Assembly (NCBI GenBank): GCA_946555455.1
Contig: CAMNSU010000004.1
Span: 1 to 64,000 of the forward strand
Origin: an uncultured Clostridia bacterium
GTDB lineage: Bacteria; Bacillota; Clostridia; RUG12999
Reading direction: 5' to 3'
DNA: 64,000 nucleotides
A program made the position numbers and the translations under genes. The notes beneath the pieces were generated by a model. It was not told where the DNA came from. It did no database searches and saw only the letters and a program-made list of their open reading frames with translations. Positions 1-64,000 of the stretch are shown one piece after another (positions within the stretch are counted from its first letter, which is position 1; every line of letters starts with the position of its first letter).

Positions 1-127
1 ATTGTTTCAAAATGAATTCAATTTCTTTGTTTGTTGAACGGCTGTTAGCGCGGGCAATGCTTTTGACTTTATTCAGCAGTTCTTCTGAAATTCTAAGAGA
101 AAACGGAGAAAAATAATTTCCATACAT
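1..127 (-). CDS. Arc/MetJ-like ribbon-helix-helix DNA-binding protein, partial
   Basis: Only the first 42 codons are inside the window; the rest lies beyond the left edge. Translation from the ATG at 125-127 gives an N-terminus containing FSLRISEELLNKVKSIA followed by a second helix with SRSTNKEIE. This is the strand-helix-helix pattern of Arc-type repressors, in which the beta strand reads bases in the major groove. An AAGGAG ribosome site at 138-143 lies 10 bases upstream of the ATG. The protein probably binds operators as a dimer of dimers; a perfect palindrome 63 bases upstream (190-217) is a natural candidate site. The fold call is fairly firm from the short pattern; the target genes are inference. 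Confidence 0.72.
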   Translation of the reverse strand, partial: MYGNYFSPFSLRISEELLNKVKSIARANSRSTNKEIEFILKQ

Positions 128-189
128 ATCAGATGCACTCCTTCGTTTTAATATCAAAATAATTGTACCATAATTTTTTGAAATTTTAT

Positions 190-217
190 GAATTCATTTT
201 ACATGCAAAATGAATTC
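190..217. promoter_or_regulatory. perfect 11-bp inverted repeat, candidate operator
   Basis: Arms GAATTCATTTT (190-200) and AAAATGAATTC (207-217) are exact complements around ACATGC. The palindrome lies upstream of the ribbon-helix-helix gene on the left and of the lyase promoter at 329-357 on the right, so it could serve an autoregulated divergent region. Function is inferred. Confidence 0.55.
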
Positions 218-328
218 GATTTTATAGAAGAATTTTTGTCGAATGAAAACGGCAAAAAGTGGTGGAAACCGCAGTAAAAAGAGACATTTACCGCATTTTG
301 CCGCCTGAAAATTTACATGTGAAAAAGA

Positions 329-357
329 TGGACATGTCAATTTATTTATGATATACT
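329..357 (+). promoter_or_regulatory. sigma-A-type promoter of the lyase gene
   Basis: TGGACA (329-334) and TATACT (352-357) are separated by 17 bases. Transcription would start near 364 and leave a leader of about 245 bases before the lyase start at 609. Confidence 0.55.
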
Positions 358-608
358 AAAGGCAACCGTTTTATAAATGAAATAAAGATGATTCTAAATG
401 GGAAAAAATGGAATGAAAATTTCCTTATGTCAGTAGAAAAAATGATTGAGGAACATGTATAGGCAGATATTAACGCACATTTGGCAAAGATAGAATGACA
501 GAACCATAAAATGATTTCAAATGGCTGCGTAGGCAAACAAAAGTTTAAGTCGAAGCGCAGCTTGGAATGGCAATGATAAGTGCAGGAATAAAAGGAGGCT
601 ATTACAAA
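358..608 (+). other. lyase leader region
   Basis: The A-rich leader has no convincing gene. A 24-codon open frame at 388-462 lacks a ribosome site. Positions 530-560 carry a degenerate copy of the TAGGCAAACAAAAG repeat also found at 5577, 48823 and (inverted) 51006. Confidence 0.4.
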
Positions 609-3419
609 ATGATATCTTTTGAAGGGCGGTTACCAAACTATATCCGTTGTCTTGGCGGAACGATTGAAATGACGACGGAACAATATAAATATGGAACACA
701 AAGTTTGAAATGGGACTATCGTGACGGTTCGCAGCTGCGGATTCGTGTGCCGGTTGGATATGCACCGATTACAGACGGCGAAGTGGATCAAACACGCTAT
801 GCCTGCGCATTATATATATTCGGAACCGGAAGCGGCGGGAAGTTGAACGTTGCTTTTTACAAAGAAGGACAGGGCTGCTGCACATTTGATATTCAGTTGG
901 GATTTAAAGGCTGGCGCAGCGTGAGCGCAGGATTTGACCGCGACATGAGAGGAGAGCCGGTGTTCGGCATGGACGAGATGGTTCTGGAGATACGCGGCGG
1001 GGAAGGCTGCATATTGCTGGATGAAATCGTTCCGGCAAACCGTATGGATTACCGCCACATTATGGCAAGTTATCAGACGCCGGATTTTCAGGTAAAGCTG
1101 GCGCCGATTGTCGCAGACTGGAGTTTGAAAGACTGCTTCCATGTAGACTATGTGGAAGAAGAAGATTTTGAACATATCCGCGATGTGATGTGCAACTACA
1201 TTATGGAGGAATTTCCGTGCAGTTTGTCGCGGCGGGACGAACTGCTCAGCGCCGTGGCGTCACTGCATATTTCCGAAGGGGCGTTTGGTCTTGTGGGCAA
1301 ACGGATTGAATATGCAAAGCAGCGGGTGCAGGTCGGCGCACCTGTTGGCAGTCAGCGTGACGACTATGCGGACTTGCGCTGGGTCTCTGATTTGCTGCGT
1401 GATTTAGCAGTTTGCTGTCGGACAAAACCGGATAAACATATGGAAGCAGCATATCTGAAATTGCTGCGCTTTTTGATGATACAGGGGTTTGCGGAAGGCA
1501 GCACGATGGGAACACATTCCATTTTGGATTATGCGCTGCGTCCACTCTATCATTCGCTGCTGCTCATGCAGGAAGCAATTCGTGCGGCAGGGATTGCGCC
1601 GGCGTTGGCAAACGCAATGCGCTGGTTTTTACATATGGGACAGCGTGGATTTTTGAAAGGACAGCCGCGTGATTTTGCATCGGCGGATGATTTTAATAAT
1701 CTTGCGCAGGGAATGTTGATTGCGATTCTTTTCATGGAAACGCCACAGCCGGCGGCAAATTGGATGATGGCATACCGTGCATGGCTGGCGGATAATATGC
1801 AGTTCACGGAAGGACTGCTGGATATGTTCAAAGAGGACGGCTGCATTTACCATCATGCCGGACATTATTTGGCGTATGGACAAGGCGCGATGTCGGGCGT
1901 TGCGCCGGTCGTCTATGCTTTGACAGGAACGGCGTATGACTTGCCGCTTCCGGCGTGGGAAAACATGAAATATGTGCTGCTGAATATGCGATTTCAATGT
2001 GGTAAACTGGATTATCCGATTGCGTTTTCCGGTAGACACCCACTGGGTACATGGGCGCTGGATAGGACGCCGTTTAAATATTTTGCACTCAGTGCACTGC
2101 GCCGCCATGATGAAGAAATGGTGAGCGTGTATCTGCGTCTGATGGGAAAACCCAAGACACAGATGGATTATATCCTTTCCACGTTTGCGCGTCCTGAAAA
2201 AACGCCGCAGGGCAACCGGTCTTATCCATATGCCTGTGCGAATGTACACCGGCGCGGCAAGTGGACGGTTGTGACAAAAGGATTTTCCCGCTACCTTTGG
2301 GGCAGCGAAATTTATCAGGGCAGCAACATGTATGGACGGTACCGTTCCTATGGCGTTGTGGAACTGGTGCATGAGGATGGGCTGCGTGCGAGCGGATTTT
2401 CCCATGACGGCTATGACTGGAACCGTTTTCCGGGCGCAACAACAGTTGTTTTGCCGATGGAACAGCTTCGGGCACAGGTACATAATGTGGATGCGCAAAG
2501 CGGATTTGAAGAAATGCTGCTGGGCAGCGAATCGTTTGCCGGCAGCGCGTCGTTGGACGGAAACGGTATGTTTTCCATGATTTTGACCGGACACCCCAAA
2601 TATGACGGTTCCATGCGGGCGTATAAATCCGTGTTTTTAATAGACAATTTCATTTTGCTGCTGGGCAGCGGCATTGAAAACAGCAGTTCATATGAAACGG
2701 AAACGACATTATATCAAAACGTGATTCGCACGGGCGACATGCCGCCGCAGCTGGGCGGAAAAATGATTACAGGCGAAGTCGTGATGAACGGTGCCGATGT
2801 GCTGGAGGATAACCGCGGTCATAAATATTATCTGCCGGAAGGCACACGTGTCCGCCTGCACTGCGGCGCACAAAAATCCATGAGTTCCACCGACACAGGC
2901 GAAACGGAAGGAGCGTTTGCGGTCGGCAGTATTTTGCATGGTATCTCACCCAAAAATGCATCCTATGTCTATGGCATTGGGATTGACGGCGCGCCGGAAC
3001 CAACCTATCAAGTGCTGCAACAGGACGAACGGGCGCACGCGGCAAGGGTCGGAGATGTGCTTTGCGCCGCATTGTTTACGCCGGGAGAGACGGCAGGCAT
3101 TGAAGCGGATGAACCGCTTTTGCTGATGATGCGGCAGACGGAAACGGGAATACGGATTGCCGTGTGCAACCCTGATTTGGGACTTTATGACGAAGACCCC
3201 ACGCAGTTTAATGAATTGGGGATTCAGCGCGAGGTCAGCATTTATTCACGGAATTGGCTGAAAACACCTGTAGCGACCAAGCGGGTACACATACGGCTGC
3301 CGGGTCTGTATTGTGACGCAGAGGGAGAGCCGCTGGACAACAAAGGCGGGAAAACCTGTTTGACATTGAACCTCAAAGGCGGCGCGGTGGTAACGCTGGA
3401 TTTGGCGCGCGCCGAGTAA
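609..3419 (+). CDS. polysaccharide lyase family 8, chondroitin ABC lyase-like, without signal peptide
   Basis: Predicted to cleave uronate-containing glycosaminoglycans by beta-elimination. The order is an N-terminal jelly-roll lyase domain (about residues 1-165), an alpha/alpha toroid (about 200-540) and beta-sandwich domains. Residues matching the four catalytic positions of Proteus chondroitinase ABC I are all present: His416 and Tyr423 in HHAGHYLAY, Arg476 in SGRHPLG, and Glu567 in GSEIYQGSNMYGRYRS; the later DWNRFPGATTV motif also fits. The ATG at 609 is preferred to the ATG at 567 because AAAGGAGG at 591-598 sits 10 bases before it. The protein is 936 residues, a usual length for the family. 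It starts MISFEGRLPN with no signal peptide, which is odd for an enzyme acting on polymers and suggests cytoplasmic cleavage of imported oligosaccharides. Exact substrate is unproven. Confidence 0.85.
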   Translation: MISFEGRLPNYIRCLGGTIEMTTEQYKYGTQSLKWDYRDGSQLRIRVPVGYAPITDGEVDQTRYACALYIFGTGSGGKLNVAFYKEGQGCCTFDIQLGFKGWRSVSAGFDRDMRGEPVFGMDEMVLEIRGGEGCILLDEIVPANRMDYRHIMASYQTPDFQVKLAPIVADWSLKDCFHVDYVEEEDFEHIRDVMCNYIMEEFPCSLSRRDELLSAVASLHISEGAFGLVGKRIEYAKQRVQVGAPVGSQRDDYADLRWVSDLLRDLAVCCRTKPDKHMEAAYLKLLRFLMIQGFAEGSTMGTHSILDYALRPLYHSLLLMQEAIRAAGIAPALANAMRWFLHMGQRGFLKGQPRDFASADDFNNLAQGMLIAILFMETPQPAANWMMAYRAWLADNMQFTEGLLDMFKEDGCIYHHAGHYLAYGQGAMSGVAPVVYALTGTAYDLPLPAWENMKYVLLNMRFQCGKLDYPIAFSGRHPLGTWALDRTPFKYFALSALRRHDEEMVSVYLRLMGKPKTQMDYILSTFARPEKTPQGNRSYPYACANVHRRGKWTVVTKGFSRYLWGSEIYQGSNMYGRYRSYGVVELVHEDGLRASGFSHDGYDWNRFPGATTVVLPMEQLRAQVHNVDAQSGFEEMLLGSESFAGSASLDGNGMFSMILTGHPKYDGSMRAYKSVFLIDNFILLLGSGIENSSSYETETTLYQNVIRTGDMPPQLGGKMITGEVVMNGADVLEDNRGHKYYLPEGTRVRLHCGAQKSMSSTDTGETEGAFAVGSILHGISPKNASYVYGIGIDGAPEPTYQVLQQDERAHAARVGDVLCAALFTPGETAGIEADEPLLLMMRQTETGIRIAVCNPDLGLYDEDPTQFNELGIQREVSIYSRNWLKTPVATKRVHIRLPGLYCDAEGEPLDNKGGKTCLTLNLKGGAVVTLDLARAE

Positions 3420-3526
3420 AGGGACAAATTTTTTTAGCAGTGCGGCGGATTTTGTAGAAATTCCGGCGGATTCTGCGAAATATGGCATAGCAACAAAATA
3501 TGTTAAAGTTTGAGGGAGGAATTGTT

Positions 3527-5359
3527 ATGAAAAAACTGGTATCGTTTGTGCTTATGATAGGGCTTTTGTGCAGCGTTGTGACGGCAGCCGCGGGCGAAGA
3601 AGTGCGGTGGGATTTGCAAAAACCTCCGGCAATAGAAGAGTATTATTTGGACACATATGGCGATTTTGAGTCAGAAGAACTCATCTTTTTCGGCGTGAGC
3701 GGCGGATTTCCAAAAGAAGACGCGAAGGCGGCGGCAGGGAAGATTGCACGGCTGCTTTCCGCTATTCCGTTTGAGCCGTCTGAAAAGCAAATAGAATTTC
3801 CGGGCGATGCAGGGATTCATCTCTATTTTCAACATGCAGCGGATATCGAACGAATAGCGCATGTGTTTATACTGCCGGAAGGGGTTCTCATGGCGGATAT
3901 AGCAAGAAAAGATTGGGTAAAACATAGCGCATTTATTGAAATGGATACACAAAAACTGGCAGCGGATATCCGAAACCTGATGAGCGATGCGATTCGTAAG
4001 GTAGAACAATATGAGGAGCAGCAGGAGCAGCAGAAAAAAGAGGAGCGCGCGCAATATGAAACAGAGCTTTCCTCTTTCCGAAAATTATATTCCGCAAAAG
4101 TGCCGAAGTTTACGTTCCAACGCATGGGAACAACACAGATGTCTCTTGAAGTGGGGATTTGTTCCTATCAGACGGTCGGCACCGGAACTCCTGTTTACGC
4201 CTACTATTTGGAACTGGGTGAGAATGGTACGGTTCGTGTGGCGGACAGCATAGATAAAAACAACACGGTTTCATTTTATGAACTGAAAATCTATCAGGAC
4301 AAGAGCAATCATAAGTATTATCTGAACCGTCAGAGTCAAAATATACTGAAATGCGTGGTGACGCTTGGCGTGTCCGCAGACGGCGCGTTAGAAACCATTG
4401 ACGCTACCATGTCACATTCTAACTACAAAGGGTCGGCGAAAAGAGGAGAATTTACCGAAAGCGGAACGCTGAAAACCTATGGCGATTTAAAATTGCCGGT
4501 TCCGGCGGCTACCCAAAAGACGGAAACACCGGAGCAAACAGAGACAAACAAACCGGATTCGGAACAGACGAAACCGGAGGATAAAACACCGACGGCGGAC
4601 GCGGAAACAAATAAAACCGATTCCGATACGCCGAATACAGATGACAAAAAACAGGAGCAGCAAGCGCCTGAGAACGGTGAAACGGAAAAGCAGCCGGAAA
4701 AACAGGAGGACGAGAAGCAGAACGGCGAGCAGCAGGAGGGCGAACCGCTGCCGACGGAACCCGAAAAACAACCGCCGACGCCTGCCGGAGAAATTACGGC
4801 GCAAACCTATCTGGAATGCGCCAACCGACTGAATCAATTGGGATTGCTGCGCGGCACGGGAAACGGATATGAACTGGAATCCGGATTCACACGCGCGCAG
4901 GGCGCGACAATGTTGGTTCGTCTGCTGGGCGAAGAAAAAACAGCTTTAGAACGCGTGCCGCAGGGGATTTTTACAGATGTTCCGGCGGACCATTGGGCGG
5001 CGCCGTATGTGGAATATTGCTATGAAAACGGTATCACCAAAGGAACCGGCGGCAATCAATATTCGCCGGAAACGCCAATGAACGGCGGGCAGTATATGAC
5101 GCTGGTTCTGCGCGCGCTGGGTTATACGGAAATAGAGCCGGAGAATGCCGCTGCCGCCGCCGTGGATTGTGCATTGCTGTCTCAGACAGAAGCAGAAAAG
5201 ATAGCGCAGATAGAACAGCTTGGAAGAGACAACATGGTTTATATTTCCTATCAGGCATTAACCGTACAGCGAGCGGACGGAAAAACGTTGATAGAAGCGT
5301 TGACAGAAAAACGCGCGGTTGAGACAGAAACCGCACGGCAGTTGGGGCTTTTGAAATAG
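3527..5359 (+). CDS. secreted SLH-domain protein with acidic linker
   Basis: A 610-residue surface protein. It has a signal peptide (MKKLVSFVLMIGLL..., cleavage near residue 24), an unrecognised region of about 300 residues containing a charged coiled-coil stretch (EQYEEQQEQQKKEERAQYE, around residues 165-185), a low-complexity Pro/Glu/Lys/Gln/Thr linker (about 325-420), and C-terminal SLH motifs (about 420-600, the third degenerate). SLH domains bind pyruvylated secondary wall polymer. The ATG at 3527 follows GAGGGAGGA and starts the signal peptide; an in-frame ATG at 3500 lacks a ribosome site. The gap to the lyase gene (107 bases) has no terminator, so the two may be co-transcribed. The function of the N-terminal region is unknown. 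Confidence 0.8.
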   Translation: MKKLVSFVLMIGLLCSVVTAAAGEEVRWDLQKPPAIEEYYLDTYGDFESEELIFFGVSGGFPKEDAKAAAGKIARLLSAIPFEPSEKQIEFPGDAGIHLYFQHAADIERIAHVFILPEGVLMADIARKDWVKHSAFIEMDTQKLAADIRNLMSDAIRKVEQYEEQQEQQKKEERAQYETELSSFRKLYSAKVPKFTFQRMGTTQMSLEVGICSYQTVGTGTPVYAYYLELGENGTVRVADSIDKNNTVSFYELKIYQDKSNHKYYLNRQSQNILKCVVTLGVSADGALETIDATMSHSNYKGSAKRGEFTESGTLKTYGDLKLPVPAATQKTETPEQTETNKPDSEQTKPEDKTPTADAETNKTDSDTPNTDDKKQEQQAPENGETEKQPEKQEDEKQNGEQQEGEPLPTEPEKQPPTPAGEITAQTYLECANRLNQLGLLRGTGNGYELESGFTRAQGATMLVRLLGEEKTALERVPQGIFTDVPADHWAAPYVEYCYENGITKGTGGNQYSPETPMNGGQYMTLVLRALGYTEIEPENAAAAAVDCALLSQTEAEKIAQIEQLGRDNMVYISYQALTVQRADGKTLIEALTEKRAVETETARQLGLLK

Positions 5360-5521
5360 TTGTGTCACGCGGACAGCGGATATTTTCTGTGATGTGCCTG
5401 TTTTAATGCTTCATGAAAGCGTATTGTACAAGAGTTGCAGAAAAAGAATCATTACGCTTCTTCTGGTGGAAGATATATGCAGAAACCATATGAAAATAAT
5501 TACTCCTTACCAATATAAAAT

Positions 5522-5558
5522 AAAACACGCGCCTGCAAGATAAGCAGGCGCGTGTTTT
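5522..5558. terminator. bidirectional rho-independent terminator
   Basis: A 15-bp perfect stem (5522-5536 with 5544-5558) around AAGATAA, with A residues on one side and T residues on the other. It serves the convergent genes ending at 5359 and 5694. The rest of 5360-5693 holds only a repeat at 5577-5608. Confidence 0.85.
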
Positions 5559-5576
5559 GTTTTCAGGTTTTTTCAA

Positions 5577-5608
5577 TAGGCAAACAAAAGTCGAATCCCT
5601 TATGCCTA
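5577..5608. repeat. TAGGCA...TGCCTA intergenic repeat, most complete copy
   Basis: A 32-base unit bounded by TAGGCA and TGCCTA with AAACAAAAGTCGAATCCC inside. Related copies lie at 530-560, 36830-36856, 48823-48850 and, inverted, about 50965-51010. All are intergenic. Confidence 0.6.
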
Positions 5609-5693
5609 GAGCGCTGGTCTACGAGATGTTTTCCAAAGAGACCGCAAATCTTTTGGAAAAATGTGCGCTTTTCTCCTAAAAAAGCATTTTTGT

Positions 5694-7475
5694 CTATTGC
5701 AGTTGCTGCACGATTCTTTGGAACACCGCCGCGGTTTGCGCTCTGGTGGCGTTTGCCGCCGGTGCAAAAGTGCCGTCCTCATTGCCCTGCAAAATGCCTT
5801 TATCCGCTGCCCAGACAGTCGCTTCTGCGGCATAATCGGAAATCGCGCTGCTATCCGTATAATTCAAATTGCCGTTTGCGGCGGTGTCATAGGCTTTGTA
5901 TTTGGCGTAGCGGTAGAGAATTGCCGCCATCTGTTCACGCGTGATGTTTTCCTCCGGCGCGAACAATTCATCGGAAACGCCTGCCACAATACCGTTTTGC
6001 CGCGCCCAATATACAGCGTTGCCGTACCAGCTTTGCGCGTCTACGTCCGCAAAGGGATATCCCAATATTTCATTGGATAAATCCGGCTGGTTTTCCAAGC
6101 GGTAGAGTACCGTCACGAACATTGCCCGTGTCACATCAGCCTCCGGCGCAAATTCCGTTTCGCTCACGCCCGTCATAAGACCGCAGTTACGAACGAATTC
6201 CACTGCCGACGCATACCATTCGCCGCTGTAAACGTCTGTGAAGATGCCGGTCGGTATACGGCTTCCGACTTCCGGAAGAGTGCGCAGAACAGGTCTGCCA
6301 AGCGATTCACTCATCACCCATGTGTCCGAGAAATCCCAACCGGCAAAGGTGGAAGGGTTGGAAAATGCCGCGTGGTCAATTGCAGCAGAATCAGCAGCAT
6401 CTGCATCAATAAAGGCTTCCGCGCGCAGCGAATAATATGATACCGTGCGTTCAAGGTTTATACCCGCAAGATAATAACAGCCGGTGACATTACCGGAGAT
6501 ATTCTTCCCAACGACTCCGCCGGGAGTCTGGTTGGTGGCAGTAACAGCGCCGGCATTATAACAATTGACAATCATTCCGGGAACTGTTTGGGTAAAGGAA
6601 CCGGGAGCATAGCTGCCGTTTTCTCCTGTAATTCCACCGCTCTTTATCCCATAGATAACGCTGCCGGTGTTATAGCAATTTTTCACGGTGCCCAGATTTC
6701 TCCCAAGGATACCGCCAACCACACTATGGACAGCACGGTGAGGATCGTATGGAACACCTTTAATAGTCCCTGTATTATAGCAACCGGTTATATTTCCGGT
6801 ATTGTAACCAGCAATGCCGCCACAATCATACATATTATCAATATCTCCCATATTGCAGCAGTCGCTTACGGTTCCGTTATTCTTGCCAACGATACCGCCG
6901 ATAGTATACCAACCGACAATTCCACTGAAATGATGACATGCTGTTATAGTTCCATCATTTATGCCAACAATGCCGCCGCCAGTGTTTTCGCAAAACAGTC
7001 CGCCCATATAATGACAGTCTATTACCATGCCCATATTTTGCGCAGCAATGCCGCCGGCAGAGGTGGTACCCCTGATATAACCATCTACATTGAGATGCTG
7101 AATCGTTCCTGTATTAACTCCAAATAGTCCTAGTCCTAAATAAGTACCGTCCGTCTGCTTCATATGGACTTCCTGTCTTATATAGAGTCCGGTGATTTTA
7201 TGTCCACCGCCGTCAAACGTGCCGGCGAAGGGTTTGTCCAGCGTGCCGATTGGCATCCATTGATGTTCTTCACTGCCGCCGAGGTCAATGTCCGCTGTGA
7301 GCGTGACAGTGGCGCCGCTGTAGTCGTTGCCTGCGTTCACGTTATCGCGGAAGGCTTCCAGTTCAGCAAGCGTGGAAATGATTAAATCCTCTGTTTCAAC
7401 GGCTGAAACAGCAGCCGAAACAAACAGGAGAACCAATGTAATAAGTGTGATGAACCCAAGTGGTTTCCGTTTCAT
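5694..7475 (-). CDS. GLUG-repeat surface protein with three C-terminal SLH domains
   Basis: A 593-residue secreted protein with a signal peptide (MKRKPLGFITLITLVLLFVSAAVSA), one module of GLUG-type repeats (about residues 28-405) and three SLH motifs (about 412-593). The repeats have the form GGIVGxNxGTVxxCYNTGxV and are expected to fold as a right-handed beta-solenoid. The module opens with the pattern ISTLAELEAFRDNVNAGN, which starts every module of the neighbouring 2116-residue protein. The ATG at 7473-7475 follows AAAGGA and starts a good signal peptide; an upstream TTG is less likely. The last 548 bases match the next gene except for one silent base, showing recent duplication or gene conversion. 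The ligand of the solenoid is unknown. Confidence 0.82.
   Translation of the reverse strand: MKRKPLGFITLITLVLLFVSAAVSAVETEDLIISTLAELEAFRDNVNAGNDYSGATVTLTADIDLGGSEEHQWMPIGTLDKPFAGTFDGGGHKITGLYIRQEVHMKQTDGTYLGLGLFGVNTGTIQHLNVDGYIRGTTSAGGIAAQNMGMVIDCHYMGGLFCENTGGGIVGINDGTITACHHFSGIVGWYTIGGIVGKNNGTVSDCCNMGDIDNMYDCGGIAGYNTGNITGCYNTGTIKGVPYDPHRAVHSVVGGILGRNLGTVKNCYNTGSVIYGIKSGGITGENGSYAPGSFTQTVPGMIVNCYNAGAVTATNQTPGGVVGKNISGNVTGCYYLAGINLERTVSYYSLRAEAFIDADAADSAAIDHAAFSNPSTFAGWDFSDTWVMSESLGRPVLRTLPEVGSRIPTGIFTDVYSGEWYASAVEFVRNCGLMTGVSETEFAPEADVTRAMFVTVLYRLENQPDLSNEILGYPFADVDAQSWYGNAVYWARQNGIVAGVSDELFAPEENITREQMAAILYRYAKYKAYDTAANGNLNYTDSSAISDYAAEATVWAADKGILQGNEDGTFAPAANATRAQTAAVFQRIVQQLQ
5695..6242 (-). 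repeat. 548-bp near-identical SLH cassette, copy 1
   Basis: Identical to 7620-8167 except at 6222 (G) against 8147 (A), a silent third-position change. It encodes the three SLH motifs and ends at the stop codon. Confidence 0.95.
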
Positions 7476-7537
7476 GGGCAAAATCCTTTCTTTGCAACTA
7501 TTTTATGCCAATTCTGCTAAGGTTTCGCTGTTTTTAT

Positions 7538-7584
7538 AGCTAAAGTTGGAACTCATGCCAATGGCATGAGTTCCAACTTTAGCT
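7538..7584. repeat. perfect 22-bp inverted repeat
   Basis: Arms at 7538-7559 and 7563-7584 are exactly complementary around AAT. It lies between the two SLH genes. There is no T tract on the side expected for a terminator of the minus-strand gene upstream, so its role (terminator, processing site or mobile remnant) is open. Confidence 0.7.
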
Positions 7585-7618
7585 TGCTTCAGTCAAATTT
7601 TCGTCCCAATAAATTCAT

Positions 7619-10600
7619 TTATTGCAGTTGCTGCACGATTCTTTGGAACACCGCCGCGGTTTGCGCTCTGGTGGCGTTTGCCGCCGGTGCAAAAGTGCCG
7701 TCCTCATTGCCCTGCAAAATGCCTTTATCCGCTGCCCAGACAGTCGCTTCTGCGGCATAATCGGAAATCGCGCTGCTATCCGTATAATTCAAATTGCCGT
7801 TTGCGGCGGTGTCATAGGCTTTGTATTTGGCGTAGCGGTAGAGAATTGCCGCCATCTGTTCACGCGTGATGTTTTCCTCCGGCGCGAACAATTCATCGGA
7901 AACGCCTGCCACAATACCGTTTTGCCGCGCCCAATATACAGCGTTGCCGTACCAGCTTTGCGCGTCTACGTCCGCAAAGGGATATCCCAATATTTCATTG
8001 GATAAATCCGGCTGGTTTTCCAAGCGGTAGAGTACCGTCACGAACATTGCCCGTGTCACATCAGCCTCCGGCGCAAATTCCGTTTCGCTCACGCCCGTCA
8101 TAAGACCGCAGTTACGAACGAATTCCACTGCCGACGCATACCATTCACCGCTGTAAACGTCTGTGAAAGAACCGCTTTGTGTCGGCGTGTTAGGCGTCGT
8201 GTCCGGTGAAGGCGGTGTTACAGGAGCGGGCGTTGCAACAGGAATGGGTACGACACCGCCGCTGCAGCTTCCTCCACGGTTTCCACCGCCTCCTCCTCCG
8301 CCACCGGCACCACCACCGCCTCCTCCGCCGAAACTACCGCCGCCGCCGGATATGGTGACGGATAGGGTTTGCGGCGCAGAGTCGTTGTGGTTGCTGTCGC
8401 CGAGAACTTTATAATATACCGTATAGGTCTTTGCGTCTGTTCCGGTCGGAATACTTGCGGAATAATCCCGTCCGTTCAAAGAATATTGCATAGTGCCGTC
8501 CACGGACTGTCCCGCCGTGATGAGCGCCTGCGGTTTGCCGTTATACGTGAGTCCTGTTTTGGCTGCTGGCGCTGTGTAGGACGGGTCAGCTTTGTTGACC
8601 GTCACTGTCACCGTCAACGTGAGAGATAGAGGATTTTTAGTCTGCGATTTTGCTGTTGCCTGTATCAGCAGCGAGTAATCACCTATCGCCGCAGTCGCCG
8701 GAACCGTCAGAGTATCGCCGCCTACTGCCGCGCCCAAAGTGTCGTTGCCGCTCGTAATGGTATAGACATACGCATATTGCGGCGCGTCTATGCCGCTGGA
8801 AGCTAAAAAGGCGGACAAATCCTGCGTTGCCGCTGTACCATAGACAGCGGTAACGGTTTTCCCTGAAATGGTGACGGAACTTTCCGGAATGGAACGCAAA
8901 ATCGGGCGACCGAGCAATTCGTCCATTCTCCAGGTATAATCAAATCCCCAGCCGCTAAAACTGCCTTTCTGCGCAAAAGCTTCCTTGTCGAGCACCCACG
9001 CCTGTCCGGCAACATCTGCACCATCCAGTCCGGCGTTGCCAATGCCGCCGATGGTAGAGGCGCCGGTGAGATAGTAGCAGTCTGTAACAACGCCGCGATT
9101 GTTTCCCACTATGCCGGCAGGGTTGCGGTTGGCGTCCCCAATGATGCCAACGCCGCCGCTGCCGGTAAATCCGGCTTTCCGGCGGACTGCGCCGATATTG
9201 TAGCAATTTTGAATGCTGCTGTTTTGCGTATCGTTGTATCCGGCAACGCCGCCAATGTTAGACAGTGCGCTAACCGCACCGGTTGTATAACAATCTTTGA
9301 TTTTTCCGGTGTTCCAGCCGACAATGCCGCCGGCATGGCTGCCGCCCTCGCAATTGATATCGCCGGTGTTGTAGCAGACAAGGATATTGCCATAGGAAGC
9401 GTTGCGACCGACAATGCCGCCGACCATGGCTCCGGAGGGGGCGTTCATTGCACCGGTATGATAGCAGCTTGATACCATTCGGTTATAGCCATTTTCGCCG
9501 ACAATACCGCCGACACAGCTTTCGCCTGTGATAGTGCCATCATGGTGACAGTCCGTAATGGTTCCTTCGCTGAATCCGACAATGCCGCCGACGCGTTCTG
9601 TGCCGGTTATATTGCCGGTTACAGAACAATAGGAAACAGAACCTTTTTCGTGCTGTCCGACAATGCCGCCCACATAAGTGCTGCCGGTGACGGTTCCTGC
9701 TACTTTGACATTTTGAATGGTTCCGGTACTATAGCCAAACAGCCCTTGATAGGCGCTATCCGGTTGGTCAATATAGAGTCCTGTGATTTTGTGTTCCCGA
9801 CCTTCAAATGTGCCTGCAAACGGCGCTTCTTTTGTGCCGATTGGCGTCCATTGTTTTGTACTGCTGCCGCCAAGGTCAATGTCCGCTGCAAGCGTAATCG
9901 TGAGGTTGTGATAGTCGTTGCCCGCGTTCACACTGTCTCGGAACGCTTCCAGTTCAGCGGCAGTAGAAATCGTGACATCTTTTAAACTATCCTCCGGAAT
10001 CGCGCGCAGGACAGGTCTGTCGATGGTATTGTCTATTTTCCAGACAGTTTCAAAATCCCAGCCGTCAAAAGTGAACGATTTTGCAAAGGCGGATTTCTCA
10101 ATTGCCTCCGCCTGTCCCAGAACGTCCTTGCGGTCCAGTCCGCCGGCAGAATTACCAAGACCGCCTGTAGCAGTGTTCACAAGATAATAGCAATGTGTAA
10201 CAATGCAGCTTGCACCGCTGCCGGTTCCGTTGGTGATGCCGGAACCGCCGGAAATAGTGCCGATATTATAGCAATTTGTCATTTCGCCCGGTATATTATA
10301 TCCTGTAATACCGCCGACACAGCCGATACCGGTGACGGCGCCGGTGTTGTAGCAATCGGTTACAATATTTAAATTAGCGCCTGCGATACCACCGATATAC
10401 GGTTCGCCGGTGACAGCACCAGTATTATAACAACATATTATCTTGCCGGTACTGGAACCTGTGATACCGCCTACGCTGGTTTCGCCGGTAATGGTACAAG
10501 TATTATAACAATTTTTGATTGTTCCATAAGAATTTTCTCCTGCAATACCGCCAACGTCAATACCGCCGGTAACAACTCCCGCCACGCCGAGGTTTTGAAT

Positions 10601-13600
10601 AGTTCCGGTGTTAAAACCGAACAACCCTTGATCGCCGCGTTTAGATTGATTGATATAGAGTCCTGAAATCTCGTGACCGCCGCCGTCAAACGTGCCGGCA
10701 AACGGTGCGTCCGCTGACCCAATCGGCGTCCACTGATGTTCTTCGCTGCCGCCCAGGTCAATGTCTGCTGCGAGTACGACGGTGACGTCGCTGTAGTCGT
10801 TGCCCGCGTTCACACTATCGCGGAGGGCTTCCAGCGCCGCAAGGTTTGTAATGGTATGCAGCATGGTTCCGCCGCCGCTGCCGTCTTCAGCATTCAAACA
10901 TAAAACAGGTCTGCCCAGCGACTCGTTCAGCGCCCAAACCGTTTCAAAATCCCAGTTCACAAAAGTAGACTGCTGTGCAAACGCCGTTTTAGGAACCGGT
11001 TCCGCCTGTCCTGCAACGTCATCACTGGCGGTTGTGCCGGAATGCCCGATGCCACCCGCCGCAGTGTCCGCAAGATAGTAGCAGTTGGAAAGATTCCCCA
11101 GCAGATTATTGCCAGCGATACCGCCGACAGCGGAGTTGCCGCGAATGCTGCCGACGCTGTAGCAATTGGTGACTGTGCCGGAACAGGTGCTGACAATGCC
11201 GCCGATATAGCTGCTGCCGCTGACCCTGCCGGTATTATAGCAATTGATAACGGTGCCGCCATTGGTGCGTACCACACCGCCGGTAGAGGAAGCGCCGATG
11301 CTGCCGGTGTTATAACAATTGGAGACGATAGCCTTTGTACCGTTGCTATCCACGATACCGCCCGCCCACTCATGACCGGAAATCGCACCGGTGTTGTAGC
11401 AGCCGGAGATGGAACCGTCATTGTTTCCGGCAATACCGCCAATAAACATGTTTCCGCCAACGGTGCCGTCATTATGGCAATTTGTGATACTGCCTTCATT
11501 CCAGCCCACAATGCCGCCGACTTGTTCGGAGGAGCTGTCGGGTGCAACAGCGCCGCTGTGAGAACAATTTATAATGGAACCGAGATTATATCCGGTAATG
11601 CCGCCAATGGTATCTGCACGCCGACCGGCATTGCCGACAACGCCGTCATGATGACAGTTTAAAATACTGCCCTCATTTTTTCCGACAATGCCGCCGGTAT
11701 AGTCCATACTGCGGACGTCGCCCGATACGCTGAGATTTTGAATGGTTCCGCTGCTGCGGCCGAACAATCCTTGAAATCCGTTCCCAGGAACATCGTTGAT
11801 ACAAAGTCCTGAAATCTTGTGATCGCCGCCGTTAAAAGTACCGGCGAACGGTTTGTCCAGCGTGCCGATTGGCGTCCATTGATTTTCATAAGTAATAATG
11901 CCGTAATCGTCATTGACGCGACCGCCTAAATCAATGTCCGCTGCAAGCATGACAGTGGTGCCGCTATAGTCGTTGCCCGCGTTTACGCTATCCCGAAACG
12001 CTTGCAGTTCGGCAAGCGTGGAAATCACGAGAGAAGTAATTTCCGTTTTGCCGGCGCTTTCCGGAATTTCGCGCAGAATTGGTCTGCTAAGGGTGTTGTC
12101 TATTTTCCAGACATTCTCAAAATCCCAGTTCACAAATGCAGATTGCCGCGCAAATGCAGTATTGTCAATTGCCTCTGCCTGTCCGGCAACATCTGCGCCG
12201 TCCAGTCCGCCCGAAGCAGTATCCGTCAGATAATAGCAATTTGTGACTGTATAGGTGATTTCACCGTCCACGCCGTTTGTGATACCGGAACCGCCGGAAA
12301 CCGCGCCGATATTATAGCAATTTGTGATGACGCTGCGTGCGCCGCCCGCAGAGCCGCTGCCATCGTTAACACTGACAGCCCGCCCGACAATGCCGCCGGC
12401 AAATTCCTTGCCGGAAACCGCGCCGGTATTATAGCAATCGGCAATATTGCTGTCATTGCCGGAACCGCCCGCGATACCGCCGATAAGTTCGTTGCCGGAG
12501 ACGGAACCAGTATTATAACAGCGAAGGATTTTACAGTGGTCGCTGATGCCGAACTGCGTGTCGGCATGACCGCCTGCGATACCGCCGACAATCATTCCGC
12601 CTTTTACAGTACAATGATTGCAGCAGTTTTGGAGCCAGCCGAAAGTATTGTTGTTGCCGACAATGCCGCCGACATAAGCGCCGCCGGTAACGGAACCGTC
12701 CACACAAAGGTTTTGAATGGTTCCGGCGTTATGCGCGAATAACCCTTGATAATCGTCATTCGGTCGGTTGATATGTAATCCTGTGATTTTGTGACCGGCA
12801 CCGTCAAAAATGCCGCCGAACGAAATATCTTTTGTGCCAATCGGCGTCCATTGGTTTTGTTCGCTGCCGCCGAGGTCAATATCCGCCGCGAGCGTGACAT
12901 AGAGGTCATAGGATTTTTCTCCGGCGTTCACACTGTCCCGAAAGGCTTCCAGTTCGGCAAGCGTGGAAACAGTTATTCTTCGATAGCTGTCCTCCGCAAG
13001 TGCGCGCAAAACCGGTCTGCCAAGGATGACGTCCATGTCCCAAACGGTTTCAAAATCCCAGCCCTCAAAGGTGGGCGAATGCTCAAATAAATTTTTTTCA
13101 ATGGCGGTTGTCTGTCCCGACGTGTCTGCGCCGTCAAAACCGCCTGTGGCAGTGCCCGCCAGATAATAGCAGCTTGTGATGGTGAATGGCTTCGCTTCGC
13201 CCGCTCCGATACAGTCGCCGATGATACCGGAGCCGCCGGAGACCGCGCCGATATTATAGCAATTCGATAATACGCCGGGCGCAAGCATACGACCTGCAAT
13301 CCCGCCGCTGCTGTCGCTGCCGGAGACCGCGCCGGTGTTATAACAATTTGTAATATTACTATGTTCACCGGAACCGCCAGCGATACCGGCAACCATGGTT
13401 TCACCGGAAATTGCGCCGGTATTATAACATTTTGTTATTTCGCAGCCACTGGTGCCGGAATCGCGGTCGCCGTTTGCGCCTGCGATACCGCCGACCATGC
13501 TCACGCCGGTGACGGCGCAGTGGTTATAACAATTTTTGATTGCTCCATAAGCAGTGTCGCCAACAATACCGCTGACACGCATACTGCCGGTAACAGAACC

Positions 13601-13969
13601 GTCCACGCCAAGATTTTGAATGGTTCCGGTATTGCTGCCAAACAGCCCTTGATAGGAGCTGTCCGGTTGGTTGATATACAAACCAGTGATGGTATGTCCA
13701 CCGCCGTCAAACGTGCCGCCAAAAGGCATGTATTTTGTACCAATCGGCGTCCACTGATGTTCTGCGCTGCCGCCGAGGTCAATGTCTGCTGTGAGCGTGA
13801 CGGTGGCGCCGCTGTAGTCGTTGCCCGCATTCACGCTATCACGAAAGGCTTCCAATTCGGCAGCAGTGGAAATGGTGAAATCCTCCGCTGCGGCGACAGG
13901 AAGGGCAACCGGCAGAGAAGAGAAAATCAGCGCGGCTGCCATGATAAAACTGAGTGTTTTTCGTTTCAT
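7619..13969 (-). CDS. giant GLUG-repeat SLH surface protein (2116 residues)
   Basis: Secreted wall-bound protein. It has a signal peptide (MKRKTLSFIMAAALIFSSLPVALPVAAA), then five homologous modules starting near residues 33, 334, 650, 1040 and 1334. Each opens with a STxAELEAFRDSVNAGxDY-type cap followed by DIDLGG, WTPIG, FDGGGH and many GLUG repeats (GGIAGxNxGxIxxCYNTGAV). After these come an Ig-like/MBG-like segment (about 1700-1870), a glycine-rich run (about 1870-1905), a Pro/Thr linker and three SLH motifs (about 1936-2116). AAGGGGGT precedes the ATG at 13967-13969. GLUG solenoids are common in adhesins and surface proteins of gut Firmicutes; adhesion is an inference. Module duplication and the shared SLH cassette suggest recombination shapes this locus. 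Confidence 0.85.
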   Translation of the reverse strand: MKRKTLSFIMAAALIFSSLPVALPVAAAEDFTISTAAELEAFRDSVNAGNDYSGATVTLTADIDLGGSAEHQWTPIGTKYMPFGGTFDGGGHTITGLYINQPDSSYQGLFGSNTGTIQNLGVDGSVTGSMRVSGIVGDTAYGAIKNCYNHCAVTGVSMVGGIAGANGDRDSGTSGCEITKCYNTGAISGETMVAGIAGGSGEHSNITNCYNTGAVSGSDSSGGIAGRMLAPGVLSNCYNIGAVSGGSGIIGDCIGAGEAKPFTITSCYYLAGTATGGFDGADTSGQTTAIEKNLFEHSPTFEGWDFETVWDMDVILGRPVLRALAEDSYRRITVSTLAELEAFRDSVNAGEKSYDLYVTLAADIDLGGSEQNQWTPIGTKDISFGGIFDGAGHKITGLHINRPNDDYQGLFAHNAGTIQNLCVDGSVTGGAYVGGIVGNNNTFGWLQNCCNHCTVKGGMIVGGIAGGHADTQFGISDHCKILRCYNTGSVSGNELIGGIAGGSGNDSNIADCYNTGAVSGKEFAGGIVGRAVSVNDGSGSAGGARSVITNCYNIGAVSGGSGITNGVDGEITYTVTNCYYLTDTASGGLDGADVAGQAEAIDNTAFARQSAFVNWDFENVWKIDNTLSRPILREIPESAGKTEITSLVISTLAELQAFRDSVNAGNDYSGTTVMLAADIDLGGRVNDDYGIITYENQWTPIGTLDKPFAGTFNGGDHKISGLCINDVPGNGFQGLFGRSSGTIQNLSVSGDVRSMDYTGGIVGKNEGSILNCHHDGVVGNAGRRADTIGGITGYNLGSIINCSHSGAVAPDSSSEQVGGIVGWNEGSITNCHNDGTVGGNMFIGGIAGNNDGSISGCYNTGAISGHEWAGGIVDSNGTKAIVSNCYNTGSIGASSTGGVVRTNGGTVINCYNTGRVSGSSYIGGIVSTCSGTVTNCYSVGSIRGNSAVGGIAGNNLLGNLSNCYYLADTAAGGIGHSGTTASDDVAGQAEPVPKTAFAQQSTFVNWDFETVWALNESLGRPVLCLNAEDGSGGGTMLHTITNLAALEALRDSVNAGNDYSDVTVVLAADIDLGGSEEHQWTPIGSADAPFAGTFDGGGHEISGLYINQSKRGDQGLFGFNTGTIQNLGVAGVVTGGIDVGGIAGENSYGTIKNCYNTCTITGETSVGGITGSSTGKIICCYNTGAVTGEPYIGGIAGANLNIVTDCYNTGAVTGIGCVGGITGYNIPGEMTNCYNIGTISGGSGITNGTGSGASCIVTHCYYLVNTATGGLGNSAGGLDRKDVLGQAEAIEKSAFAKSFTFDGWDFETVWKIDNTIDRPVLRAIPEDSLKDVTISTAAELEAFRDSVNAGNDYHNLTITLAADIDLGGSSTKQWTPIGTKEAPFAGTFEGREHKITGLYIDQPDSAYQGLFGYSTGTIQNVKVAGTVTGSTYVGGIVGQHEKGSVSYCSVTGNITGTERVGGIVGFSEGTITDCHHDGTITGESCVGGIVGENGYNRMVSSCYHTGAMNAPSGAMVGGIVGRNASYGNILVCYNTGDINCEGGSHAGGIVGWNTGKIKDCYTTGAVSALSNIGGVAGYNDTQNSSIQNCYNIGAVRRKAGFTGSGGVGIIGDANRNPAGIVGNNRGVVTDCYYLTGASTIGGIGNAGLDGADVAGQAWVLDKEAFAQKGSFSGWGFDYTWRMDELLGRPILRSIPESSVTISGKTVTAVYGTAATQDLSAFLASSGIDAPQYAYVYTITSGNDTLGAAVGGDTLTVPATAAIGDYSLLIQATAKSQTKNPLSLTLTVTVTVNKADPSYTAPAAKTGLTYNGKPQALITAGQSVDGTMQYSLNGRDYSASIPTGTDAKTYTVYYKVLGDSNHNDSAPQTLSVTISGGGGSFGGGGGGGAGGGGGGGGNRGGSCSGGVVPIPVATPAPVTPPSPDTTPNTPTQSGSFTDVYSGEWYASAVEFVRNCGLMTGVSETEFAPEADVTRAMFVTVLYRLENQPDLSNEILGYPFADVDAQSWYGNAVYWARQNGIVAGVSDELFAPEENITREQMAAILYRYAKYKAYDTAANGNLNYTDSSAISDYAAEATVWAADKGILQGNEDGTFAPAANATRAQTAAVFQRIVQQLQ
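7620..8167 (-). repeat. 548-bp near-identical SLH cassette, copy 2
   Basis: Partner of 5695-6242 in direct orientation, 1925 bases apart. One difference in 548 positions was found by line-by-line comparison. Confidence 0.95.
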
Positions 13970-14067
13970 GAAACGTACCCCCTTAAAAAATACACGCAGG
14001 AAAAACTCCTGCGCCCCAAGTAACGCAGCTTTTATGCCTATGTAAAACTACGTTTATAGATAGTCAT

Positions 14068-14096
14068 AGTATATCACATTTTCTTTGGTTTGTAAA
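14068..14096 (-). promoter_or_regulatory. promoter of the 2116-residue protein gene
   Basis: On the minus strand TTTACA (14096-14091) and TATACT (14073-14068) have a 17-base spacer. The run of 15 T at 14119-14133 lies just upstream of this promoter and could vary in length. The rest of 13970-14304 holds only the mscL promoter. Confidence 0.6.
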
Positions 14097-14206
14097 TAGT
14101 ATACAGAAAAAATGTTTCTTTTTTTTTTTTTTTGTATATCATTTACAAAAATAAATGCTTTGGATTAGAAATTTTTGCAATGACTTATTATGGTTTACGG
14201 CTTTTC

Positions 14207-14235
14207 TTGCATTTTCGCACAAGTTATGGTATAGT
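14207..14235 (+). promoter_or_regulatory. promoter of mscL
   Basis: TTGCAT (14207-14212) and TATAGT (14230-14235) with a 17-base spacer, about 70 bases before the mscL start. Confidence 0.6.
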
Positions 14236-14304
14236 AAGCGGTGTAAGCAAAGAAAAAGAATGTACCAAAAATGAAAATTTACAAAAGAAAAGGGCGGGAA
14301 TGAC

Positions 14305-14772
14305 ATGAAATTTTTTTCGGAGTTTAAAACGTTTATTGCGCGTGGAAACGTGATGGACATGGCAGTCGGCGTGGTGGTAGGCGGCGCGTTCAAGAGCATC
14401 ATTGACTCGCTCGTTGCAGATATTATTATGCCTGCCGTGAGTCTGCTGACAGGAAAAATCAATATTGCGGATTTGGCGGTACGGATTCCCAATCCGCTGG
14501 ACATGGATCAGGTATTGATTAGTTTAAATTATGGGAATTTTCTACAGCAAATCGTGAATTTTTTGATTATTGCATTTACGATTTTTGTTGCGGTCAAATG
14601 TGTGAATGTCATGCATGACAAAATGCGCCGCAAAGCAGAGGTGCAAGTCGCAGAGGAGCCGCCTGCACCGACATCGGAGGAATTGCTGGCAGAAATACGC
14701 GATATTTTGAAAAACGAAAACAACGAAAACGAGAGTTCCGAACTGCAAGCGGAGGAACTGATTGACGAATAA
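14305..14772 (+). CDS. mscL: large-conductance mechanosensitive channel MscL
   Basis: Forms a pentameric stretch-activated pore that releases solutes on osmotic downshock. The first helix carries the family signature FIARGNVMDMAVGVVVGGAF (residues 10-29) and is followed by the loop and second transmembrane helix NFLIIAFTIFVAVKCVN. The C-terminus is charged and helical (TSEELLAEIRDILKNE), as in other MscL proteins. At 155 residues it is slightly longer than usual because of an Asn/Glu-rich tail. A GGGCGGG ribosome site precedes the ATG. It has its own promoter and an 18-bp terminator, so it is probably a single-gene unit. Confidence 0.96.
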   Translation: MKFFSEFKTFIARGNVMDMAVGVVVGGAFKSIIDSLVADIIMPAVSLLTGKINIADLAVRIPNPLDMDQVLISLNYGNFLQQIVNFLIIAFTIFVAVKCVNVMHDKMRRKAEVQVAEEPPAPTSEELLAEIRDILKNENNENESSELQAEELIDE

Positions 14773-14886
14773 AACAGCAATGGAATAGGCGGAAAATTTC
14801 AGATAGGAAAACAGCATAGGAAAACCGAAAGTCGTACAGTACATACGGTTTGATTTTCTCATGTCTGAGCCGTGTGATTTGGAAAT

Positions 14887-14925
14887 AAACCAAGGGGCGC
14901 TGCAAAATGCAGCGCCCCTTGGTTT
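14887..14925. terminator. strong bidirectional terminator
   Basis: An 18-bp perfect stem (14887-14904 with 14908-14925) with loop AAA between mscL and the convergent regulator gene. Confidence 0.85.
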
Positions 14926-14951
14926 GCACCTAATATCATACATCAGGCGTC

Positions 14952-15293
14952 TTATTTCTCATCATGAGACAAGATAAACGTTTTCAGAATATCTTCCAGA
15001 TAATTCAGTTTGTCCTGCGGGCAACGGGAAATCATCCCTGTAATCCGTTTATAGGATCTGGTTGCCGCATTTTGATCCTCGCCAAACAGAATGTAGTCGG
15101 TTGAAAGTTTCAGTGTGTCCGAAACGAGCAGAAGTGTTTCAATAGACATTCCTTTATACCCGAGTTCAATGTCGCCACAGAATTTTTCCGTCACGTGAAG
15201 CCGTTTTGACATCTCGCGACGAGTGATTCCCATTGCTTCGCGGGTCCGTCTGATTCTGTTTCCGGAACCAAGCTTATCGTAATCTAAAGCCAT
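14952..15293 (-). CDS. XRE-family helix-turn-helix regulator
   Basis: A 113-residue protein with one Cro/C1-type helix-turn-helix (about residues 12-67: NRIRRTREAMGITRREMSKR ... GMSIETLLLVSDTLKLSTDYILFGE). The C-terminal 45 residues are predicted helical and may dimerise. Targets are unknown. AAAGGGGTG lies before the ATG. Just upstream, 15324-15362 forms a bulged hairpin (CTTGCCG...CGGCAAG with CCATTGCT...AGCAATGG inside) that would sit in the mRNA leader. Confidence 0.85.
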   Translation of the reverse strand: MALDYDKLGSGNRIRRTREAMGITRREMSKRLHVTEKFCGDIELGYKGMSIETLLLVSDTLKLSTDYILFGEDQNAATRSYKRITGMISRCPQDKLNYLEDILKTFILSHDEK

Positions 15294-15323
15294 CTTTTCG
15301 CACCCCTTTCTTTAAAATACTTT

Positions 15324-15362
15324 CTTGCCGCCATTGCTTGTCCCAGCAATGGAACCGGCAAG
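15324..15362 (-). promoter_or_regulatory. hairpin in the leader of the XRE gene
   Basis: CTTGCCG (15324-15330) pairs with CGGCAAG (15356-15362) and CCATTGCT (15331-15338) with AGCAATGG (15345-15352), with a three-base bulge. Role unknown; it could affect mRNA stability or terminate transcription. Confidence 0.4.
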
Positions 15363-15391
15363 TGAAATTCTGAAATTAGTATGTAAATATT

Positions 15392-15446
15392 GCATAATAG
15401 TCACTTTGTGACGATTATGCGGATTTAAAAAGTGCCTCCGCCTCGC
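15392..15446. repeat. GTCAC-palindrome repeat element, copy 1
   Basis: A near-palindrome GCATAATAGTCAC-TTT-GTGACGATTATGC (15392-15420), then a tail GGATTTAAAAAGTGCCTCCG that matches the tail of the copy at 19117-19170. The remaining bases of 15294-15797 hold a small CCACG...CGTGG hairpin near 15447 and nothing gene-like. Confidence 0.5.
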
Positions 15447-15797
15447 CACGCATAAAACGTGGCAACCGGCGGAGATGTACGAAATTATACCAAATTTGCT
15501 TCGCAATTATGGTATAATAGTTGCTTTGGATATATTATACCCTGAGATGACAGTATCATAAATGCACCAATGGAGACAAAATTTATAACTTCTAGGAGAA
15601 GTATGCAAAATTAGGATAAAACAGTATTATACGCGGGGAAATAGCATATTGCCACGCTTTGCAATATAGACTATCTGTCAATAACAGAATACCCTGTCGG
15701 AGCATGGGCTAAGGGAAGCTATACGCTGCCGCCGCGCACTGCAAAGCGGAATCTGCTTCGCAGACCAAATAGAGATTCAGGTTTCTTTTCGTTCTAT

Positions 15798-17930
15798 TTA
15801 TTTGCGCACTGTCACCGCGGGACGTATGCCCGCCGGCTCCGCCGCATCACGCATCAGGACGAATCCGTCGGTACCCACAACCCGCTGCATACTGCCATTA
15901 TTGCCGTAAGGCGCAAGCAGCCACCAATCTGCGCCGCGCCTGGTCGGAAAACTGCCAAACATCTCCGGCGTGGGAAGATATACATTGTCCATGGTTGTTT
16001 TATAATAGGAAGTTTCCGCCAAATCTGCCGTGCGGCGCGGGTCGAAATGCCAGAACAACGCGTGCTGTCCGCCTTCACTTTTCGCCGCATAGGGTTCGGA
16101 CAACAATTCCCGCTGTTCCACCGTCACCAGCCGCTGCACTTCCTCCGGCGTAAATTGTGCCAAAAAGGTGCTGCCCAGCCAGCCGCGCAGCGTGCTGTCG
16201 CTCCATAAATTGCTGCCTTTTTCATCAAACGGGCGGGTCGTCACCACGTCGCGGCATACCAGCGTCATGGTTTCCGCGTCCTCCTGCACAACTTCCCACA
16301 TCAACGGTTTGTTTTCAAACCGTCCAAACTGCACGAGCGGCAGGGCGTGCTGCGTATGAACCAACACCGCCGTCAGCAATACTGCCGTCAGCACACAGCC
16401 GACTACCGCCGCCGGACGCCAGTGTACTTTGCACCAGCGCGCCGCCCGAAGCAACCGCGGTGCAACCCAAAGCACCCCTGCTGCCACCAAACCATCTATC
16501 AAATGAATCAACAAAAACATGTGCTTGGACAAATCTGCTTCGCCGTTTCCGAAAATGGGCAGTACCCACGCAGCCCATACCGCCGCGCATACTGCCAGCA
16601 GCGCGCCATAGGCGGCAAGCGATTCCCGTTTGCGTTTTCGGCGGAGACACTGCACCAAGCGCCACAGGGCAAACAGGCTCACCAGCACCAACGCAGGAAG
16701 CATCACAGCAAAACAATACAGTACGCCGGAACGTACCCGTAAATGGCTCCAAGCGCTGCTGCGTTTTACATGCACCATGCGTTTGGAGGACAGATTCCCC
16801 AGATAGGGCGGACGGATATAGGCGCTGCACATCAGCGCAGTATCCATTTTTTCCAGCAGCCGCACAGGGTGGCGCAGGTAAAATCCCATCACACGCACTT
16901 TGGAAACTTTTTCATAAAATCCTTGTCGGAACGCGTCCGAATAGATATCCATAGGATAAGACGATTGATAGGCGTGTGTCCCTGCCAGCGGCGCATATGC
17001 CGTGTCCAGTCCCAGTTCTGCCAAATCCTGTTCCGGCGTATCGGAATTTTTCAGCACGCCGAAAAACACCGCCTGATAATTGGTGTCGTTTTCCATCCAG
17101 TCCGGAATACTGCTATAAAGCGCCCCCTGACTTACTAACAATGCCGCGCACAAAACGCCTGCCGAAAGGCTTAGCCATTTTCCGCTGCCGCGCAGCAGCA
17201 AAAGCAGCGATACCAGCCCAAACAGACACGCCAGCGGAATGTTTGCTAGTTTGGAACCACCAAAGAAATAGAGCGTGATGTAGAGCAAAATCCAACTGCC
17301 CCACCGCCGCGGATTGTCATACAGCCGCAGCCAAAGTCCCACTGCCACAAGCAGCGACACAAATTGCAGCGCTTCGCCGTAGAACGAATGGAAATAGAGC
17401 ACATAGCCCGCGTCACAAAACAGAAATACCAACAGTATCGCCGCCAAAATCCGCCGCGGCATGGTACCGCGCGGCAAATGCCGCAGAATCAGCCACACTG
17501 CCGCTGCTAAAAGCAGTGCATAGAGCAACGCCAGAAATGCCAGATTATAGTTGTCCACGCTGCCGCCTACGGATTTGTTATAGAAAAAGTTCATGACTTT
17601 GGAGCCTTGAATCAGCAAAAACTGCGGCGAATAATAGAGTCCATCATCCGTGGTGGAGGGCAGTGACGCCACTTGCTGCGCCGCACTGCCACCCTCCAAA
17701 TCCATGACATAGTATTGTTGGAACAAAAAACTGCTGCGACCGTCACCGGTGGGGTGGATACGGTTGACATTCATCACCCGCGCGAAATCTCCGTTATCGC
17801 TGAGGCCTGCGTTTTGTCCCCAAAACAGCGTGACCAACACGAGTGTAAGCGCCAATGCCGCGCCGAAAAAGGGCAAAAGCCGTTCTATCCACCACCGGAT
17901 AGTTTGAGATTGTTTTTCTTTTGTCGAAAT
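15798..17930 (-). CDS. GT-C-like polytopic membrane protein with C-terminal DUF6273-like domain
   Basis: About 710 residues. The N-terminal 500 residues contain roughly ten membrane segments with a large extracellular loop after the first (LSDNGDFARVMNVNRIHPTGDG) and a conserved-looking FHSFYGEALQ. This resembles GT-C glycosyltransferases of the WsfD type that move hexoses to surface glycans. The C-terminal 150 residues (LWSDSTLRGWLGSTF ... GIRPAVTVRK) match the pattern of the DUF6273 domain, usually found in secreted Firmicute proteins; this fusion is unusual. No ATG, GTG or TTG lies near a ribosome site. AAAGGAGG (17939-17946) is 8 bases from an ATT at 17928-17930, so I propose an ATT start; the nearest ordinary start is a TTG at 17874-17876 that would begin within the first helix. 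Confidence 0.62.
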   Translation of the reverse strand: MSTKEKQSQTIRWWIERLLPFFGAALALTLVLVTLFWGQNAGLSDNGDFARVMNVNRIHPTGDGRSSFLFQQYYVMDLEGGSAAQQVASLPSTTDDGLYYSPQFLLIQGSKVMNFFYNKSVGGSVDNYNLAFLALLYALLLAAAVWLILRHLPRGTMPRRILAAILLVFLFCDAGYVLYFHSFYGEALQFVSLLVAVGLWLRLYDNPRRWGSWILLYITLYFFGGSKLANIPLACLFGLVSLLLLLRGSGKWLSLSAGVLCAALLVSQGALYSSIPDWMENDTNYQAVFFGVLKNSDTPEQDLAELGLDTAYAPLAGTHAYQSSYPMDIYSDAFRQGFYEKVSKVRVMGFYLRHPVRLLEKMDTALMCSAYIRPPYLGNLSSKRMVHVKRSSAWSHLRVRSGVLYCFAVMLPALVLVSLFALWRLVQCLRRKRKRESLAAYGALLAVCAAVWAAWVLPIFGNGEADLSKHMFLLIHLIDGLVAAGVLWVAPRLLRAARWCKVHWRPAAVVGCVLTAVLLTAVLVHTQHALPLVQFGRFENKPLMWEVVQEDAETMTLVCRDVVTTRPFDEKGSNLWSDSTLRGWLGSTFLAQFTPEEVQRLVTVEQRELLSEPYAAKSEGGQHALFWHFDPRRTADLAETSYYKTTMDNVYLPTPEMFGSFPTRRGADWWLLAPYGNNGSMQRVVGTDGFVLMRDAAEPAGIRPAVTVRK

Positions 17931-17966
17931 AGGTCAAGCCTCCTTTCGCCCCTGTACACAGAGGGA

Positions 17967-18275
17967 TTATATTACGCGTTCCGCAATAAACGCCACCACA
18001 ACCGCCGCCAGTGCAACGCTGACCAGCCCGCGTCCGAAATAGGACAGCAGCAGCGCTGCCAAAAGCGCCAGCGCCGCGCTGAGCGTGCTGGAGGTGGAAT
18101 ATAATATCGCCGGAAACGTCATGCCCGCCAGCACGGCATATGGCATGTAATATAAAAAAGAATTCACAAACGGAGACTTGATTTTGCGCCGCACCGCCAC
18201 CAGCGGCAGCACGCGCGGAATATAGGTCACCAGCGCCATGGTCAAGATGGCAAGCGTTATGTAAACAGCCGTCAT
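17967..18275 (-). CDS. azlD: AzlD-type branched-chain amino acid exporter subunit
   Basis: A 102-residue membrane protein with about four helices (MTAVYITLAILTMALVTYIPRVLPL ... YYMPYAVLAGMTFPAIL), the usual AzlD layout. AzlC and AzlD together export branched-chain amino acids and their analogues. The ATG at 18273-18275 overlaps the azlC stop as ATGA, so translation is coupled. GGAGG precedes it. Confidence 0.88.
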   Translation of the reverse strand: MTAVYITLAILTMALVTYIPRVLPLVAVRRKIKSPFVNSFLYYMPYAVLAGMTFPAILYSTSSTLSAALALLAALLLSYFGRGLVSVALAAVVVAFIAERVI

Positions 18276-18991
18276 GATTCGTTTTCCTCCGTTTCTCCGC
18301 CGGTACGCAGCGGCATAAGCCACGCTGCCGCCGCACTTGCCAGCACCGCCGTGATAATCACCGACCAGCCTGCGGAGATTTTGCAAAGTCCCGGCAGGTA
18401 ATACAGCGCGCAGCTAATGCCGGCCGCCAGCAGTGATGTGCATAAAATGCCTTTGGATTTCTTTGCGCTGGGCACGACAATCGCAATGAACATGGCATAG
18501 AGCGACACGCCGAACGCCGATTTCACCGACGCCGGCAGCAATGCGCTTGCCGCCGCGCCTACCCATGTACCCGCCGCCCAGCCGCAAAACGGACCCACAA
18601 TCAGCCCCATCATGAAGGCGAATGTCAGCGTTCCCTGCTGCATGGACGCAATCGCGTAGATTTCGTCTGTGATACCAAATCCGCAAATGAGCCGCTGCGC
18701 CAGCGTCATGGAAGGGTCTACCTTTTGCGACAATGCCAGCGACATCAGCATATAGCGGATATTGATGATGAACGTTGCCGCGGCAATTTCCACCAGCGGC
18801 GCACAGCTTATCATCAGTTTCGTACCCGCGACCTGTCCCGCTGAGGTTAGATTGGTCATGGAAATCAGCACTGCCTGTAAAATGCTTAAGCCCCCGCCCT
18901 GCGCCAGCATACCAAACCCAATGGATACCGGAAAATATCCCAGCGCAATGGGCATTCCCGCCCGCAGCCCGTTTTGAAATTGTTGTCTCAT
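18272..18991 (-). CDS. azlC: AzlC-type branched-chain amino acid exporter
   Basis: A 239-residue polytopic permease. The N-terminal motif GLRAGMPIALGYFPVSIGFGM and TNLTSAGQVAGT are typical of AzlC. It is the large subunit of the AzlCD exporter and is followed by azlD with a four-base overlap. The ATG at 18989-18991 has AAAGGGGA upstream; longer in-frame starts have no ribosome site and add an atypical N-terminus. Confidence 0.9.
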   Translation of the reverse strand: MRQQFQNGLRAGMPIALGYFPVSIGFGMLAQGGGLSILQAVLISMTNLTSAGQVAGTKLMISCAPLVEIAAATFIINIRYMLMSLALSQKVDPSMTLAQRLICGFGITDEIYAIASMQQGTLTFAFMMGLIVGPFCGWAAGTWVGAAASALLPASVKSAFGVSLYAMFIAIVVPSAKKSKGILCTSLLAAGISCALYYLPGLCKISAGWSVIITAVLASAAAAWLMPLRTGGETEENES

Positions 18992-19093
18992 GCCGGAAAA
19001 TCCCCTTTTGCAAAATACATAGATAAATTTATTGTAACATAAAAAAACGCCGCCGTCAAATAGGTACAAAAGAACGGCTTTTTATCAAATATC

Positions 19094-19122
19094 TTGCAAC
19101 AGACTTTTGCACATGGTATAAT
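19094..19122 (+). promoter_or_regulatory. promoter overlapping a palindrome, upstream of crcB
   Basis: TTGCAA (19094-19099), 17 bases, TATAAT (19117-19122). The -10 box is the first half of a perfect 12-bp inverted repeat (19117-19128 with 19132-19143, loop AAA), so a bound protein would block the promoter. Confidence 0.5.
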
Positions 19123-19170
19123 AGTCACAAAGTGACTATTATACGGATTTGAAAAGTACCTTCGTCTCGT
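19117..19170. repeat. GTCAC-palindrome repeat element, copy 2
   Basis: Perfect palindrome with centre GTCAC-AAA-GTGAC, then GGATTTGAAAAGTACCTTCG, matching the copy at 15392-15446. The following 19185-19330 is a Clostridial-style repeat with CCTCCC/GGGAGG and GAAGTTTGG/GTAGGCTGG hairpin units rather than a gene. Confidence 0.5.
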
Positions 19171-19396
19171 CTCCCGATTCGCCTCCCGATTTGCCTCCCT
19201 TGCCTAAAGGGAGGGGGACCAAACGAAGTTTGGTGGAGGGATTCCAAGGGAGGGGGACCAGCCGTAGGCTGGTAGAGGGATATTGCTGGTGGAGGATATG
19301 CGGCACGCTAAGCGGCGGGAGGTATGCAATTTTGGAACGGCAAAAGCATTTTTATGATAATATGATAAAAACGATACTAGTTAAGGAGGGAACAGA

Positions 19397-19759
19397 ATGG
19401 GATTTTTATGGGTTGCGTTAGGCGGCGCGGCAGGTGCAATGGGCAGATATGCAATCAGTTTGATTCCATCGAAAACGACATTTCCGTTTTTGACGCTTGT
19501 TACGAATATCATCGGCGCAATCGCAATCGGATTTATCGTTGGCATTGTCAGCGCGCGAGACGAGGCGATGCAAAACGGCGTTTTATTCTGGAAAACCGGC
19601 GTTTGCGGCGGATTCACCACGTTTTCCACGTTTTCGCTGGAGGCTTACGGATTATTTGAACAGAAATTATACCTGCAAGGGGGACTTTATATTGCGCTGA
19701 GCGTGGTTTGTTGTATTTTGGGCGTGATATGTGGTAAAAAATTGGCATTATTAAGATAG
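19397..19759 (+). CDS. crcB: fluoride exporter CrcB/Fluc
   Basis: A 120-residue membrane protein with four helices and the family motifs GGAAGAMGRY (residues 9-18), TNIIGA and GGFTTFSTFSLE. CrcB dimers form a dual-topology fluoride channel that keeps cytoplasmic fluoride low. AAGGAGGG is 7 bases before the ATG. I looked for a fluoride riboswitch upstream and did not find one. A terminator follows at 19781-19810. Confidence 0.95.
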   Translation: MGFLWVALGGAAGAMGRYAISLIPSKTTFPFLTLVTNIIGAIAIGFIVGIVSARDEAMQNGVLFWKTGVCGGFTTFSTFSLEAYGLFEQKLYLQGGLYIALSVVCCILGVICGKKLALLR

Positions 19760-19780
19760 AAAATAGATTTCGCCATAGCA

Positions 19781-19810
19781 GGCAGCCGCTCACAAAGCGG
19801 CTGTCTGTTT
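19781..19810 (+). terminator. terminator of crcB
   Basis: CAGCCGCT (19783-19790) pairs with AGCGGCTG (19796-19803) around CACAA; a TCTGTTT tail follows. Confidence 0.65.
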
Positions 19811-19878
19811 GCATATAGAGACAGAAAAATCTGTTCGCCGGCGGCGAAAGAAAAATGAAACCGTGAGACGGTTTTTAC

Positions 19879-19907
19879 TTGATTTTCTTGCCATTATGTG
19901 GTATGCT
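19879..19907 (+). promoter_or_regulatory. promoter of the SLOG protein gene
   Basis: TTGATT (19879-19884) and TATGCT (19902-19907), 17-base spacer. Confidence 0.5.
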
Positions 19908-19967
19908 AATGATTAGGCTGATAAGAGCCGAATCCCATACCATTATTTTATGTTGGAGAATCATTTT

Positions 19968-20471
19968 ATGGAAGATATCATCAAAAAAGTATGCTTCACA
20001 GGCAAACGTCCCGCCTCCATGCCGTGGGGAGACGACGAAACCGACCCGCGGTGTGAAAGACTGAAACGGCGGCTGGAGGAGGAAATTTTGCAAGCGGTGC
20101 GCGACGGCTACCGCTATTTCATCACCGGCATGGCGCAGGGCGCGGACACATGGGCAGGGGAAATCATCATACGGCTGCGGAAGAAGCAATATCCCGACCT
20201 GTTTTTGGAGGCGGCGGTGCCCTACTATGTGCAGCCCAAAACGTGGCCGGAACAAGACCAGATTCGCTATTTTGACCTGTTGTTTGACTGTGATAAAAAA
20301 ACGCTGTGCAGCCCTTCTTATTATAGGGGGTGCTACCATGTGCGCAACCGGTATATGGTGGACGCGGCGCAGCGCGTCATTGCCGTCTATGACGGCAGCG
20401 GCGGCGGCACAGGTTATACGATAAACTATGCGCAGTCCAAAGGGCGCGACGTGCGTATTATCTCATTCTAG
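19968..20471 (+). CDS. DUF1273/YpsA-like SLOG-fold protein
   Basis: A 167-residue protein of the SLOG Rossmann-like superfamily. FTGKRP near the N-terminus and FITGMAQGADTWAGEI (about residues 52-67) match the nucleotide-binding loops of the DUF1273 group. YpsA-type proteins have been tied to cell division or stress in Firmicutes; SLOG domains in general bind nucleotide-derived ligands. The ATG at 19968 is preferred to that at 19950 because TTGGAGA lies 8 bases before it. It stands alone with its own promoter. The exact ligand cannot be read from the sequence. Confidence 0.75.
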   Translation: MEDIIKKVCFTGKRPASMPWGDDETDPRCERLKRRLEEEILQAVRDGYRYFITGMAQGADTWAGEIIIRLRKKQYPDLFLEAAVPYYVQPKTWPEQDQIRYFDLLFDCDKKTLCSPSYYRGCYHVRNRYMVDAAQRVIAVYDGSGGGTGYTINYAQSKGRDVRIISF

Positions 20472-20572
20472 CATATAAATACGCTCCCGAAGAGACGCGG
20501 ATAGACACATATATGCGCCATAGGGAGCGTTATCCGTGATACAGAAACTATTTCAGTAAAGGAGAATCTACC

Positions 20573-21805
20573 ATGACAAAACTATCCGGTGGTTTTGTCC
20601 GGCGGCAATACGCGGACATTGGCGCGGTGGTGTTGTGTATGCTGGCGGCATACGCCGTGATTTGGTGTTTCAACGGCTGTTTTCCGTGGGCGGCTAATTC
20701 ATATAATTCCTATGCATTGCAAGCGCAGCGGTGGCTGCAAGGACATTTGGATTTGGGGCAGGACTATTCCTATTTGGAAATTGCCGTTTTCGGCGGACGC
20801 TATTTTGTGAGTTTTCCGCCGTTTCCGTCTGTTGTTCTGCTGCCGTTTGTGTTGGTGTTTGGGACGAATACGCCCGACCATTTGCTGTGCGCCTTGGCGG
20901 GCATTATCGGCGCAGTGTTTTTGCTGAAACTGGCGGAAGGCGAAGGTTTCAGCCGCCGAAACAGCGTGTTTTTGGCGCTTTTGGCAACTATATGCGGCAA
21001 TTTTTTGTTCATTGCCACAAACGGCGGCGTTTGGTTCATGGCGCAGACATTCGCGTTTGCCCTGTCGGCGGGCGCGTTGTGGTGCTTGCGCTGCTGCAAA
21101 GCGCGCAGTGCGGTCTGCTGGAGCTTGTTCTTGTGGGCGTGCGCGGTGGGCTGTCGTCCGCTGAACGCGGTCTATGCGCCGGTGCTGCTCTATCTCGTGT
21201 GGCTGCGGAATCGGGAGGAACTTACGGGCGCGCAGCGGGGCAAAGCATGGAACCGTTTGCTGCTGTCCTGCCTGCCCGCCGCGGTTATGGCGGCATTTTA
21301 TATGACGCTGAATGCTGCGCGTTTTGGTAATGTGTTGGAATTTGGACATAACTATCTGCCGGAGTTCACGGAAAGCACTTATGGACAGTTCAGCACGCAC
21401 TATCTTGCGGAAAACGTAGAACGGTTGCTGCGGCTGCCCGCGTGGAAAGACGGCAAACCCGATTTTCCGCTGTTTGACGGCATGGCGTTTTGGCTGGTCA
21501 GCCCGATTTTTCCGGTGTTTTTGACAAGCTGGCTGCAAAGTGTGTTCCGCCGCGAAAAAACAGACGGATTGCTCATCGGCGGTACGGCACTGCTTGTCGT
21601 GGCACATTTTCTGTTGCTGGCACTGCATAAAACAATGGGCGGATGGCAGTTCGGCAACCGCTACACAGTGGACGCGATTCCGTTTTTGTTTTTGGCGCTC
21701 CTGTGTGTGCGGCGGGAGAGAACAACAGGATTCGTTTGCGCGGCATGGTGCCTGTTTACGTTCGCGCTGAACGTTGCCGGTACCGTGATGGCATATCTGA
21801 TGTGA
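20573..21805 (+). CDS. GT-C-like polytopic membrane protein
   Basis: A 410-residue protein with about nine membrane helices. The first extracellular loop is short, and the C-terminal pattern KTMGGWQFGNRYTVDAIPFLF is common in uncharacterised GT-C-fold membrane proteins that may use lipid-linked sugars. AAAGGAG precedes the ATG. No partner gene is adjacent that would fix its role. Glycosyltransferase activity is an inference from topology and this motif only. Confidence 0.6.
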   Translation: MTKLSGGFVRRQYADIGAVVLCMLAAYAVIWCFNGCFPWAANSYNSYALQAQRWLQGHLDLGQDYSYLEIAVFGGRYFVSFPPFPSVVLLPFVLVFGTNTPDHLLCALAGIIGAVFLLKLAEGEGFSRRNSVFLALLATICGNFLFIATNGGVWFMAQTFAFALSAGALWCLRCCKARSAVCWSLFLWACAVGCRPLNAVYAPVLLYLVWLRNREELTGAQRGKAWNRLLLSCLPAAVMAAFYMTLNAARFGNVLEFGHNYLPEFTESTYGQFSTHYLAENVERLLRLPAWKDGKPDFPLFDGMAFWLVSPIFPVFLTSWLQSVFRREKTDGLLIGGTALLVVAHFLLLALHKTMGGWQFGNRYTVDAIPFLFLALLCVRRERTTGFVCAAWCLFTFALNVAGTVMAYLM

Positions 21806-21893
21806 AGAACTGTTCCCACGAAAGGGGCACAATCCCCTTTTTGAATGAATAAAAGAGTATGCTTACCCACAAATATAGAAAGGAATGACCCAC

Positions 21894-23594
21894 ATGAAGC
21901 GGGCTGCTGATTTAAAAGAATTGCTCAAATCCATCAACGGCAAAAGCTATGGCGCCTATAAATCGCTGGCGGGAGATTACGCGTTTCCCACCTATACGCT
22001 TTGCATTGACCATGTGCAGGGCGACCCATTCGCCGCGCCGTCCAAAGTGCGCGTTGTCATTGCTGCAAAGGAAAACGGATTCCCTGCCGCGCTGTTTGAT
22101 ACCTATGAAAAAAAGACGGCGCTGGAGGATTGTCTCCTGCGAGGGTTTGCGCGGCAAGTCGGACGCTATTCGGGTAAGGCGGCGGGCAGCGGCGGCAGCG
22201 GACGCATTTCTGTCAGCCGCTGCGGACAGGAAGTGTTGGAGCGTTCCGCCATGCAGATTGCACCGGAACGGCTGGAAGCGCGGTTTGAAATCGGGTTTCC
22301 GGCGCGCGGACGCACGGTATTGGCGTTTGAATTGGAAAAAATTTTGTTTGACTATCTGCCGGAAATCGTGCGGCAGTCGTTGTTTTATGAAAATCTAGAC
22401 GCTCGAGCTATCACGGCGGCGGTGGACTTGGCGGACGACCAAGCGGCTATACGGCGGGAATTGGACGCGCGCGGACTGGCGGCGTTTGTGGCGGACGGCG
22501 CAATTTTGCCGCGGGAAAGCGGTATCTCCGACCGTCCCATGCGCGGCGGCGTTCCGTTCACCGCGCCGGAGAGCATGGCGGTCACGCTGCGCCTGCCGCA
22601 CCGCGGACTTCTGCGCGGCATGGGTATTGCCTGCGGCGTGACGCTGGTCGTGGGCGGCGGATACCACGGCAAATCCACGCTGCTCCATGCATTGGAGCGC
22701 GGCGTATATAACCATATCGCGGGCGACGGGCGGGAATATGTCGTCACCGAAAGCAGTGCGGTCAAAATCCGTGCGGAGGACGGACGCGCTATCACGGACT
22801 GCAACATTTCCGCGTTTATTAACGGGCTGCCCGGCGGTCGGGATACCACGCGGTTTCGGAGCGAAAACGCCAGCGGCAGCACGTCGCAGGCAGCGAATAT
22901 TGCCGAGGCAATAGAAGCGGGAGCCAAGTTGCTGTTGATTGACGAGGATACCTCCGCGACCAATTTCATGATTCGCGACGACCTCATGCAGCAATTGATT
23001 CACCGCGACAAAGAACCCATCACGCCGTTTTTGGAACTGGTGCGCCCGCTGTATGAACAGCGCGGCATTTCCACGATTTTGGTGGTGGGCAGTTCCGGCA
23101 CCTATTTTCACGCGGCGGATACGGTGGTGCAAATGGACTGCTACGAACTGAAAGAAATCACCGCGCAGGCAAAAGAAGTGGCGGGCGAGGTTCCGCCGCA
23201 TTTGCAGCTGCACAGGGAGCAGCCGCTTCCTCTTGACACGGTGCGGCGGCTGGGACGCGGCAGCATTCCCAAAAGCGACCGCGGGACGAAAATCAAAACG
23301 GCAGGGCGCGACACGCTGACGATTAACAAGGAAACCATTGATTTACGCTATCTGGAACAATTGGCGGACAGCGAACAGGCAGCCGCCATTGGCTATATTC
23401 TCTGTTGGATAGATGAACACGCCGCGGGAAAACCGCTGGGCGAAGCGGTGGACGCCGCCATGGCGCAGTTGCAGCGCGGCGGGATTTTGTCTGTTACGCC
23501 CGGGCGCTACTCGCCGCAGTTTTTGGCAATGCCGCGTAAACAAGAGGTGTTCGGCGCGCTGTGCCGCTTGCGGCGGCTGGCTGTGACGTTTTAG
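21894..23594 (+). CDS. predicted ATPase of the ABC class (PF09818-type)
   Basis: A 566-residue soluble protein. It has a Walker A-type loop GGGYHGKSTLLHALE near the middle, a signature-like stretch ENASGSTSQAANIAEAIEAG and a Walker B LLLIDEDTSATNF. This single-domain ABC ATPase family has no transmembrane partner, and its role is unknown; RNA- or nucleic-acid-related functions have been suggested for relatives. The ATG at 21894 is favoured because AAAGGA is 9 bases upstream, while the ATG at 21885 abuts it. A terminator-like hairpin follows at 23673-23714. Confidence 0.82.
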   Translation: MKRAADLKELLKSINGKSYGAYKSLAGDYAFPTYTLCIDHVQGDPFAAPSKVRVVIAAKENGFPAALFDTYEKKTALEDCLLRGFARQVGRYSGKAAGSGGSGRISVSRCGQEVLERSAMQIAPERLEARFEIGFPARGRTVLAFELEKILFDYLPEIVRQSLFYENLDARAITAAVDLADDQAAIRRELDARGLAAFVADGAILPRESGISDRPMRGGVPFTAPESMAVTLRLPHRGLLRGMGIACGVTLVVGGGYHGKSTLLHALERGVYNHIAGDGREYVVTESSAVKIRAEDGRAITDCNISAFINGLPGGRDTTRFRSENASGSTSQAANIAEAIEAGAKLLLIDEDTSATNFMIRDDLMQQLIHRDKEPITPFLELVRPLYEQRGISTILVVGSSGTYFHAADTVVQMDCYELKEITAQAKEVAGEVPPHLQLHREQPLPLDTVRRLGRGSIPKSDRGTKIKTAGRDTLTINKETIDLRYLEQLADSEQAAAIGYILCWIDEHAAGKPLGEAVDAAMAQLQRGGILSVTPGRYSPQFLAMPRKQEVFGALCRLRRLAVTF

Positions 23595-23672
23595 CCCCTT
23601 CCGCTCTCGATTTTCCTTAAGGGAATGCCTGTTTAAATTTCTTTCACATAGGGGAGATACATTGCACCGGCG

Positions 23673-23714
23673 GCAGACCGCATTTCTTTTGCAGAGGAAA
23701 TGCAGTCTGCTTTC
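23673..23714 (+). terminator. probable terminator after the ATPase gene
   Basis: A 14-bp stem with one mismatch (23673-23686 with 23697-23710) followed by TTTC, between convergent genes. Confidence 0.6.
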
Positions 23715-23730
23715 TGCCTGCGCAAATTTT

Positions 23731-24009
23731 TTAAAAGATACCCAGCAGCCGCAAAATTCTGGTACAATGCTGAATGCCGCATAAATAATAGAAATCCACC
23801 TCACGGTTATAGGACGCATCCAAATCTTCCAGAATCGTATGTGCCTCCATATGATCGCACTCCGGAACAAATTTCAACAGTTCCTTTTGCAGATGTTTTT
23901 GGTTTTCTATCATCTTACGGTATTCCTCCGTCTGTTCCCAGTGCTGCCCTGCATATTCTGTGTTGCGCATGAGGAATTCATGAAATTCTTCTTGAAATGA
24001 CGCTGTCAT
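23731..24009 (-). CDS. small helical protein of unknown function
   Basis: A 92-residue, mostly helical protein rich in Glu and Gln, ending FYYLCGIQHCTRILRLLGIF. The C-terminal pattern resembles small Firmicute proteins of the DUF6809 kind, but I cannot confirm this. AAAGGAG lies before the ATG and a full-consensus promoter is present, so it is surely expressed. It diverges from the double-HTH genes, which may regulate it. Confidence 0.65.
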   Translation of the reverse strand: MTASFQEEFHEFLMRNTEYAGQHWEQTEEYRKMIENQKHLQKELLKFVPECDHMEAHTILEDLDASYNREVDFYYLCGIQHCTRILRLLGIF

Positions 24010-24054
24010 AAATAATCACTCCTTTAAAATATATCAAAATCTAAGTCTAATTTT

Positions 24055-24083
24055 ATTATAGCATAACTATAGGTTATTGTCAA
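24055..24083 (-). promoter_or_regulatory. consensus promoter with internal dyad
   Basis: Minus strand TTGACA (24083-24078), 17 bases, TATAAT (24060-24055): perfect consensus. The spacer holds ATAAC-TATAG-GTTAT (24063-24077), a candidate operator for the divergent HTH proteins. Confidence 0.7.
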
Positions 24084-24111
24084 TACCTTTTTAGTTAGGA
24101 GCGTGGGAAAT

Positions 24112-24546
24112 TTGAACAAGATAGGAACGCGGTTAAAGGCAATCCGCAAAAATGCTGGCTACAAACAGTGGCAAATAAGTGAGAAATTAGGACTAGCGAA
24201 GCATTCATATGGAAGTTATGAAAATGATAATTCTATTCCGTCTATTTCTAAATTTATTGTTTTGGCGGAAATTTTTCAAACGACTGTTCAGTTTATCATA
24301 ATAGGAAAAGAATTTCCTGCAGATATTTGGTCGGAAAAGGTCACACCTTTCTCTGAGAGATTAAAAGAACTACGCATTCAAAATGGATTTACGCAAAAAG
24401 AGATTGCAAAAGAATTGGGAGTTCATTTTAGCAACTACCAGAAATATGAAAACGCAACATGTGAACCCAAACTGGAAAGTCTTATCAAATTGGCAGATTT
24501 GTTTGATGTAACATTGGACGAGCTGATGGGGCGGAACCGGAAATGA
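24112..24546 (+). CDS. double XRE-type HTH regulator, first of a tandem pair
   Basis: A 144-residue protein with two Cro/C1-type domains in one chain: NKIGTRLKAIRKNAGYKQWQ... (residues 1-60) and FSERLKELRIQNGFTQKEIA... (about 83-143), joined by IFQTTVQFIIIGKEFPADIW. I chose the TTG at 24112 because its product aligns with the ATG start of the next gene (NKIGTRL) and TAGGAG lies 10 bases upstream; a GTG at 24103 is too close to that site. The gene overlaps the next by four bases. Confidence 0.78.
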   Translation: MNKIGTRLKAIRKNAGYKQWQISEKLGLAKHSYGSYENDNSIPSISKFIVLAEIFQTTVQFIIIGKEFPADIWSEKVTPFSERLKELRIQNGFTQKEIAKELGVHFSNYQKYENATCEPKLESLIKLADLFDVTLDELMGRNRK

Positions 24547-24977
24547 ACAAGATAGGAACGCGGTTAAAACTTTTGAGAACACAAACAGAATATACCGGAC
24601 ATCAAATGAGTGAAATGCTGGAACTATCAAAAAGTGCTTATGCTAATTATGAAAATGGCGTTAGTAAACCATCTTACGAAAAATATATTAAAATTGCAGA
24701 AATTTTTCAAACGACTGTCCAGTTTATTATAACAGGAAAAGAACTTCCGGCAGATATTTGGTCAGAGAAAGTCACGCCATTCTCGCAGAGACTAAAAGAA
24801 TTACGGTTGAGAAATGGTTTTACACAAGATGAAATGGCTAAAATATTAGAAATTGATTTAAGAAATTATCAGCAATATGAGTATGAAAAGTGTACACCAA
24901 AACTAGAAAAACTTATCAAATTAGCAGAACTGTTTGACGTAACATTGGACGAGCTGATGGGACGGAACCCAAAATAA
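24543..24977 (+). CDS. double XRE-type HTH regulator, second of a tandem pair
   Basis: A 144-residue paralogue of the preceding gene with the same two-domain layout and the same linker IFQTTVQFIITGKELPADIW. Its ATG is inside the stop of the first gene (ATGA), so both are made in fixed ratio and may form a heterodimer. The pair arose by tandem duplication. Two HTH domains per chain would suit a dyad operator such as the one at 24063-24077. Confidence 0.82.
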   Translation: MNKIGTRLKLLRTQTEYTGHQMSEMLELSKSAYANYENGVSKPSYEKYIKIAEIFQTTVQFIITGKELPADIWSEKVTPFSQRLKELRLRNGFTQDEMAKILEIDLRNYQQYEYEKCTPKLEKLIKLAELFDVTLDELMGRNPK

Positions 24978-25034
24978 TCCTCTCTTGGGACGGAAAAAAT
25001 ATATTACATTTATATTACTTTTGAATGAGATATA

Positions 25035-25063
25035 TTGAACTACAAGTTAAAACGTGGTATACT
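25035..25063 (+). promoter_or_regulatory. promoter of the small hydrophobic peptide RNA
   Basis: TTGAAC (25035-25040), 17 bases, TATACT (25058-25063). Predicted RNA start near 25070, with 5' end AAGCAGATATAGAGAG. Confidence 0.65.
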
Positions 25064-25138
25064 AAACTATAAGCAGATATAGAGAGTATCAGAAGGCGGT
25101 TTGCCACCCTTTATACTACAGGAAAGGGGGTGGAGCTT

Positions 25139-25210
25139 ATGCAATACATACTAAAGATTTTAGCATTCGTTTTGATAATTTTAGTTGTTTTCAGCATAAA
25201 AGCACAATAA
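25139..25210 (+). CDS. 23-residue hydrophobic peptide, candidate type I toxin
   Basis: Starts MQYILKILAFVLIILVV and ends FSIKAQ: one predicted membrane helix with a single Lys near each end. A strong GA-rich ribosome site (GGAAAGGGGGTGGAG) precedes the ATG; a GTG three codons upstream is an alternative start. The gene has its own promoter at 25035-25063 and ends in a hairpin shared with a convergent minus-strand RNA. Size, composition and layout fit membrane-acting type I toxins such as those of the par/Fst, TxpA and Clostridioides RCd systems, although the peptide sequence is not one I recognise. Toxicity is inferred. Confidence 0.6.
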   Translation: MQYILKILAFVLIILVVFSIKAQ

Positions 25211-25294
25211 CCGCCCTCCTGACAAAGTAAGCGGTTATTGTTAATCAAAAACTTATTTTGGCAAACCGTCCTTAAAACGGTCTCTCTGTATCTG
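25195..25294 (-). ncRNA. candidate antisense antitoxin RNA
   Basis: A full-consensus minus-strand promoter, TTGACA (25328-25323) and TATAAT (25305-25300) with 17 bases between, fires toward the peptide gene. The RNA would start near 25294 with a 5' end almost the same as the peptide mRNA (AAGCAGATACAGAGAG) and stop at a hairpin (25205-25214 with 25231-25240) followed by TGCTTTT on its own strand. It would be complementary to the last codons and terminator of the peptide mRNA. It contains no open frame. Confidence 0.6.
25205..25240. terminator. shared bidirectional terminator of the convergent RNAs
   Basis: CAATAACCGC (25205-25214) pairs with GCGGTTATTG (25231-25240). The loop on the plus strand contains CCTCC, which could pair with the GA-rich ribosome site of the peptide gene. 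Confidence 0.65.
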
Positions 25295-25299
25295 CTTCT

Positions 25300-25328
25300 A
25301 TTATATCCCCTAAAAGTTGATTTGTCAA
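25300..25328 (-). promoter_or_regulatory. consensus promoter of the antisense RNA
   Basis: TTGACA and TATAAT with a 17-base spacer on the minus strand; both boxes match consensus at every position. The rest of 25329-25501 shows no feature. Confidence 0.75.
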
Positions 25329-25501
25329 GTATCATAACAAGAGAAAATAAAAAATCATTCCAATTGTGAACATACCACTCCGCGGCGCGTGAATCTCTTC
25401 TTGGTGCAAAAGGTGCGTCGGAACAAAAATTTCGTCCGTGCAGTCTAATAAATAAAACCCATTCATTTCCAACTTTAAAAATAAAATGGGGGTTGATGTG
25501 A

Positions 25502-27667
25502 ATGAAACGACATATCGCATTGTTGCTTTGTTTGGCGTTGTTTTTGGGCGGCGGCGTCAGCGCGGCGGGAGATGGTTCCCAAGGTGATACATATTTCATG
25601 GAAAACGGCATGGAATTTAGAATTTTTGGCGGAGAAGCGTGGGTAACGGTGCCCAAGGGGCGTACCGGCAGTATCACTATTCCGGCGGAAGTACGCGGCT
25701 ATCCTGTGACGACGATAAAACGCTGCTATGCGGACGTGACTTCTGTCACGTTACCCGACAGTATACGCGTCATTGATAAATATGCGTTTTGCGGCTGCGC
25801 CGCTTTGCAGCAAGTGCGCGGCGGAAACTGCTTGGAGCAAATCAGGGAGTCCGCGTTTGAACACTGTGTGAATCTCAAAGAACTGACCTTGCCGGACAGC
25901 GTCTATTATATCGGCGATTTTGCGTTCTATGCTTGCAGCAGCCTGCGACGTATTGATTTAGGCGCTTCTGTGCAAAGTTTGGGATTTTTTTGTTTTGCCT
26001 ATTGCACGGCGCTGGAAAAAATAGAACTGCCCGATACGGTTGTTGTCATGGAAGATGAGGCGTTTTCGCACTGCACGGCGCTGAAACAAGTGCGGCTTTC
26101 GCAGCAGCTCGCAAAGCTGGAATTTGCGCTTTTTGAAAACTGTACGGCGTTGGAGAAAATAGAATTGCCCAAGTCCGTCACCGCCATAGACCCATATGTG
26201 TTCCAAAACTGCACGAATTTACGCCGAATCACCATTCCGGATTCCGTGCAGTCGGTTGGCAGAAATGCGTTCAGGGGCACTTTGTGGCTGGATTCCCAGC
26301 CGGGACCGTTTGTGTGTATCGGCAGCGGCATTTTGCTGAAATATAAAGGAACTGAGACGGAGGTGCGGGTGCCGGACGGTATCCACACTATTGCGGAGGA
26401 CGCTTTTCACAGCCACCGGACAGTTTGTCGGGTGTTTTTGCCCGACAGTGTGCAGACAATAGAAGATAATGCGTTTTGGGGCGCCGGACGGCTGGAATCC
26501 GTGCGTATTCCGCTCCATTGCAGCTATAGCGATAAGGCATTTAGGCATACGCCATATGCCTATGTTACATATGGAAATTATGTTTATGCGGACGGCGCAA
26601 TATATACGCCGGACCGCAGTCAGCTTGTATGCTTCCCGCGTTTTGCAACAACGTTTGAGATTCCGGAGGGTGTGCGTTCTTTGCACGAGGACGCCTTGGC
26701 ATATGCAATCTATCTGGAGAGCGTGACGCTTCCTGCCAGTTTGGAAACGTTTTCGCGCTTTGCGGATAACCGCCATATGAGCGACTTTCCACTTGACCGC
26801 GATTGCCTGAAACAAATTCATGTTGCCGCCGAAAATCCTGTCTATATGGATATTGACGGCGTGTTGTTTTTGCGTGAAGAACAAACGCTATATTGCGTTC
26901 CGCCCGCGCTGGATACGGCTGACTATACCGTACCGGCGGGAACCGGCGCTATTGACGCATACGCCTTTTATGGCTGCTGGGCGCTAAAAACCATCACATT
27001 GCCTGCCGCGCCGCTGGAAGCAAAGGCGGGCGCATTTTGGGGCGGCGAAAATTGCCGGTTCACGTTAAACGCCCCGCCGGAGGCAACGCTGCACAGCGGC
27101 GGGCGCAGCAGTGTGGATACGGTGGTGACACAGTCCAGCACCTCGGCGGAAGCGTTTGCAAAGAGCAGCGCATGTTCCTATGTGCTGACGGACAAAGAAA
27201 ATGCGGTATTTACCTATTTGCGCGACGGTGAATATGATTATGGGATTTATCGGTACGATAATTTTCATATCTGCACGCTCTATGGCGAGGACTATGTTTC
27301 CTTGGAAGCATTGTCGGACTTGCTCCGCGGCACAGGCTATGCCTTTGGGTTTACATGGCAGACGCACCCTGCACGTATTACAATGAACCGAAATTTGTCG
27401 CCGGCGGGCGGTGTTCCCGATTTTCCGCAGCCGCCGGAAATGGGATTTCCTGTTACCGGTTGCCGTGCAACGGTAATGAATGGCGGCGCTGGTATGGCGA
27501 TGGACGCCTGTTTGGTAAATGACCGCCCGTTTGTGGCATTGGAATCGGCGCTTCACTGGCTTGGGCTTAGCACAACAGTGGCGGACTATTATAATTACTA
27601 TGATTTTTCGCTGCCATTCGTTCCGCTCGGCGTGGATTTGGAGGACTATCCGATTTACTGGTGGTAA
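25502..27667 (+). CDS. secreted BspA-like leucine-rich-repeat protein with stalk-like C-terminus
   Basis: A 721-residue protein with a signal peptide (MKRHIALLLCLALFLGGGVSA) and about a dozen BspA/LRR_5 repeats of the type LPDSVxxIxxxAFxxCxxLxxI (about residues 65-330 and again 390-490). The C-terminal 130 residues (YVSLEALSDLLRGTGYAF ... RPFVALESALHWLGLS) resemble two copies of the copper-amine-oxidase N-terminal-like stalk domain common in Clostridial surface proteins. BspA-type repeats are linked to adhesion in gut bacteria. No SLH or LPXTG anchor is present, so it may be released or held by the stalk domain. GGGGGT precedes the ATG. Confidence 0.82.
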   Translation: MKRHIALLLCLALFLGGGVSAAGDGSQGDTYFMENGMEFRIFGGEAWVTVPKGRTGSITIPAEVRGYPVTTIKRCYADVTSVTLPDSIRVIDKYAFCGCAALQQVRGGNCLEQIRESAFEHCVNLKELTLPDSVYYIGDFAFYACSSLRRIDLGASVQSLGFFCFAYCTALEKIELPDTVVVMEDEAFSHCTALKQVRLSQQLAKLEFALFENCTALEKIELPKSVTAIDPYVFQNCTNLRRITIPDSVQSVGRNAFRGTLWLDSQPGPFVCIGSGILLKYKGTETEVRVPDGIHTIAEDAFHSHRTVCRVFLPDSVQTIEDNAFWGAGRLESVRIPLHCSYSDKAFRHTPYAYVTYGNYVYADGAIYTPDRSQLVCFPRFATTFEIPEGVRSLHEDALAYAIYLESVTLPASLETFSRFADNRHMSDFPLDRDCLKQIHVAAENPVYMDIDGVLFLREEQTLYCVPPALDTADYTVPAGTGAIDAYAFYGCWALKTITLPAAPLEAKAGAFWGGENCRFTLNAPPEATLHSGGRSSVDTVVTQSSTSAEAFAKSSACSYVLTDKENAVFTYLRDGEYDYGIYRYDNFHICTLYGEDYVSLEALSDLLRGTGYAFGFTWQTHPARITMNRNLSPAGGVPDFPQPPEMGFPVTGCRATVMNGGAGMAMDACLVNDRPFVALESALHWLGLSTTVADYYNYYDFSLPFVPLGVDLEDYPIYWW

Positions 27668-27737
27668 ATCGGAATGCGGTGTGGCTGCTGCCGTGAATAG
27701 GGAGAGCGAAAGAAAAACGGAGAGAAGTGAACAGGAA

Positions 27738-27851
27738 ATGAAACCGAAAATAAAAATGCTTTTGTTGGTTTTGGGAATCGTTCTGGTGTTATTTTTCCTA
27801 GGATTTTATAATATACTGAAAATACAACGGTACAGGATAGATTTTGCGTAA
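27738..27851 (+). CDS. small single-span membrane peptide
   Basis: A 37-residue peptide with basic N-terminus MKPKIK, a hydrophobic helix (LLLVLGIVLVLFFLGFY) and basic tail (LKIQRYRIDFA). AGGAA directly before the ATG is a weak ribosome site. It follows the LRR gene by 70 bases. Real expression is uncertain; composition argues for a genuine small membrane protein. Confidence 0.45.
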   Translation: MKPKIKMLLLVLGIVLVLFFLGFYNILKIQRYRIDFA

Positions 27852-27906
27852 AAAGGGTTTGGCGGTATCGGCAGAATGAGAAATAAGCTGTCCAAACTGC
27901 ATGGAC

Positions 27907-27935
27907 TTGACAAGTTTCACGAAGTGCGATACAAT
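27907..27935 (+). promoter_or_regulatory. promoter of the FHA-RDD gene
   Basis: TTGACA (27907-27912) and TACAAT (27930-27935), 17-base spacer. Confidence 0.65.
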
Positions 27936-27970
27936 ATAAGAAATTTGAGAATCATTGCGGAGGCTCCGTT

Positions 27971-28798
27971 ATGTTAAAACATTATCTGACCATCTATGTA
28001 GATGGCAAAAAACAGGAAACCATTTGCCTGAACAATTTGGAAGCGTTCTACAGCGGCCGCATCAGTATCGGACGGCTGGAATCCAACGACATTGTGCTGG
28101 CATATCCCATTGTTTCCAGAACGCACGCCTATTTGGAGGTGCAGGGAAACAAACTTGAATTGGTTGACAACGGCAGTTTGAATAAATTGCGGGTGGGCGG
28201 CAACATCAGCCCGCGTATCCGTCTTGCCAGCGGCATGAAAGTGCTGATTGGCACCAGCCCGCGCGCGGTGGGTGCAATTGTTCTGCAATATAACGTCATA
28301 GACGACGCGCCGCAGCCCGACCCGCGTATGCAGCAGTCCATGGGCGGTCATACGTCCATGCAGCCGCAGCGGCGTGGGGCTGCGCCGCAGGGCGGTAAAA
28401 CCTTTTTTGCGCAGCGCGTTTTGGCAATGATGATTGACTACATGATTTGCATGTTCATTTGGTTTGGCGCGTTTGTGCTCATTTTCATCACAGGGTTCCC
28501 GTGGTTTGACCATGGGTTTGAATTGGCAGTGGTACTGGCGGCGGTAGCGGTTGGCTGGCTTTACTATGCACTGCTGGAATCGTCCGCCAAACAGGCGACG
28601 CTGGGCAAGCTGATTATGGGACTGTGCGTAGTGGACGCACACGGCGCAATGCCGTCGTTTGGGTTGGCGAGCAAACGCTTTTTTGCGAAAATCCTGTCCG
28701 GTATTATTTTGGGCATTGGCTTTTTACCCATTTTCGGGCATAAACAAACGCTGCACGACCGCCTGACCGGCTGCCGCGTAGTGAAACAAAATCTGTAA
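27971..28798 (+). CDS. FHA domain fused to RDD membrane domain
   Basis: A 275-residue protein. The N-terminal forkhead-associated domain (about residues 1-100) shows the phosphothreonine-binding signature SGRISIGRLESNDIVL ... VSRTHAYLEV. After a Gln/Pro-rich linker, an RDD domain (about 140-275) has Arg and Asp in RVLAMMIDY, SSAKQATLGKLIMGL and LHDRLTG. It would tie Ser/Thr kinase signalling to a membrane process; no kinase gene is nearby. It has its own promoter and a strong terminator. Confidence 0.85.
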   Translation: MLKHYLTIYVDGKKQETICLNNLEAFYSGRISIGRLESNDIVLAYPIVSRTHAYLEVQGNKLELVDNGSLNKLRVGGNISPRIRLASGMKVLIGTSPRAVGAIVLQYNVIDDAPQPDPRMQQSMGGHTSMQPQRRGAAPQGGKTFFAQRVLAMMIDYMICMFIWFGAFVLIFITGFPWFDHGFELAVVLAAVAVGWLYYALLESSAKQATLGKLIMGLCVVDAHGAMPSFGLASKRFFAKILSGIILGIGFLPIFGHKQTLHDRLTGCRVVKQNL

Positions 28799-28810
28799 AA
28801 TATACAAAAA

Positions 28811-28856
28811 CGGCGCCGACGGATCTACATGTCCGTCGGCGCCGCTTTGCTTTTTT
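28811..28856 (+). terminator. terminator of the FHA-RDD gene
   Basis: A 13-bp GC-rich stem (28811-28823 with 28832-28844) followed by GCTTTGCTTTTTT. Confidence 0.85.
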
Positions 28857-28870
28857 ATAAAACCGTACGT

Positions 28871-29041
28871 TTATGAACGAACGCTCCGTTCTGCGATTTC
28901 AATTGCCTTTGTAACAATATTACCGCAGTCTCTGGAGGAAACATTCCCCCAGCCGCCGTCACGTTTGACGGTCTCCGCTACACCGAGTTCTTTTGCAATT
29001 TCATATTTCAGAGCATCGCTCATTTTGCCTCTATGGCTCAT
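28871..29041 (-). CDS. SspF-like alpha/beta-type small acid-soluble spore protein
   Basis: A 56-residue protein, MSHRGKMSDALKYEIAKELG at the start and DGGWGNVSSRDCGNIVTKAI near the end. This follows the SspF pattern (MSxRRGxMSDxxKxELAxDLG ... GGWG...DxGNMVxRAIEIAE). Such proteins coat spore DNA and protect it from UV and hydrolysis, and show the organism forms spores. The ATG at 29039-29041 gives the normal SspF length; longer in-frame starts exist at 29083 and 29134 but add atypical residues. It should be made late in the forespore. Confidence 0.85.
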   Translation of the reverse strand: MSHRGKMSDALKYEIAKELGVAETVKRDGGWGNVSSRDCGNIVTKAIEIAERSVRS

Positions 29042-29369
29042 TGGTATTGCCCCCGCTTTTCTTTTTTTGAAATCTTTTTTCATTCCATATATTCTGAAAA
29101 GCCATGATGTCTTATCGGCAAAAACCGAACGCAAAAAATATATGGCGTTCGTCTTTTGCCGCTGTAAACTTTTTTTGAATGTTTACAGGACTTATTATGC
29201 CGCGCGCAGTGCAAAATATGAGATGAAAAATTTTGCATTGCATTCAATTTTTTTTGAAATCAAACGCGGTGAATTTGTCGCTCCATACGCACTTACTGCG
29301 CCATGGGACGATACGTACGGCTGTATTTTCGGCAAGGGACGTCTTTTGCCAAAGTCATAAGTGCAGCAT
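29042..29369. other. intergenic region without a gene
   Basis: It holds an 8-bp inverted repeat CTGTAAAC/GTTTACAG (29162-29169, 29181-29188) and A/T-rich sequence around 29190-29290. It probably contains the forespore promoter of the spore protein gene, but I cannot place its boxes. Confidence 0.4.
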
Positions 29370-32300
29370 TTAACCCGAAATGCTTTTATGCCCATGCATT
29401 TTTTTCCATTTTTTCAAAAGTTCAGCCGGAAGAAGGTCTTTGCCCTGACTGCGCCGCTTTCGGCGCAGGAGCCAAAACAGCAGCAGAAGCAAGACTACCG
29501 CCGCCGCGGCACAGACAATGACCAGCAGGTGGCGCATACTTTCCACCACGCACAGCGTCATGGTTTCGCCTTCCATGGAGAACACCAGCGCGCTGCCGTC
29601 CTTGGTATAGCTGATGTTTTTCCAGCCGTCGCCGTTTTTGGCATAGAGCAAAACCGTGCGGCGGGTTTCCGGCGGTGTGAACCGTATCGTATGGCTGTCC
29701 GCGCCGTCTGCCCCGCGCAGCGTCACGTCCCATTGTTCGGCGGCGCGCTGATACCAATGCACCGGCATGGTGGGCGCGGCGGAAGCGGCGGACAATGCCG
29801 ACCGTTCGTTGAACGTGCCTTCCGCGAGCAAAAGGGCATGTGTCGTGTCGCGCATAACGCCGCTGGCAATCGTCCTGATATGCGGCGCGTAGACCGCGTC
29901 AAACTGTTCGTCAAACGTCAAATGACGGTAGTCATGCTCCGGCCATACGCCGAACACGCCGTCCTTTGCCGGAACCTCCGGCAGCGTCATATCGGACAAA
30001 TCCGCGCCGTAGGTAAAGGGAATTTCCGCAATCACCTTGCCGTCCGCGCGGTAGGTTAGCGTAAACGTTTTAAATTCCTCCGGCAGTCCCGGCGTATCCA
30101 GCAGCGTCTGATAGTCCACCGGCGCGGCAATGCCGCCATAGCTGACGCCGTCAATGCCCGCCAAAGATTCATGCACAAACACGTTGCCGCGCACGTCGCT
30201 GTCCGGTTCCACTTCGCCTGCAACCGCGCCGACCGCTTCACTGCCGCCCAGCAGCTGCACCAGCGTGCAGCAGTGCAGCAGTTTCGTTCCGTGACCCGCA
30301 ATGCCGCCGACATAACGCCCGCCGCTCAGTTTGCACTTGGCATAGCTGCTGCGAATGGTGGAAACGGAATAGCCCGCGACGCCGCCCACATAGTCGCCGT
30401 CCGTGCTTTCCACTTTACCATAGCCGCCGCTGTCCAGAATCAGCCCCAAATCCATGCGTCCCGCAATGCCGCCCACGTTATCCTTTTTCGCTGTAACCGT
30501 GCCGCGATTGTGGCAGCTTTGCACAATGGCTTTGGTCTCAAACGTGAAATTCAGCGTGTTTTGTCCGTCTTTAGAAATATCGTCCTCCGGATCAAGGTCA
30601 TATTCAATCGCCATGGAACCGACAACGCCGCCCACGTTCACGTCGCCGTTTACCTCGCCGCTGTTTTCACAGCGGAGCGCTTTTCCCATGGTGGTAGCGC
30701 CTATGTTTTCCTCCGAAGTATCCTCCCGCAAATCCTCGGGCGACACATACCCGCTGTCGTCCAGAATACCGAGGAATAGCTGCATAACTACATGAAACTG
30801 CGTGTTAATCGCGCGCAAATCGTTTGTCAAATCGCCCGCCGCCGCCGAAACGTCGTCGCCAAGGAACGCCACTTCATCCGAAATGCCGCTGATGGCGGCG
30901 TAGAGATTGTCACCGCTGCGTCGGTAGTCGTCGCCCAGCGGCTGAAACGCGATGGGGTCTTTTTCCGCCAGCGTGTGGAACACGCCGGAAAGTGCGTCCG
31001 CGGAATCTGCCGCGCTGCGCAGGGCGGTTTCAAACGTATCCACCGCGCCGCCAAGCCGGTCCACGACCACCGTACCCTGCTGCGCCGCCAAATCCAGCGA
31101 ATGCAGTGCGTCGCCCAGCGGAATCAGCGATTGCTGGAGTGCACTGATGGAGGAAGCAAGATAGGAAAGACCGTCTGAAATTTGGGTAAACCCACGTGAC
31201 GCCATGCGCCAGTCTACATCAATGCGGAAGGATTCTGCCGCACTGGAAAAAGCAGCACTTATTTTGCGGATTGCAGCCGCCACGCCGCGCACGGACGTGG
31301 AGATACTGCCCAGCGCCGCGGTGATTTCCTCTGTTCCCGAACCGCCGCCGCGCAAAAGCGTCAGCAATTTGTCCAGTGCGGCGCTCATGTCGTCCGTTGC
31401 GTTTGCCAAATCCTCCAGCCCGCTGCGGATATTGGTTTTTGCTTTGTCCAGTTCGTTTTCCCCTTCCACAAGCACGGCGCGCTGCAACTGTTTCATGCCG
31501 TCCGCGATTTTCCGCACGCCCGGTCTGGCGCGCGTCAGCGCTTTGTCCATATCCTCCAGCGCAAGCTGCATTTCCGCCGCCGCGTCACTGCCATAGTCCA
31601 GAATCTCTGCGGTTTCACGGACAGCGGCTTCCGCTTGGTCTGCCGCGTCCGCCAGCGTGTCTAAAATGCTGTCCAAATCCTGCAAAATGGGGTCGGCTTG
31701 TTCTAACGCGTCCGCAATGTTGACGCTGGCGCGGTTCAGTTCCTCCAAATTGCCGTCCGCCCAGTCCACACTTTGGTCTGCCAAGTTTTTGGCGCTGTCC
31801 TTGGCGGCTTTGGTATAGCCCGAAATGTTGTCCATGCGGGAGGAAATCGCGGAAATATTGCTGTCCGCACGGTTTAACGCCTGATTCACCAGTCCGTCCA
31901 GATTGGATAGTTCGCTGCGCAGATCGGCGATAGTGTTGCCGGAAAATTTCAAAATGATGTCCGGCGCCATTTGCCCTGTGATACCGCCCACGTCTTTGCG
32001 TCCGTGCACGGTGCCGTTATTTTTGGCGTTTTCAAGGTATCCGGCGGAGCGTCCCGCCACGCCGCCGACATTATAGCCAATGTGGGGATAACCGACGGTG
32101 CCACTGTTGGTGCAGGTCTGAATGAACCCTTCGGAATAGCCCGCAATGCCGCCCGTATCGGTGGTGGTGTTCACGTTTTCCGCGGAATTCAGGTCGTCCA
32201 AATCAATCTGCAAATCGGTCAAGCTGATTTTGGGGTCAAAACTGGCGGTATTGACCTCGCTGCGGTTGGTGCAGCCGGAAAGCGTACCGCGGTTCGCGCC

Positions 32301-32879
32301 CGCAATGCCGCCGGTATAGTGCTCGCCGCGGACACTGCCGTCCATTTTGCAGCCGAAAACAGTTCCGGCGGACTCATTGATGCCCGCAATGCCGCCCACA
32401 TAGCTTTTGCCGTTCACCGTGCCGCTGAAAGAGCAGTTCACCAGTTTTCCGCTGTTGGAACCCACAATGCCGCCCGCGTAGTTTTGCGTGCCAGTCGGTA
32501 TCACAGAACCCGAAACGTTCAAATCCTGCACAGTTCCGTAACGCTGGATATAGCGGAACAATCCCTGATAGGAACCTGCTTCGGACAGGGATACGCCGCT
32601 GATGGTGTGTCCTTCGCCGCGGAACGTGCCGCCGAAGGTGGGAACTGGTTTCAAACCCGCGCCCTCCAAATTCAAGTCGGCGGTCAGCGTGACGGTTTTT
32701 CCTTGCGACCAAGTGTCCAGCGAACAGTTTTTGACAAATTCTTTGAAATCCGCTACTGAAGAAATGACGATTTCTTGTTCCTCCGGCGCGGCGCAGGGCG
32801 TGAGAGAACAGAGCGGCAAACAGCACAGCCATGCCGCAAGAACCAGCGCGCCCCGCCGCCATATGCATTTATTGTTCAT
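29370..32879 (-). CDS. membrane-anchored GLUG-repeat/coiled-coil surface protein
   Basis: A 1169-residue protein with a signal peptide, a first GLUG-repeat region (about residues 36-310), a long alpha-helical coiled-coil region (about 315-715, rich in heptads of the LADASD/ALEQAD type), a second GLUG region (about 735-905), a C-terminal extracellular domain and one membrane helix (about 1113-1135) with a basic cytoplasmic tail. The helical core recalls the extracellular part of YhgE/Pip-type proteins often found with MMPL transporters. Its ATG lies inside the end of the transporter gene (11-base overlap), so the two are co-translated and probably form one complex. It may be a periplasm-like adaptor for the transporter; this is inference. 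Confidence 0.75.
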   Translation of the reverse strand: MNNKCIWRRGALVLAAWLCCLPLCSLTPCAAPEEQEIVISSVADFKEFVKNCSLDTWSQGKTVTLTADLNLEGAGLKPVPTFGGTFRGEGHTISGVSLSEAGSYQGLFRYIQRYGTVQDLNVSGSVIPTGTQNYAGGIVGSNSGKLVNCSFSGTVNGKSYVGGIAGINESAGTVFGCKMDGSVRGEHYTGGIAGANRGTLSGCTNRSEVNTASFDPKISLTDLQIDLDDLNSAENVNTTTDTGGIAGYSEGFIQTCTNSGTVGYPHIGYNVGGVAGRSAGYLENAKNNGTVHGRKDVGGITGQMAPDIILKFSGNTIADLRSELSNLDGLVNQALNRADSNISAISSRMDNISGYTKAAKDSAKNLADQSVDWADGNLEELNRASVNIADALEQADPILQDLDSILDTLADAADQAEAAVRETAEILDYGSDAAAEMQLALEDMDKALTRARPGVRKIADGMKQLQRAVLVEGENELDKAKTNIRSGLEDLANATDDMSAALDKLLTLLRGGGSGTEEITAALGSISTSVRGVAAAIRKISAAFSSAAESFRIDVDWRMASRGFTQISDGLSYLASSISALQQSLIPLGDALHSLDLAAQQGTVVVDRLGGAVDTFETALRSAADSADALSGVFHTLAEKDPIAFQPLGDDYRRSGDNLYAAISGISDEVAFLGDDVSAAAGDLTNDLRAINTQFHVVMQLFLGILDDSGYVSPEDLREDTSEENIGATTMGKALRCENSGEVNGDVNVGGVVGSMAIEYDLDPEDDISKDGQNTLNFTFETKAIVQSCHNRGTVTAKKDNVGGIAGRMDLGLILDSGGYGKVESTDGDYVGGVAGYSVSTIRSSYAKCKLSGGRYVGGIAGHGTKLLHCCTLVQLLGGSEAVGAVAGEVEPDSDVRGNVFVHESLAGIDGVSYGGIAAPVDYQTLLDTPGLPEEFKTFTLTYRADGKVIAEIPFTYGADLSDMTLPEVPAKDGVFGVWPEHDYRHLTFDEQFDAVYAPHIRTIASGVMRDTTHALLLAEGTFNERSALSAASAAPTMPVHWYQRAAEQWDVTLRGADGADSHTIRFTPPETRRTVLLYAKNGDGWKNISYTKDGSALVFSMEGETMTLCVVESMRHLLVIVCAAAAVVLLLLLFWLLRRKRRSQGKDLLPAELLKKWKKMHGHKSISG

Positions 32880-35310
32880 CTGCCGCGACCTCCTTTTGTT
32901 GTTTCATGGTATCCATATCCACGCTTGCGGCAATGTCGCCGTAGAGCACGCCGTGCACTTCTGCGTCAACTCTGCCGGAAATTTGCCCGCGTACGCGTCC
33001 GTCCAAATAAATCCTGCCGCTGCCTAAGCGGATGGGCTGCGGCGTTTTCATCTGGAACGCCGTCCGTTCAATGATGCTGTCGCCCAGCAGCATGATACCG
33101 GGCAGCACTGCCATAACCAAAATGATGGAAATGATGGTGCCGCGTCCGAGACACTGTCCAATTGCATAAATAACAGGCTGGGACGTGAGTTTGCTAATCA
33201 AAATACCGGCGGACGCCAAAATACCGCCGCTTGTCACAATGGTCGGGAAGGATTGGTTCAGCGTTTCCACCATTGCCGCCCGCCGTTCCATCACTTTTTT
33301 CAGTTCCAGATAGCGGTTGGAAATCACGATAGCATAGTCAATGTTCGCGCCCATCTGAATGGAACTGACAATCAGGTATCCCAAAAAGTGAATGGGCGTG
33401 CCGTGCAGATAGGGGAAGGTGAAGTTCATCCAGATACTGCCTTCAATCACCAGCACCAGCAGCACCGGCAGTCCTGCCGATTTGAAGGTGAACAGCAGCA
33501 CGATAATGACGAACAAAATGGACAGTACGCTGATGATAATGTTGTCGCGCGCAAAGGAGGAGGACAAATCCGACGCGTTGGTGGAGTTGCCAGCGAGTAG
33601 GAAATTGTCGCCGTAGTATTTGCGCACAATGTCATGCACTTTGTCCAGAAACGCAAAGGTTTCTTCGCCTTCCTCCGGCAGATTCAGGTTCACCAGCAAA
33701 CGGGTATAGTGTTCGCCCTGCAACTGCGCTTTTGCGTCCGTCAATTGTTCGTGCAGGTCGTCCAACTCTTTTGCCACCTCGTCGTCCAAAGTGACATAAC
33801 CCTCCTGTTTTTGGTCATAGAGAAACAGAAACATGTCAATCAGCGGCACACGGTAGTTGTCAATGTTGCTCACAATCTGTCCGTAGTTTTCGTGTTTGAC
33901 GGCATAGGCGGTGTAGAGCAGCCGTCCTGTCTCCACGTCTTGGTCCAGCAATTCGGCAAACTGCCGCGGCGACAGCCGGTCAGTCAATATGTAACCGTCT
34001 TGCGCCTCAGTATTGGCAAGCCCCAGCGCATAGTCCACCTCATTGCACGATTCCAGTTCCCGCAGCAGCGCGCCTTCTTTTTCATAGTCGCCCACCGGCA
34101 CCATCACCGCCATTACATTGGTGTCGCCGAAGTTCTTTTCAATCATTTCCGCGGCAATTTGCGCCTCATTTTTCTTTTCGGTTTCCAAAATACTCTCGCC
34201 ATAGGCATAGGGGCAATGGTTGGAGAAATGAAAACCGAGCAGCAGCAGCGGCACAAACAGCGGTACAATCACAAACCGCAGTTTGGTCACGGTTTTACCC
34301 CATGGCGTGATGTTGGGCACGAAATTGCGGTGGTGCGTTTTGTCAATCCATTTGTTCAGCAGCATGAGCAGTCCGGGCATGAGCGTGAACACGGACAGCA
34401 GCGAAAAGAAAATCGCTTTAATCAGCACAACGCCCAAATCCGCGCCGATTTTGAACTGCATGAACATCATGGCAAGCAGACCCGAAATGGTGGTCAGCGA
34501 ACTGGAGGAAATTTCGGGAATCGCCTTGCTCAGCGCCTGAATACACGCTTCCCGCGGCGCCAGCGTTTCCCGTTCCTCACTGTAGCGGTGGCACAAGATA
34601 ATCGCATAGTCAATGGCAAGCGCAAGCTGCAAAACCACCGCGACGGAATCGGTGATGAAAGAAATTTCGCCGAACAGGAAATTGGTCCCTTTATTCAAAA
34701 TCGCCGCCGCGCCGAAGGTCATGAGCAAAACCGGAATTTCCGCATAGGTGCGGGAGGTGAACAGCAGCACCAAAACGATAATTACAACGGCAATGAGAAA
34801 AATGAGATTCATTTCCGCGCCCAGCGTATCGGACAGGTTGTTGCCCACTTCGCCGCTTTCATAGAAATCATAGCCGGCAAACTGCGTTTTGAGTTCGTCC
34901 AGCGCTTTGGTGCTGATTTCGTCCTCCGCCTCGCCGTCAAAGGTGACGTCGAACATGGCGGCGGAATTTTGAAAATGGTCGGACGTTTCGTCAAACGCCA
35001 CGCCGGAAATTCCTTCTATCGCTTCAATTTTGGGCACCAATGCTTCCGCCTGCGGATAGGTGATGTTGGAAATCATCATGCGTACCGTGCCGTAGGTCGT
35101 GAACTCGTCCTCCATCACCGTCAACCCCTTGCGCGTTTCCGTGTCCTCCGGCAGATAGGCGGTGATATCGTCGTTGACGCTGACCCAGCCCTGCGCGATG
35201 ACGCTGAAAATGATACCGAAAATAAAAATCAGAAAGAACAGATTGCGTTTATCCACGATAAACGTTGCAAGCCGTTCAAAAAAGCTAGGTTTTTCCGTTT
35301 TATCGTTCAC
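32869..35310 (-). CDS. MMPL-type RND transporter with bactofilin-like C-terminal tail
   Basis: An 813-residue polytopic protein with two halves, each a large extracellular loop plus a six-helix bundle (12 helices in all). ALAIDYAIILCHRY and MGANIDYAIVISNRY are the paired Asp-Tyr motifs of the MMPL/RND proton relay. The last 60 residues (about 755-793, SGRIYLDGRVRGQISGRVDA...) repeat the G-x-V-x-G-x-I pattern of bactofilin-like beta-solenoids, an unusual addition. A GTG start follows AAAGGAGGAG and overlaps the stop of the gene before it. A TetR regulator is divergent. Likely exports a lipid, drug or peptide; the substrate is unknown. Confidence 0.85.
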   Translation of the reverse strand: MNDKTEKPSFFERLATFIVDKRNLFFLIFIFGIIFSVIAQGWVSVNDDITAYLPEDTETRKGLTVMEDEFTTYGTVRMMISNITYPQAEALVPKIEAIEGISGVAFDETSDHFQNSAAMFDVTFDGEAEDEISTKALDELKTQFAGYDFYESGEVGNNLSDTLGAEMNLIFLIAVVIIVLVLLFTSRTYAEIPVLLMTFGAAAILNKGTNFLFGEISFITDSVAVVLQLALAIDYAIILCHRYSEERETLAPREACIQALSKAIPEISSSSLTTISGLLAMMFMQFKIGADLGVVLIKAIFFSLLSVFTLMPGLLMLLNKWIDKTHHRNFVPNITPWGKTVTKLRFVIVPLFVPLLLLGFHFSNHCPYAYGESILETEKKNEAQIAAEMIEKNFGDTNVMAVMVPVGDYEKEGALLRELESCNEVDYALGLANTEAQDGYILTDRLSPRQFAELLDQDVETGRLLYTAYAVKHENYGQIVSNIDNYRVPLIDMFLFLYDQKQEGYVTLDDEVAKELDDLHEQLTDAKAQLQGEHYTRLLVNLNLPEEGEETFAFLDKVHDIVRKYYGDNFLLAGNSTNASDLSSSFARDNIIISVLSILFVIIVLLFTFKSAGLPVLLVLVIEGSIWMNFTFPYLHGTPIHFLGYLIVSSIQMGANIDYAIVISNRYLELKKVMERRAAMVETLNQSFPTIVTSGGILASAGILISKLTSQPVIYAIGQCLGRGTIISIILVMAVLPGIMLLGDSIIERTAFQMKTPQPIRLGSGRIYLDGRVRGQISGRVDAEVHGVLYGDIAASVDMDTMKQQKEVAADEQ

Positions 35311-35626
35311 CCGATTCTCCTCCTTTCACCGCCGGAACTGCTGTCCCGCGGACAAAAAATGTGTTGCGCGCCTCATGAATGGCGAGCGCAATATGACTGC
35401 TGTCCAGCACGCCTTCGGCGGTGTAGTCCAGCGTCCGCATACGCGTGACAATTTTTCCGTGCAGCCGGCACCGTCCTTTGCCGGTGAGACTGCCGGAAAT
35501 GGGTTCTTCGCGTTTTAATATGTATAAGGTGCCGCGAACGGCGCTGCCGGCAAGCTGCACATGCAAATCGCCGCATTTGGGTCCAAGCGGCGTTTCCATC
35601 ACGACATGATAGTGATATTCAGGCAC
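35300..35626 (-). CDS. small beta-rich protein at the head of the MMPL operon
   Basis: A 108-residue protein starting MPEYHYHVVMETPLGPKCGD with alternating polar and hydrophobic residues (GSLTGKGRCRLHGKIVTRM). It resembles no named family to me; its repeated G-x-L-x-G pattern is similar to the beta-solenoid tail of the transporter encoded next. The GTG at 35626 is 8 bases after AGAGG; another GTG lies three codons upstream. Its stop overlaps the transporter start by 11 bases, so it is part of the operon. Confidence 0.65.
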   Translation of the reverse strand: MPEYHYHVVMETPLGPKCGDLHVQLAGSAVRGTLYILKREEPISGSLTGKGRCRLHGKIVTRMRTLDYTAEGVLDSSHIALAIHEARNTFFVRGTAVPAVKGGESGER

Positions 35627-35684
35627 ACTGCCCACCTCTTTCCCATTATTCGTTTTGCAAAATCAGATGTCGCTCCAGTATTTC

Positions 35685-35713
35685 ATTATAGTGCGCGCCC
35701 GCCAAAAAAACAA
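35685..35713 (-). promoter_or_regulatory. promoter of the MMPL operon
   Basis: Minus strand TTGTTT (35713-35708) and TATAAT (35690-35685), 17-base spacer. A copy of CCGGACAAATGT lies at 35741-35752, upstream of it. Confidence 0.5.
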
Positions 35714-35840
35714 CGGTCAATTCGCCCCAGATGAGTAAAACCGGACAAATGTGGTATAAATGCAAAAGCGCTTGTCCGTGCGCGATATCAATGTTTTTGC
35801 AGGAAAAAATTGTTTTACACAGCGTTATTACAATTTTTGG

Positions 35841-35869
35841 TTGCAAAATTTGCCGGACAGATGTATAAT
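35841..35869 (+). promoter_or_regulatory. promoter of the TetR gene
   Basis: TTGCAA (35841-35846) and TATAAT (35864-35869), 17-base spacer. CCGGACAGATGT (35853-35864) overlaps the spacer and -10 and repeats the motif at 35741. Confidence 0.6.
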
Positions 35870-35974
35870 AAATGATAATGAAGCGGCGAGGTTTTGCTTC
35901 CGCCGCCCCCAATTGTCGCTACGACTATATCTCCCCCCCCCTAAATGTCCCCCGAGGTGCGCTCTGAATCTATC

Positions 35975-36065
35975 GCCCTTGAAAATGTCCTCCGGATTTG
36001 GGCTATGCCCAAATCCTCCCCCTCTTACTTTTTCTGAGGACGCGTGCCCCAGAGGCACATGGGGA
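35975..36065. repeat. TTGAAAATGTCC hairpin repeat, single copy
   Basis: Contains CTTGAAAATGTCCTCC, then a hairpin GGATTTGGGC-TAT-GCCCAAATCC, then CCCCCTCTTACTTTTTCTGA. The same unit occurs three times in tandem at 58980-59262. Between 35870 and 36200 no gene is visible. Confidence 0.7.
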
Positions 36066-36210
36066 ATGGGAAACGCAGCGGCAGCGAGGCTTCCGATTTC
36101 CCAGCGGGCAGATTCCGCTAGGAATCTACCCTCCTATTTCTTCTCCGCTGTTTGCCCCATTCCTCTTACAGAAGCCCCCTTTTTAAACACAAAAATTTGG
36201 AGTGATTATC

Positions 36211-36807
36211 ATGAAACATGAAGAAATTACCCTGCAAACAAAAAAGGCGTTTGCAGCGTCTTTGAAAAAACAAATGGAAAAAAAGTCCCTGTCCAAAATC
36301 ACCGTCAGTGAAATTGCCGCGGACTGCAATGTGAACCGCAAAACGTTTTACTATCATTTCAAAGATATCTATGATTTGCTGCAATGGATGTTGGAGCAGG
36401 AAGCCATTGCGGTGGTGAAGGAATTTGATTTGATGGTGGACTATGAAGAAGCGGTTGCGTTTGTGCTGGACTATGTGGACGAAAATCAGCACATTCTCAA
36501 ATGCGCCTGTGATTCCATGGGGCGCGGTGAACTGAAACGCTTTTTCTTCAATGATTTCATTGATATCACCACGTTGATTATCGACACGGAGGAACGGCGG
36601 CTCGGACAAAAACTGGACGCAGAATATAAAGCGTTTCTCTGTGAGTTTTTTACCGAGGCAATGGCGGGTACGCTGCTGCATCGGATTCAGGAGAAAAATA
36701 TCGGCAGCCGCCGGCAGCTGCTGACCTACATTCTTCACATCTATCGGGATTCCCTGCCGCATTTGATTGCTTCCGCGCCGCGCACAGAAACCGTTTCCGA
36801 AGAATGA
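36211..36807 (+). CDS. TetR-family regulator, DhaS-like
   Basis: A 198-residue protein with an N-terminal TetR HTH (about residues 8-54: TKKAFAASLKKQMEKKSLSK ... ADCNVNRKTFYYHFKDIYDL) and a helical ligand-binding domain of the DhaS/TetR_C_8 type. It probably represses or activates the divergent MMPL operon. The ATG at 36211 is 9 bases after GGAG. The leader is about 340 bases long and includes the repeat at 35975. Confidence 0.82.
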   Translation: MKHEEITLQTKKAFAASLKKQMEKKSLSKITVSEIAADCNVNRKTFYYHFKDIYDLLQWMLEQEAIAVVKEFDLMVDYEEAVAFVLDYVDENQHILKCACDSMGRGELKRFFFNDFIDITTLIIDTEERRLGQKLDAEYKAFLCEFFTEAMAGTLLHRIQEKNIGSRRQLLTYILHIYRDSLPHLIASAPRTETVSEE

Positions 36808-36829
36808 ACACTTTTTTTGCAAAAGCGGT

Positions 36830-36856
36830 TAGGCATATTCGACTCCCTTATGCCTA
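36830..36856. repeat. TAGGCA...TGCCTA intergenic repeat, short copy
   Basis: TAGGCAT (36830-36836) and ATGCCTA (36850-36856) flank ATTCGACTCCCTT. The inner part matches the complement-side core of the family at 5577. Confidence 0.5.
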
Positions 36857-36932
36857 TGCATACGAAATGAACAAAGGTGGCGGTGTTTTTTTCATGGATT
36901 GGTAGAAATTTATCGTATTTTGTAGAAAATGT

Positions 36933-36961
36933 TTGAAAAGTCATTATTTGTGTGATACAAT
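36933..36961 (+). promoter_or_regulatory. promoter of the purine permease gene
   Basis: TTGAAA (36933-36938), 17 bases, TACAAT (36956-36961). RNA start near 36968 gives a leader of about 165 bases. Confidence 0.6.
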
Positions 36962-36967
36962 GAAGGC

Positions 36968-37131
36968 GGAAAATTGTGCGCTTGTCTAAGGCGAGCATAA
37001 GGGAAATGCAGGCGGCGCACCAAGGGGTATACCGGACAGCAGCTGTCCCGAAAAAGGGCAGACGTCCGCATATTACAAAGGGGTCTGCCGGAAAAACGGC
37101 AGAAATAAAATGTAGGAGGGAGTTACAAAAC
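36968..37131 (+). promoter_or_regulatory. structured leader with mutually exclusive hairpins
   Basis: GGACAG/CTGTCC (37034-37039, 37043-37048) is one hairpin. GTCTGCC (37083-37089) can pair with GGCAGAC (37057-37063), while overlapping TCTGCCG (37084-37090) can pair with CGGCAGA (37097-37103). The two folds exclude each other, as in attenuators or riboswitches, and the ribosome site AGGAGGG follows at 37114. It does not match the purine riboswitch core I know. Confidence 0.5.
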
Positions 37132-38484
37132 ATGGAAAAACTGTTTCAACTGAAGAAACACAACACCAATGTGAAAACGGAAATTATCGCGGGTATTACG
37201 ACGTTCTTGGCAATGGCGTATATTCTTGCGGTAAATCCAAACTATCTCGGCGTGATTGACGGTGCGTCAAGAGGCGCGGTTTTTACGGCGACTGCGCTTT
37301 CGGCGGCAATTGCGACGTTATGCATGGCGTTTTTCTCGAACTATCCGGTTGCGCTTGCTTCGGGAATGGGGTTGAACGCGTTTTTTGCGTTTACGGTTTG
37401 CGGCGCAATGGGCTGTTCCTATGCAGTGGCACTGACGGCGGTTCTGGTAGAAGGCGTTATTTTTATCCTTCTTTCGCTGTGCAACTTTAGAGAAGCGCTG
37501 GTCAACCAGATTCCGAAAAACCTGAAATTCGGTATTACCGCCGGAATCGGACTGTTTATCACCATTATTGCGCTGATTAATTCGGGTGTTGTGGTAGCCA
37601 ATCCGGATACGACAGTCGGTATTGGTTCTTTCTCAAGTCCGCAGTTTGTACTGTCCATTGTGGGACTTTTGATTATCGGTATTTTGTATTATTTCAAGGT
37701 ACCGGGCAACATTCTGCTGGGTATCCTTGCGACATGGGTTCTTGGTATTATCGCGGACCTTTGCGGCTGGTATGTTGTTGACGTGGAAGCGGGCGTGTAT
37801 TCGCTGATTCCTTCCTTTACCGGATTCAGTCTGGAAGCGCCGACATTCTTCCATTTTGATTTCGGATATATCTGGAGCAATTTCTCTACCTTCTTGGTGA
37901 TTATGTTTACCTTCCTGTTCACAGATATTTTTGATACGGTAGGTACGTTGATTGGCGTTGCGGAAAAAGGCAATCTCTTAAATGAGAAAGGCGAACTGCC
38001 GCGCGCAAAAGGCGCACTGATGGCGGACGCGGTCGGTACAGTGGTAGGCGCGTGCCTTGGTACTTCCACGGTAACAAGCTATGTGGAATCCAGCGCGGGC
38101 GTTTCCGCCGGCGGAAGAACCGGTCTGACCTCTCTCACAACAGCGGTTCTGTTTATCGTTGCGTTGATTCTGTCCCCGATATTCCTTGCCATTCCTTCGT
38201 TTGCGACAACACCGGCAATGGTGTTCGTTGGTCTGCTGATGTTCAGCGCAGTGAAAAACATGGAATTTGACGGCGACATTGCCGACGTTATCGGCGGATT
38301 TGTTGCAGTTGTGTTTATGCCCCTGACATACTCCATTTCAAACGGTATTATGTTTGGAATGCTGTCTTGGGTAATTTTGAAAATCTGCACAGGCAAAATC
38401 AAAGACATTAAACCTGTTATGTGGATTTCAACTGCATTGTTTGCCCTGTATTTTGTATTGAAATTTATAGGAATTATTGCATAA
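37132..38484 (+). CDS. NCS2-family purine permease (PbuG/AzgA-like)
   Basis: A 450-residue permease with about 12-14 helices that imports hypoxanthine, guanine or adenine with protons. Family features are TEIIAGITTFLAMAYILAVNP near the start, ALASGMGLNAFFAF and the later TGTSTVTSYVESSAGVSAGGRTG-like motif (here LGTSTVTSYVESSAG). The ATG at 37132 follows AGGAGGG by 10 bases. A phosphoribosyltransferase gene follows, giving import plus salvage. Confidence 0.9.
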   Translation: MEKLFQLKKHNTNVKTEIIAGITTFLAMAYILAVNPNYLGVIDGASRGAVFTATALSAAIATLCMAFFSNYPVALASGMGLNAFFAFTVCGAMGCSYAVALTAVLVEGVIFILLSLCNFREALVNQIPKNLKFGITAGIGLFITIIALINSGVVVANPDTTVGIGSFSSPQFVLSIVGLLIIGILYYFKVPGNILLGILATWVLGIIADLCGWYVVDVEAGVYSLIPSFTGFSLEAPTFFHFDFGYIWSNFSTFLVIMFTFLFTDIFDTVGTLIGVAEKGNLLNEKGELPRAKGALMADAVGTVVGACLGTSTVTSYVESSAGVSAGGRTGLTSLTTAVLFIVALILSPIFLAIPSFATTPAMVFVGLLMFSAVKNMEFDGDIADVIGGFVAVVFMPLTYSISNGIMFGMLSWVILKICTGKIKDIKPVMWISTALFALYFVLKFIGIIA

Positions 38485-38546
38485 ATGTAGAAAACAAAGG
38501 AGAACCGGACTGCGTGCGGTCTCCGGAATCAATTTTTCGTATGACG

Positions 38547-38587
38547 CGCCTGAGACCGCTTGGCAGAACGCCAAGCAGTCTCAGGCG
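38547..38587 (+). promoter_or_regulatory. 18-bp hairpin between permease and phosphoribosyltransferase genes
   Basis: CGCCTGAGACCGCTTGGC (38547-38564) pairs with 38570-38587, one mismatch, loop AGAAC. Flanking GCGGTCTCCGG occurs at 38516-38526 and 38595-38605. No T tract, so it may be a processing or attenuation site rather than a terminator. Confidence 0.5.
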
Positions 38588-38640
38588 TATGTGCGCGGTC
38601 TCCGGTTTCCAAATGATGATTGAAGGGTCGTTTTTAGTTT

Positions 38641-39201
38641 ATGGGAAACGTATATGAAATGAAGATTGCGGGCGTGACGCGCAAGCTGCCGCTGTGCCCG
38701 CTGAATGATGAACTGCAAATCGGCGCGTTTGTGATGTTTGGTGATGTGGAACTGACGGTGGCGTGCGGGGCTGCATTGCTGGAAAAAGCGTCGGCGTTTG
38801 ACGTGATTTTAACAGCGGAAGCCAAAGGGATTCCGCTTGCCTATGAAATGGCGCGTCAGGCGGATTGCTGCCGCTACGTGGTAGCGCGCAAGGTGCCGAA
38901 ACTGTATATGCGCAACATCTTTTCGCGCGAAGTCAAGTCCATCACCACCGAAGCGTCGCAGGAACTGTTTTTGGACGGCGAAGAAGCGGAGCTGATGAAC
39001 GGACGGCGCGTGCTGATTGTGGACGACGTAATCAGTACGGGCGAATCGCTGGAAGCGGTGGAATACCTTGCACGTCAGGCGGGCGCGCAGATTGTGGGAC
39101 GCATGGCAGTGCTGGCGGAAGGCGATGCGCGCGGGCGGGACGACATTGTCACGCTGGGCGATTTGCCGCTGTTTGACAAGGACGGCAATCCGCTGGACTA
39201 G
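38641..39201 (+). CDS. purine phosphoribosyltransferase, adenine-type
   Basis: A 186-residue type I phosphoribosyltransferase. The PRPP-binding loop VLIVDDVISTGESLEAV (about residues 122-138) is clear, and KGIPLAYEMAR fits adenine phosphoribosyltransferases. It would convert an imported base to its nucleotide using PRPP. The ATG at 38641 has only a weak, distant GAAGGG; a second in-frame ATG six codons later (MKIAGV) is possible. A terminator follows. Confidence 0.82.
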   Translation: MGNVYEMKIAGVTRKLPLCPLNDELQIGAFVMFGDVELTVACGAALLEKASAFDVILTAEAKGIPLAYEMARQADCCRYVVARKVPKLYMRNIFSREVKSITTEASQELFLDGEEAELMNGRRVLIVDDVISTGESLEAVEYLARQAGAQIVGRMAVLAEGDARGRDDIVTLGDLPLFDKDGNPLD

Positions 39202-39248
39202 GCAAACAGAACTCAATTGAAAAAGCGTTTTGAATGATGAAATGATAT

Positions 39249-39288
39249 AAAAAAGAATCTCCTATTTTGAACAGGAGATTCTTTTTTT
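39249..39288. terminator. bidirectional terminator
   Basis: AGAATCTCCT (39254-39263) pairs with AGGAGATTCT (39273-39282), A tract before and seven T after. It separates the purine genes from the convergent pan operon. Confidence 0.85.
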
Positions 39289-39457
39289 GCTTATCCTAAT
39301 TTTCGTATGCTGCGGTAAAGTTACCGAAATTGGTTTTCTTTCCAATTATGGAGAAATCCGCGCGTACCCCAGAGGGTAACAAGGGGGACGGCATGACGGC
39401 GAGTGAAACGAGTCGGAGTACCACTCCGTGGCACACGTAAGTCCCTCTTTCGAGAAA

Positions 39458-39805
39458 TTACCGCGGGCGGTTTTGACTGTCCACATGCACGACCTTGGGC
39501 GACCATGCGTCTGCTTCCTCCGGCGACATCATGGCGTAGGCAATGATAATCACCGTATCGCCGCGGTGTACCAGCCGCGCCGCCGCGCCGTTGATGCAAA
39601 TCACGCCGCTGTTTGGTTCGCCGGCAATGATATAGGTTTCCAGCCGGTTACCGTTGTCCACGTCCAGCACCTGCACTTTTTGGTATTCGCGCAGACCGGA
39701 GAGCCGCAGCAGTTCGCTGTCAATCGTGATACTGCCGACATAGTTTAAATCCGCTTCTGTCACCACCGCGCGGTGGATTTTACCCGCCATCATTTCAATC
39801 TGCAT
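39458..39805 (-). CDS. panD: aspartate 1-decarboxylase
   Basis: Makes beta-alanine from aspartate for pantothenate. The 115-residue proenzyme cleaves itself at Gly-Ser in YVGSITID (around residues 23-24) to form a pyruvoyl group; NGAAARL and [10 protein letters not shown] are family motifs. GAAAGGAGG precedes the ATG. Last gene of the pan operon. Confidence 0.96.
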
Positions 39806-39822
39806 GTTGTTCGCCCTCCTTT

Positions 39823-40656
39823 CTAGTCCACAAACAGGTTGTCAATCAAACGCGTTGTGCCAAACCGTACCGCCAGCGCAAACATGCTGCACGGCTGTAC
39901 CGTGTCCAGCGGGCGCAGCGTTTCACGGCTGACATATTCAATATATTCCACGTCGCCGCCTTCCGCGGCAATCATGGTACGCATACCGTCTATCAATTGC
40001 GCCGCCGCCGTCACGCCCGCGTCCATTTGCGCCTGCGCCCAAGTTAAACTGCGGCTGAGCACCACGGCGCGCCGCCGTTCGTCCGCGCTTAAATATTGGT
40101 TGCGCGAACTTTTCGCCAGTCCGTCCGCTTCGCGTATGATGGGGCAGCCAATGATTTCTAAATCGAAATTTAATTCCCGCACCATCTTTTGCACCACCAA
40201 AAGCTGCTGCGCGTCTTTTTGCCCGAAATATGCCCGCTGCGGCTGCACCAAATGGAACAGTTTCGTCAGCACGGTCGTCACGCCGCGGAAATGTCCCGGG
40301 CGGCTTTTGCCGCACAGCGCGTCCGTGATACCGCCGGTTTCCACATAGGTGTCGTAGCTTTCCGGATACATCTCCTGCGCGGACGGCGCAAACACTGCTG
40401 CCGCCCCTGCATTCGCCGCCAATGCCGCGTCCGCGTCCAGCGTTCTGGGGTACGCTTCATAGTCCTCGCCGGGACAAAACTGCGTGGGATTGACAAACAC
40501 ACTCACCACCGTGACCGCGTTTTCTTTCACCGACCGCTGAATCAGCGACAAATGTCCTTCGTGCAGCGCGCCCATGGTGGGGACGAACCCAATCCCCTCC
40601 CCGCGGTGCGTCGCCGCAAATTGTTTCATATCTGCAATGGTTTTAATGATTTCCAT
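39823..40656 (-). CDS. panC: pantoate-beta-alanine ligase
   Basis: Joins pantoate and beta-alanine with ATP. The 277-residue protein carries [15 protein letters not shown] (HIGH-like ATP site, around residues 25-39), [16 protein letters not shown] and KSSRNQYLS (KMSKS-like). The ATG at 40654-40656 starts [10 protein letters not shown], the usual panC beginning, 10 bases after the panB stop; in-frame sequence upstream is panB read out of frame. Confidence 0.96.
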
Positions 40657-40666
40657 GAATTCCGCC

Positions 40667-41464
40667 TCACATTCTCGTGTGTTCTTCCGCGGGGAACACG
40701 CCCCGCCGTACTTCGTCCGCATACGCCGCCACGCCTTGGCGAATGAGGTCGCCCACCGGCGCAAACTGTTTCGCAAACTTGGGCACGAAATCGCCGTACA
40801 TGCCCAGCATGTCCTGATAGACCAGCACTTGCCCGTCGCATAAATTGCCCGCGCCAATGCCAATCACAGGAATGGACAGCGTTTTGGACAATTCGCCCGC
40901 CAACGCTTTTGGAACGCATTCCACCACCAACGCATACGCGCCGGCTTGCTCCAATGCTTTTGCGTCCTCCACCAGCCGCGCCGCGCTTTCCTCCGTTTTG
41001 CCCTGATAGAGGAATCCGCCGAATTGGTTGACGGACTGCGGTGTCAAGCCCAAATGCCCCATCACGGGAATACCCGCGTCCACCATAGCGCGCACTTTGG
41101 GACAAACGCTTTCGCCGCCCTCCAGCTTCACGCTGCCCGCGCCCGCACGCATAAGCGCGCCCGCGTTTTCCAGCGCCGCGTCAATGCTGCCATGGTAGGA
41201 TAAAAAGGGCAGGTCGCCCACCACATGAGCGCGCTGCGCCCCGCGACGTACGGCGCTCACATGGTGTATCATGTCCGCCATGGTCACCTGTACCGTGTCC
41301 TCATATCCCAGCATGACCATGCCCAGCGAATCGCCCACCAAAATAGCGTCCACGCCGCTTTCGTCCATCAGCTTTGCCATTGTATAATCATAGGCGGTAA
41401 TCATCACGATTTTTTCGCCCGCCTGTTTTTTCTCTTCAAAAGTCCGTTTTGTGACCCGTTTCAT
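40667..41464 (-). CDS. panB: ketopantoate hydroxymethyltransferase
   Basis: Transfers a one-carbon unit from methylene-tetrahydrofolate to ketoisovalerate. The 265-residue barrel protein shows MITAYDYTMAKLMDESGVD, VGDSLGMVMLGY, KLEGG and VIGIGAGNLCDGQVLV, including the metal-binding Asp and catalytic Glu regions. Its start overlaps the panG stop by four bases. Confidence 0.97.
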   Translation of the reverse strand: MKRVTKRTFEEKKQAGEKIVMITAYDYTMAKLMDESGVDAILVGDSLGMVMLGYEDTVQVTMADMIHHVSAVRRGAQRAHVVGDLPFLSYHGSIDAALENAGALMRAGAGSVKLEGGESVCPKVRAMVDAGIPVMGHLGLTPQSVNQFGGFLYQGKTEESAARLVEDAKALEQAGAYALVVECVPKALAGELSKTLSIPVIGIGAGNLCDGQVLVYQDMLGMYGDFVPKFAKQFAPVGDLIRQGVAAYADEVRRGVFPAEEHTRM

Positions 41465-42288
41465 GGTTTTAGCGCCTCCTTCACGTTGTCTTTGATTTGT
41501 TTATCTGTCAGCGCCCAGTCCGCCGTATAGCGTCCCAGCGCGGCATAGATGTCTTTTGCAGTTCCCTCCGGTATTGCCGCCATTTGCCGCCGCAGCGTGC
41601 CCGCGTCGCCGCGCGCGATAGGACCTGTGAGCGCCGCATGGGGACCGTGCGCAAAAGCGTTGTCCAGCGCTGCCCGCGCCATGGGCTGAAACAACGCGGG
41701 CGGAATATCTGTGCCCGCCAGCAATTCCTCCATGAGTTTCACCAAACTCACAAGATAGTTCGCGCCTGCACATGCCGCCGCATGGTAGCGCGGCTTGTCT
41801 GCCGGACGGATTTCCTGATAAGCGATTCCCGCCGCCTGAAGTGCCTGCCGCAGCTTGTCCATGTCCGCGCCCGCGCCCTCCAGCGTGAACGTCACGCCGT
41901 CCAGCGCCGCCGGATTCATGTGCTTGTCCGGAAAGGAATAGGGCGGGTGCAAAGAGAATACCGTGTTGCCTGCTTCCGAAAGCGGCGCAAGGTCAGCGCT
42001 TCCCAGCGCGCCGCTGAACATGCCGCACAGTTTTCCGGTGCAGCCGCTCTGTGCCAAGCGTTTCGCGTTTTCAGGGATTGCATCGTCCGCCATGGAAAGA
42101 AAAACGACGTCGCACGCCTGTGCCAGCGCGGACGCGTCCGCCCATGCCTCGGAATCTGTGATGCGCGCGTTTTCCTGCGCGGAAGCAAACTTGCGTGACG
42201 CATAGCCCAGGAGCGTAAATCCTTTGCGGCGGAAAAATCCGCCCATCACAGCAGCGGTTCGTCCCGCGCCAATCATTCCCAGTTTCAT
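41461..42288 (-). CDS. panG: PanG-type ketopantoate reductase (Rossmann/DUF2520)
   Basis: A 275-residue protein with an N-terminal NAD(P)-binding motif KLGMIGAGRTAAVMGGFF and a C-terminal DUF2520-type helical domain (YHAAACAGANYLVSLVKLMEEL...). PanG, described in Francisella, replaces PanE as ketopantoate reductase. First position in a panGBCD operon, where no panE is present, supports this role. The ATG at 42286-42288 is after GGGAGG; longer in-frame sequence upstream lacks the protein character. With it the operon covers the complete route to pantothenate. Confidence 0.85.
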   Translation of the reverse strand: MKLGMIGAGRTAAVMGGFFRRKGFTLLGYASRKFASAQENARITDSEAWADASALAQACDVVFLSMADDAIPENAKRLAQSGCTGKLCGMFSGALGSADLAPLSEAGNTVFSLHPPYSFPDKHMNPAALDGVTFTLEGAGADMDKLRQALQAAGIAYQEIRPADKPRYHAAACAGANYLVSLVKLMEELLAGTDIPPALFQPMARAALDNAFAHGPHAALTGPIARGDAGTLRRQMAAIPEGTAKDIYAALGRYTADWALTDKQIKDNVKEALKP

Positions 42289-42355
42289 GACGTTGCGCCT
42301 CCCCAAAAAAAATCTGCATTGCCGCCCTCCGGCGTTTCGCGTGTTAATAGATATT

Positions 42356-42384
42356 AGTATACACCAATTCATTTGGAAATGCAA
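42356..42384 (-). promoter_or_regulatory. promoter of the pan operon
   Basis: Minus strand TTGCAT (42384-42379) and TATACT (42361-42356), 17-base spacer. Confidence 0.65.
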
Positions 42385-42504
42385 GTGGCGGCGCACAAAA
42401 TGGCAAATACTATCAATAGGAGTGTGAATTGTTGTAAATGAACAACACTCCGCCTGCCTGCGCAAATGAATGAACAGTTGCGGCAGGAGACGGAGTGAAA
42501 AAGG

Positions 42505-42765
42505 TTACTCATAATGTTTCCACAGGCGGATAATTTTAACGGTATGCACTTCGGGAAAAACTTCGTAGACGAATCTATGTTGAATGTTGATTCGCCTCGA
42601 ATATAAACCGTTTAAGTCGCCGATGAGTTTTTCATACGGCGGTGGATTTTGAAAAGGATTTTCTTTTACAATTGAGAGTAAACGCCGTACTTTATCAGAC
42701 AATCCAGCCTGCTTGATATTTTCAATATCTTTGACAGCTTGCTTTGTATATTTGATGTGATACAT
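42505..42765 (-). CDS. yoeB: YoeB-family toxin, mRNA interferase
   Basis: An 86-residue RelE-fold toxin that cuts mRNA in the ribosomal A site. YTKQAVKDIENIKQAG, PYEKLIGDLNGLYSRRINIQHRFVYE and the terminal WKHYE (with the catalytic His-Tyr end) are YoeB features. The ATG overlaps the antitoxin stop by one base (TAATG). Confidence 0.93.
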   Translation of the reverse strand: MYHIKYTKQAVKDIENIKQAGLSDKVRRLLSIVKENPFQNPPPYEKLIGDLNGLYSRRINIQHRFVYEVFPEVHTVKIIRLWKHYE

Positions 42766-43013
42766 TATAAAGTCACATCACTTTCGTCCACACAGTCGGA
42801 TAAATCGGTATTTTTGCCCTCCAACAAAGATTGTTTATAACTTGGGTCGGAGCTTAAGTATAGCGTTTCTAAAAGAGATTGATATTCGGCTTCGCTGATA
42901 ATAACAGCATTTCCGTTTTTGGTAGCAATATTTACAATTTCGCTGTCACAAATAGCCATATTCAGCAATTCATACAGTTTTGCCCGCGCATTTGTTACAT
43001 TGATGTTATACAT
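42765..43013 (-). CDS. yefM: YefM/Phd-family antitoxin
   Basis: An 82-residue antitoxin. The N-terminus MYNINVTNARAKLYELLNMA and IATKNGNAVIISEAEYQSLLETLYL form the Phd/YefM DNA-binding fold; the acidic end wraps the toxin. The ATG at 43011-43013 follows GAGGTGA. It likely represses its own promoter together with YoeB. Confidence 0.92.
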   Translation of the reverse strand: MYNINVTNARAKLYELLNMAICDSEIVNIATKNGNAVIISEAEYQSLLETLYLSSDPSYKQSLLEGKNTDLSDCVDESDVTL

Positions 43014-43031
43014 GGAAATCACCTCAAATAT

Positions 43032-43060
43032 AGTATAGCATACGTAAAAACGTACGTCAA
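43032..43060 (-). promoter_or_regulatory. yefM-yoeB promoter with internal palindrome
   Basis: Minus strand TTGACG (43060-43055) and TATACT (43037-43032), 17-base spacer. The spacer holds TACGT-AAAA-ACGTA (43041-43054), placed for autorepression. Confidence 0.65.
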
Positions 43061-43132
43061 TAGTATCATATGTAAAATGATAAAAAATATTGCTATCAAG
43101 AAAATGTTATGCCATTTTTTCCGCCGCGCCGG

Positions 43133-43393
43133 TTATTCCTCCGATTCTTCTTCTATTTCCTGAATCAGTTTTTGCAGATTTTGAAAGGCGATAGGTTCGG
43201 CATAGTCCCAGTAGTTACTTATCAGAACAAAATTGGCGCAGTGCAGTCCCAAGTTATAAAATTCCTGTCCGGTTTTGAGAAATTCCTCCTGCGTTAAAGT
43301 TCCTTCCAGCCGCAGAATACGCAGCCACAGGTCATAGTGGTCTAAAGCCCATTGCTGTAACAGCCGCACTTCGTCATCTTCTCTTTTGTACAT
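43133..43393 (-). CDS. small acidic protein of unknown function
   Basis: An 86-residue acidic, mainly helical protein (LLQQWALDHYDLWLRILRLE ... LIQEIEEESEE). No family recognised. AAAGGAGGAAATTTTT before the ATG is an excellent ribosome site, so it is a real gene. Part of that ribosome-site sequence recurs in the same orientation at about 43526-43546 without a gene after it, suggesting a local duplication. Confidence 0.7.
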   Translation of the reverse strand: MYKREDDEVRLLQQWALDHYDLWLRILRLEGTLTQEEFLKTGQEFYNLGLHCANFVLISNYWDYAEPIAFQNLQKLIQEIEEESEE

Positions 43394-43784
43394 AAAAATT
43401 TCCTCCTTTTTTTTAATTGATAATGGGGTTCCATGTCAGTATAGCATAAAAATGAAGTAAAATAGTTCAGGATACCGAACAAATGAAAAATTTTTTAAAA
43501 AAATTTCGTGATGGTACAGTGGAACACAAAAATTTCCTCCTTTTTTGTTTTTTGAACAATGCACTTTTTGCCGACAAAAAGTACCAAAAACTTTCTGGCA
43601 TTCCGATTCGCCCCAGCCCCCTCAAACGACCCCAGTGGGGAGCTGGTGGGGGCTGCGACTTTTCTTCTGTAAATCCTGTGTCTATTGTACTATAGTAAAA
43701 ATTTTTTGATGGATTTTAGTAAGAATTTTTCTAAAAAATCTTAATGAATAGACTATTTCTTAAACTTCTAAAAAAATTAAATTT
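43394..43784. other. intergenic region without a gene
   Basis: It contains the duplicated ribosome-site-like stretch at 43526-43546 and a GC-rich hairpin region at 43610-43660 (CCCCAGCCCCC... with GGGGGCTG), typical of Clostridial intergenic repeats. An open frame at 43483-43695 has no ribosome site and was not accepted. Confidence 0.4.
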
Positions 43785-43809
43785 GTTTTAGCGAAATTAT
43801 CGCTAAAAC
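43785..43809. promoter_or_regulatory. perfect palindrome, candidate operator of the XRE protein
   Basis: GTTTTAGCG (43785-43793), AAATTAT, CGCTAAAAC (43801-43809). It lies about 20 bases upstream of TATAAT at 43831-43836 and close to the XRE gene. Confidence 0.6.
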
Positions 43810-43857
43810 AAGACATTATATATATCTTTGTGTTATAATCTTTTTTGGAGGTGAAGA

Positions 43858-44064
43858 ATGATGTATCGTCGTATCAGAGATTTACGTGAAGATAGGGACT
43901 TAACGCAACAACAAATGGGAGAAATATTGCATTGCAGTTCCAGAACATATTGCAATTATGAACGTGGAAATGTAAATATTCCAAATGATATTTTGATGAA
44001 ACTTGCAGATTTTCACGGCGTGAGTGTGGATTATCTGCTTGGCAGGACGAATAAAACAGATTGA
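43858..44064 (+). CDS. small XRE-family HTH regulator
   Basis: A 68-residue protein that is almost only a Cro/C1-type HTH: RIRDLREDRDLTQQQMGEIL, CSSRTYCNYERGNVNIPNDI and LMKLADFHGVSVDYLLGRT. GGAGGTGA precedes two adjacent ATG codons (43858 and 43861). It probably binds the palindrome at 43785-43809 and controls itself. Confidence 0.85.
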   Translation: MMYRRIRDLREDRDLTQQQMGEILHCSSRTYCNYERGNVNIPNDILMKLADFHGVSVDYLLGRTNKTD

Positions 44065-44226
44065 TAAGATGATTTTGTAGGAAAACAAGATGTATTGACA
44101 GGTAACAGATGACAAAGTATAATAAAAAGAAAAAAGTAACATTTCTATCAGTTCAATCATCATAGAGAGAGGGCGAGCGTCATACAAAAAATATTCTATC
44201 CGGACGAGCAAACCGTAAGAACTGCC

Positions 44227-44568
44227 ATGCAGGCAGACGATCCGCTGTTATTGTTGGTTTCGCACGACGGACAGCGGCTGATTGTGTCGGGCATTGACGA
44301 TGCGGGCGAACATATCATATTGCTGCGTTTGGCAGGATTTCGGGACAGCGATTTGGACAGCTACTATCGTTTGGTGGTGAATCGGGACGGCGCAGACTGG
44401 ACGTTTGTGTGCCCGTCCGGTTATCAAAACATCACCGACAAAGCGGGGCGTATGCAGCAGTTCTATAAAGACGGCTTTCGCACGATTCCGCACGCGCTGG
44501 AAGCAATCGGATATCTGGTGGGCATTGATATTCCGCGTCGCTACCGCCGCCATGTAGATTTCATGTAA
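44227..44568 (+). CDS. conserved-looking protein of unknown function
   Basis: A protein of 113 residues from the ATG at 44227 (MQADDPLLLLVSHDGQRLIV ... IPRRYRRHVDFM), alpha/beta in character. I know no family. The ATG lacks a ribosome site, while the frame is open 90 bases further upstream without ATG, GTG or TTG. An ATA at 44182-44184, 8 bases after AGAGGG, would add 15 sensible residues (QKIFYPDEQTVRTA), so the true start may be non-canonical. Confidence 0.6.
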   Translation: MQADDPLLLLVSHDGQRLIVSGIDDAGEHIILLRLAGFRDSDLDSYYRLVVNRDGADWTFVCPSGYQNITDKAGRMQQFYKDGFRTIPHALEAIGYLVGIDIPRRYRRHVDFM

Positions 44569-44596
44569 TTTCAGCAAAAAACTTTTGCAGAAGGTA

Positions 44597-44625
44597 TTGA
44601 CAAGTGCGGAAAACTGTGGTATTAT
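44597..44625 (+). promoter_or_regulatory. promoter of metY
   Basis: TTGACA (44597-44602), 17 bases, TATTAT (44620-44625). Confidence 0.65.
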
Positions 44626-44630
44626 TTAAT

Positions 44631-44649
44631 ACATACTAAACATATAGGT
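44631..44649 (+). promoter_or_regulatory. candidate Rrf2 operator at metY
   Basis: ACATA-N9-TAGGT dyad at the transcription start. The same 5-9-5 layout occurs at cysK (47611-47629) and hydE (47420-47438), with a shorter relative at rrf2. Confidence 0.6.
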
Positions 44650-44736
44650 ATTATATATTTAAAGGTTTTACTTTACAGATGACAGCATTTTGGAATGCAT
44701 GTGAAACAAAAAAATCCTTTTACGGAGGAAAATGAA

Positions 44737-44793
44737 ATGAAACAAAAATGGTGTAAGCTGCTGCGGCATAATTGGCGGAACGGGCGAATGTGA
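44737..44793 (+). CDS. possible 18-residue leader peptide before metY
   Basis: MKQKWCKLLRHNWRNGRM, stop at 44791-44793. GGAGG lies 8 bases before the ATG. It is in the metY leader and contains one Cys and a final Met, so a role in sensing sulfur amino acids is conceivable but unproven. Confidence 0.35.
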   Translation: MKQKWCKLLRHNWRNGRM

Positions 44794-44856
44794 CGCGGCG
44801 TGATTATGATGAAAAAAGAACAGAGATAAAATGATATAGAAAAGAGGAAATGGAAC

Positions 44857-46152
44857 ATGGCAAAGATAAAAGATACGTCAAACTGGGGCTTTGAGACCAA
44901 ACAACTGCATATCGGGCAGGAGGAACCGGATTCGGCAACCGACGCAAGAGCAGTGCCGATTTACCAAACGACCTCCTATGTGTTTCAAAATTCCGCGCAC
45001 GCGGCGGCGCGGTTTAATTTGACCGATGCCGGAAATATTTATGGCAGGCTGACCAATTCCACGCAGGACGTGTTTGAAAAAAGAATCGCGGCGCTGGAGG
45101 GCGGCGCGGCGGCATTGGCGGTTGCGTCCGGCGCGGCAGCGATTACCTATACCATAGAAAATCTGGCGGAGGGCGGCGGGCATATTGTGGCGCAAAAGAC
45201 CATCTATGGCGGCACCTATAACCTGCTGGCGCATACGTTAACAAAATACGGCATTACCACCACTTTTGTGGACATTCACAATCTGGAAGAAGTGAAAGCG
45301 GAGATTCTGCCGGATACAAAAGCAATCTTTATCGAGGCAATGGGCAACCCCAACAGCGACATTCCGAACGTGGAGGAACTTGCAAGAATTGCCCATGCGG
45401 TCAAAATTCCGCTGGTGATTGATTCCACGTTTGCAACGCCCTATCTGTTTCGCCCCATTGAACACGGCGCGGACATTGTGGTGCATTCCGCGACCAAATT
45501 CATTGGCGGTCACGGTACCACGCTGGGCGGCGTGATTGTGGACAGCGGCAAATTCGACTGGGAAGCCAGCGGCAAATTTGCGTCGCTGGTGGAACCAAAT
45601 CCAAGTTATCACGGCGTGTCGTTCACCAAAGCGGTGGGCGCGGCGGCGTTTGTCACCAAGATTCGCGCCATTTTGCTGCGCGATACCGGCGCGGCGATTT
45701 CGCCCTTCAACGCATTTTTGCTGCTGCAGGGATTGGAAACGCTGTCGCTGCGCGTGGAACGCCATGCGGAAAATACCAAGAAAGTGCTGGAGTTCCTGAC
45801 CAAACACCCGCAGGTGGAAAAGGTGAACCACCCTGCGCTGCCGGATCACCCCAACCACGATTTATATAACAAGTACTATCCAAACGGCGGCGGTTCCATT
45901 TTCACGTTTGAAATCAAGGGCGGCGCAAAAGAAGCGCAGGAATTCATTGACCACCTGCAAATTTTCTCACTGCTCGCCAATGTTGCGGACGTGAAATCGC
46001 TGGTGATTCACCCTGCCAGCACAACGCATTCCCAGCTTACGGAGGCGGAATTAGCGGAACAGGGAATCAAACCGAACACCATTCGTCTGTCCATTGGAAC
46101 GGAAAGCGCGAAAGATATCATTGCCGACTTGCAGCAGGCGTTTGAAGGATAA
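44857..46152 (+). CDS. metY: O-acetylhomoserine sulfhydrylase
   Basis: A 431-residue PLP enzyme making homocysteine (or methionine with methanethiol) from O-acetylhomoserine. Family motifs are NIYGRLTNSTQDVFEKRIAA, the PLP lysine in HSATKFIGGHGTTLGG (around residue 213) and the C-terminal HPASTTHSQLTEAELAEQGI. Length is typical. It has its own promoter with the Rrf2-type dyad and a terminator at 46231-46262. Confidence 0.95.
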   Translation: MAKIKDTSNWGFETKQLHIGQEEPDSATDARAVPIYQTTSYVFQNSAHAAARFNLTDAGNIYGRLTNSTQDVFEKRIAALEGGAAALAVASGAAAITYTIENLAEGGGHIVAQKTIYGGTYNLLAHTLTKYGITTTFVDIHNLEEVKAEILPDTKAIFIEAMGNPNSDIPNVEELARIAHAVKIPLVIDSTFATPYLFRPIEHGADIVVHSATKFIGGHGTTLGGVIVDSGKFDWEASGKFASLVEPNPSYHGVSFTKAVGAAAFVTKIRAILLRDTGAAISPFNAFLLLQGLETLSLRVERHAENTKKVLEFLTKHPQVEKVNHPALPDHPNHDLYNKYYPNGGGSIFTFEIKGGAKEAQEFIDHLQIFSLLANVADVKSLVIHPASTTHSQLTEAELAEQGIKPNTIRLSIGTESAKDIIADLQQAFEG

Positions 46153-46230
46153 CACCGAGGGAAAACAGCGTCAGACGGCAGCATACATGCGCCGAAAGAT
46201 AACGAAAACAAAATCTTTGCTTTAAAATAA

Positions 46231-46262
46231 GGGCGCCGCTAAATGCGGCGCCCTCGCTTTTT
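46231..46262 (+). terminator. terminator of metY
   Basis: GGGCGCCGC (46231-46239) pairs with GCGGCGCCC (46245-46253), loop TAAAT, then TCGCTTTTT. Confidence 0.8.
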
Positions 46263-46328
46263 AAAATGGAATCATGCCTATAAAAACGGGCGCAAACGGA
46301 CTGTCCCGCCGCTGCTTCTATAGGTATA

Positions 46329-47375
46329 CTAGACTTCTTTTTTCACATCTCCGACAGCGGTCACAATGCGGTATCCCGCTGCGGCAACCCGCTGCTCCAA
46401 ACAACGGCGGCACTCCGCCGCCTCATCGCCGGTACAGATTTTGTTGTCATATAAATCATATAGTTTACGTGTGCTGACGGGAGAAAGATTGGGCATGACA
46501 ACGTTTGCGCCCGCTTTCAAACCCATTTCGCGCCCTTCGGGGTGAATGGTGCCCAGCGCCGTGGTCGCCGGAATCAGCGCATGGGGGAACATCAGCCGCA
46601 GAACCGCAATCAGCCGCAGCGTGAGCGGCAGGCTGCCGTTTGAGAACGTGCGAAATGGCGTTTCACCGTGCCGCAGATAGGGGCCAATTCCAATCATGTC
46701 CGGCTGTAGTTCCTGCAAAAAACGCAAATCTGCAATGAGGTTTTGCGTGGTTTGGTAAGGGGAGCCGACCATGAAACCGGAACCGACTTGATAGCCGATT
46801 TCTTTCAAATGAAACAGACATTCTTTTCTGGTTTGCAGGCGCATGGTTTCAGGGTGCAGTTTTCCATAATGCGCCGCATCCGCGGTTTCGTGCCGCAAAA
46901 GATAGCGGTTCGCGCCCGCGTTGTAATAGGCAAGATAGCTTTCTTTGGACTTTTCCCCAATGGAAAGCGTGATGGCGCAGTCGGGAAATGCGCTGCGGAT
47001 AGCGGACACGATTTCGCAAATGCGTTCGTCCGTATAAAACGGGTCTTCGCCGCCCTGCAAAACAAATGTGCGAAAGCCCAGCGCATACCCCTCGGTGCAG
47101 CAAGCAAGAATTTCCGCCTTGTCCAGACGGTAGCGTACCGCCGCCTGATTGTCCCGCCGTATGCCGCAATAATAGCAGTTATTTTTACAATAGTTGGTAA
47201 ATTCAATCAATCCGCGGATATAGACTTCGTCGCTGTAAACCTGCCGCCGCACCGTATCGGCGGCGGAGAACAGCAACGCGTCCGCGTCGGCGGTTTCCAG
47301 CAGCGCCGCCAGTGATGCGTCAGGCAGATTTCGCTCCTGCGTCAGTTGATATATGGTAGTTTCTAAAGCGTTCAT
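46329..47375 (-). CDS. hydE: [FeFe]-hydrogenase maturase HydE, radical SAM
   Basis: A 348-residue radical SAM enzyme acting in assembly of the hydrogenase H-cluster. IEFTNYCKNNCYYCGIRR (around residues 57-74) holds the CxxxCxxC cluster motif; LQGGEDPFYTD, TLSIGEKS and YLLRHETAD follow the HydE pattern and separate it from biotin synthase. AAGGAG precedes the ATG. HydF, HydG and the hydrogenase are not in the window. Its promoter carries the same dyad as metY and cysK, tying it to Fe-S or cysteine control. Confidence 0.9.
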   Translation of the reverse strand: MNALETTIYQLTQERNLPDASLAALLETADADALLFSAADTVRRQVYSDEVYIRGLIEFTNYCKNNCYYCGIRRDNQAAVRYRLDKAEILACCTEGYALGFRTFVLQGGEDPFYTDERICEIVSAIRSAFPDCAITLSIGEKSKESYLAYYNAGANRYLLRHETADAAHYGKLHPETMRLQTRKECLFHLKEIGYQVGSGFMVGSPYQTTQNLIADLRFLQELQPDMIGIGPYLRHGETPFRTFSNGSLPLTLRLIAVLRLMFPHALIPATTALGTIHPEGREMGLKAGANVVMPNLSPVSTRKLYDLYDNKICTGDEAAECRRCLEQRVAAAGYRIVTAVGDVKKEV

Positions 47376-47419
47376 AAACGTTTGGCTCCTTGTTACAAGA
47401 AATGGTTCGCATACATAAA

Positions 47420-47438
47420 ACCTATCTATTTAATATGT
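47420..47438 (-). promoter_or_regulatory. candidate Rrf2 operator at hydE
   Basis: ACCTA-N9-TATGT on the plus strand, directly after the -10 box of the minus-strand hydE promoter. Read beside the complement of the metY site it matches at 20 of 23 positions. Confidence 0.6.
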
Positions 47439-47467
47439 ATTATATCATTCGGCGAAAGGGTTGTCAA
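47439..47467 (-). promoter_or_regulatory. promoter of hydE
   Basis: Minus strand TTGACA (47467-47462) and TATAAT (47444-47439), 17-base spacer, full consensus. The remaining bases to 47578 are featureless A/T-rich sequence. Confidence 0.7.
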
Positions 47468-47578
47468 GCGGCGCGACAGTATGCTGTTTTTTGTGTGTGA
47501 GAACGGTGCTGTATCATGCTTTATAGAGCGGTAAAACGGCGGTTTCCTAAAAAATTTAAAAAAATGAGAAAAAAGGGA

Positions 47579-47607
47579 TTGACAAAACATTCCATCGGTG
47601 CTATAAT
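47579..47607 (+). promoter_or_regulatory. promoter of cysK
   Basis: TTGACA (47579-47584), 17 bases, TATAAT (47602-47607), full consensus. Confidence 0.7.
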
Positions 47608-47610
47608 ATA

Positions 47611-47629
47611 ACCTAGAAATAGGGTAGGT
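47611..47629 (+). promoter_or_regulatory. candidate Rrf2 operator at cysK
   Basis: ACCTA-N9-TAGGT, a perfect 5-9-5 dyad at the predicted transcription start. Confidence 0.65.
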
Positions 47630-47739
47630 TTTGTATGGATTAAAGAAAAGTACCGCGAAATGCGGCAAACGGAGCACAAACCGACACAGATGGTATAGAA
47701 TAAAACGTAAATGGAAACAGGAAAAGGAAGCGATAATAA

Positions 47740-48669
47740 ATGAAAGTATATGAAAAAATCACGGATTTGATTGGGGCAACGCCGCTTTTGGAATTGAAAA
47801 ATTATGAGAAAGAAAAAGCGCCGGAAGCGACCATTTTGGCAAAGCTGGAATATTTCAATCCGGCGGGAAGTGTGAAAGACAGAGTCGCGTGGGCAATGAT
47901 TGATGAAGCGGAGAAAAAAGGGCTTTTAAAGCCGGATTCCGTTATCATTGAACCGACGAGCGGCAACACCGGTATTGGTCTGGCGGCGGTTGCGGCGGCA
48001 AGGGGCTATCAAATCATTCTCACCATGCCGGAAACCATGAGCGTGGAACGCCGGAATCTGCTGAAAGCCTATGGCGCGGAGTTGGTGCTGACCGACGGGC
48101 GTGAAGGCATGAAAGGCGCGATTGCAAAAGCGGAGGAATTGGCAAAAGAAACGCCGCACAGCTTTCTTCCCAGCCAGTTTACCAATATGGCGAATCCGGC
48201 AGCGCACCGCAGGACGACAGGACCGGAAATTTGGCAGGACACAGAAGGAAAAGTGGATATTTTTGTGGCGGGCGTCGGCACCGGCGGTACCATATCGGGT
48301 GTTGGCGGCTATTTGAAATCACAGAATCCCAAAATTAAGGTGGTTGCTGTGGAACCGGCGGGTTCTCCGGTGCTTTCAAAAGGCACGGCAGGGCCGCACA
48401 AAATTCAGGGGATTGGCGCAGGATTTGTGCCGGAGACACTGAACACAGAAATTTATGATGAAATTATTGCAGTCGAAAATGAGGACGCGTTTGAAACAGG
48501 CAAAATGCTTGCACGAAAAGAAGGCGTGTTGGTGGGCGTATCCTCCGGCGCGGCAGTGTTTGCGGCAACGGAACTTGCCAAGCGTCCTGAAAACAAAGGA
48601 AAAGTGATTGTGGCGCTGTTGCCGGACACTGGCGAGCGGTATTTATCCACGCCGATGTTCTCGGAATAA
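47740..48669 (+). CDS. cysK: cysteine synthase A (O-acetylserine sulfhydrylase)
   Basis: A 309-residue PLP enzyme forming cysteine from O-acetylserine and sulfide. The PLP lysine is in [14 protein letters not shown] (around residue 46), with [38 protein letters not shown] and [16 protein letters not shown]. Length and order are standard. The leader is about 130 bases and holds the Rrf2-type operator. Confidence 0.95.
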
Positions 48670-48717
48670 TTCGGAATAATATAGATAACAACGCAGGGGG
48701 ACTGGGGATAGATAAGA

Positions 48718-48760
48718 GGAGGGCGAAACCGGAATGGAAATCATTCGGGTTTCGCCCTCT
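48718..48760 (+). terminator. terminator of cysK
   Basis: GGGCGAAACC (48721-48730) pairs with GGTTTCGCCC (48748-48757), with an inner GAATG/CATTC stem. Confidence 0.7.
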
Positions 48761-48822
48761 TGGGGTTTCAAAGGAAATTGATTTGTTTCGTTTTTCGGCG
48801 CGGAAACAGTGCAGCATAGACT

Positions 48823-48850
48823 TAGGCAAACAAAAGTCGAATCCCATGCG
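48823..48850. repeat. TAGGCAAACAAAAG intergenic repeat
   Basis: The first 24 bases match the copy at 5577; the right end (CATGCGCC) differs. It lies just past the 3' end of the rrf2 gene. Confidence 0.55.
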
Positions 48851-48857
48851 CCGTGCG

Positions 48858-49295
48858 TCAAATGGTATAGTCGCTTGCATAACGCTGCCGCTGCTCGTCT
48901 AAAATGTCCTGCAAGGTAATGCTGTCGAGATATTCATTAATAACCTTGTGTAACCCCTGCCAGATGGGGAGTGTGGGACATTCGTCACGCCGCTCGCATT
49001 GTATGGGCGTTTGGTCAAGACAGGAAACGGGAGCCAAACTGCCTTCCGTCAAACGCAGAATCATGCCAATGGTATATTTATCCGGCGACTGCGCAAGTTT
49101 ATAGCCGCCTTGAAATCCGCGGTTTGTTTGCAAAATGCCGGATTTATTCACAATAGGAACGATTTGCTCCAAATATTTTTTGGAAACGCCTTGCCGCTGC
49201 GCAATGTCTTTGAGCGCAATAAATCCATTGTTTTCGTGTTCGGCGAGATCCAGCAGCATACGCAGGGCGTACCGTCCTTTGGTTGATATTTTCAT
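48858..49295 (-). CDS. Rrf2-family regulator with three cysteines (IscR/CymR-like)
   Basis: A 145-residue winged-helix protein: MKISTKGRYALRMLLDLAEH, GVSKKYLEQIVPIVNKSGIL, TNRGFQGGYKLA are classic Rrf2 features. Three cysteines (SCLDQTPIQCERRDECPTLP, around residues 92-107) could hold an Fe-S cluster as in IscR, whereas CymR lacks them. Neighbours cysK, metY and hydE share a dyad that also occurs, in a shorter form, in its own promoter. It therefore probably senses Fe-S or cysteine status. GGAGGG is 6 bases before the ATG. Confidence 0.9.
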   Translation of the reverse strand: MKISTKGRYALRMLLDLAEHENNGFIALKDIAQRQGVSKKYLEQIVPIVNKSGILQTNRGFQGGYKLAQSPDKYTIGMILRLTEGSLAPVSCLDQTPIQCERRDECPTLPIWQGLHKVINEYLDSITLQDILDEQRQRYASDYTI

Positions 49296-49316
49296 GAAAC
49301 ACCCTCCTTTTACTCT

Positions 49317-49345
49317 ATAATAACATATGTTTAGTAGGTTTTCAA
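49317..49345 (-). promoter_or_regulatory. rrf2 promoter with internal operator
   Basis: Minus strand TTGAAA (49345-49340), 17 bases, TATTAT (49322-49317). The spacer contains ACATA-N7-TAGGT (49323-49339), a two-base shorter relative of the metY/cysK/hydE dyad, suggesting autoregulation. Confidence 0.6.
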
Positions 49346-49391
49346 GAAAAAGTTAAAATTTTTTGAGGAAAACGGAGCGTTGCCGCCGTGC

Positions 49392-49420
49392 TTGACAAAA
49401 GGAACTGCAAATGATATGAT
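49392..49420 (+). promoter_or_regulatory. promoter of the amidohydrolase gene
   Basis: TTGACA (49392-49397), 17 bases, TATGAT (49415-49420). Confidence 0.65.
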
Positions 49421-49497
49421 AAACGGCGGAAAAAACCAAGGAGCCGCGCGGCATCTGCGGCGGTTTTGAAATGCTGCGTGAAAAGGAGCGTTATCAC

Positions 49498-50286
49498 ATG
49501 AGAATCATTGACTTTCATACCCATATCTATCCCGACCCATTGGCGCGCAAGGGCAGCCAAAGTATTTGCGAATTCTATGATTTGCAGTCGGATTTGGTGG
49601 GCAGCGCAGGAGCGCTGCTGGCGGAAGGAAAAAAAGCGGGCATTGAAACATTTGTGCTGCTGCCGGTTTCCATCAAACCGGAGCATGTGCACAGCATCAA
49701 TCAGTTCACCGCCGAGGCAGTAGGTCGTCATGAAGCGTTTGTCGGTTTTGGCACGGTGCATCCGGCAATGGAGCATTTGGTGGATACGTTAGCGGAAATT
49801 GAAACATTGGGACTAAAGGGCGTGAAAATCCATCCCGATACGCAGCGGTTCCCCATTGACGACGAACGAATGAATCCGGTCTATGACGCTTTGCAGGGAC
49901 GTATGCCTATCATGATTCACTGCGGCGACCCGCGCTATGACAATTCCCACCCGCGGCGGCTGAAAAAAGTGTTGAAAGAATTTCCGAAACTGACAGTCAT
50001 TGCCGCGCATTTGGGCGGCTGGTCTATCTTTGACACCGCATTCGAGTGCCTGAAAGACGAAAACTGTTTTGTGGATATTTCCAGCAGTATGATGTTCATG
50101 AGCAAAGAGCAGATGGAACAATATATCGCAGGCTATGGCGCAGACCGTGTGCTGTTTGGCAGCGATTTTCCGCTGTGGAGTCCGGCACAGGAGGTAGAAG
50201 CCTTTTTGAAACTGAATTTAAAGCCGGACGACAGGGAAAAAATCGCCTACCGTAACGCGCTTGGGATTTTGAACGGCACGGTTTGA
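49498..50286 (+). CDS. metal-dependent amidohydrolase (PF04909-type)
   Basis: A 262-residue TIM-barrel hydrolase or decarboxylase. Metal-site motifs are IDFHTHIYPD (residues 3-12), KIHPDTQRF, IMIHCGDPR, IAAHLGGW and FGSDFPLW. This is the amidohydrolase-2 group that includes decarboxylases acting on aromatic or small carboxylates; the substrate cannot be told. AAGGAG precedes the ATG at 49498. It has its own promoter. Confidence 0.85.
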   Translation: MRIIDFHTHIYPDPLARKGSQSICEFYDLQSDLVGSAGALLAEGKKAGIETFVLLPVSIKPEHVHSINQFTAEAVGRHEAFVGFGTVHPAMEHLVDTLAEIETLGLKGVKIHPDTQRFPIDDERMNPVYDALQGRMPIMIHCGDPRYDNSHPRRLKKVLKEFPKLTVIAAHLGGWSIFDTAFECLKDENCFVDISSSMMFMSKEQMEQYIAGYGADRVLFGSDFPLWSPAQEVEAFLKLNLKPDDREKIAYRNALGILNGTV

Positions 50287-50339
50287 GTGTGCGCTCATTC
50301 CGGCGTGGGACGGAGTTGTGCATGAAAAACGGTCAGCAG

Positions 50340-50630
50340 TTAAAAGTCCTTTGACGCAATCATTCGTTCTAAGGCGGATACCATTTCTTCGTCCGTCAGT
50401 CCGGCGGCGTTCCGGTGGTCGCCGTTGAAATCTATTTGTGTATCAATATCGCTTAAATCTACATCTTTCATATCGGAATCGCTTACGGCGACAAGGATTC
50501 TGAAATCTTTAGACGGTGTGCCGAAACATTGGCTTTTTGCAGTAAATTCACGGATTCCTGTTTTTTCGGCGATTGCCTCGCTGACGATTTCCAATATATC
50601 GTCCTCGTTTAGTTTAAAATATTGTATCAT
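50340..50630 (-). CDS. small acidic protein of unknown function
   Basis: A 96-residue protein MIQYFKLNEDDILEIVSEAI ... with a central beta-rich part (FRILVAVSDSDMKDVDLSDI) and acidic tail. No family recognised. GAAAGGAG precedes the ATG at 50628-50630; longer in-frame sequence upstream overlaps the next gene and is not used. Probably co-transcribed with the membrane protein gene upstream. Confidence 0.68.
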   Translation of the reverse strand: MIQYFKLNEDDILEIVSEAIAEKTGIREFTAKSQCFGTPSKDFRILVAVSDSDMKDVDLSDIDTQIDFNGDHRNAAGLTDEEMVSALERMIASKDF

Positions 50631-50689
50631 TCGGCGTGCTCCTTTCAGAATATTTTTCCTAACGCGCTTGGGATTTTGGGGGGAACGCG

Positions 50690-50887
50690 TTACCGGAATA
50701 AAGATATGATATAGATAACCAGAATGAATACCGTATTCCAATGGCTGATAAGATAAAACAGCAGGGAAGCGGCGGACAGCCAGATACAAGCTTTCCACTT
50801 CCGTTTGCACGCACATATCACATTTGCGGTTGCAAGAGAGAGTAATAATAACAAATAGAGTATTTGAAAAAATACAGATGGTGTCAT
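50690..50887 (-). CDS. small membrane protein
   Basis: A 65-residue protein with two predicted helices (VFFQILYLLLLLSLATANVICAC and ASLLFYLISHWNTVFILVIYIISLF). GTAGGAGG lies before the ATG at 50885-50887. It is followed by the 96-residue gene after 59 bases; the pair may act together. Function unknown. Confidence 0.65.
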   Translation of the reverse strand: MTPSVFFQILYLLLLLSLATANVICACKRKWKACIWLSAASLLFYLISHWNTVFILVIYIISLFR

Positions 50888-50959
50888 GCGACACACCTCC
50901 TACAGTGCATATATTTTTGCGGCGGCATAAGTGCCGCTATTATGATATTCGACGCGAAG

Positions 50960-51010
50960 CAGCGGTTTTCCTGCATGGCGTACGATATTCGACTTTCGTT
51001 TGCCTATGCC
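50960..51010. repeat. TAGGCAAAC repeat in inverted orientation
   Basis: The complement reads CATAGGCAAACGAAAGTCGA from 51008, matching the family at 5577. A second ATATTCGAC sits at 50945-50953. Confidence 0.5.
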
Positions 51011-51085
51011 GCATTTATTTTTGCGTCAAACGGAAACAGGGCGCAGCCGGTTTTGCGTTTCATTTCACGCAGGAACAAGAAAGAG

Positions 51086-51114
51086 TTGCTTTTTGACCGG
51101 CGCTGTGCTATACT
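51086..51114 (+). promoter_or_regulatory. promoter of the small gene-lgt operon
   Basis: TTGCTT (51086-51091), 17 bases, TATACT (51109-51114). Confidence 0.55.
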
Positions 51115-51174
51115 GGTAATCAATACATGGCGGCGGCTCGCGCGGCATATACTGGACTGTAGGGAGGGTCTGCC

Positions 51175-51369
51175 ATGAAATGGAACGGTAAAATCATCTG
51201 TCAACTGTTATATTCGCCATCTGTGTCCGGCAAAATTTGTCTGGCTTCGGCGGCAATGATTGCGGGCTGTATCTTTTTTCCGATAGTGTTTCGGCTGCTG
51301 CTCATTCCGCTGATTGTGCTGTTTGCCGTGACGCTGTTTTTGGTGGTGTTTCGTATTTTCTGCGACTGA
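51175..51369 (+). CDS. small membrane protein before lgt
   Basis: A 64-residue protein with a basic start (MKWNGKI) and two hydrophobic helices (LASAAMIAGCIFFPIVF, LLLIPLIVLFAVTLFLVVF). GGGAGG is 7 bases before the ATG. It ends 16 bases before lgt and is surely in the same mRNA. Function unknown. Confidence 0.68.
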   Translation: MKWNGKIICQLLYSPSVSGKICLASAAMIAGCIFFPIVFRLLLIPLIVLFAVTLFLVVFRIFCD

Positions 51370-51385
51370 GTAGGGAGGGCTGAAC

Positions 51386-52192
51386 ATGTATCCGATTCGG
51401 TTTCCGGGCGTCGGACTGGAATGTAGTATCAATCCGGTGGCGTTTTCGGTTTTGGGCAAACCGATTTATTGGTATGGTATCATCATTGCCATTGGGTTTG
51501 CGCTGGCGGTATGCTACGCGGTGCGGGAGGCAAAACGCGTGGGACTGAGCGGCGACGCTCTGATGGACTTGATACTCATTGGCGCGCCCACAGCCATTAT
51601 TTGCGCGCGGGCGTACTATGTCATTTTTTCATGGGACTACTATCGTCAGCATCTTGGTGAAATCATTGCCGTCTGGAAAGGCGGCATTGCGATTTATGGC
51701 GGGCTGATTGGTGCGTTTTCCGCGGCGGCGGTTTATACAAAAGTAAAAAAGATATCCTTAACAACGGTTTTGGACGTTACCGCGCCGGGCTTTCTTTTGG
51801 CGCAGGGAATCGGACGCTGGGGCAATTTTGTCAATCAGGAGGCGTTTGGCGGCGCAACGTCGCTGCCTTGGCGCATGGAACTGTTTTTACCGGAACAAAA
51901 CGCATATGTAGCGGTTCACCCGACGTTTTTATATGAATCTTTGTGGAATCTTGCCGGTTTTGGACTGTTGGTTGCTCTGCGCAAAAAGAAACCGTTTGAT
52001 GGATTTATATTCTGTGCCTATTTGTTGTGGTATGGTCTGGGACGCGTCTGGATTGAAGGGCTGCGTGCGGATAGCTTGTATCTGGGGCCGCTGCGCGTAT
52101 CCCAATGGCTGGCGGGTGCCTGTGTTTTGATTTGCACGGCTGTGATTGTACTGAAATTGTATCGCGGGAACCGTGACCGCGCCCGGAAATAA
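51386..52192 (+). CDS. lgt: prolipoprotein diacylglyceryl transferase
   Basis: Transfers diacylglycerol from phosphatidylglycerol to the lipobox cysteine of prolipoproteins. The 268-residue membrane protein has IYWYGIIIAIGF, KGGIAIYGGLIGA, the signature GRWGNFVNQEAFG (around residues 137-149) and HPTFLYESLWN. Length is typical. AGGGAGGG precedes the ATG. The next gene, pgsA, makes the precursor of its lipid donor. Confidence 0.96.
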   Translation: MYPIRFPGVGLECSINPVAFSVLGKPIYWYGIIIAIGFALAVCYAVREAKRVGLSGDALMDLILIGAPTAIICARAYYVIFSWDYYRQHLGEIIAVWKGGIAIYGGLIGAFSAAAVYTKVKKISLTTVLDVTAPGFLLAQGIGRWGNFVNQEAFGGATSLPWRMELFLPEQNAYVAVHPTFLYESLWNLAGFGLLVALRKKKPFDGFIFCAYLLWYGLGRVWIEGLRADSLYLGPLRVSQWLAGACVLICTAVIVLKLYRGNRDRARK

Positions 52193-52223
52193 GGCAAAAT
52201 TCTACTTTTTTTGGCATGAATAC

Positions 52224-52252
52224 TTGCAAAATCCACCTTTTTCCGTTATAAT
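52224..52252 (+). promoter_or_regulatory. promoter of pgsA
   Basis: TTGCAA (52224-52229), 17 bases, TATAAT (52247-52252). The leader holds two small hairpins, CCTTGC/GCAAGG near 52264-52285 and ACGCAG/CTGCGT near 52306-52322. Confidence 0.65.
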
Positions 52253-52348
52253 ATTTGCAAGAAACCTTGCGCTGCGGAGTGCAAGGATAAAAACGATTGT
52301 TACCACGCAGAATGACTGCGTAGTTTGATAAAACCGGAGGAAAATTCC

Positions 52349-52876
52349 ATGATAAAACGGATTCCCAACCTATTAACAACAGTCCGTCTGCTGCTTGTGC
52401 CGGTGTTTATCGTGATGTTTTTTCACGATCACATCACATCGGCAGCGATTTTTGTCATTGCCTGTCTGACCGACATTGTGGACGGATATATTGCGCGGCA
52501 TTTTGATGCGCAAAGCAAGTTTGGCACGATATTTGACCCGCTTGCGGACAAGCTGCTGCAAATTTCCGCCATCATTTGTTTATATATTGCGGACTTGTTC
52601 CCTGTCTGGGCGTTGGTGGTTTTGGTGTGCAAAGAATGTCTGCTGATTTTGGGCGGGGCAAATTTGCTGCACCACGGCGTTGTGGTGCCCGCCAATAAAT
52701 TTGGCAAAGTGTCCACTGTGGTACTGAGTTTATTTGTCATTTCCAGTATTTTGCTGGGGGATATTTTGCTGCCCTACATAAATTTGATTGCATTTGTCGC
52801 CATCATTCCGACGTTGCTGGCGCTGGCAAGTTATTGCCGCATTTTTGCAGGTATTCGTAAAGAGGAAAACCGTTAA
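52349..52876 (+). CDS. pgsA: CDP-diacylglycerol-glycerol-3-phosphate phosphatidyltransferase
   Basis: Makes phosphatidylglycerol phosphate. The 175-residue membrane enzyme carries the CDP-alcohol phosphatase motif D-x2-D-G-x2-A-R-x8-G-x3-D-x3-D in DIVDGYIARHFDAQSKFGTI followed by FDPLADKLLQ. NLLTTVRLLLVPVFIVMFF is the usual first helix. GGAGG precedes the ATG at 52349; an upstream TTG is unlikely. Confidence 0.93.
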   Translation: MIKRIPNLLTTVRLLLVPVFIVMFFHDHITSAAIFVIACLTDIVDGYIARHFDAQSKFGTIFDPLADKLLQISAIICLYIADLFPVWALVVLVCKECLLILGGANLLHHGVVVPANKFGKVSTVVLSLFVISSILLGDILLPYINLIAFVAIIPTLLALASYCRIFAGIRKEENR

Positions 52877-52980
52877 AGCGGAGCCGCGCAGAAACAAAAA
52901 ATGCTTTGTATATCGTGCATGTCACGGCGTAAAACGGCATGAGATATAGTGCTGCGCCCGTCTGTGAATGTAGAACCGTA

Positions 52981-53015
52981 AAAGTCTTTTGCCATCACGG
53001 CAAAAGACTTTTTTT
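52981..53015 (+). terminator. terminator after pgsA
   Basis: A 13-bp stem (52981-52993 with 52999-53011), loop ATCAC, seven T. The sequence from here to 53186 shows no gene. Confidence 0.85.
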
Positions 53016-53186
53016 GTCGGCTGCTGCCGTGCTTGCGCCGAAGGGCGCTTTGGCATAAAGGGAGACTTTTGTTATAGTGGATTGTTGTAAAATGACGAAT
53101 AATGACAGATGTTGGGGAAAAGACGTGCTAAAAAAATACAGAAAAGTGTGGAATTTTTCTAAAATGTAAAAAAATATGGAAATCCA

Positions 53187-53215
53187 TTGCAATCCTTCAT
53201 TTTTTTTGCTATAAT
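53187..53215 (+). promoter_or_regulatory. promoter of the structured RNA
   Basis: TTGCAA (53187-53192), 17 bases, TATAAT (53210-53215). Predicted start near 53222. Confidence 0.7.
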
Positions 53216-53221
53216 AGAATT

Positions 53222-53780
53222 ACACCAGGAGGAGTCTGCCCTAAAACAACTCAAATGTAGTTTGATTTGCGGCAGGGCGGCATCATAACTTCTGGTTCTG
53301 TCCCCGAATGGGAACGGACGATCAAATTGCATGTCCTCTGATTTCAGGAATACATACGCCTTAGCGGGCGAGTCGGAGGAGACGTGCGCCGCATGCATAA
53401 AAGGACGTCTTTATCAATCCCAGTGGGACCCGGTCAAAAAATCCCCGAAAGGCGCAATAACATAATATATAGAAAAAACGGGGTATCAATGGAGTTTGAG
53501 ATCAATTTCGGCAACGGAATGGATCCTGTAAGACACAGGGGCATTGCCCCAGCCAGGAGACGACCGGTCTGGCGGAAGGTAATGACTTCGGCTTTCAGCT
53601 TAAAGCACCCAGGCAGAGGTCTTGTTACATATGAATACCATAGGCGAAATCTGAAAGCTGCCGGAGCATTCCATATTTGCTGCCGGCAGCTGGGTTTCGG
53701 GAGACGCGCGCCGGATGGGGCGTGAAACCTCACAAAATCATGAATCGGGAATAGATGATTTTTGACAGGAACAAAGCCGG
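53222..53780 (+). ncRNA. long, highly structured RNA or leader of unknown class
   Basis: About 560 bases without a credible gene but dense in hairpins: CTGCCCT/AGGGCGG-type pairing around 53237-53280, AGACGT/ACGTCT (near 53381-53411), CCCAGTGGG, CCTGT/ACAGG and GGGGCATTGCCCC (53524-53557), GCCAG/CTGGC, GAAG/CTTC, GCTTT/AAAGC and AGCTGCCGG/CCGGCAGCT (near 53657-53694) inside CGAAA/TTTCG. It precedes the 1671-residue surface protein gene with no obvious terminator, so it is either its 5' leader or a separate RNA. Size is in the range of OLE and ROOL RNAs, but I cannot assign it to any known class. Confidence 0.6.
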
Positions 53781-53840
53781 AAATCGGCTTATAACATAGT
53801 AGGGGGAATACGATATTTTAGTGGGAAGGGTGGAAATAGC

Positions 53841-56800
53841 ATGAAGAGAACACGCAAACGCGGCGTTGTTTTCATTTTGGCATTGGTGATGACGCTTAGC
53901 GTTATCACGCCGGCGGCAGCGCAGACGCCTGAAAATGATGTGGACGCGCATTGGGCAGCGACTTATATTTATCAAGCGGTCAGGGGTGGATTCGCGGATA
54001 TGCATGGCGGGCTGTTTGAACCGGACCGCGCTGTCACGCGCGCAGAATTTGCGCATATGATGACGGCAATGCTGGGGCTGTCGCGTGCAGGAGACAGCAC
54101 GTTTACGGATGTGGAAAAAGATAATCCGTATTATAAAGACATTCAAACGGCTGTTGCGGCAGGCATTTTGAAAGGGAAAGAAACCAGCAAATTCTATCCG
54201 GAGGGGGAAATCACCCGTCAGGAAGCGGGCGCGATTATCAGCCGTGTGGTTCCCAGCGCGGATATGCTAGATCAATCCTGTTTGGAGACTTTTCATGATG
54301 TGGATAAAATAGGGTCTTGGGCGCGGGAGGCGCTGGCAATCTGTAAAAACAAAGGATATATCATTGGTAATGAATTGGGATATATGAATCCGCAGGGACG
54401 GTTGACCCGTGCCGAAGCGGTTAAAATTTTGTGCGTCATACAGGACAGCGAGGACATTGTTCGTGAAGATGTGACGCTCAGCGGCAAAGACCCTGCATTG
54501 CAGAACAAAATCGTAGTGGGAAATGTGAACATTTCCTCAGCGGCAAAAGGCAATGTTTTGCTGCGCAACAATATCATTTTCGGCAGTGTAACGGCATCGG
54601 GCGGAGCCGGTTTGCGCGTGCAGGATTCGTGTCTGTCCTACCAGCTTATCATTCGCGGCACGCCTATTTCCTTTGAAGTGACGGCGACGGGACGCACGGA
54701 AATTGCATTGGTACGGCGCTATGAACTGCGCAGTGTGGTCAATCAGGCATTGGCTGTCGGCTTTAGCGGCGTAGGACGCGTTGAAAACAACTTTGCATCG
54801 ACCGCCGGTTCCGGCGGCGGTGGCGGTGGCGGCGGTGCAAGCAGACCGGATATACAGAACCAGCCCAATGCACAGCGTGTCACGCAGATGATTGAGGCGT
54901 TGCCGGAACCGGAAGCAGTTGAAAAGGCAACGGTAAATACCTATAAAGACAGTATTTGGGAAGCAAAAAAACGTTTAGACCAACTGACAAAAACGGAACT
55001 TGGCAGCGTTGATGGAGAACATCAGAAAAAATTGCAGTCATTGATAGATAAAGTGGGACAATATCTGGTGGTGATTCCGCAGGTGGAATCACCGGAAATC
55101 ATTTTGTCCGCAGGAGAAGCGGAATTTGTGTGGCGGTGTGATACAGTGCCGCTTTTGCAGCCGGAAACAACAAAACTGGTCTATGAATTGAAAGCGGACG
55201 CAGTAGGGCAGGAAGAAATTTCTGATATTCGCCGGATTATCGGTGCGGAAAAAGAAGTGGACAGCGCCTATGAAATCTATGTGCAGCGCGAAATCCACGC
55301 TGCCAAAATCCAAACGGAAATCCTCAGTGCAAACGGGCTGCCCTTGCAGCTTTCCATTCGGGAGGACCTTGCGAACAAAGCAGGGCTGGAGGTAGTATAT
55401 ATGGCGGCGGACGGGTCTTGCCGTCCACAAAATGCCATTGTCGTACGCCGCGGCGGACAGTATTTTCTGGAATTTCAAGCGACGGAAGAAACGGAGGAAC
55501 CTGCCGCAGGCAGAACTGTTTCCGGACAGTATGTTGTCACCTATGACAAACAGAGCGCTGCGCCGTCAGGGCGGTTTGAAACGCCGCAGCAGCTAAAGGT
55601 ACAAAAGGACAGCGAAAAACATGTGATTGTGTCTTTCCGCCCGGTGGAAGGCGCACAAAAATATTTGATATACATAACAAACACCCAGACAGCCGAAACA
55701 AGCTATTTTGAAACAGCACAGACAACACTGGATATCACAGACCGTCTCGGAGAAGGCGGCAGAACCTATCAGGTGCGAGTGGCGGCGAAAGCGCTTGGCA
55801 ATATGGCGACAAGCGCCTTGTCGGAAGCGGTTTCCGTTCAGACTGTTTGGGGCAAGCTTGCTGCGCCGCAGCAGTTGGATAGCATGAAACAAGACGGGAG
55901 CGTAACGGTATCGTTTGAAGCAGATCCGGCGGGACAATTGGTTCAAATCAGTTTGCTGCAAGCGGATACCGGTGCATTTATCGGGTCTATGACAACAGCA
56001 AAAGAGCAGGCGGATATCAGTGCGCTGCTCCTTTTAGCGCCGCCGGAAATACGCCGGTTCAAGGTATGCGCTGTGTCGCTTGGCACAGGATATTTTGATA
56101 CCTCCGACGCGGCAGATTTGCTGCTGGATCTTGACCAGTTCCGTTTGCGCTACAGCGCAGGAGAAAACGGCGCGGTGCTGGGAGAGACAGACCAGCTTGT
56201 GGCGCGCGGTGAAGATGGCGGAGAAGTGACGGCAAGGGGTAACACAGGATATCATTTTTTGCGTTGGAGCGATGGCGTGGAAACGCCCGTCCGGCAGGAA
56301 AAAAATGTGGAAAACGACGTTAATGTCAGCGCACAGTTTGAAATCAATACCTATCATCTGTCCTATACGGCAGCAGGGCAAGGAACGGTTGAAGGAACGA
56401 CCGACCAATATGTGCAGCATGGCGGAGACGGAACCGGCGTCAAGGCTGTGGCGGAAGAAGGATATGAATTTACGGGCTGGAGTGACGGTGTGCTGAGTGC
56501 GTCCCGTACAGATTTAGACGTAACAGGTGACATTATCGTGACCGCGCAGTTCCAGCGGAAACAATATACACTGTCCTATGCCGCAGGGCCAAACGGCAGC
56601 GTGCTCGGCGATGTGGCGCAGTCTGTGTATCACGGCGAAAACGGCACAGAAGTGGAAGCTGTCCCCAATGACACCTATTTGTGGCTGCGTTGGAGCGATG
56701 GTGTGATTGAACAAAAACGGCAGGAAAAAGACGTCCGGCAAGATATGGCAGTGACGGCGTTGTTTGCATCAGAAGTGGTCACTGTGCAGTATCTGGCAAC

Positions 56801-58856
56801 GGAATATGGTTCTGTCAGCGGTATTACCACGCAGCGTTTGCAGCCGGGAGAAACCACCATGACAGTGACGGCAGTACCGGATGAAGGCGGACGGTTTGTG
56901 CGCTGGAGCGATGGCGTGACAACGCCGGAGCGCAGCGATGTAGATGTGCGCAGCAACATGACGATAACCGCGGAGTTTGAGGTAGGATCGCATACAGTGA
57001 CATATATCGCGGGCGAACATGGGTCTATTTCCGGCGAAACAGTGCAGCGTGTGGAATATGGCGAAAATTCCAAACAGGTTGTTGCGGTGCCGGATGCACA
57101 CTATCATTTTGTGCAGTGGAGCGATGGATTTGAACTTCCGCAGCGAATAGACTATGAAGTGAAAGAAAACCGTACATGGACAGCACAATTTGCGCCAAAC
57201 ACCAATGCAGTGATTATCACCGGAGGAACCGGAAGCGCGACCTATGCCTATGGTGACACGGTAACAATAGAATTTACGCCGGTGGACGGACAGAGATTTA
57301 AGAATTGGAAAGTGACCAGCGGAAGTGTTACGCTGGCGGATGCAGCGGCGGAGAAAACAACATTTATTATGCCGGACAGCATTGTACGAATCCAGGCGGA
57401 ATTTGAATTCCGTTTGGGTACCTGCGGTCATGACGGCGACACAGTGGGTGCATTTTTCGAGGGAACCGGAACAGCGGAAGACCCGTTCAAAGTGACAACG
57501 CCGCAGCAGTTTATCCATATCAAACAGCATATCGGCGAAGGAAAATGTTATGTGCAGGAGAACGATTTGGATTTTGACGGCGTTGCATTTTCTCCGATTG
57601 GCGTAACCACGCCGTTCAAAGGTGTTTATGACGGCGGCGGAAACGTGGTAAAGAATGTAAAATATCAGGATAGTTCCAATACCATGGCGGCATTGTTCCT
57701 GCTCATGGATCCCGCCGGTGAAATTAAAAATGTCGTGACAGACGCTTCCTGTGCATTTGAGGCGCGTCTCTATGCGGCGGGCATCATTGCCAACGCAGGG
57801 AGCGGATTGGTGCAAAACTGCGTGAATAAAGCGGAGGTTACAGCAACTCAGGCTGCCGGCGGTATTACTGCCACAACAGCGGAGAAAAGCACAAAAGAAG
57901 TCGTGCGAAACTGCCGTAATGAAGGTACTGTCATTGCTACAGGCGAGAAACTCGGTAATTCCGGCGGTATTGTCGGCGTGAATGGCGCGGTAGTAGTTGC
58001 TTGCTATAACAGTGGGACTGTCACAGCGGCTAAATCCGGCGGCGGTATTGCGGGAGAAAACAAGGGCAGTGTGCAGCAAAATTATAATGCCGGAACGGTC
58101 TATTCCACCATTAATGCAGGCGGTGTGGTTGGCTTTAATACCGGTGCCGGTGTTGTGGATACATGCTATAATGCAGGATTGATTTATGGCGACACGGACA
58201 GCGGTGGGCTGGCAGGATATAACGCTGCGATGATGCGCAATATTTATAACGTGGCGCAGATTGGCGGCTGGAAAAAGACAACCGGCTACATTGGCGGTGT
58301 GATTGGCTATAACAATAAAGGGTCTGTTGTTTCGAGTTACAATATTGGAAAAGTGACAGGCACTACAAAAGCAAATAACGGCGGAATTATCGGTTATAAT
58401 AGACAATCCGGTACTTCCATTCAAAATAACTACTATCTAGAGGGGACTTCGGCAGGCGCAATCAGCGGAAAAGATCAGGTAGGCAAAGCAGAAATGCGCA
58501 GTCTGGATCAGATGATTATTCCATCGTTTGCGGCTTTACTAAACAACAGCGGCGCGGTTTGGGTGCTGGACGGAACGTTGTCCAATCCGACAGGATTTCA
58601 GTTCCCGCAGCTTAGTTTGCTGCCGCATATCGGATTTTTCCCGACGTTTGATGTGAGAATGGCAGTGAATCTGCCGCAGCCGGCGGACGAGGAACCGGCG
58701 CCGCCGGAGGAAGAGGTGCCGCCCCTTACGCCGGAGGAAACTTTACAGCCGGAGGAAGCGGAAGAACCTACGCCAAGTCCGCAGGTGACACCGGAGGAAT
58801 CACCGGCAGACGCGCCGGAAGAGACGGCACAGCCGGAAGAAACACCGGAAGCATAA
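53841..58856 (+). CDS. giant SLH surface protein with InlB-like and GLUG repeats (1671 residues)
   Basis: Signal peptide (MKRTRKRGVVFILALVMTLSVITPAAA), three SLH motifs at the N-terminus (about residues 30-210), a small beta region, a glycine run (about 324-333), a region with helical parts, two fibronectin-III-like domains (about 577-765), five divergent InlB B-type repeats of about 70 residues each containing RWSDGV or QWSDGF (about 769-1120) plus one weaker copy, a GLUG solenoid (about 1192-1530) and a Pro/Glu-rich tail. It is wall-bound through the SLH end, opposite to the other SLH proteins here. AAGGGTGG precedes the ATG. Adhesion or substrate binding is likely but unproven. A very long structured RNA precedes it. 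Confidence 0.85.
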   Translation: MKRTRKRGVVFILALVMTLSVITPAAAQTPENDVDAHWAATYIYQAVRGGFADMHGGLFEPDRAVTRAEFAHMMTAMLGLSRAGDSTFTDVEKDNPYYKDIQTAVAAGILKGKETSKFYPEGEITRQEAGAIISRVVPSADMLDQSCLETFHDVDKIGSWAREALAICKNKGYIIGNELGYMNPQGRLTRAEAVKILCVIQDSEDIVREDVTLSGKDPALQNKIVVGNVNISSAAKGNVLLRNNIIFGSVTASGGAGLRVQDSCLSYQLIIRGTPISFEVTATGRTEIALVRRYELRSVVNQALAVGFSGVGRVENNFASTAGSGGGGGGGGASRPDIQNQPNAQRVTQMIEALPEPEAVEKATVNTYKDSIWEAKKRLDQLTKTELGSVDGEHQKKLQSLIDKVGQYLVVIPQVESPEIILSAGEAEFVWRCDTVPLLQPETTKLVYELKADAVGQEEISDIRRIIGAEKEVDSAYEIYVQREIHAAKIQTEILSANGLPLQLSIREDLANKAGLEVVYMAADGSCRPQNAIVVRRGGQYFLEFQATEETEEPAAGRTVSGQYVVTYDKQSAAPSGRFETPQQLKVQKDSEKHVIVSFRPVEGAQKYLIYITNTQTAETSYFETAQTTLDITDRLGEGGRTYQVRVAAKALGNMATSALSEAVSVQTVWGKLAAPQQLDSMKQDGSVTVSFEADPAGQLVQISLLQADTGAFIGSMTTAKEQADISALLLLAPPEIRRFKVCAVSLGTGYFDTSDAADLLLDLDQFRLRYSAGENGAVLGETDQLVARGEDGGEVTARGNTGYHFLRWSDGVETPVRQEKNVENDVNVSAQFEINTYHLSYTAAGQGTVEGTTDQYVQHGGDGTGVKAVAEEGYEFTGWSDGVLSASRTDLDVTGDIIVTAQFQRKQYTLSYAAGPNGSVLGDVAQSVYHGENGTEVEAVPNDTYLWLRWSDGVIEQKRQEKDVRQDMAVTALFASEVVTVQYLATEYGSVSGITTQRLQPGETTMTVTAVPDEGGRFVRWSDGVTTPERSDVDVRSNMTITAEFEVGSHTVTYIAGEHGSISGETVQRVEYGENSKQVVAVPDAHYHFVQWSDGFELPQRIDYEVKENRTWTAQFAPNTNAVIITGGTGSATYAYGDTVTIEFTPVDGQRFKNWKVTSGSVTLADAAAEKTTFIMPDSIVRIQAEFEFRLGTCGHDGDTVGAFFEGTGTAEDPFKVTTPQQFIHIKQHIGEGKCYVQENDLDFDGVAFSPIGVTTPFKGVYDGGGNVVKNVKYQDSSNTMAALFLLMDPAGEIKNVVTDASCAFEARLYAAGIIANAGSGLVQNCVNKAEVTATQAAGGITATTAEKSTKEVVRNCRNEGTVIATGEKLGNSGGIVGVNGAVVVACYNSGTVTAAKSGGGIAGENKGSVQQNYNAGTVYSTINAGGVVGFNTGAGVVDTCYNAGLIYGDTDSGGLAGYNAAMMRNIYNVAQIGGWKKTTGYIGGVIGYNNKGSVVSSYNIGKVTGTTKANNGGIIGYNRQSGTSIQNNYYLEGTSAGAISGKDQVGKAEMRSLDQMIIPSFAALLNNSGAVWVLDGTLSNPTGFQFPQLSLLPHIGFFPTFDVRMAVNLPQPADEEPAPPEEEVPPLTPEETLQPEEAEEPTPSPQVTPEESPADAPEETAQPEETPEA

Positions 58857-58879
58857 AATAGAAGATTTGCAGAGAAAGA

Positions 58880-58911
58880 CAGCCGCACAAGATGGATACC
58901 TTGTGCGGCTG
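58880..58911 (+). terminator. terminator of the 1671-residue protein gene
   Basis: A 12-bp stem (58880-58891 with 58900-58911), loop ATGGATAC, followed by TTGTTATG. Confidence 0.75.
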
Positions 58912-58979
58912 TTGTTATGCTATTATGCTATGAATAATTTTCGTGAAAACTGTATGTCTCCCCCAATTTTCGCTACGAC

Positions 58980-59262
58980 TATATCTCCCTTGAAAATGTC
59001 CCCCGGATTTTGACTATGTCAAAATCCTCCTCCTTTACTTTTCTTGGGAGATATAGTCTCCGCTCTTAGCCCCCGTTTCCCTTAAAAATGTCCTCCGGAT
59101 TTGGGCATAACCCAAATCCTCCCCCTCTTACTTTTTCTGAGGGATATACCCTCCGTTCTTTGCCCCCGAGAGTCGCTCCGCATGTATTCTTCCTTGAAAA
59201 TGTCCCCCGCGGGCTATGCCCGCTCCTCCTCTTACTTTTCTTAGGCACACGCGTGCCACGAA
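58980..59262. repeat. three tandem TTGAAAATGTCC hairpin repeats
   Basis: Units begin at about 58986, 59080 and 59190. Each has (C)CTTGAAAATGTCC or a close variant, a variable-sequence but conserved-shape hairpin (GGATTTTGAC/GTCAAAATCC; GGATTTGGG/CCCAAATCC; GCGGGC/GCCCGC), then CTCCTC-type sequence with TTACTTTT. A fourth copy is at 35975. The stem bases change together while pairing is kept. Confidence 0.75.
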
Positions 59263-59295
59263 ATGGTATTTCTTCCTTCTTGGGGAAACAGGGGA

Positions 59296-59324
59296 TTGCG
59301 TTGTTTAGCATTTTATGGTATGCT
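59296..59324 (+). promoter_or_regulatory. promoter of the membrane protein-HTH operon
   Basis: TTGCGT (59296-59301), 17 bases, TATGCT (59319-59324). Confidence 0.55.
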
Positions 59325-59442
59325 AAAAGAAACATATTTATCTGCAAGCGGGCAGACAAAACATGTTGTATCGAAAGAAAGAATAGTGGAAGACATATTT
59401 GTGCTAACAAAATAGGAAACGTGAAAAAGGGGGAATCCTCCG

Positions 59443-60315
59443 GTGAAGAAAATCAAAACAGGGTTGTATGCGCTGGCGGTGGTGATATTGCCGCCGATAT
59501 TGCTCTTTTTGAGCAATTGGGCTCATGGCGAAGTGTACTTATATTGTTCGACCCATTATAACAATGTGCCGCTGTTATTCTATCGCGTGTGCGTCTATAC
59601 GGCGCTGGGGTTCGTTTTGGGCTGGCTGATAACGCGGTTTGATGAGGACAAGGCGCGGCGGCGCGGCGTGTGGGTGTTCACCGGCGGACTGCTGCTGATT
59701 GCAGCGTTTGGTGCGGTCTATGCGCTGTTCCGGCAGGGCATGGTGGATTTTCCCACGTGGATACATAATATTCTGGTTCGTTTTGACTTGCGGGAGTTAT
59801 ATTTATGGGGCGGCGTTTATCTAGTGCAAATCATTCGCCGGAGTTTACCGGCAGGTAAAATGCAGCTAAAACCGGCGGGAGACGCCGCTATATCTTACGG
59901 AAGCAGGAGCAACACTGCCGCCATGCTGTGCGTGACTTTGCTGCCGGCGCTGTTGCTGGCGGTGAGTGCAATCTTGTCTGAATTTGCTGCGTTTGGAGCG
60001 AACGCATATTTATCCGCAGGGTCATACATTTCCTATTGGAATATCGGATTTTATACCATCGCCGGCGGGCTATTTGGCGCGGTGCCATGGCTGTGCAGAG
60101 CAGAGGAAAAACGTTTGCGCTGCGCGGTTGCGGTAACGTTCGGGCTGTCGGGTATTATCCTGCTGGGCATTCTGTATTCCCTGTATTGGAGTCCGATTGC
60201 CACACCGTTTGCGTTTTTAAAATTTTTGAACTTGAACGAGGTATTCCTCTGGACAGGGCTTTACCTCTTTTTGCTGGCGTTACTGCTGCGGCAGGGATAT
60301 CGGGAGAAAAAATGA
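59443..60315 (+). CDS. polytopic membrane protein of unknown function
   Basis: A 290-residue protein with eight or so helices in two similar halves, both ending in a RxxYLWGGVYL / LNEVFLWTGLYL pattern. No family recognised. The GTG start follows AGGGGGA. Its stop overlaps the start of the double-HTH gene as ATGA, so regulator and membrane protein are co-translated; this suggests a membrane sensor or a resistance function controlled by that regulator. Confidence 0.7.
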   Translation: MKKIKTGLYALAVVILPPILLFLSNWAHGEVYLYCSTHYNNVPLLFYRVCVYTALGFVLGWLITRFDEDKARRRGVWVFTGGLLLIAAFGAVYALFRQGMVDFPTWIHNILVRFDLRELYLWGGVYLVQIIRRSLPAGKMQLKPAGDAAISYGSRSNTAAMLCVTLLPALLLAVSAILSEFAAFGANAYLSAGSYISYWNIGFYTIAGGLFGAVPWLCRAEEKRLRCAVAVTFGLSGIILLGILYSLYWSPIATPFAFLKFLNLNEVFLWTGLYLFLLALLLRQGYREKK

Positions 60316-60752
60316 AAAAAATCAGTGAACGGTTAAGAGAACTTAGGAAACAAGCGGGATTCACGCAAAAGCAGATAGGGGAATATTTGGGAATCGATAG
60401 CGGTTCCTATGCATGGTATGAAAAAGAAAAAGGAAATCCAACCAGACAGGCAATACGAATGCTTTGTGATTTATATCAAGTTTCAGCAGAATATTTGACC
60501 GGCGGAGAGGAAACAGGGAAAAAGTATAAAAAGGGAGAATGGGAGGAAATTCCGCAGCGTCTAAGACAACTGCGCCATGCTGCAAGTATGAGCCAAAAAG
60601 CAGTTGCGGAAGCATTGAAAATACATCGGGAATCCTATGTATATTATGAGAACGGTAAATTTGAACCGCGCATGGTGAATTTATATCAACTCAAGGATTT
60701 GTTTGGCGTTAGCATGGACGAACTCTTAGGACGCATAGAGGAAGAAAAATAA
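60312..60752 (+). CDS. double XRE-type HTH regulator
   Basis: A 146-residue protein with two Cro/C1 HTH domains: SERLRELRKQAGFTQKQIGE ... (residues 4-62) and PQRLRQLRHAASMSQKAVAE ... (about 78-140). The layout equals the pair at 24112-24977. GGGAG lies before the ATG within the end of the membrane protein gene. It likely regulates its own operon. Confidence 0.82.
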   Translation: MKKISERLRELRKQAGFTQKQIGEYLGIDSGSYAWYEKEKGNPTRQAIRMLCDLYQVSAEYLTGGEETGKKYKKGEWEEIPQRLRQLRHAASMSQKAVAEALKIHRESYVYYENGKFEPRMVNLYQLKDLFGVSMDELLGRIEEEK

Positions 60753-60761
60753 ATTCAGAAA

Positions 60762-60806
60762 AAAATACGTATATCACGACTTTATAGCATGTGATATGCG
60801 TATTTT
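60762..60806. terminator. bidirectional terminator
   Basis: A 16-bp stem with one G-T pair (60762-60777 with 60791-60806), A-rich before and T-rich after, between convergent genes. Confidence 0.75.
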
Positions 60807-60849
60807 GTTTGTTAAGCGGGAATTTATCGCGCTTTAGCAGAATATATTT

Positions 60850-62016
60850 TCAGGCGGTTTCCTCCGCGGGCGGTTCTTCCGTATCGCTGTCCAGCCGTTT
60901 ATGCACTGCTTCGCGCAGCAGACAGTAGAGAACGGAGCAAGTCGGTACGCCCAGCAGCAGTCCCATCACGCCGAACAGCGACGTGCCCAGCAAAACCGCC
61001 ACCAGCACCCAGATACCGGGCAGTCCGATAGAAGTGCCGACCACGCGCGGGTAGATGATGTTGCCTTCAAGCTGTTGCAGCACAATGATAAACACAATGA
61101 ACCACAACGCTTTCATGGGGCTGACCATCAGAATCAAAAACGCGCCGATAGCGGTCCCGATAAACGCGCCAAACATGGGAATCAACGCCGTAAATCCCAC
61201 CAGCACCGAAATCATGGTCGCATAAGGGAAGCGGAACACTTTCATGCCAATGAAACACAGCAGTCCGATGATAACCGCCTCCAAAAATTGTCCCGATACG
61301 AAGTTAGAAAAAATACGGTTGGAGATGTGGCAGATTTCCACAAAACGGTCTACGGGGCGGCGCGGCAAAAACGCGCGCATGAGCCGCTGAAACTGACGTG
61401 CCAGCGTTTCTTTTTGCAGCAGCACATAAATGGAAAAGATAAATCCCATAATGAAATTGAACACGCCGCTGAAAATGGAAGTGGTCACGCCGACGGTAGT
61501 GTTGAGAAAATCGCCCGACCAATTTTTCAGAAAATCTGTCACCATGTTTGTGATTCTGTCCCAGTCGATTTGAATAGAGGAAAGCTGCATATTGCCCAGT
61601 CCGAACCGCTCCATCATGTTCATGCTCCAGTATTCCAAATTTTGCGCATACTGCGGCATGTTGCTAACCAGCAATTCAATGGTGCGTTTGAGTTCGGGAA
61701 TAATCAGAAACATCACGAACATCACGATACCTGTCACGACCACCAGCGTCAGCACAAGACAAACAGGCCGGCGGAGTACCCGCCAAACCTTGCCGCTTTT
61801 TTTGTTCAAAAAGGCAAAGATTTTGTCTTCAAACAATTTGAGCAATACGTTGAGAATAAAAGCGGTGCATAGACCAAAGATGATAGGGAACAAAATGCTG
61901 TAAAACGCCCCCAGACCCTCCAGCACCAAATGGATATTTTGCAGTCCTAAAAACAGGACAATGGAAACGGCAATTATGCCGATGATTTTTTTCATATTGG
62001 AACGGTTCAAATCCAT
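60850..62016 (-). CDS. AI-2E-family (PF01594) membrane transporter
   Basis: A 388-residue protein with the helix layout of the family: three N-terminal helices, a large extracytoplasmic amphipathic segment, then five helices with the conserved GFTALIPMFGAFIGTAIGAF and LEGNIIYPRVVGTSIGLPGIWVL. Members transport autoinducer-2 or act as cation/proton antiporters; this one cannot be assigned. The ATG at 62014-62016 follows GAAGGA. It has its own promoter. Confidence 0.88.
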   Translation of the reverse strand: MDLNRSNMKKIIGIIAVSIVLFLGLQNIHLVLEGLGAFYSILFPIIFGLCTAFILNVLLKLFEDKIFAFLNKKSGKVWRVLRRPVCLVLTLVVVTGIVMFVMFLIIPELKRTIELLVSNMPQYAQNLEYWSMNMMERFGLGNMQLSSIQIDWDRITNMVTDFLKNWSGDFLNTTVGVTTSIFSGVFNFIMGFIFSIYVLLQKETLARQFQRLMRAFLPRRPVDRFVEICHISNRIFSNFVSGQFLEAVIIGLLCFIGMKVFRFPYATMISVLVGFTALIPMFGAFIGTAIGAFLILMVSPMKALWFIVFIIVLQQLEGNIIYPRVVGTSIGLPGIWVLVAVLLGTSLFGVMGLLLGVPTCSVLYCLLREAVHKRLDSDTEEPPAEETA

Positions 62017-62068
62017 ACAAATTCCTTCTTTCCCCTGCAATGTTTCATTATATAGTAGCTTTTCCTAT

Positions 62069-62097
62069 AGCATACCAAACTATACCGGTTCTGTCAA
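62069..62097 (-). promoter_or_regulatory. promoter of the AI-2E-family gene
   Basis: Minus strand TTGACA (62097-62092) and TATGCT (62074-62069), 17-base spacer. Confidence 0.65.
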
Positions 62098-62138
62098 GTA
62101 TTAGTACATAAGCAAAGAAACCGCAAGCCGCTGCATGG

Positions 62139-62167
62139 TTGACAAAGCGGTGTGAATGAGATAAAAT
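62139..62167 (+). promoter_or_regulatory. promoter of the TcaA-like gene
   Basis: TTGACA (62139-62144), 17 bases, TAAAAT (62162-62167). Confidence 0.65.
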
Positions 62168-62208
62168 AGAGACAAAGCCTGTGTACCGGAACAAAAGGGG
62201 GAGAGACA

Positions 62209-63327
62209 ATGGAACATCAGGAAATGCAGGAAACGCCGCAGAAAGAACGGACGCGGTGGATACCGATTTGGGCGAAACTGTTGATTGTGGTTTTAGCGCT
62301 GGCGGGCAGTGTTGCCTATGGATTCTATAAAGTGGGCGCTGGAATCAGCAATCCGGAAACGATTGCAAAAGAATATGTCAAGGACTTGGCGGCAGGACAA
62401 TATGAAAATGCCTATGACGCCCTGAAACTGGCGGACGAGACATGGTTTGGCGCACGGAAATTTGCGCAGGCAATGGACGCTGCGTTTGCGCAGTGCACCA
62501 TTAGGGATATCAGCGCGTCGGCGGGCAAAAAACAAAAACAGGAAAACGGGACGCTCACGCGGCAAGTGAAGGTTTCCTTCACCACAGACAGCGGGGAGAC
62601 GCGTGAGTGGCAGGTGGACTTGGTGCAGGACGGAAAACTGCTGAATATTTATGATAACTGGCGTATCATGCCGACAGAAATCATGCAGGAAAACTGGACG
62701 GTGGCAGTGCCGACGGGAGCACAGCTTACTGTTGACCAAATCCATGTCAGCGGCGACTATTTGCAGCGGACGCAGACCTATGAGGACGCGGCGGGAGCGA
62801 CGCAGGACGTGTATGTGCTGCCGCAGGTGTTTCGCGGCGACTACCGCGTGCAAGTGGCGCTGGAGGACTGCATACCGTGGCAGGGACAACTCAGCACGGA
62901 CAGTATGCAAAGCGTGTCGCTGGAACCGGAGGGCTGGTTCTATGACGGCATTGGCAAAAAACTGGAAAAGGCGCATAGAACAGCGTTTGACGCTATTTTC
63001 CACGGCGGAAATTTAGAAAAACTGCAAGAATATGCAGATTTATATTCCATGTTCTATCAAAAGACGAAAGAACGCGCCGGCGGCGTGGACAAGACCTATG
63101 ACAAATGGAAAAACATCAAAGTAAACGGCGTCACCATAGACAAATTTGAAATTTTGGACAGCCGCCACATCCGCGTGACCTATACGGTCAGAGAAACGCG
63201 CGTGCCGAAGGACGGCAGCGGAAGCAGAGAACAGACGGAACGCGGAACTGTTATGATGGAACGGCGCAACGATTCCTATATTATCACGTTGGACGAAAAC
63301 GGGGGCAGTTATGGAGGAAATGAATAA
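62209..63327 (+). CDS. membrane-anchored TcaA-like protein
   Basis: A 372-residue type II membrane protein: cytoplasmic start, one helix (WAKLLIVVLALAGSVAYGF, about residues 22-40) and an extracellular part. ETIAKEYVKDLAAGQYENAY resembles the start of NTF2-like domains in TcaA-type proteins, followed by beta domains (WTVAVPTGAQLTVDQIHVSG) of the same family. TcaA has been linked to wall glycopeptide response in staphylococci. No N-terminal zinc ribbon is present. It overlaps the next gene by one base. Confidence 0.7.
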   Translation: MEHQEMQETPQKERTRWIPIWAKLLIVVLALAGSVAYGFYKVGAGISNPETIAKEYVKDLAAGQYENAYDALKLADETWFGARKFAQAMDAAFAQCTIRDISASAGKKQKQENGTLTRQVKVSFTTDSGETREWQVDLVQDGKLLNIYDNWRIMPTEIMQENWTVAVPTGAQLTVDQIHVSGDYLQRTQTYEDAAGATQDVYVLPQVFRGDYRVQVALEDCIPWQGQLSTDSMQSVSLEPEGWFYDGIGKKLEKAHRTAFDAIFHGGNLEKLQEYADLYSMFYQKTKERAGGVDKTYDKWKNIKVNGVTIDKFEILDSRHIRVTYTVRETRVPKDGSGSREQTERGTVMMERRNDSYIITLDENGGSYGGNE

Positions 63328-64000
63328 TGGAACTTGTGAAATTAACGCATGACAATATAGAGGAGGAACATATCTGCTGCGCGATATCGAACAACAAAGA
63401 TGTCCAAGTCATGTCGAAAAAGAATTGGTTAAAAGAACGGCTGGACGAGGGACTTGTGTTTTTAAAAGGCGATGTCCGCGGCAAGTGTTTTATTGAATAT
63501 CTCCCTGCTGAATATGCTTGGATACCGATTGAAGCGAGCGATTATATGTATATTGATTGCTTATGGGTGTCCGGACAGTTTAAAGGACATGGCTATTCAA
63601 ACCTATTGCTGGAGAAGTGTATCAAGGACAGCAAAGAGAAAGGCAAGAAAGGGCTTGTTACGCTGTCTTCAAAAAAGAAAATGGGATTTCTTTCCGACCC
63701 GAAATATATGAGATATAAAGGGTTTGAAACAGCCGACACAGCACCCCCTTATTTTGAACTGCTGTATTTTCCTTTTGCGGAAAATGCGGAGAAACCGCGA
63801 TTTAGAAACGCAGTGCGGAGCCGCGAAAACATGCCGGATGGATTTGTGTTATATTATACAAACCAATGTCCGTTTACAGCGAAGTATGTGCCGATACTTG
63901 AAAACATGGCACAGACGCGCCAAATCGCGTTTCAGGTGGTACATATTCAGTCAAGAGAGGAAGCGCAAAACGCTCCTTCACCATTTACTACTTTTTCCCT
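63327..64000 (+). CDS. GNAT acetyltransferase with YoaP-like domain, partial
   Basis: The frame stays open to the right edge (224 codons visible). The GNAT acetyl-CoA site is SGQFKGHGYSNLLLEKCIKD (about residues 84-103); the later part (DGFVLYYTNQCPFTAKYVPI) begins the YoaP-type C-terminal domain. Substrate unknown. The ATG at 63327-63329 overlaps the previous stop (TAATG) and has GGAGGA upstream, so the two are co-translated. Confidence 0.85.
   Translation, partial: MELVKLTHDNIEEEHICCAISNNKDVQVMSKKNWLKERLDEGLVFLKGDVRGKCFIEYLPAEYAWIPIEASDYMYIDCLWVSGQFKGHGYSNLLLEKCIKDSKEKGKKGLVTLSSKKKMGFLSDPKYMRYKGFETADTAPPYFELLYFPFAENAEKPRFRNAVRSRENMPDGFVLYYTNQCPFTAKYVPILENMAQTRQIAFQVVHIQSREEAQNAPSPFTTFS

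Follow-up and report, generated by a model that had tools for sequence, protein, structure and literature searches.

The window, a 64,000-nucleotide stretch of a contig from an uncultured Clostridia bacterium (CAMNSU010000004.1), holds at positions 25035 to 25328 what is probably a chromosomal type I toxin-antitoxin (TA) candidate of the bsrG/SR4 kind, compact in layout and with a toxin mRNA that would fold end to end. An earlier note on this DNA had proposed a convergent type I system of new arrangement in which both RNAs begin with nearly the same sequence. Comparison with related loci indicated that these mirror 5' ends are the two arms of a predicted helix, P1, which closes the toxin mRNA end to end. 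The peptide is very probably a membrane toxin silenced by an antisense RNA. Computation on MAG or genome sequence established the parts of the locus and how far they are conserved, together with the covariation and the strand bias, and the locus is confirmed to be real, beyond chance.

Organization of the locus

Two facing promoters with 17-base spacers were read directly in the sequence, as the earlier note had described. The toxin promoter on the plus strand (25035-25063; TTGAAC at 25035-25040 and TATACT at 25058-25063) is kept in paralogues, and the antitoxin promoter on the minus strand (25300-25328; TTGACA at 25328-25323 and TATAAT at 25305-25300) is of full consensus. The predicted toxin RNA starts with AAGCAGATATAGAGAG at 25071 and the predicted antitoxin RNA with AAGCAGATACAGAGAG at 25297; the near identity of these starts and the CGGTTTGCCA further in each RNA (25097-25106 on the plus strand, complement at 25259-25268) are likewise present.

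The one-helix peptide noted behind a strong ribosome site corresponds to a 23 aa hydrophobic ORF, MQYILKILAFVLIILVVFSIKAQ (25139-25210, plus strand), delimited by sequence, paralogues, hydropathy and codon comparison, and its ribosome binding site AAAGGGGG (25123-25130) recurs as the same motif in paralogues, where the frame is conserved. Folding placed the Shine-Dalgarno (SD) sequence in a local hairpin (25105-25132, arms 25105-25112 and 25125-25132). The two RNAs meet at one hairpin, as had been claimed, which sequence and a family-specific pattern located at 25206-25239 on both strands (AATAACCGC...GCGGTTATT); the toxin stop codon TAA (25208-25210) lies within its stem, and it forms the predicted antitoxin terminator and the likely first-contact loop. 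The candidate antitoxin RNA, of about 100 nt and starting near 25297 (25198-25297, minus strand), was delimited by promoter, hairpin, a covariance-model hit at 25198-25299 and the alignment of 27 antitoxins. The hydrophobic ORF with its ribosome site is thus kept while the antisense promoter and terminator hairpin are conserved on the minus strand, which argues for the convergent type I candidate proposed before.

The 5' arms of the closing helix, P1a (AAGCAGATATAGAGAG.ATC, 25071-25090) and P1b (AAGGCGGTTTGC, 25093-25104), were identified by MFE fold, RNAalifold and covariation, and the 3' arms, P1a at 25279-25297 and P1b at 25261-25273, the latter antisense to the antitoxin leader, by covariation and MFE fold; all four lie on the plus strand. 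The antitoxin 5' stem-loop ACCGTTTTAAGGACGGT (25265-25281) was found by folding, and its complement stands with a U-rich stretch on the toxin strand.

Two tandem helix-turn-helix genes lie upstream (24103-24546 and 24543-24977). Such tandem small regulator genes adjoin TA loci both in the window (24103-24977) and at L117:5765-6569, and the end of one small helix-turn-helix gene was seen upstream of the C11 copy. The long ORF downstream (25502-27667) looks by eye like a leucine-rich-repeat protein. In many toxins the lysine codons at the end, AAAAAA directly ahead of the stop (25193-25210 in the window, and relatives), are read on the other strand as the U-tract of the antitoxin terminator, so that the lysine tail of the toxin may be dictated by the RNA.

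Family members and their distribution

A blastn search with the locus gave six matches in its own genome, while the antitoxin covariance model found 15 places there, several as tandem pairs or triplets, and 8 and 11 places in two same-genus genomes (Clostridia MAGs JAAWTG01 and CATIYX01), both of which carry several full copies of the locus; the order is small and uncultured, and nine of its genomes were covered. A total of 42 candidate loci with hairpin, in-frame ORF ending at the hairpin stop, ribosome site and antitoxin promoter were assembled; L082, L083 and L084 were doubtful and were omitted from most counts, leaving about 40 complete loci. Since the loci were picked by hairpin, ORF and antitoxin promoter and not by the repeats, the repeat test given below is not circular. 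The search of Clostridia suggested in the earlier note yielded a family, and the peptide frame is conserved in its related loci.

The hairpin pattern TAACCGCCCTCC-N4-18-GCGGTTA (R/Y allowed) occurred in 6 of 391 class genomes and the reversed-pattern control in none; overall, the strict pattern hit 61 stretches of genomes and 8 of viruses, some of them unrelated, and the candidate loci were drawn from these hits. The hosts comprise Agathobaculum species, Oscillospiraceae and Defluviitaleaceae MAGs (judged by the record names, many come from termite-gut projects), a Lachnoclostridium, a few Bacilli and viral contigs, the IMG/VR members being L114:2727-2980 and L115:5393. As predicted from these loci, the end-to-end layout is spread over many gut and termite-gut Clostridia. 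The approximately 40 loci code for peptides of 20-39 aa, almost all of them hydrophobic; a strong ribosome site precedes each ORF, and its stop lies in the shared hairpin. Antitoxin promoters are near-consensus in nearly all loci and toxin promoters are usually weaker.

Several copies are rearranged. Four TA modules lie among CRISPR-like repeats ATTTCAATCCACGCGACCCTTGCGGGTCGCGAC at L117:6640-8337 (G001:C377, CATIYX010000377.1), the last cut by the contig end; these modules split the repeat between ATTTCAATCCAC and GCGACCC, and repeat-spacer units were duplicated along with them. Orphan antitoxin halves at L005:1500-1630, L022:1500-1620 and L023:1500-1620, in three genomes of the genus, retain promoter, leader and hairpin and have lost the leader of the toxin and the greater part of its ORF. 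In the first copy of a tandem pair (L004:952-1310, G000:C10) an insert of about 270 bases, its ends inverted (CTACCCTCTCTTGACA / TGTCAAGAGAGGGTAG), splits the toxin ORF and leaves the antitoxin side intact. The genus also has a second clade built in the same way (L135 and L136 of G000:C112, L139, L153 and L154), with leaders of the type GGCAAGACCTCAAACGGTTATGCC and partly in tandem arrays.

Candidate toxin peptide

Peptides of close relatives are 20-26 aa long, with GRAVY values mostly of 1-2 and often KK or KAQ at the end. Frame, SD and stop-in-hairpin are kept in paralogues and distant relatives, and gaps or indels within aligned ORFs are multiples of three. Codon differences are mainly synonymous in some pairs (3:0 for the L018 copies, 5:1 for L057/L059) but not in L001/L002 (1:4); coding selection on the toxin ORF is thereby suggested, not proven.

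In profile searches the window-type peptides matched nothing in Pfam or NCBIfam at E <= 1, nor was the Fst peptide motif found in the window peptide by these databases at that threshold. The Hol_Tox profile (PF16935) matched neither the window peptide nor anything else in its own genome above the curated cut-off; two distant members with the same hairpin, L053 and L115, do match Pfam Hol_Tox. Rfam revealed nothing in the window and, on 20 related loci, only a marginal rli28 match (L053) and weak BsrG/ctRNA matches (L059). Neither the 294-base locus nor TxpA had a match in the phage and plasmid collections, so that this comparison set lacks txpA/RatA itself.

Mirror 5' ends and helix P1

Comparison of 18 divergent loci showed a same-sense resemblance between the toxin leader and the antitoxin leader of its own locus, with a mean score of 13.3, where non-partners reach 7.9 (0 of 20000 permutations), while complementarity between partner leaders in the style of par/Fst was at chance level in these loci (p 0.35). 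The 5' ends are thus alike and not complementary, as the earlier note had stated. The leader-leader duplex energy was marginally lower for partners (p 0.045), a value which was not relied on. The mirror sequences differ by clade: GCAGATAYAGAGAG in the window, GGCAAGACCTC or GGTAAGACCTC in G055 and other same-genus loci, AAGGCACTGTCG in Agathobaculum, AAGGTGTT in L104 and TATAGGGAGCATAC in L098. The two promoter spacers of the window are unlike each other and identity starts at the transcription start, indicating that the constraint on the mirror ends begins at the RNA start.

If the ends matter through pairing, G-U wobbles are expected to be tolerated on the pairing strand. Transitions between partner leaders, counted over all loci, keep G-U on the toxin strand in 97 cases versus 15 on the antitoxin strand. 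In 21 representatives the wobble count was 51 on the toxin strand versus 8 on the antitoxin strand (41:8 with the CGG motif masked), and the bias is partly compositional, as the non-partner control also shows 1.5:1 (272:182). The asymmetry was significant (Fisher p 0.001; by-locus sign test 15 to 1, p 0.0005), and one-sided wobbles of this kind point to a toxin-strand RNA whose 5' leader pairs with its own 3' end.

RNAalifold on the genus alignment recovered P1 with two-sided changes. In the clean alignment 89.9% of P1 cells are paired versus 39-51% for slid partners, and six pairs changed on both sides, which is the covariation that had been asked for in the end repeats; none of 500 shuffles reached this percentage, although kinship among the loci weakens both this control and the permutations above. 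The strand bias and the replacement of the arms between clades are stronger arguments for P1 than the shuffles.

Other explanations of the mirror ends were weighed against these data. Identical leaders could be a common 5' module, a stability element or the site of one factor, carried by both RNAs with the long-range pairing as a by-product; identity from the transcription start in both RNAs, unlike promoter spacers and the local hairpin formed also by the antitoxin 5' region agree with it, but it predicts neither the one-strand G-U preference (51:8) nor that bsrG, with a different antitoxin start, should have the same arms, and we regard it as unlikely. Gene conversion between inverted repeats could by itself keep the ends alike without any function, since short inverted repeats about 200 bases apart are convertible and the ends are indeed alike within a locus and different between loci. 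Conversion should not, however, halt at the transcription start, and it leaves both the strand-specific wobble bias and the pairing kept through two-sided single changes unexplained, which makes it a quite improbable account.

The earlier note had also named an inactive mobile element (MITE) with 25071-25297 bounded by terminal inverted repeats. Inverted ends about 190 bases apart and many copies per genome, several in tandem, would suit such an element. Both promoters, however, lie outside the repeats and are yet conserved, the ends vary between clades but stay matched within a locus, ORF, SD and hairpin are kept, identity begins at the transcription start and not in the spacers, and the C4 and C11 copies, whose flanks were read, show no target-site duplication in common; this origin is therefore highly improbable. 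Scarcely any probability attaches either to a par/Fst-type system with the repeats as second antisense contact. The convergent promoters, shared hairpin, SD hairpin and 5' sequestration of the locus resemble par (PMC7472228), but Fst repeats are direct and their RNAs complementary, and it is excluded on repeat orientation by the chance-level leader complementarity; the window peptide moreover matches no Pfam or NCBIfam entry. Closure of the toxin mRNA by P1 is the reading, held to be probable, that is followed below.

Predicted fold and 3' end of the toxin mRNA

The plus-strand RNA of the locus had a predicted folding energy of -81.5 kcal/mol, where dinucleotide-shuffled versions gave -46.7 +/- 4.0 (z -8.75, 0 of 200), and the MFE structure closed end to end in all 15 divergent full-length toxin RNAs folded. 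Compared with a shuffled 3' arm, the full fold of 39 loci gave a mean z of -6.4 (range -9.5 to -1.8). The earlier suggestion that a read-through mRNA folds end to end is borne out as to the fold but not as to a rare product, because the strand-specific wobble bias implies that the 3' arm is routinely part of the toxin RNA and that end-to-end pairing is probably its normal state.

The further suggestion that this fold hides the ribosome site was not upheld. The mean predicted unpaired fraction of the SD was similar with the 3' arm and without it (0.28 at full length, 0.22 truncated), and P1 was rejected as an SD lock, the local hairpin covering the SD either way. The leader was predicted to be freer without the arm (0.44 unpaired, versus 0.32 with it). 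Protection of the mRNA ends, the masking of a standby site or the timing of antitoxin access would be a more likely role for P1 than hiding the SD directly.

The complement of the antitoxin 5' stem-loop is a good-looking toxin-strand terminator in Agathobaculum, L104 and L114, with a clearer form also in L057. In the window this terminator form of the 3' structure is weaker and its U-tract weak; we infer that it ends the toxin mRNA there, and the shared hairpin could be an alternative end.

Comparison with known systems

The leader of SPbeta bsrG (CTGTACATAAAGTTTGCTCA...CTTGCTC) has its pairing partner, GAGCAAGCCCTTTGATGGGCAGCTTTTGTACAG, downstream of the ORF. These inverted arms are the same as in P1 of the family, and the three base substitutions in them are all toxin-strand wobbles. 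The pairing agrees with helix P1 of bsrG, which is reported to have been probed and to have its 3' part bound by SR4 (PMC6562991, PMC7430163). The bsrG/SR4 and bsrE/SR5 systems of Bacillus subtilis SPbeta and other prophage-like elements are similar to the locus in being convergent, in an antitoxin that pairs with the mRNA 3' part, in an SD held in a short stem and, as computed here, in a toxin 5' leader that pairs with a 3' arm (P1) also covered by the antitoxin. The antitoxin promoter is also the stronger one in bsrG/SR4, that of sr4 being 6-10-fold stronger than that of bsrG (PMC7430163).

Unlike the locus described here, bsrG possesses a separate toxin terminator downstream of P1, which places the start of SR4 farther out, and its two RNAs begin unalike. 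Such an extra hairpin beyond P1 is present in L053, L058 and L093 and absent in the window and most relatives, with the consequence that in the latter the antitoxin start falls at the P1 arm and the two RNAs share their opening sequence. Of the new arrangement that had been proposed, the compact form without a separate toxin terminator therefore stands, while the inverted arms already exist in SPbeta bsrG/SR4 as P1. BsrG differs in its peptide as well, having 38 aa and belonging to another sequence family than the 23 aa window peptide, which has no Pfam match.

The Hol_Tox group (TxpA-RatA, bsrH and Listeria rli28-RatA) is approached by L053 and L115, Hol_Tox peptides with the same stop-in-hairpin, the former also matching Rfam rli28; the genome of the window nevertheless gave no Hol_Tox match, and Rfam gave none in the window. 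In hok/Sok the 5' and 3' ends of the toxin mRNA also pair, but the antitoxin targets the 5' leader, there is a coupled leader peptide, and the gene layout differs. The par/Fst locus of pAD1 consists of convergent RNAs with a shared bidirectional hairpin, an SD hairpin and a sequestered 5' end, and its direct repeats give complementary leaders (PMC7472228). The locus shares all of these features except the last, its repeats being inverted, and its peptide is of another family. By sequence, the locus is best classed as a compact bsrG/SR4-like variant with new peptide families, and neither as par/Fst nor, by profile, as Hol_Tox.

Proposed mechanism and implications

The plus-strand mRNA would code for a small membrane-active peptide, and the minus-strand RNA of about 100 nt would be the antitoxin, complementary over its entire length to the mRNA's 3' part (ORF end, shared hairpin and 3' arm). 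The toxin mRNA probably ends near the antitoxin start site, so that its first approximately 35 nt may pair with its last approximately 35 nt as P1, with the local hairpin covering the ribosome site in the folded molecule. Both RNAs would start alike because each is a strand pairing with the same 3' arm, the toxin leader within the mRNA and partly by G-U wobbles, the antitoxin perfectly and in trans. By analogy with bsrG/SR4, first contact would occur at the loop of the shared hairpin and spread into the 3' arm, displacing the mRNA leader and leaving RNase III an extended duplex as substrate. In this scheme transcription and toxicity, as well as the order of pairing and decay by RNase III, are inferred.

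We tentatively put forward, as a possibility rather than an expectation, that the shared 5' end is a strand-exchange device in which the antitoxin is a perfect-match copy of the wobble-weakened 5' arm, always able to displace that arm. If so, the number of wobbles in P1 would set the speed of antitoxin takeover, and joint change of both arms would let duplicated loci in one genome become partner-specific.

Genes for peptides of 20-26 aa escape annotation in Clostridia, and inverted 5' ends, a stop in the shared hairpin and one-sided wobbles may together serve as a signature for unannotated type I loci of this class. The data also tie a helix studied in bsrG-type mRNAs to evolutionary constraint over dozens of loci, which would make its role testable.

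Follow-up and report, generated by a model that had tools for sequence, protein, structure and literature searches.

A very long putative leader RNA upstream of a giant S-layer homology protein gene in gut Clostridia

Long untranslated leaders precede the S-layer genes of Lactobacillus, Thermus and brevibacilli, and are thought to affect the stability or translation of the mRNA. Large structured RNAs exist in bacteria as well: OLE, for example, measures ~600 bases. A system that is closer in context to the present one is the SLH motif, a riboswitch candidate that is found upstream of S-layer homology (SLH) genes (Stav et al., 2019, PMC6429828). About 80 examples of this motif have been described in Synergistaceae, Clostridia and Negativicutes (PMC6429828).

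The element considered here lies in a window of 64,000 nucleotides (the whole stretch of DNA that was analysed; contig CAMNSU010000004.1, positions 1 to 64,000), which is part of the 3.1 Mb draft genome of an uncultured Clostridia bacterium. Like the SLH motif, it is located upstream of a gene with SLH domains (PF00395). It had been picked out in a sequence-only reading as either a new structured RNA or a very long leader. The features of the locus are the following:

52979-53016, plus strand: intrinsic terminator at the end of the lgt-pgsA genes, AAAAGTCTTTTGCC-ATCAC-GGCAAAAGACTTTT (direct reading and fold, -19.9 kcal/mol)
53128-53186, plus strand: conserved region of A/T tracts preceding the promoter, similar to an UP element or possibly an operator (putative role)
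53187-53215, plus strand: promoter with extended -10, TTGCAA-17-TATAAT, with TG before the -10
53222-53840, plus strand: whole leader RNA, ~619 bases from the predicted transcription start to the start codon; full-length homology in two relatives only
53222-53410, plus strand: 5' structured domain, with hairpins and a long helix within 53272-53402 (model R2, pair-keeping test)
53235-53242, plus strand: UCUGCCCU, complementary to the Shine-Dalgarno region and also able to pair locally in the 5' domain; invariant in all three sequences (partition function)
53478-53643, plus strand: core domain, a closed multi-branch structure and the most conserved part (model R1)
53538-53550, plus strand: GGGGCATTGCCCC hairpin, invariant in all three sequences (direct reading)
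53606-53610, plus strand: CACCC, which is (nearly) unpaired when the core is folded locally and can pair with Shine-Dalgarno GGGUG; invariant (partition function)
53640-53712, plus strand: long hairpin AGCTGCCGG/CCGGCAGCT nested in CGAAA/TTTCG (fold, -31.9 kcal/mol)
53823-53840, plus strand: ribosome-binding region that precedes the ATG, with GGGAAGGGTGGAAAT unchanged in the three sequences
53841-58856, plus strand: gene for a surface protein of 1671 residues that carries SLH domains and B repeats of the InlB type (PF00395, 1.4e-22; PF18998, 7.6e-56)

The transcription unit

Relatives of the leader were found in only two further genomes, both of them Clostridia metagenome assemblies of the same genus (records JAAWTG010000038.1 and CATIYX010000291.1): in G001, the distant relative in the following, it is 82% identical, and in G002, the near relative, 97%. 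The upstream neighbours are, according to Pfam, lgt and a CDP-alcohol phosphatidyltransferase gene (pgsA-like), and the terminator stem that follows them is present in both relatives and hence in three of three genomes. All three share the gene order lgt-pgsA-terminator-promoter-RNA-SLH gene, and the length of the leader stays within 619-624 bases. Orthologues of the SLH gene adjoin the RNA in the near (97%) and the distant relative (90%), where the gene is interrupted by the contig end.

The promoter differs at two of 35 positions in the distant relative and at none in the near one (0/35), compared with 35% in the spacer, which argues that it is real and bears out the good promoter of the sequence-only reading; transcription would start at ~53222. 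Likewise, only 4 of 80 bases differ in the distant relative between 53140 and 53219, versus 35% over the whole upstream spacer. The A/T tracts at 53140-53186 of the window, which include TGGAAATCCA, are near-invariant between species and might serve as an UP element or operator.

Towards the gene, no intrinsic terminator was found between the RNA and the SLH gene by direct reading and by eye, in agreement with the earlier reading, and direct reading gave no second promoter candidate at the RNA's end. That reading had also let the RNA end 60-100 bases before the gene, which does not hold: a stretch at ~53720-53760, within the last 130 bases, is as divergent as the spacer, but beyond it the sequence is conserved again, through the ribosome site and up to the ATG at 53841.

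Constraint, coding potential and fold

Between the window and the distant relative, 6.1% of the bases differ in the 166-base core (10/165), 24% in the 5' domain, 22% in the hairpin (53644-53712), 30% in the tail (53713-53800) and 35% in the upstream spacer, while third codon positions of the neighbouring genes differ at 23-24%. The 5' domain and the hairpin therefore evolve at about the synonymous-site rate, and strong constraint falls on the core, the promoter and the ribosome site. Within the core, 53558-53627 form a run of 70 consecutive bases that is invariant in all three sequences.

This conservation is not codon-like. Pfam has no match for the longest sense frame, none of six frames shows a third-position excess strong enough for coding, and the five of nine changes at third positions in one antisense frame are too few to weigh. 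The covariance models of Rfam 15 gave no match to the leader at gathering score and only noise at E up to 10. OLE, ROOL, GOLLD, raiA, T-box, RNase P, tmRNA and the other Rfam families were accordingly dropped as identities of the leader; a misread RNase P was also rejected because the genome has its own RNase P RNA elsewhere. No tmRNA lies within the window. The two findings that the sequence-only reading had set against itself, a known Rfam class and codon-like changes, were thus both looked for and neither occurred, and its statements that the region holds no credible gene and no marks of OLE, ROOL, GOLLD, RNase P or tmRNA stand.

Compared with dinucleotide shuffles, the folding energy of the whole leader reaches z scores of -2.4 in the window and of -2.2 and -4.2 in the relatives (200 shuffles; -3.1 with 20 shuffles), and one of six control stretches of 619 bases from the window also scores -2.6. 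Since folding thus only modestly beats shuffles and a control does as well, the case for a structured RNA rests on conservation, as energy by itself would not suffice. In the pair-keeping test, one sequence is folded alone, and the pairs that survive in another are counted against randomly placed substitutions. The 5' domain keeps 50 of 59 pairs, with 43.2 expected (p 0.004), and 51 of 60 in the reverse direction, with 41.6 expected (p<0.0002). In the core, none of the ten differing bases breaks a predicted pair, and 53/53 are kept versus 49.6 expected (p 0.003; 0.013 in the other direction). The hairpin at 53640-53712, with z ~ -3.6 in 120-base windows, keeps 20 of 21 pairs versus 16.3 expected (p 0.007; reverse 0.008), including one double change from U-A to C-G. 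In the middle (p 0.6 and 0.9) and the tail (p 0.4 and 0.09), pairs are not kept above random, and the quiet core inflates the result of this test for the whole leader. There are few double compensatory changes (6 versus 3.0 expected, p 0.07), which points to avoidance of broken pairs more than to covariation. Of the 181 pairs in the RNAalifold structure, nine carry a double change, but this structure is itself predicted from those same sequences. A fold in three domains (5' domain, core and hairpin 53640-53712) is therefore supported, not proven, because few changes are truly compensatory. The hairpins singled out in the sequence-only reading (GGGGCATTGCCCC, and AGCTGCCGG...CCGGCAGCT within CGAAA/TTTCG) are present, and its count of eight or more is matched by prediction, although comparative support is limited to the three domains.

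Two alternatives to a conserved RNA can be weighed against these data. A short protein encoded by the core, on one strand or the other, is highly improbable. The sense frame MEFEINFGNG... runs for 50 codons without a stop in each of the three genomes, and one antisense frame is open as well, but the changes in the sense frame are mostly non-synonymous and are followed by a frameshift in the distant relative; moreover, not one change has accumulated over 70 bases although neighbouring third positions differ at 23%, and the missing Pfam match adds to this. Selection might also act on no more than the promoter region and scattered protein-binding sites in the DNA, with an incidental fold; this would agree with the modest folding energy and with the middle and tail parts that lack pair conservation. 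However, three separate domains retain more pairs than expected at random, in both directions, and the invariant 70-base stretch far exceeds usual operator sites, which makes this explanation very unlikely as well. The element is real, selected, non-coding and at least partly structured, and is unmatched in Rfam.

Distribution and the SLH gene family

In its own genome, the leader is present as a single copy, and it was not found in the six other genomes of the family. Members of the genus were the only true matches in blastn searches of 60 relatives and 391 genomes of the class, in searches with the core model R1 (391 class, 398 phylum and 41 near genomes) and in those with the 5'-domain model R2 (391 class genomes). 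An exact 18-mer scan of 84,980 species genomes yielded no true matches beyond these two relatives, and the plasmids and phages searched contained no match to the leader. One weak match was dropped because it lies inside a radical-SAM/lysine-2,3-aminomutase-like reading frame (L004), another because it is antisense to a transporter-like gene (L053); the remaining 18-mer matches were inspected and dropped. Since only part of the class and of the phylum was sampled, and diverged copies escape an exact pattern, a wider distribution is possible, and the claim is limited by its comparative basis of three sequences from one genus, two of them nearly identical.

The SLH genes of the host genome deserve mention in their own right. 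Around the best 150 SLH matches, at least 97 reading frames with SLH domains were found on many contigs, including 567-13969 and 53841-58856 of the window. Many of them follow one another head to tail, less than 30 bases apart; the surface proteins of this genome are thus very greatly expanded in number. Directly before the SLH gene at L124:6825 lies a cobalamin riboswitch (RF00174, 101 bits; L124:6482-6675, contig C1), which suggests that this gene may be under B12-dependent control. A tetrahydrofolate riboswitch (RF01831; L122:7414-7520) occurs near another SLH gene. In addition, several intergenic copies of a dispersed palindromic repeat, GGTATAATAGTCACAAAGTGACTATTATAC and variants, precede SLH genes (before position 6364 of L098 and position 4312 of L127). 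The leader itself was found before just one of the roughly hundred SLH surface-protein genes in the genome; a similar leader was seen in 0 of 96 upstream regions of the others.

Possible roles and comparable systems

The reading we favour, with a probability of roughly 0.62, is that the 619 bases form the 5' leader of the SLH-protein mRNA, transcribed from their own promoter and tuning surface-protein output. It follows from the lack of a terminator, from conservation that runs through the ribosome site and from the same gene always being downstream. As in cis-acting leaders in general, the element has its own promoter upstream, no terminator before the gene and a conserved secondary structure, in that three domains keep pairs above random while two segments do not and double changes are few. 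Such a very long, cis-acting leader probably acts on the translation or the stability of the surface-protein mRNA. Transcription would begin at ~53222 from the conserved promoter, and the RNA would fold into at least three domains, as the comparative support suggests. It would remain joined to the SLH gene, because no terminator separates the two, and would most likely set the amount of surface protein via mRNA lifetime and ribosome access to the Shine-Dalgarno sequence GGGAAGGGUGG. A plausible, if unproven, switch would be that the invariant 5' UCUGCCCU or the core CACCC hides GGGUGG, and that other folds free it. The invariant core would suggest specific recognition by a protein or a ligand.

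In all three sequences, the Shine-Dalgarno bases are predicted to pair with conserved leader segments, which speaks for a leader; the partner differs among the three, which speaks against it. By partition function, the partner is CACCC in the window (pairing probability 0.99), a mixture of leader segments in the near relative (CACCC at ~0.24), and the 5' UCUGCCCU in place of CACCC in the distant one (~0.97), and these full-length folds of 680 bases are unreliable. The duplex of UCUGCCCU with the Shine-Dalgarno region has -12.1 kcal/mol, and 21% of shuffled leaders do as well; the complementarity is thus not beyond chance, and masking was discarded as a proven mechanism. Within the leader explanation, the leader may nonetheless mask the ribosome site. 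A further point against the leader is that none of the other SLH genes examined in the genome has a similar one. Leader control of SLH genes as such probably occurs in this genome, since another SLH gene follows a cobalamin riboswitch.

A processed or free RNA in place of a leader is possible. In its strict form, a structured RNA that stands on its own, similar in spirit to OLE, ROOL or raiA, would act in trans or as a ribonucleoprotein, and the SLH gene would be read through or use an unseen promoter. The length and modular fold would suit such an RNA, as would the position of its most constrained part (53478-53643) 200 bases from the gene and the spacer-like divergence between hairpin and ribosome site (~53720-53760). 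We consider it unlikely, however, because no intrinsic terminator follows the RNA, no second promoter candidate is seen at its end, conservation picks up again into the ribosome site, the same gene is always downstream, and known free-standing large RNAs do not match. Both halves of the sequence-only reading thus fit the data, but the evidence favours a leader over a free-standing ornate RNA, given its own promoter, the lack of a terminator, the constant length, the conservation into the Shine-Dalgarno sequence and the same downstream gene in three genomes. A special case of the leader would be a riboswitch, in which the invariant core is a small-molecule aptamer and translation is toggled by an expression platform close to the ribosome site. 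The 166-base core with its 70 consecutive invariant bases and closed multi-branch fold would be in line with this, as would the published riboswitch candidate before SLH genes (PMC6429828). It is nevertheless doubtful, as restriction to one genus and the lack of a second genomic copy are unusual for aptamers and no known aptamer matches. As a tentative extension of the preferred leader reading, the element might be a new class of ~620-base, multi-domain regulatory RNA, so far of one genus of gut Clostridia, whose core binds a specific partner and which switches one giant SLH protein by opening and closing the ribosome site. Should the leader act as a switch, it would be one of the rare very large RNAs that serve a single surface protein, and would offer a way to ask how such bacteria select their surface display. 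The element also shows that lineage-restricted structured RNAs of such size escape Rfam.

Among known systems, T-box RNAs share with this element that they are long leaders, and its 3' AGGGUGG resembles the start of the T-box sequence. However, no family match appears at E up to 10, AGGGUGG lies at the ribosome site, and the downstream gene is neither an aminoacyl-tRNA synthetase nor an amino-acid gene. The leaders of S-layer genes are alike in preceding an abundant surface protein as long 5' leaders, but they are typically shorter and simpler, compared with ~619 bases, an invariant 70-base stretch and supported domains here. OLE, ROOL, GOLLD and raiA are of the same size class and have multi-domain folds in Bacillota, whereas the leader has no covariance-model match, no terminator and a narrow distribution, and is fixed before one gene; beyond size, nothing links it to OLE, ROOL or GOLLD (PMC12286853). 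The nearest known system, and the closest in context, is the SLH motif, to which the leader is likened by description: in both, a structured RNA lies directly upstream of S-layer homology genes in Clostridia and would be cis-acting by position. Compared on description and context only, the two differ in that the SLH motif occurs in Synergistaceae, Clostridia and Negativicutes, whereas the leader was found in one genus only.
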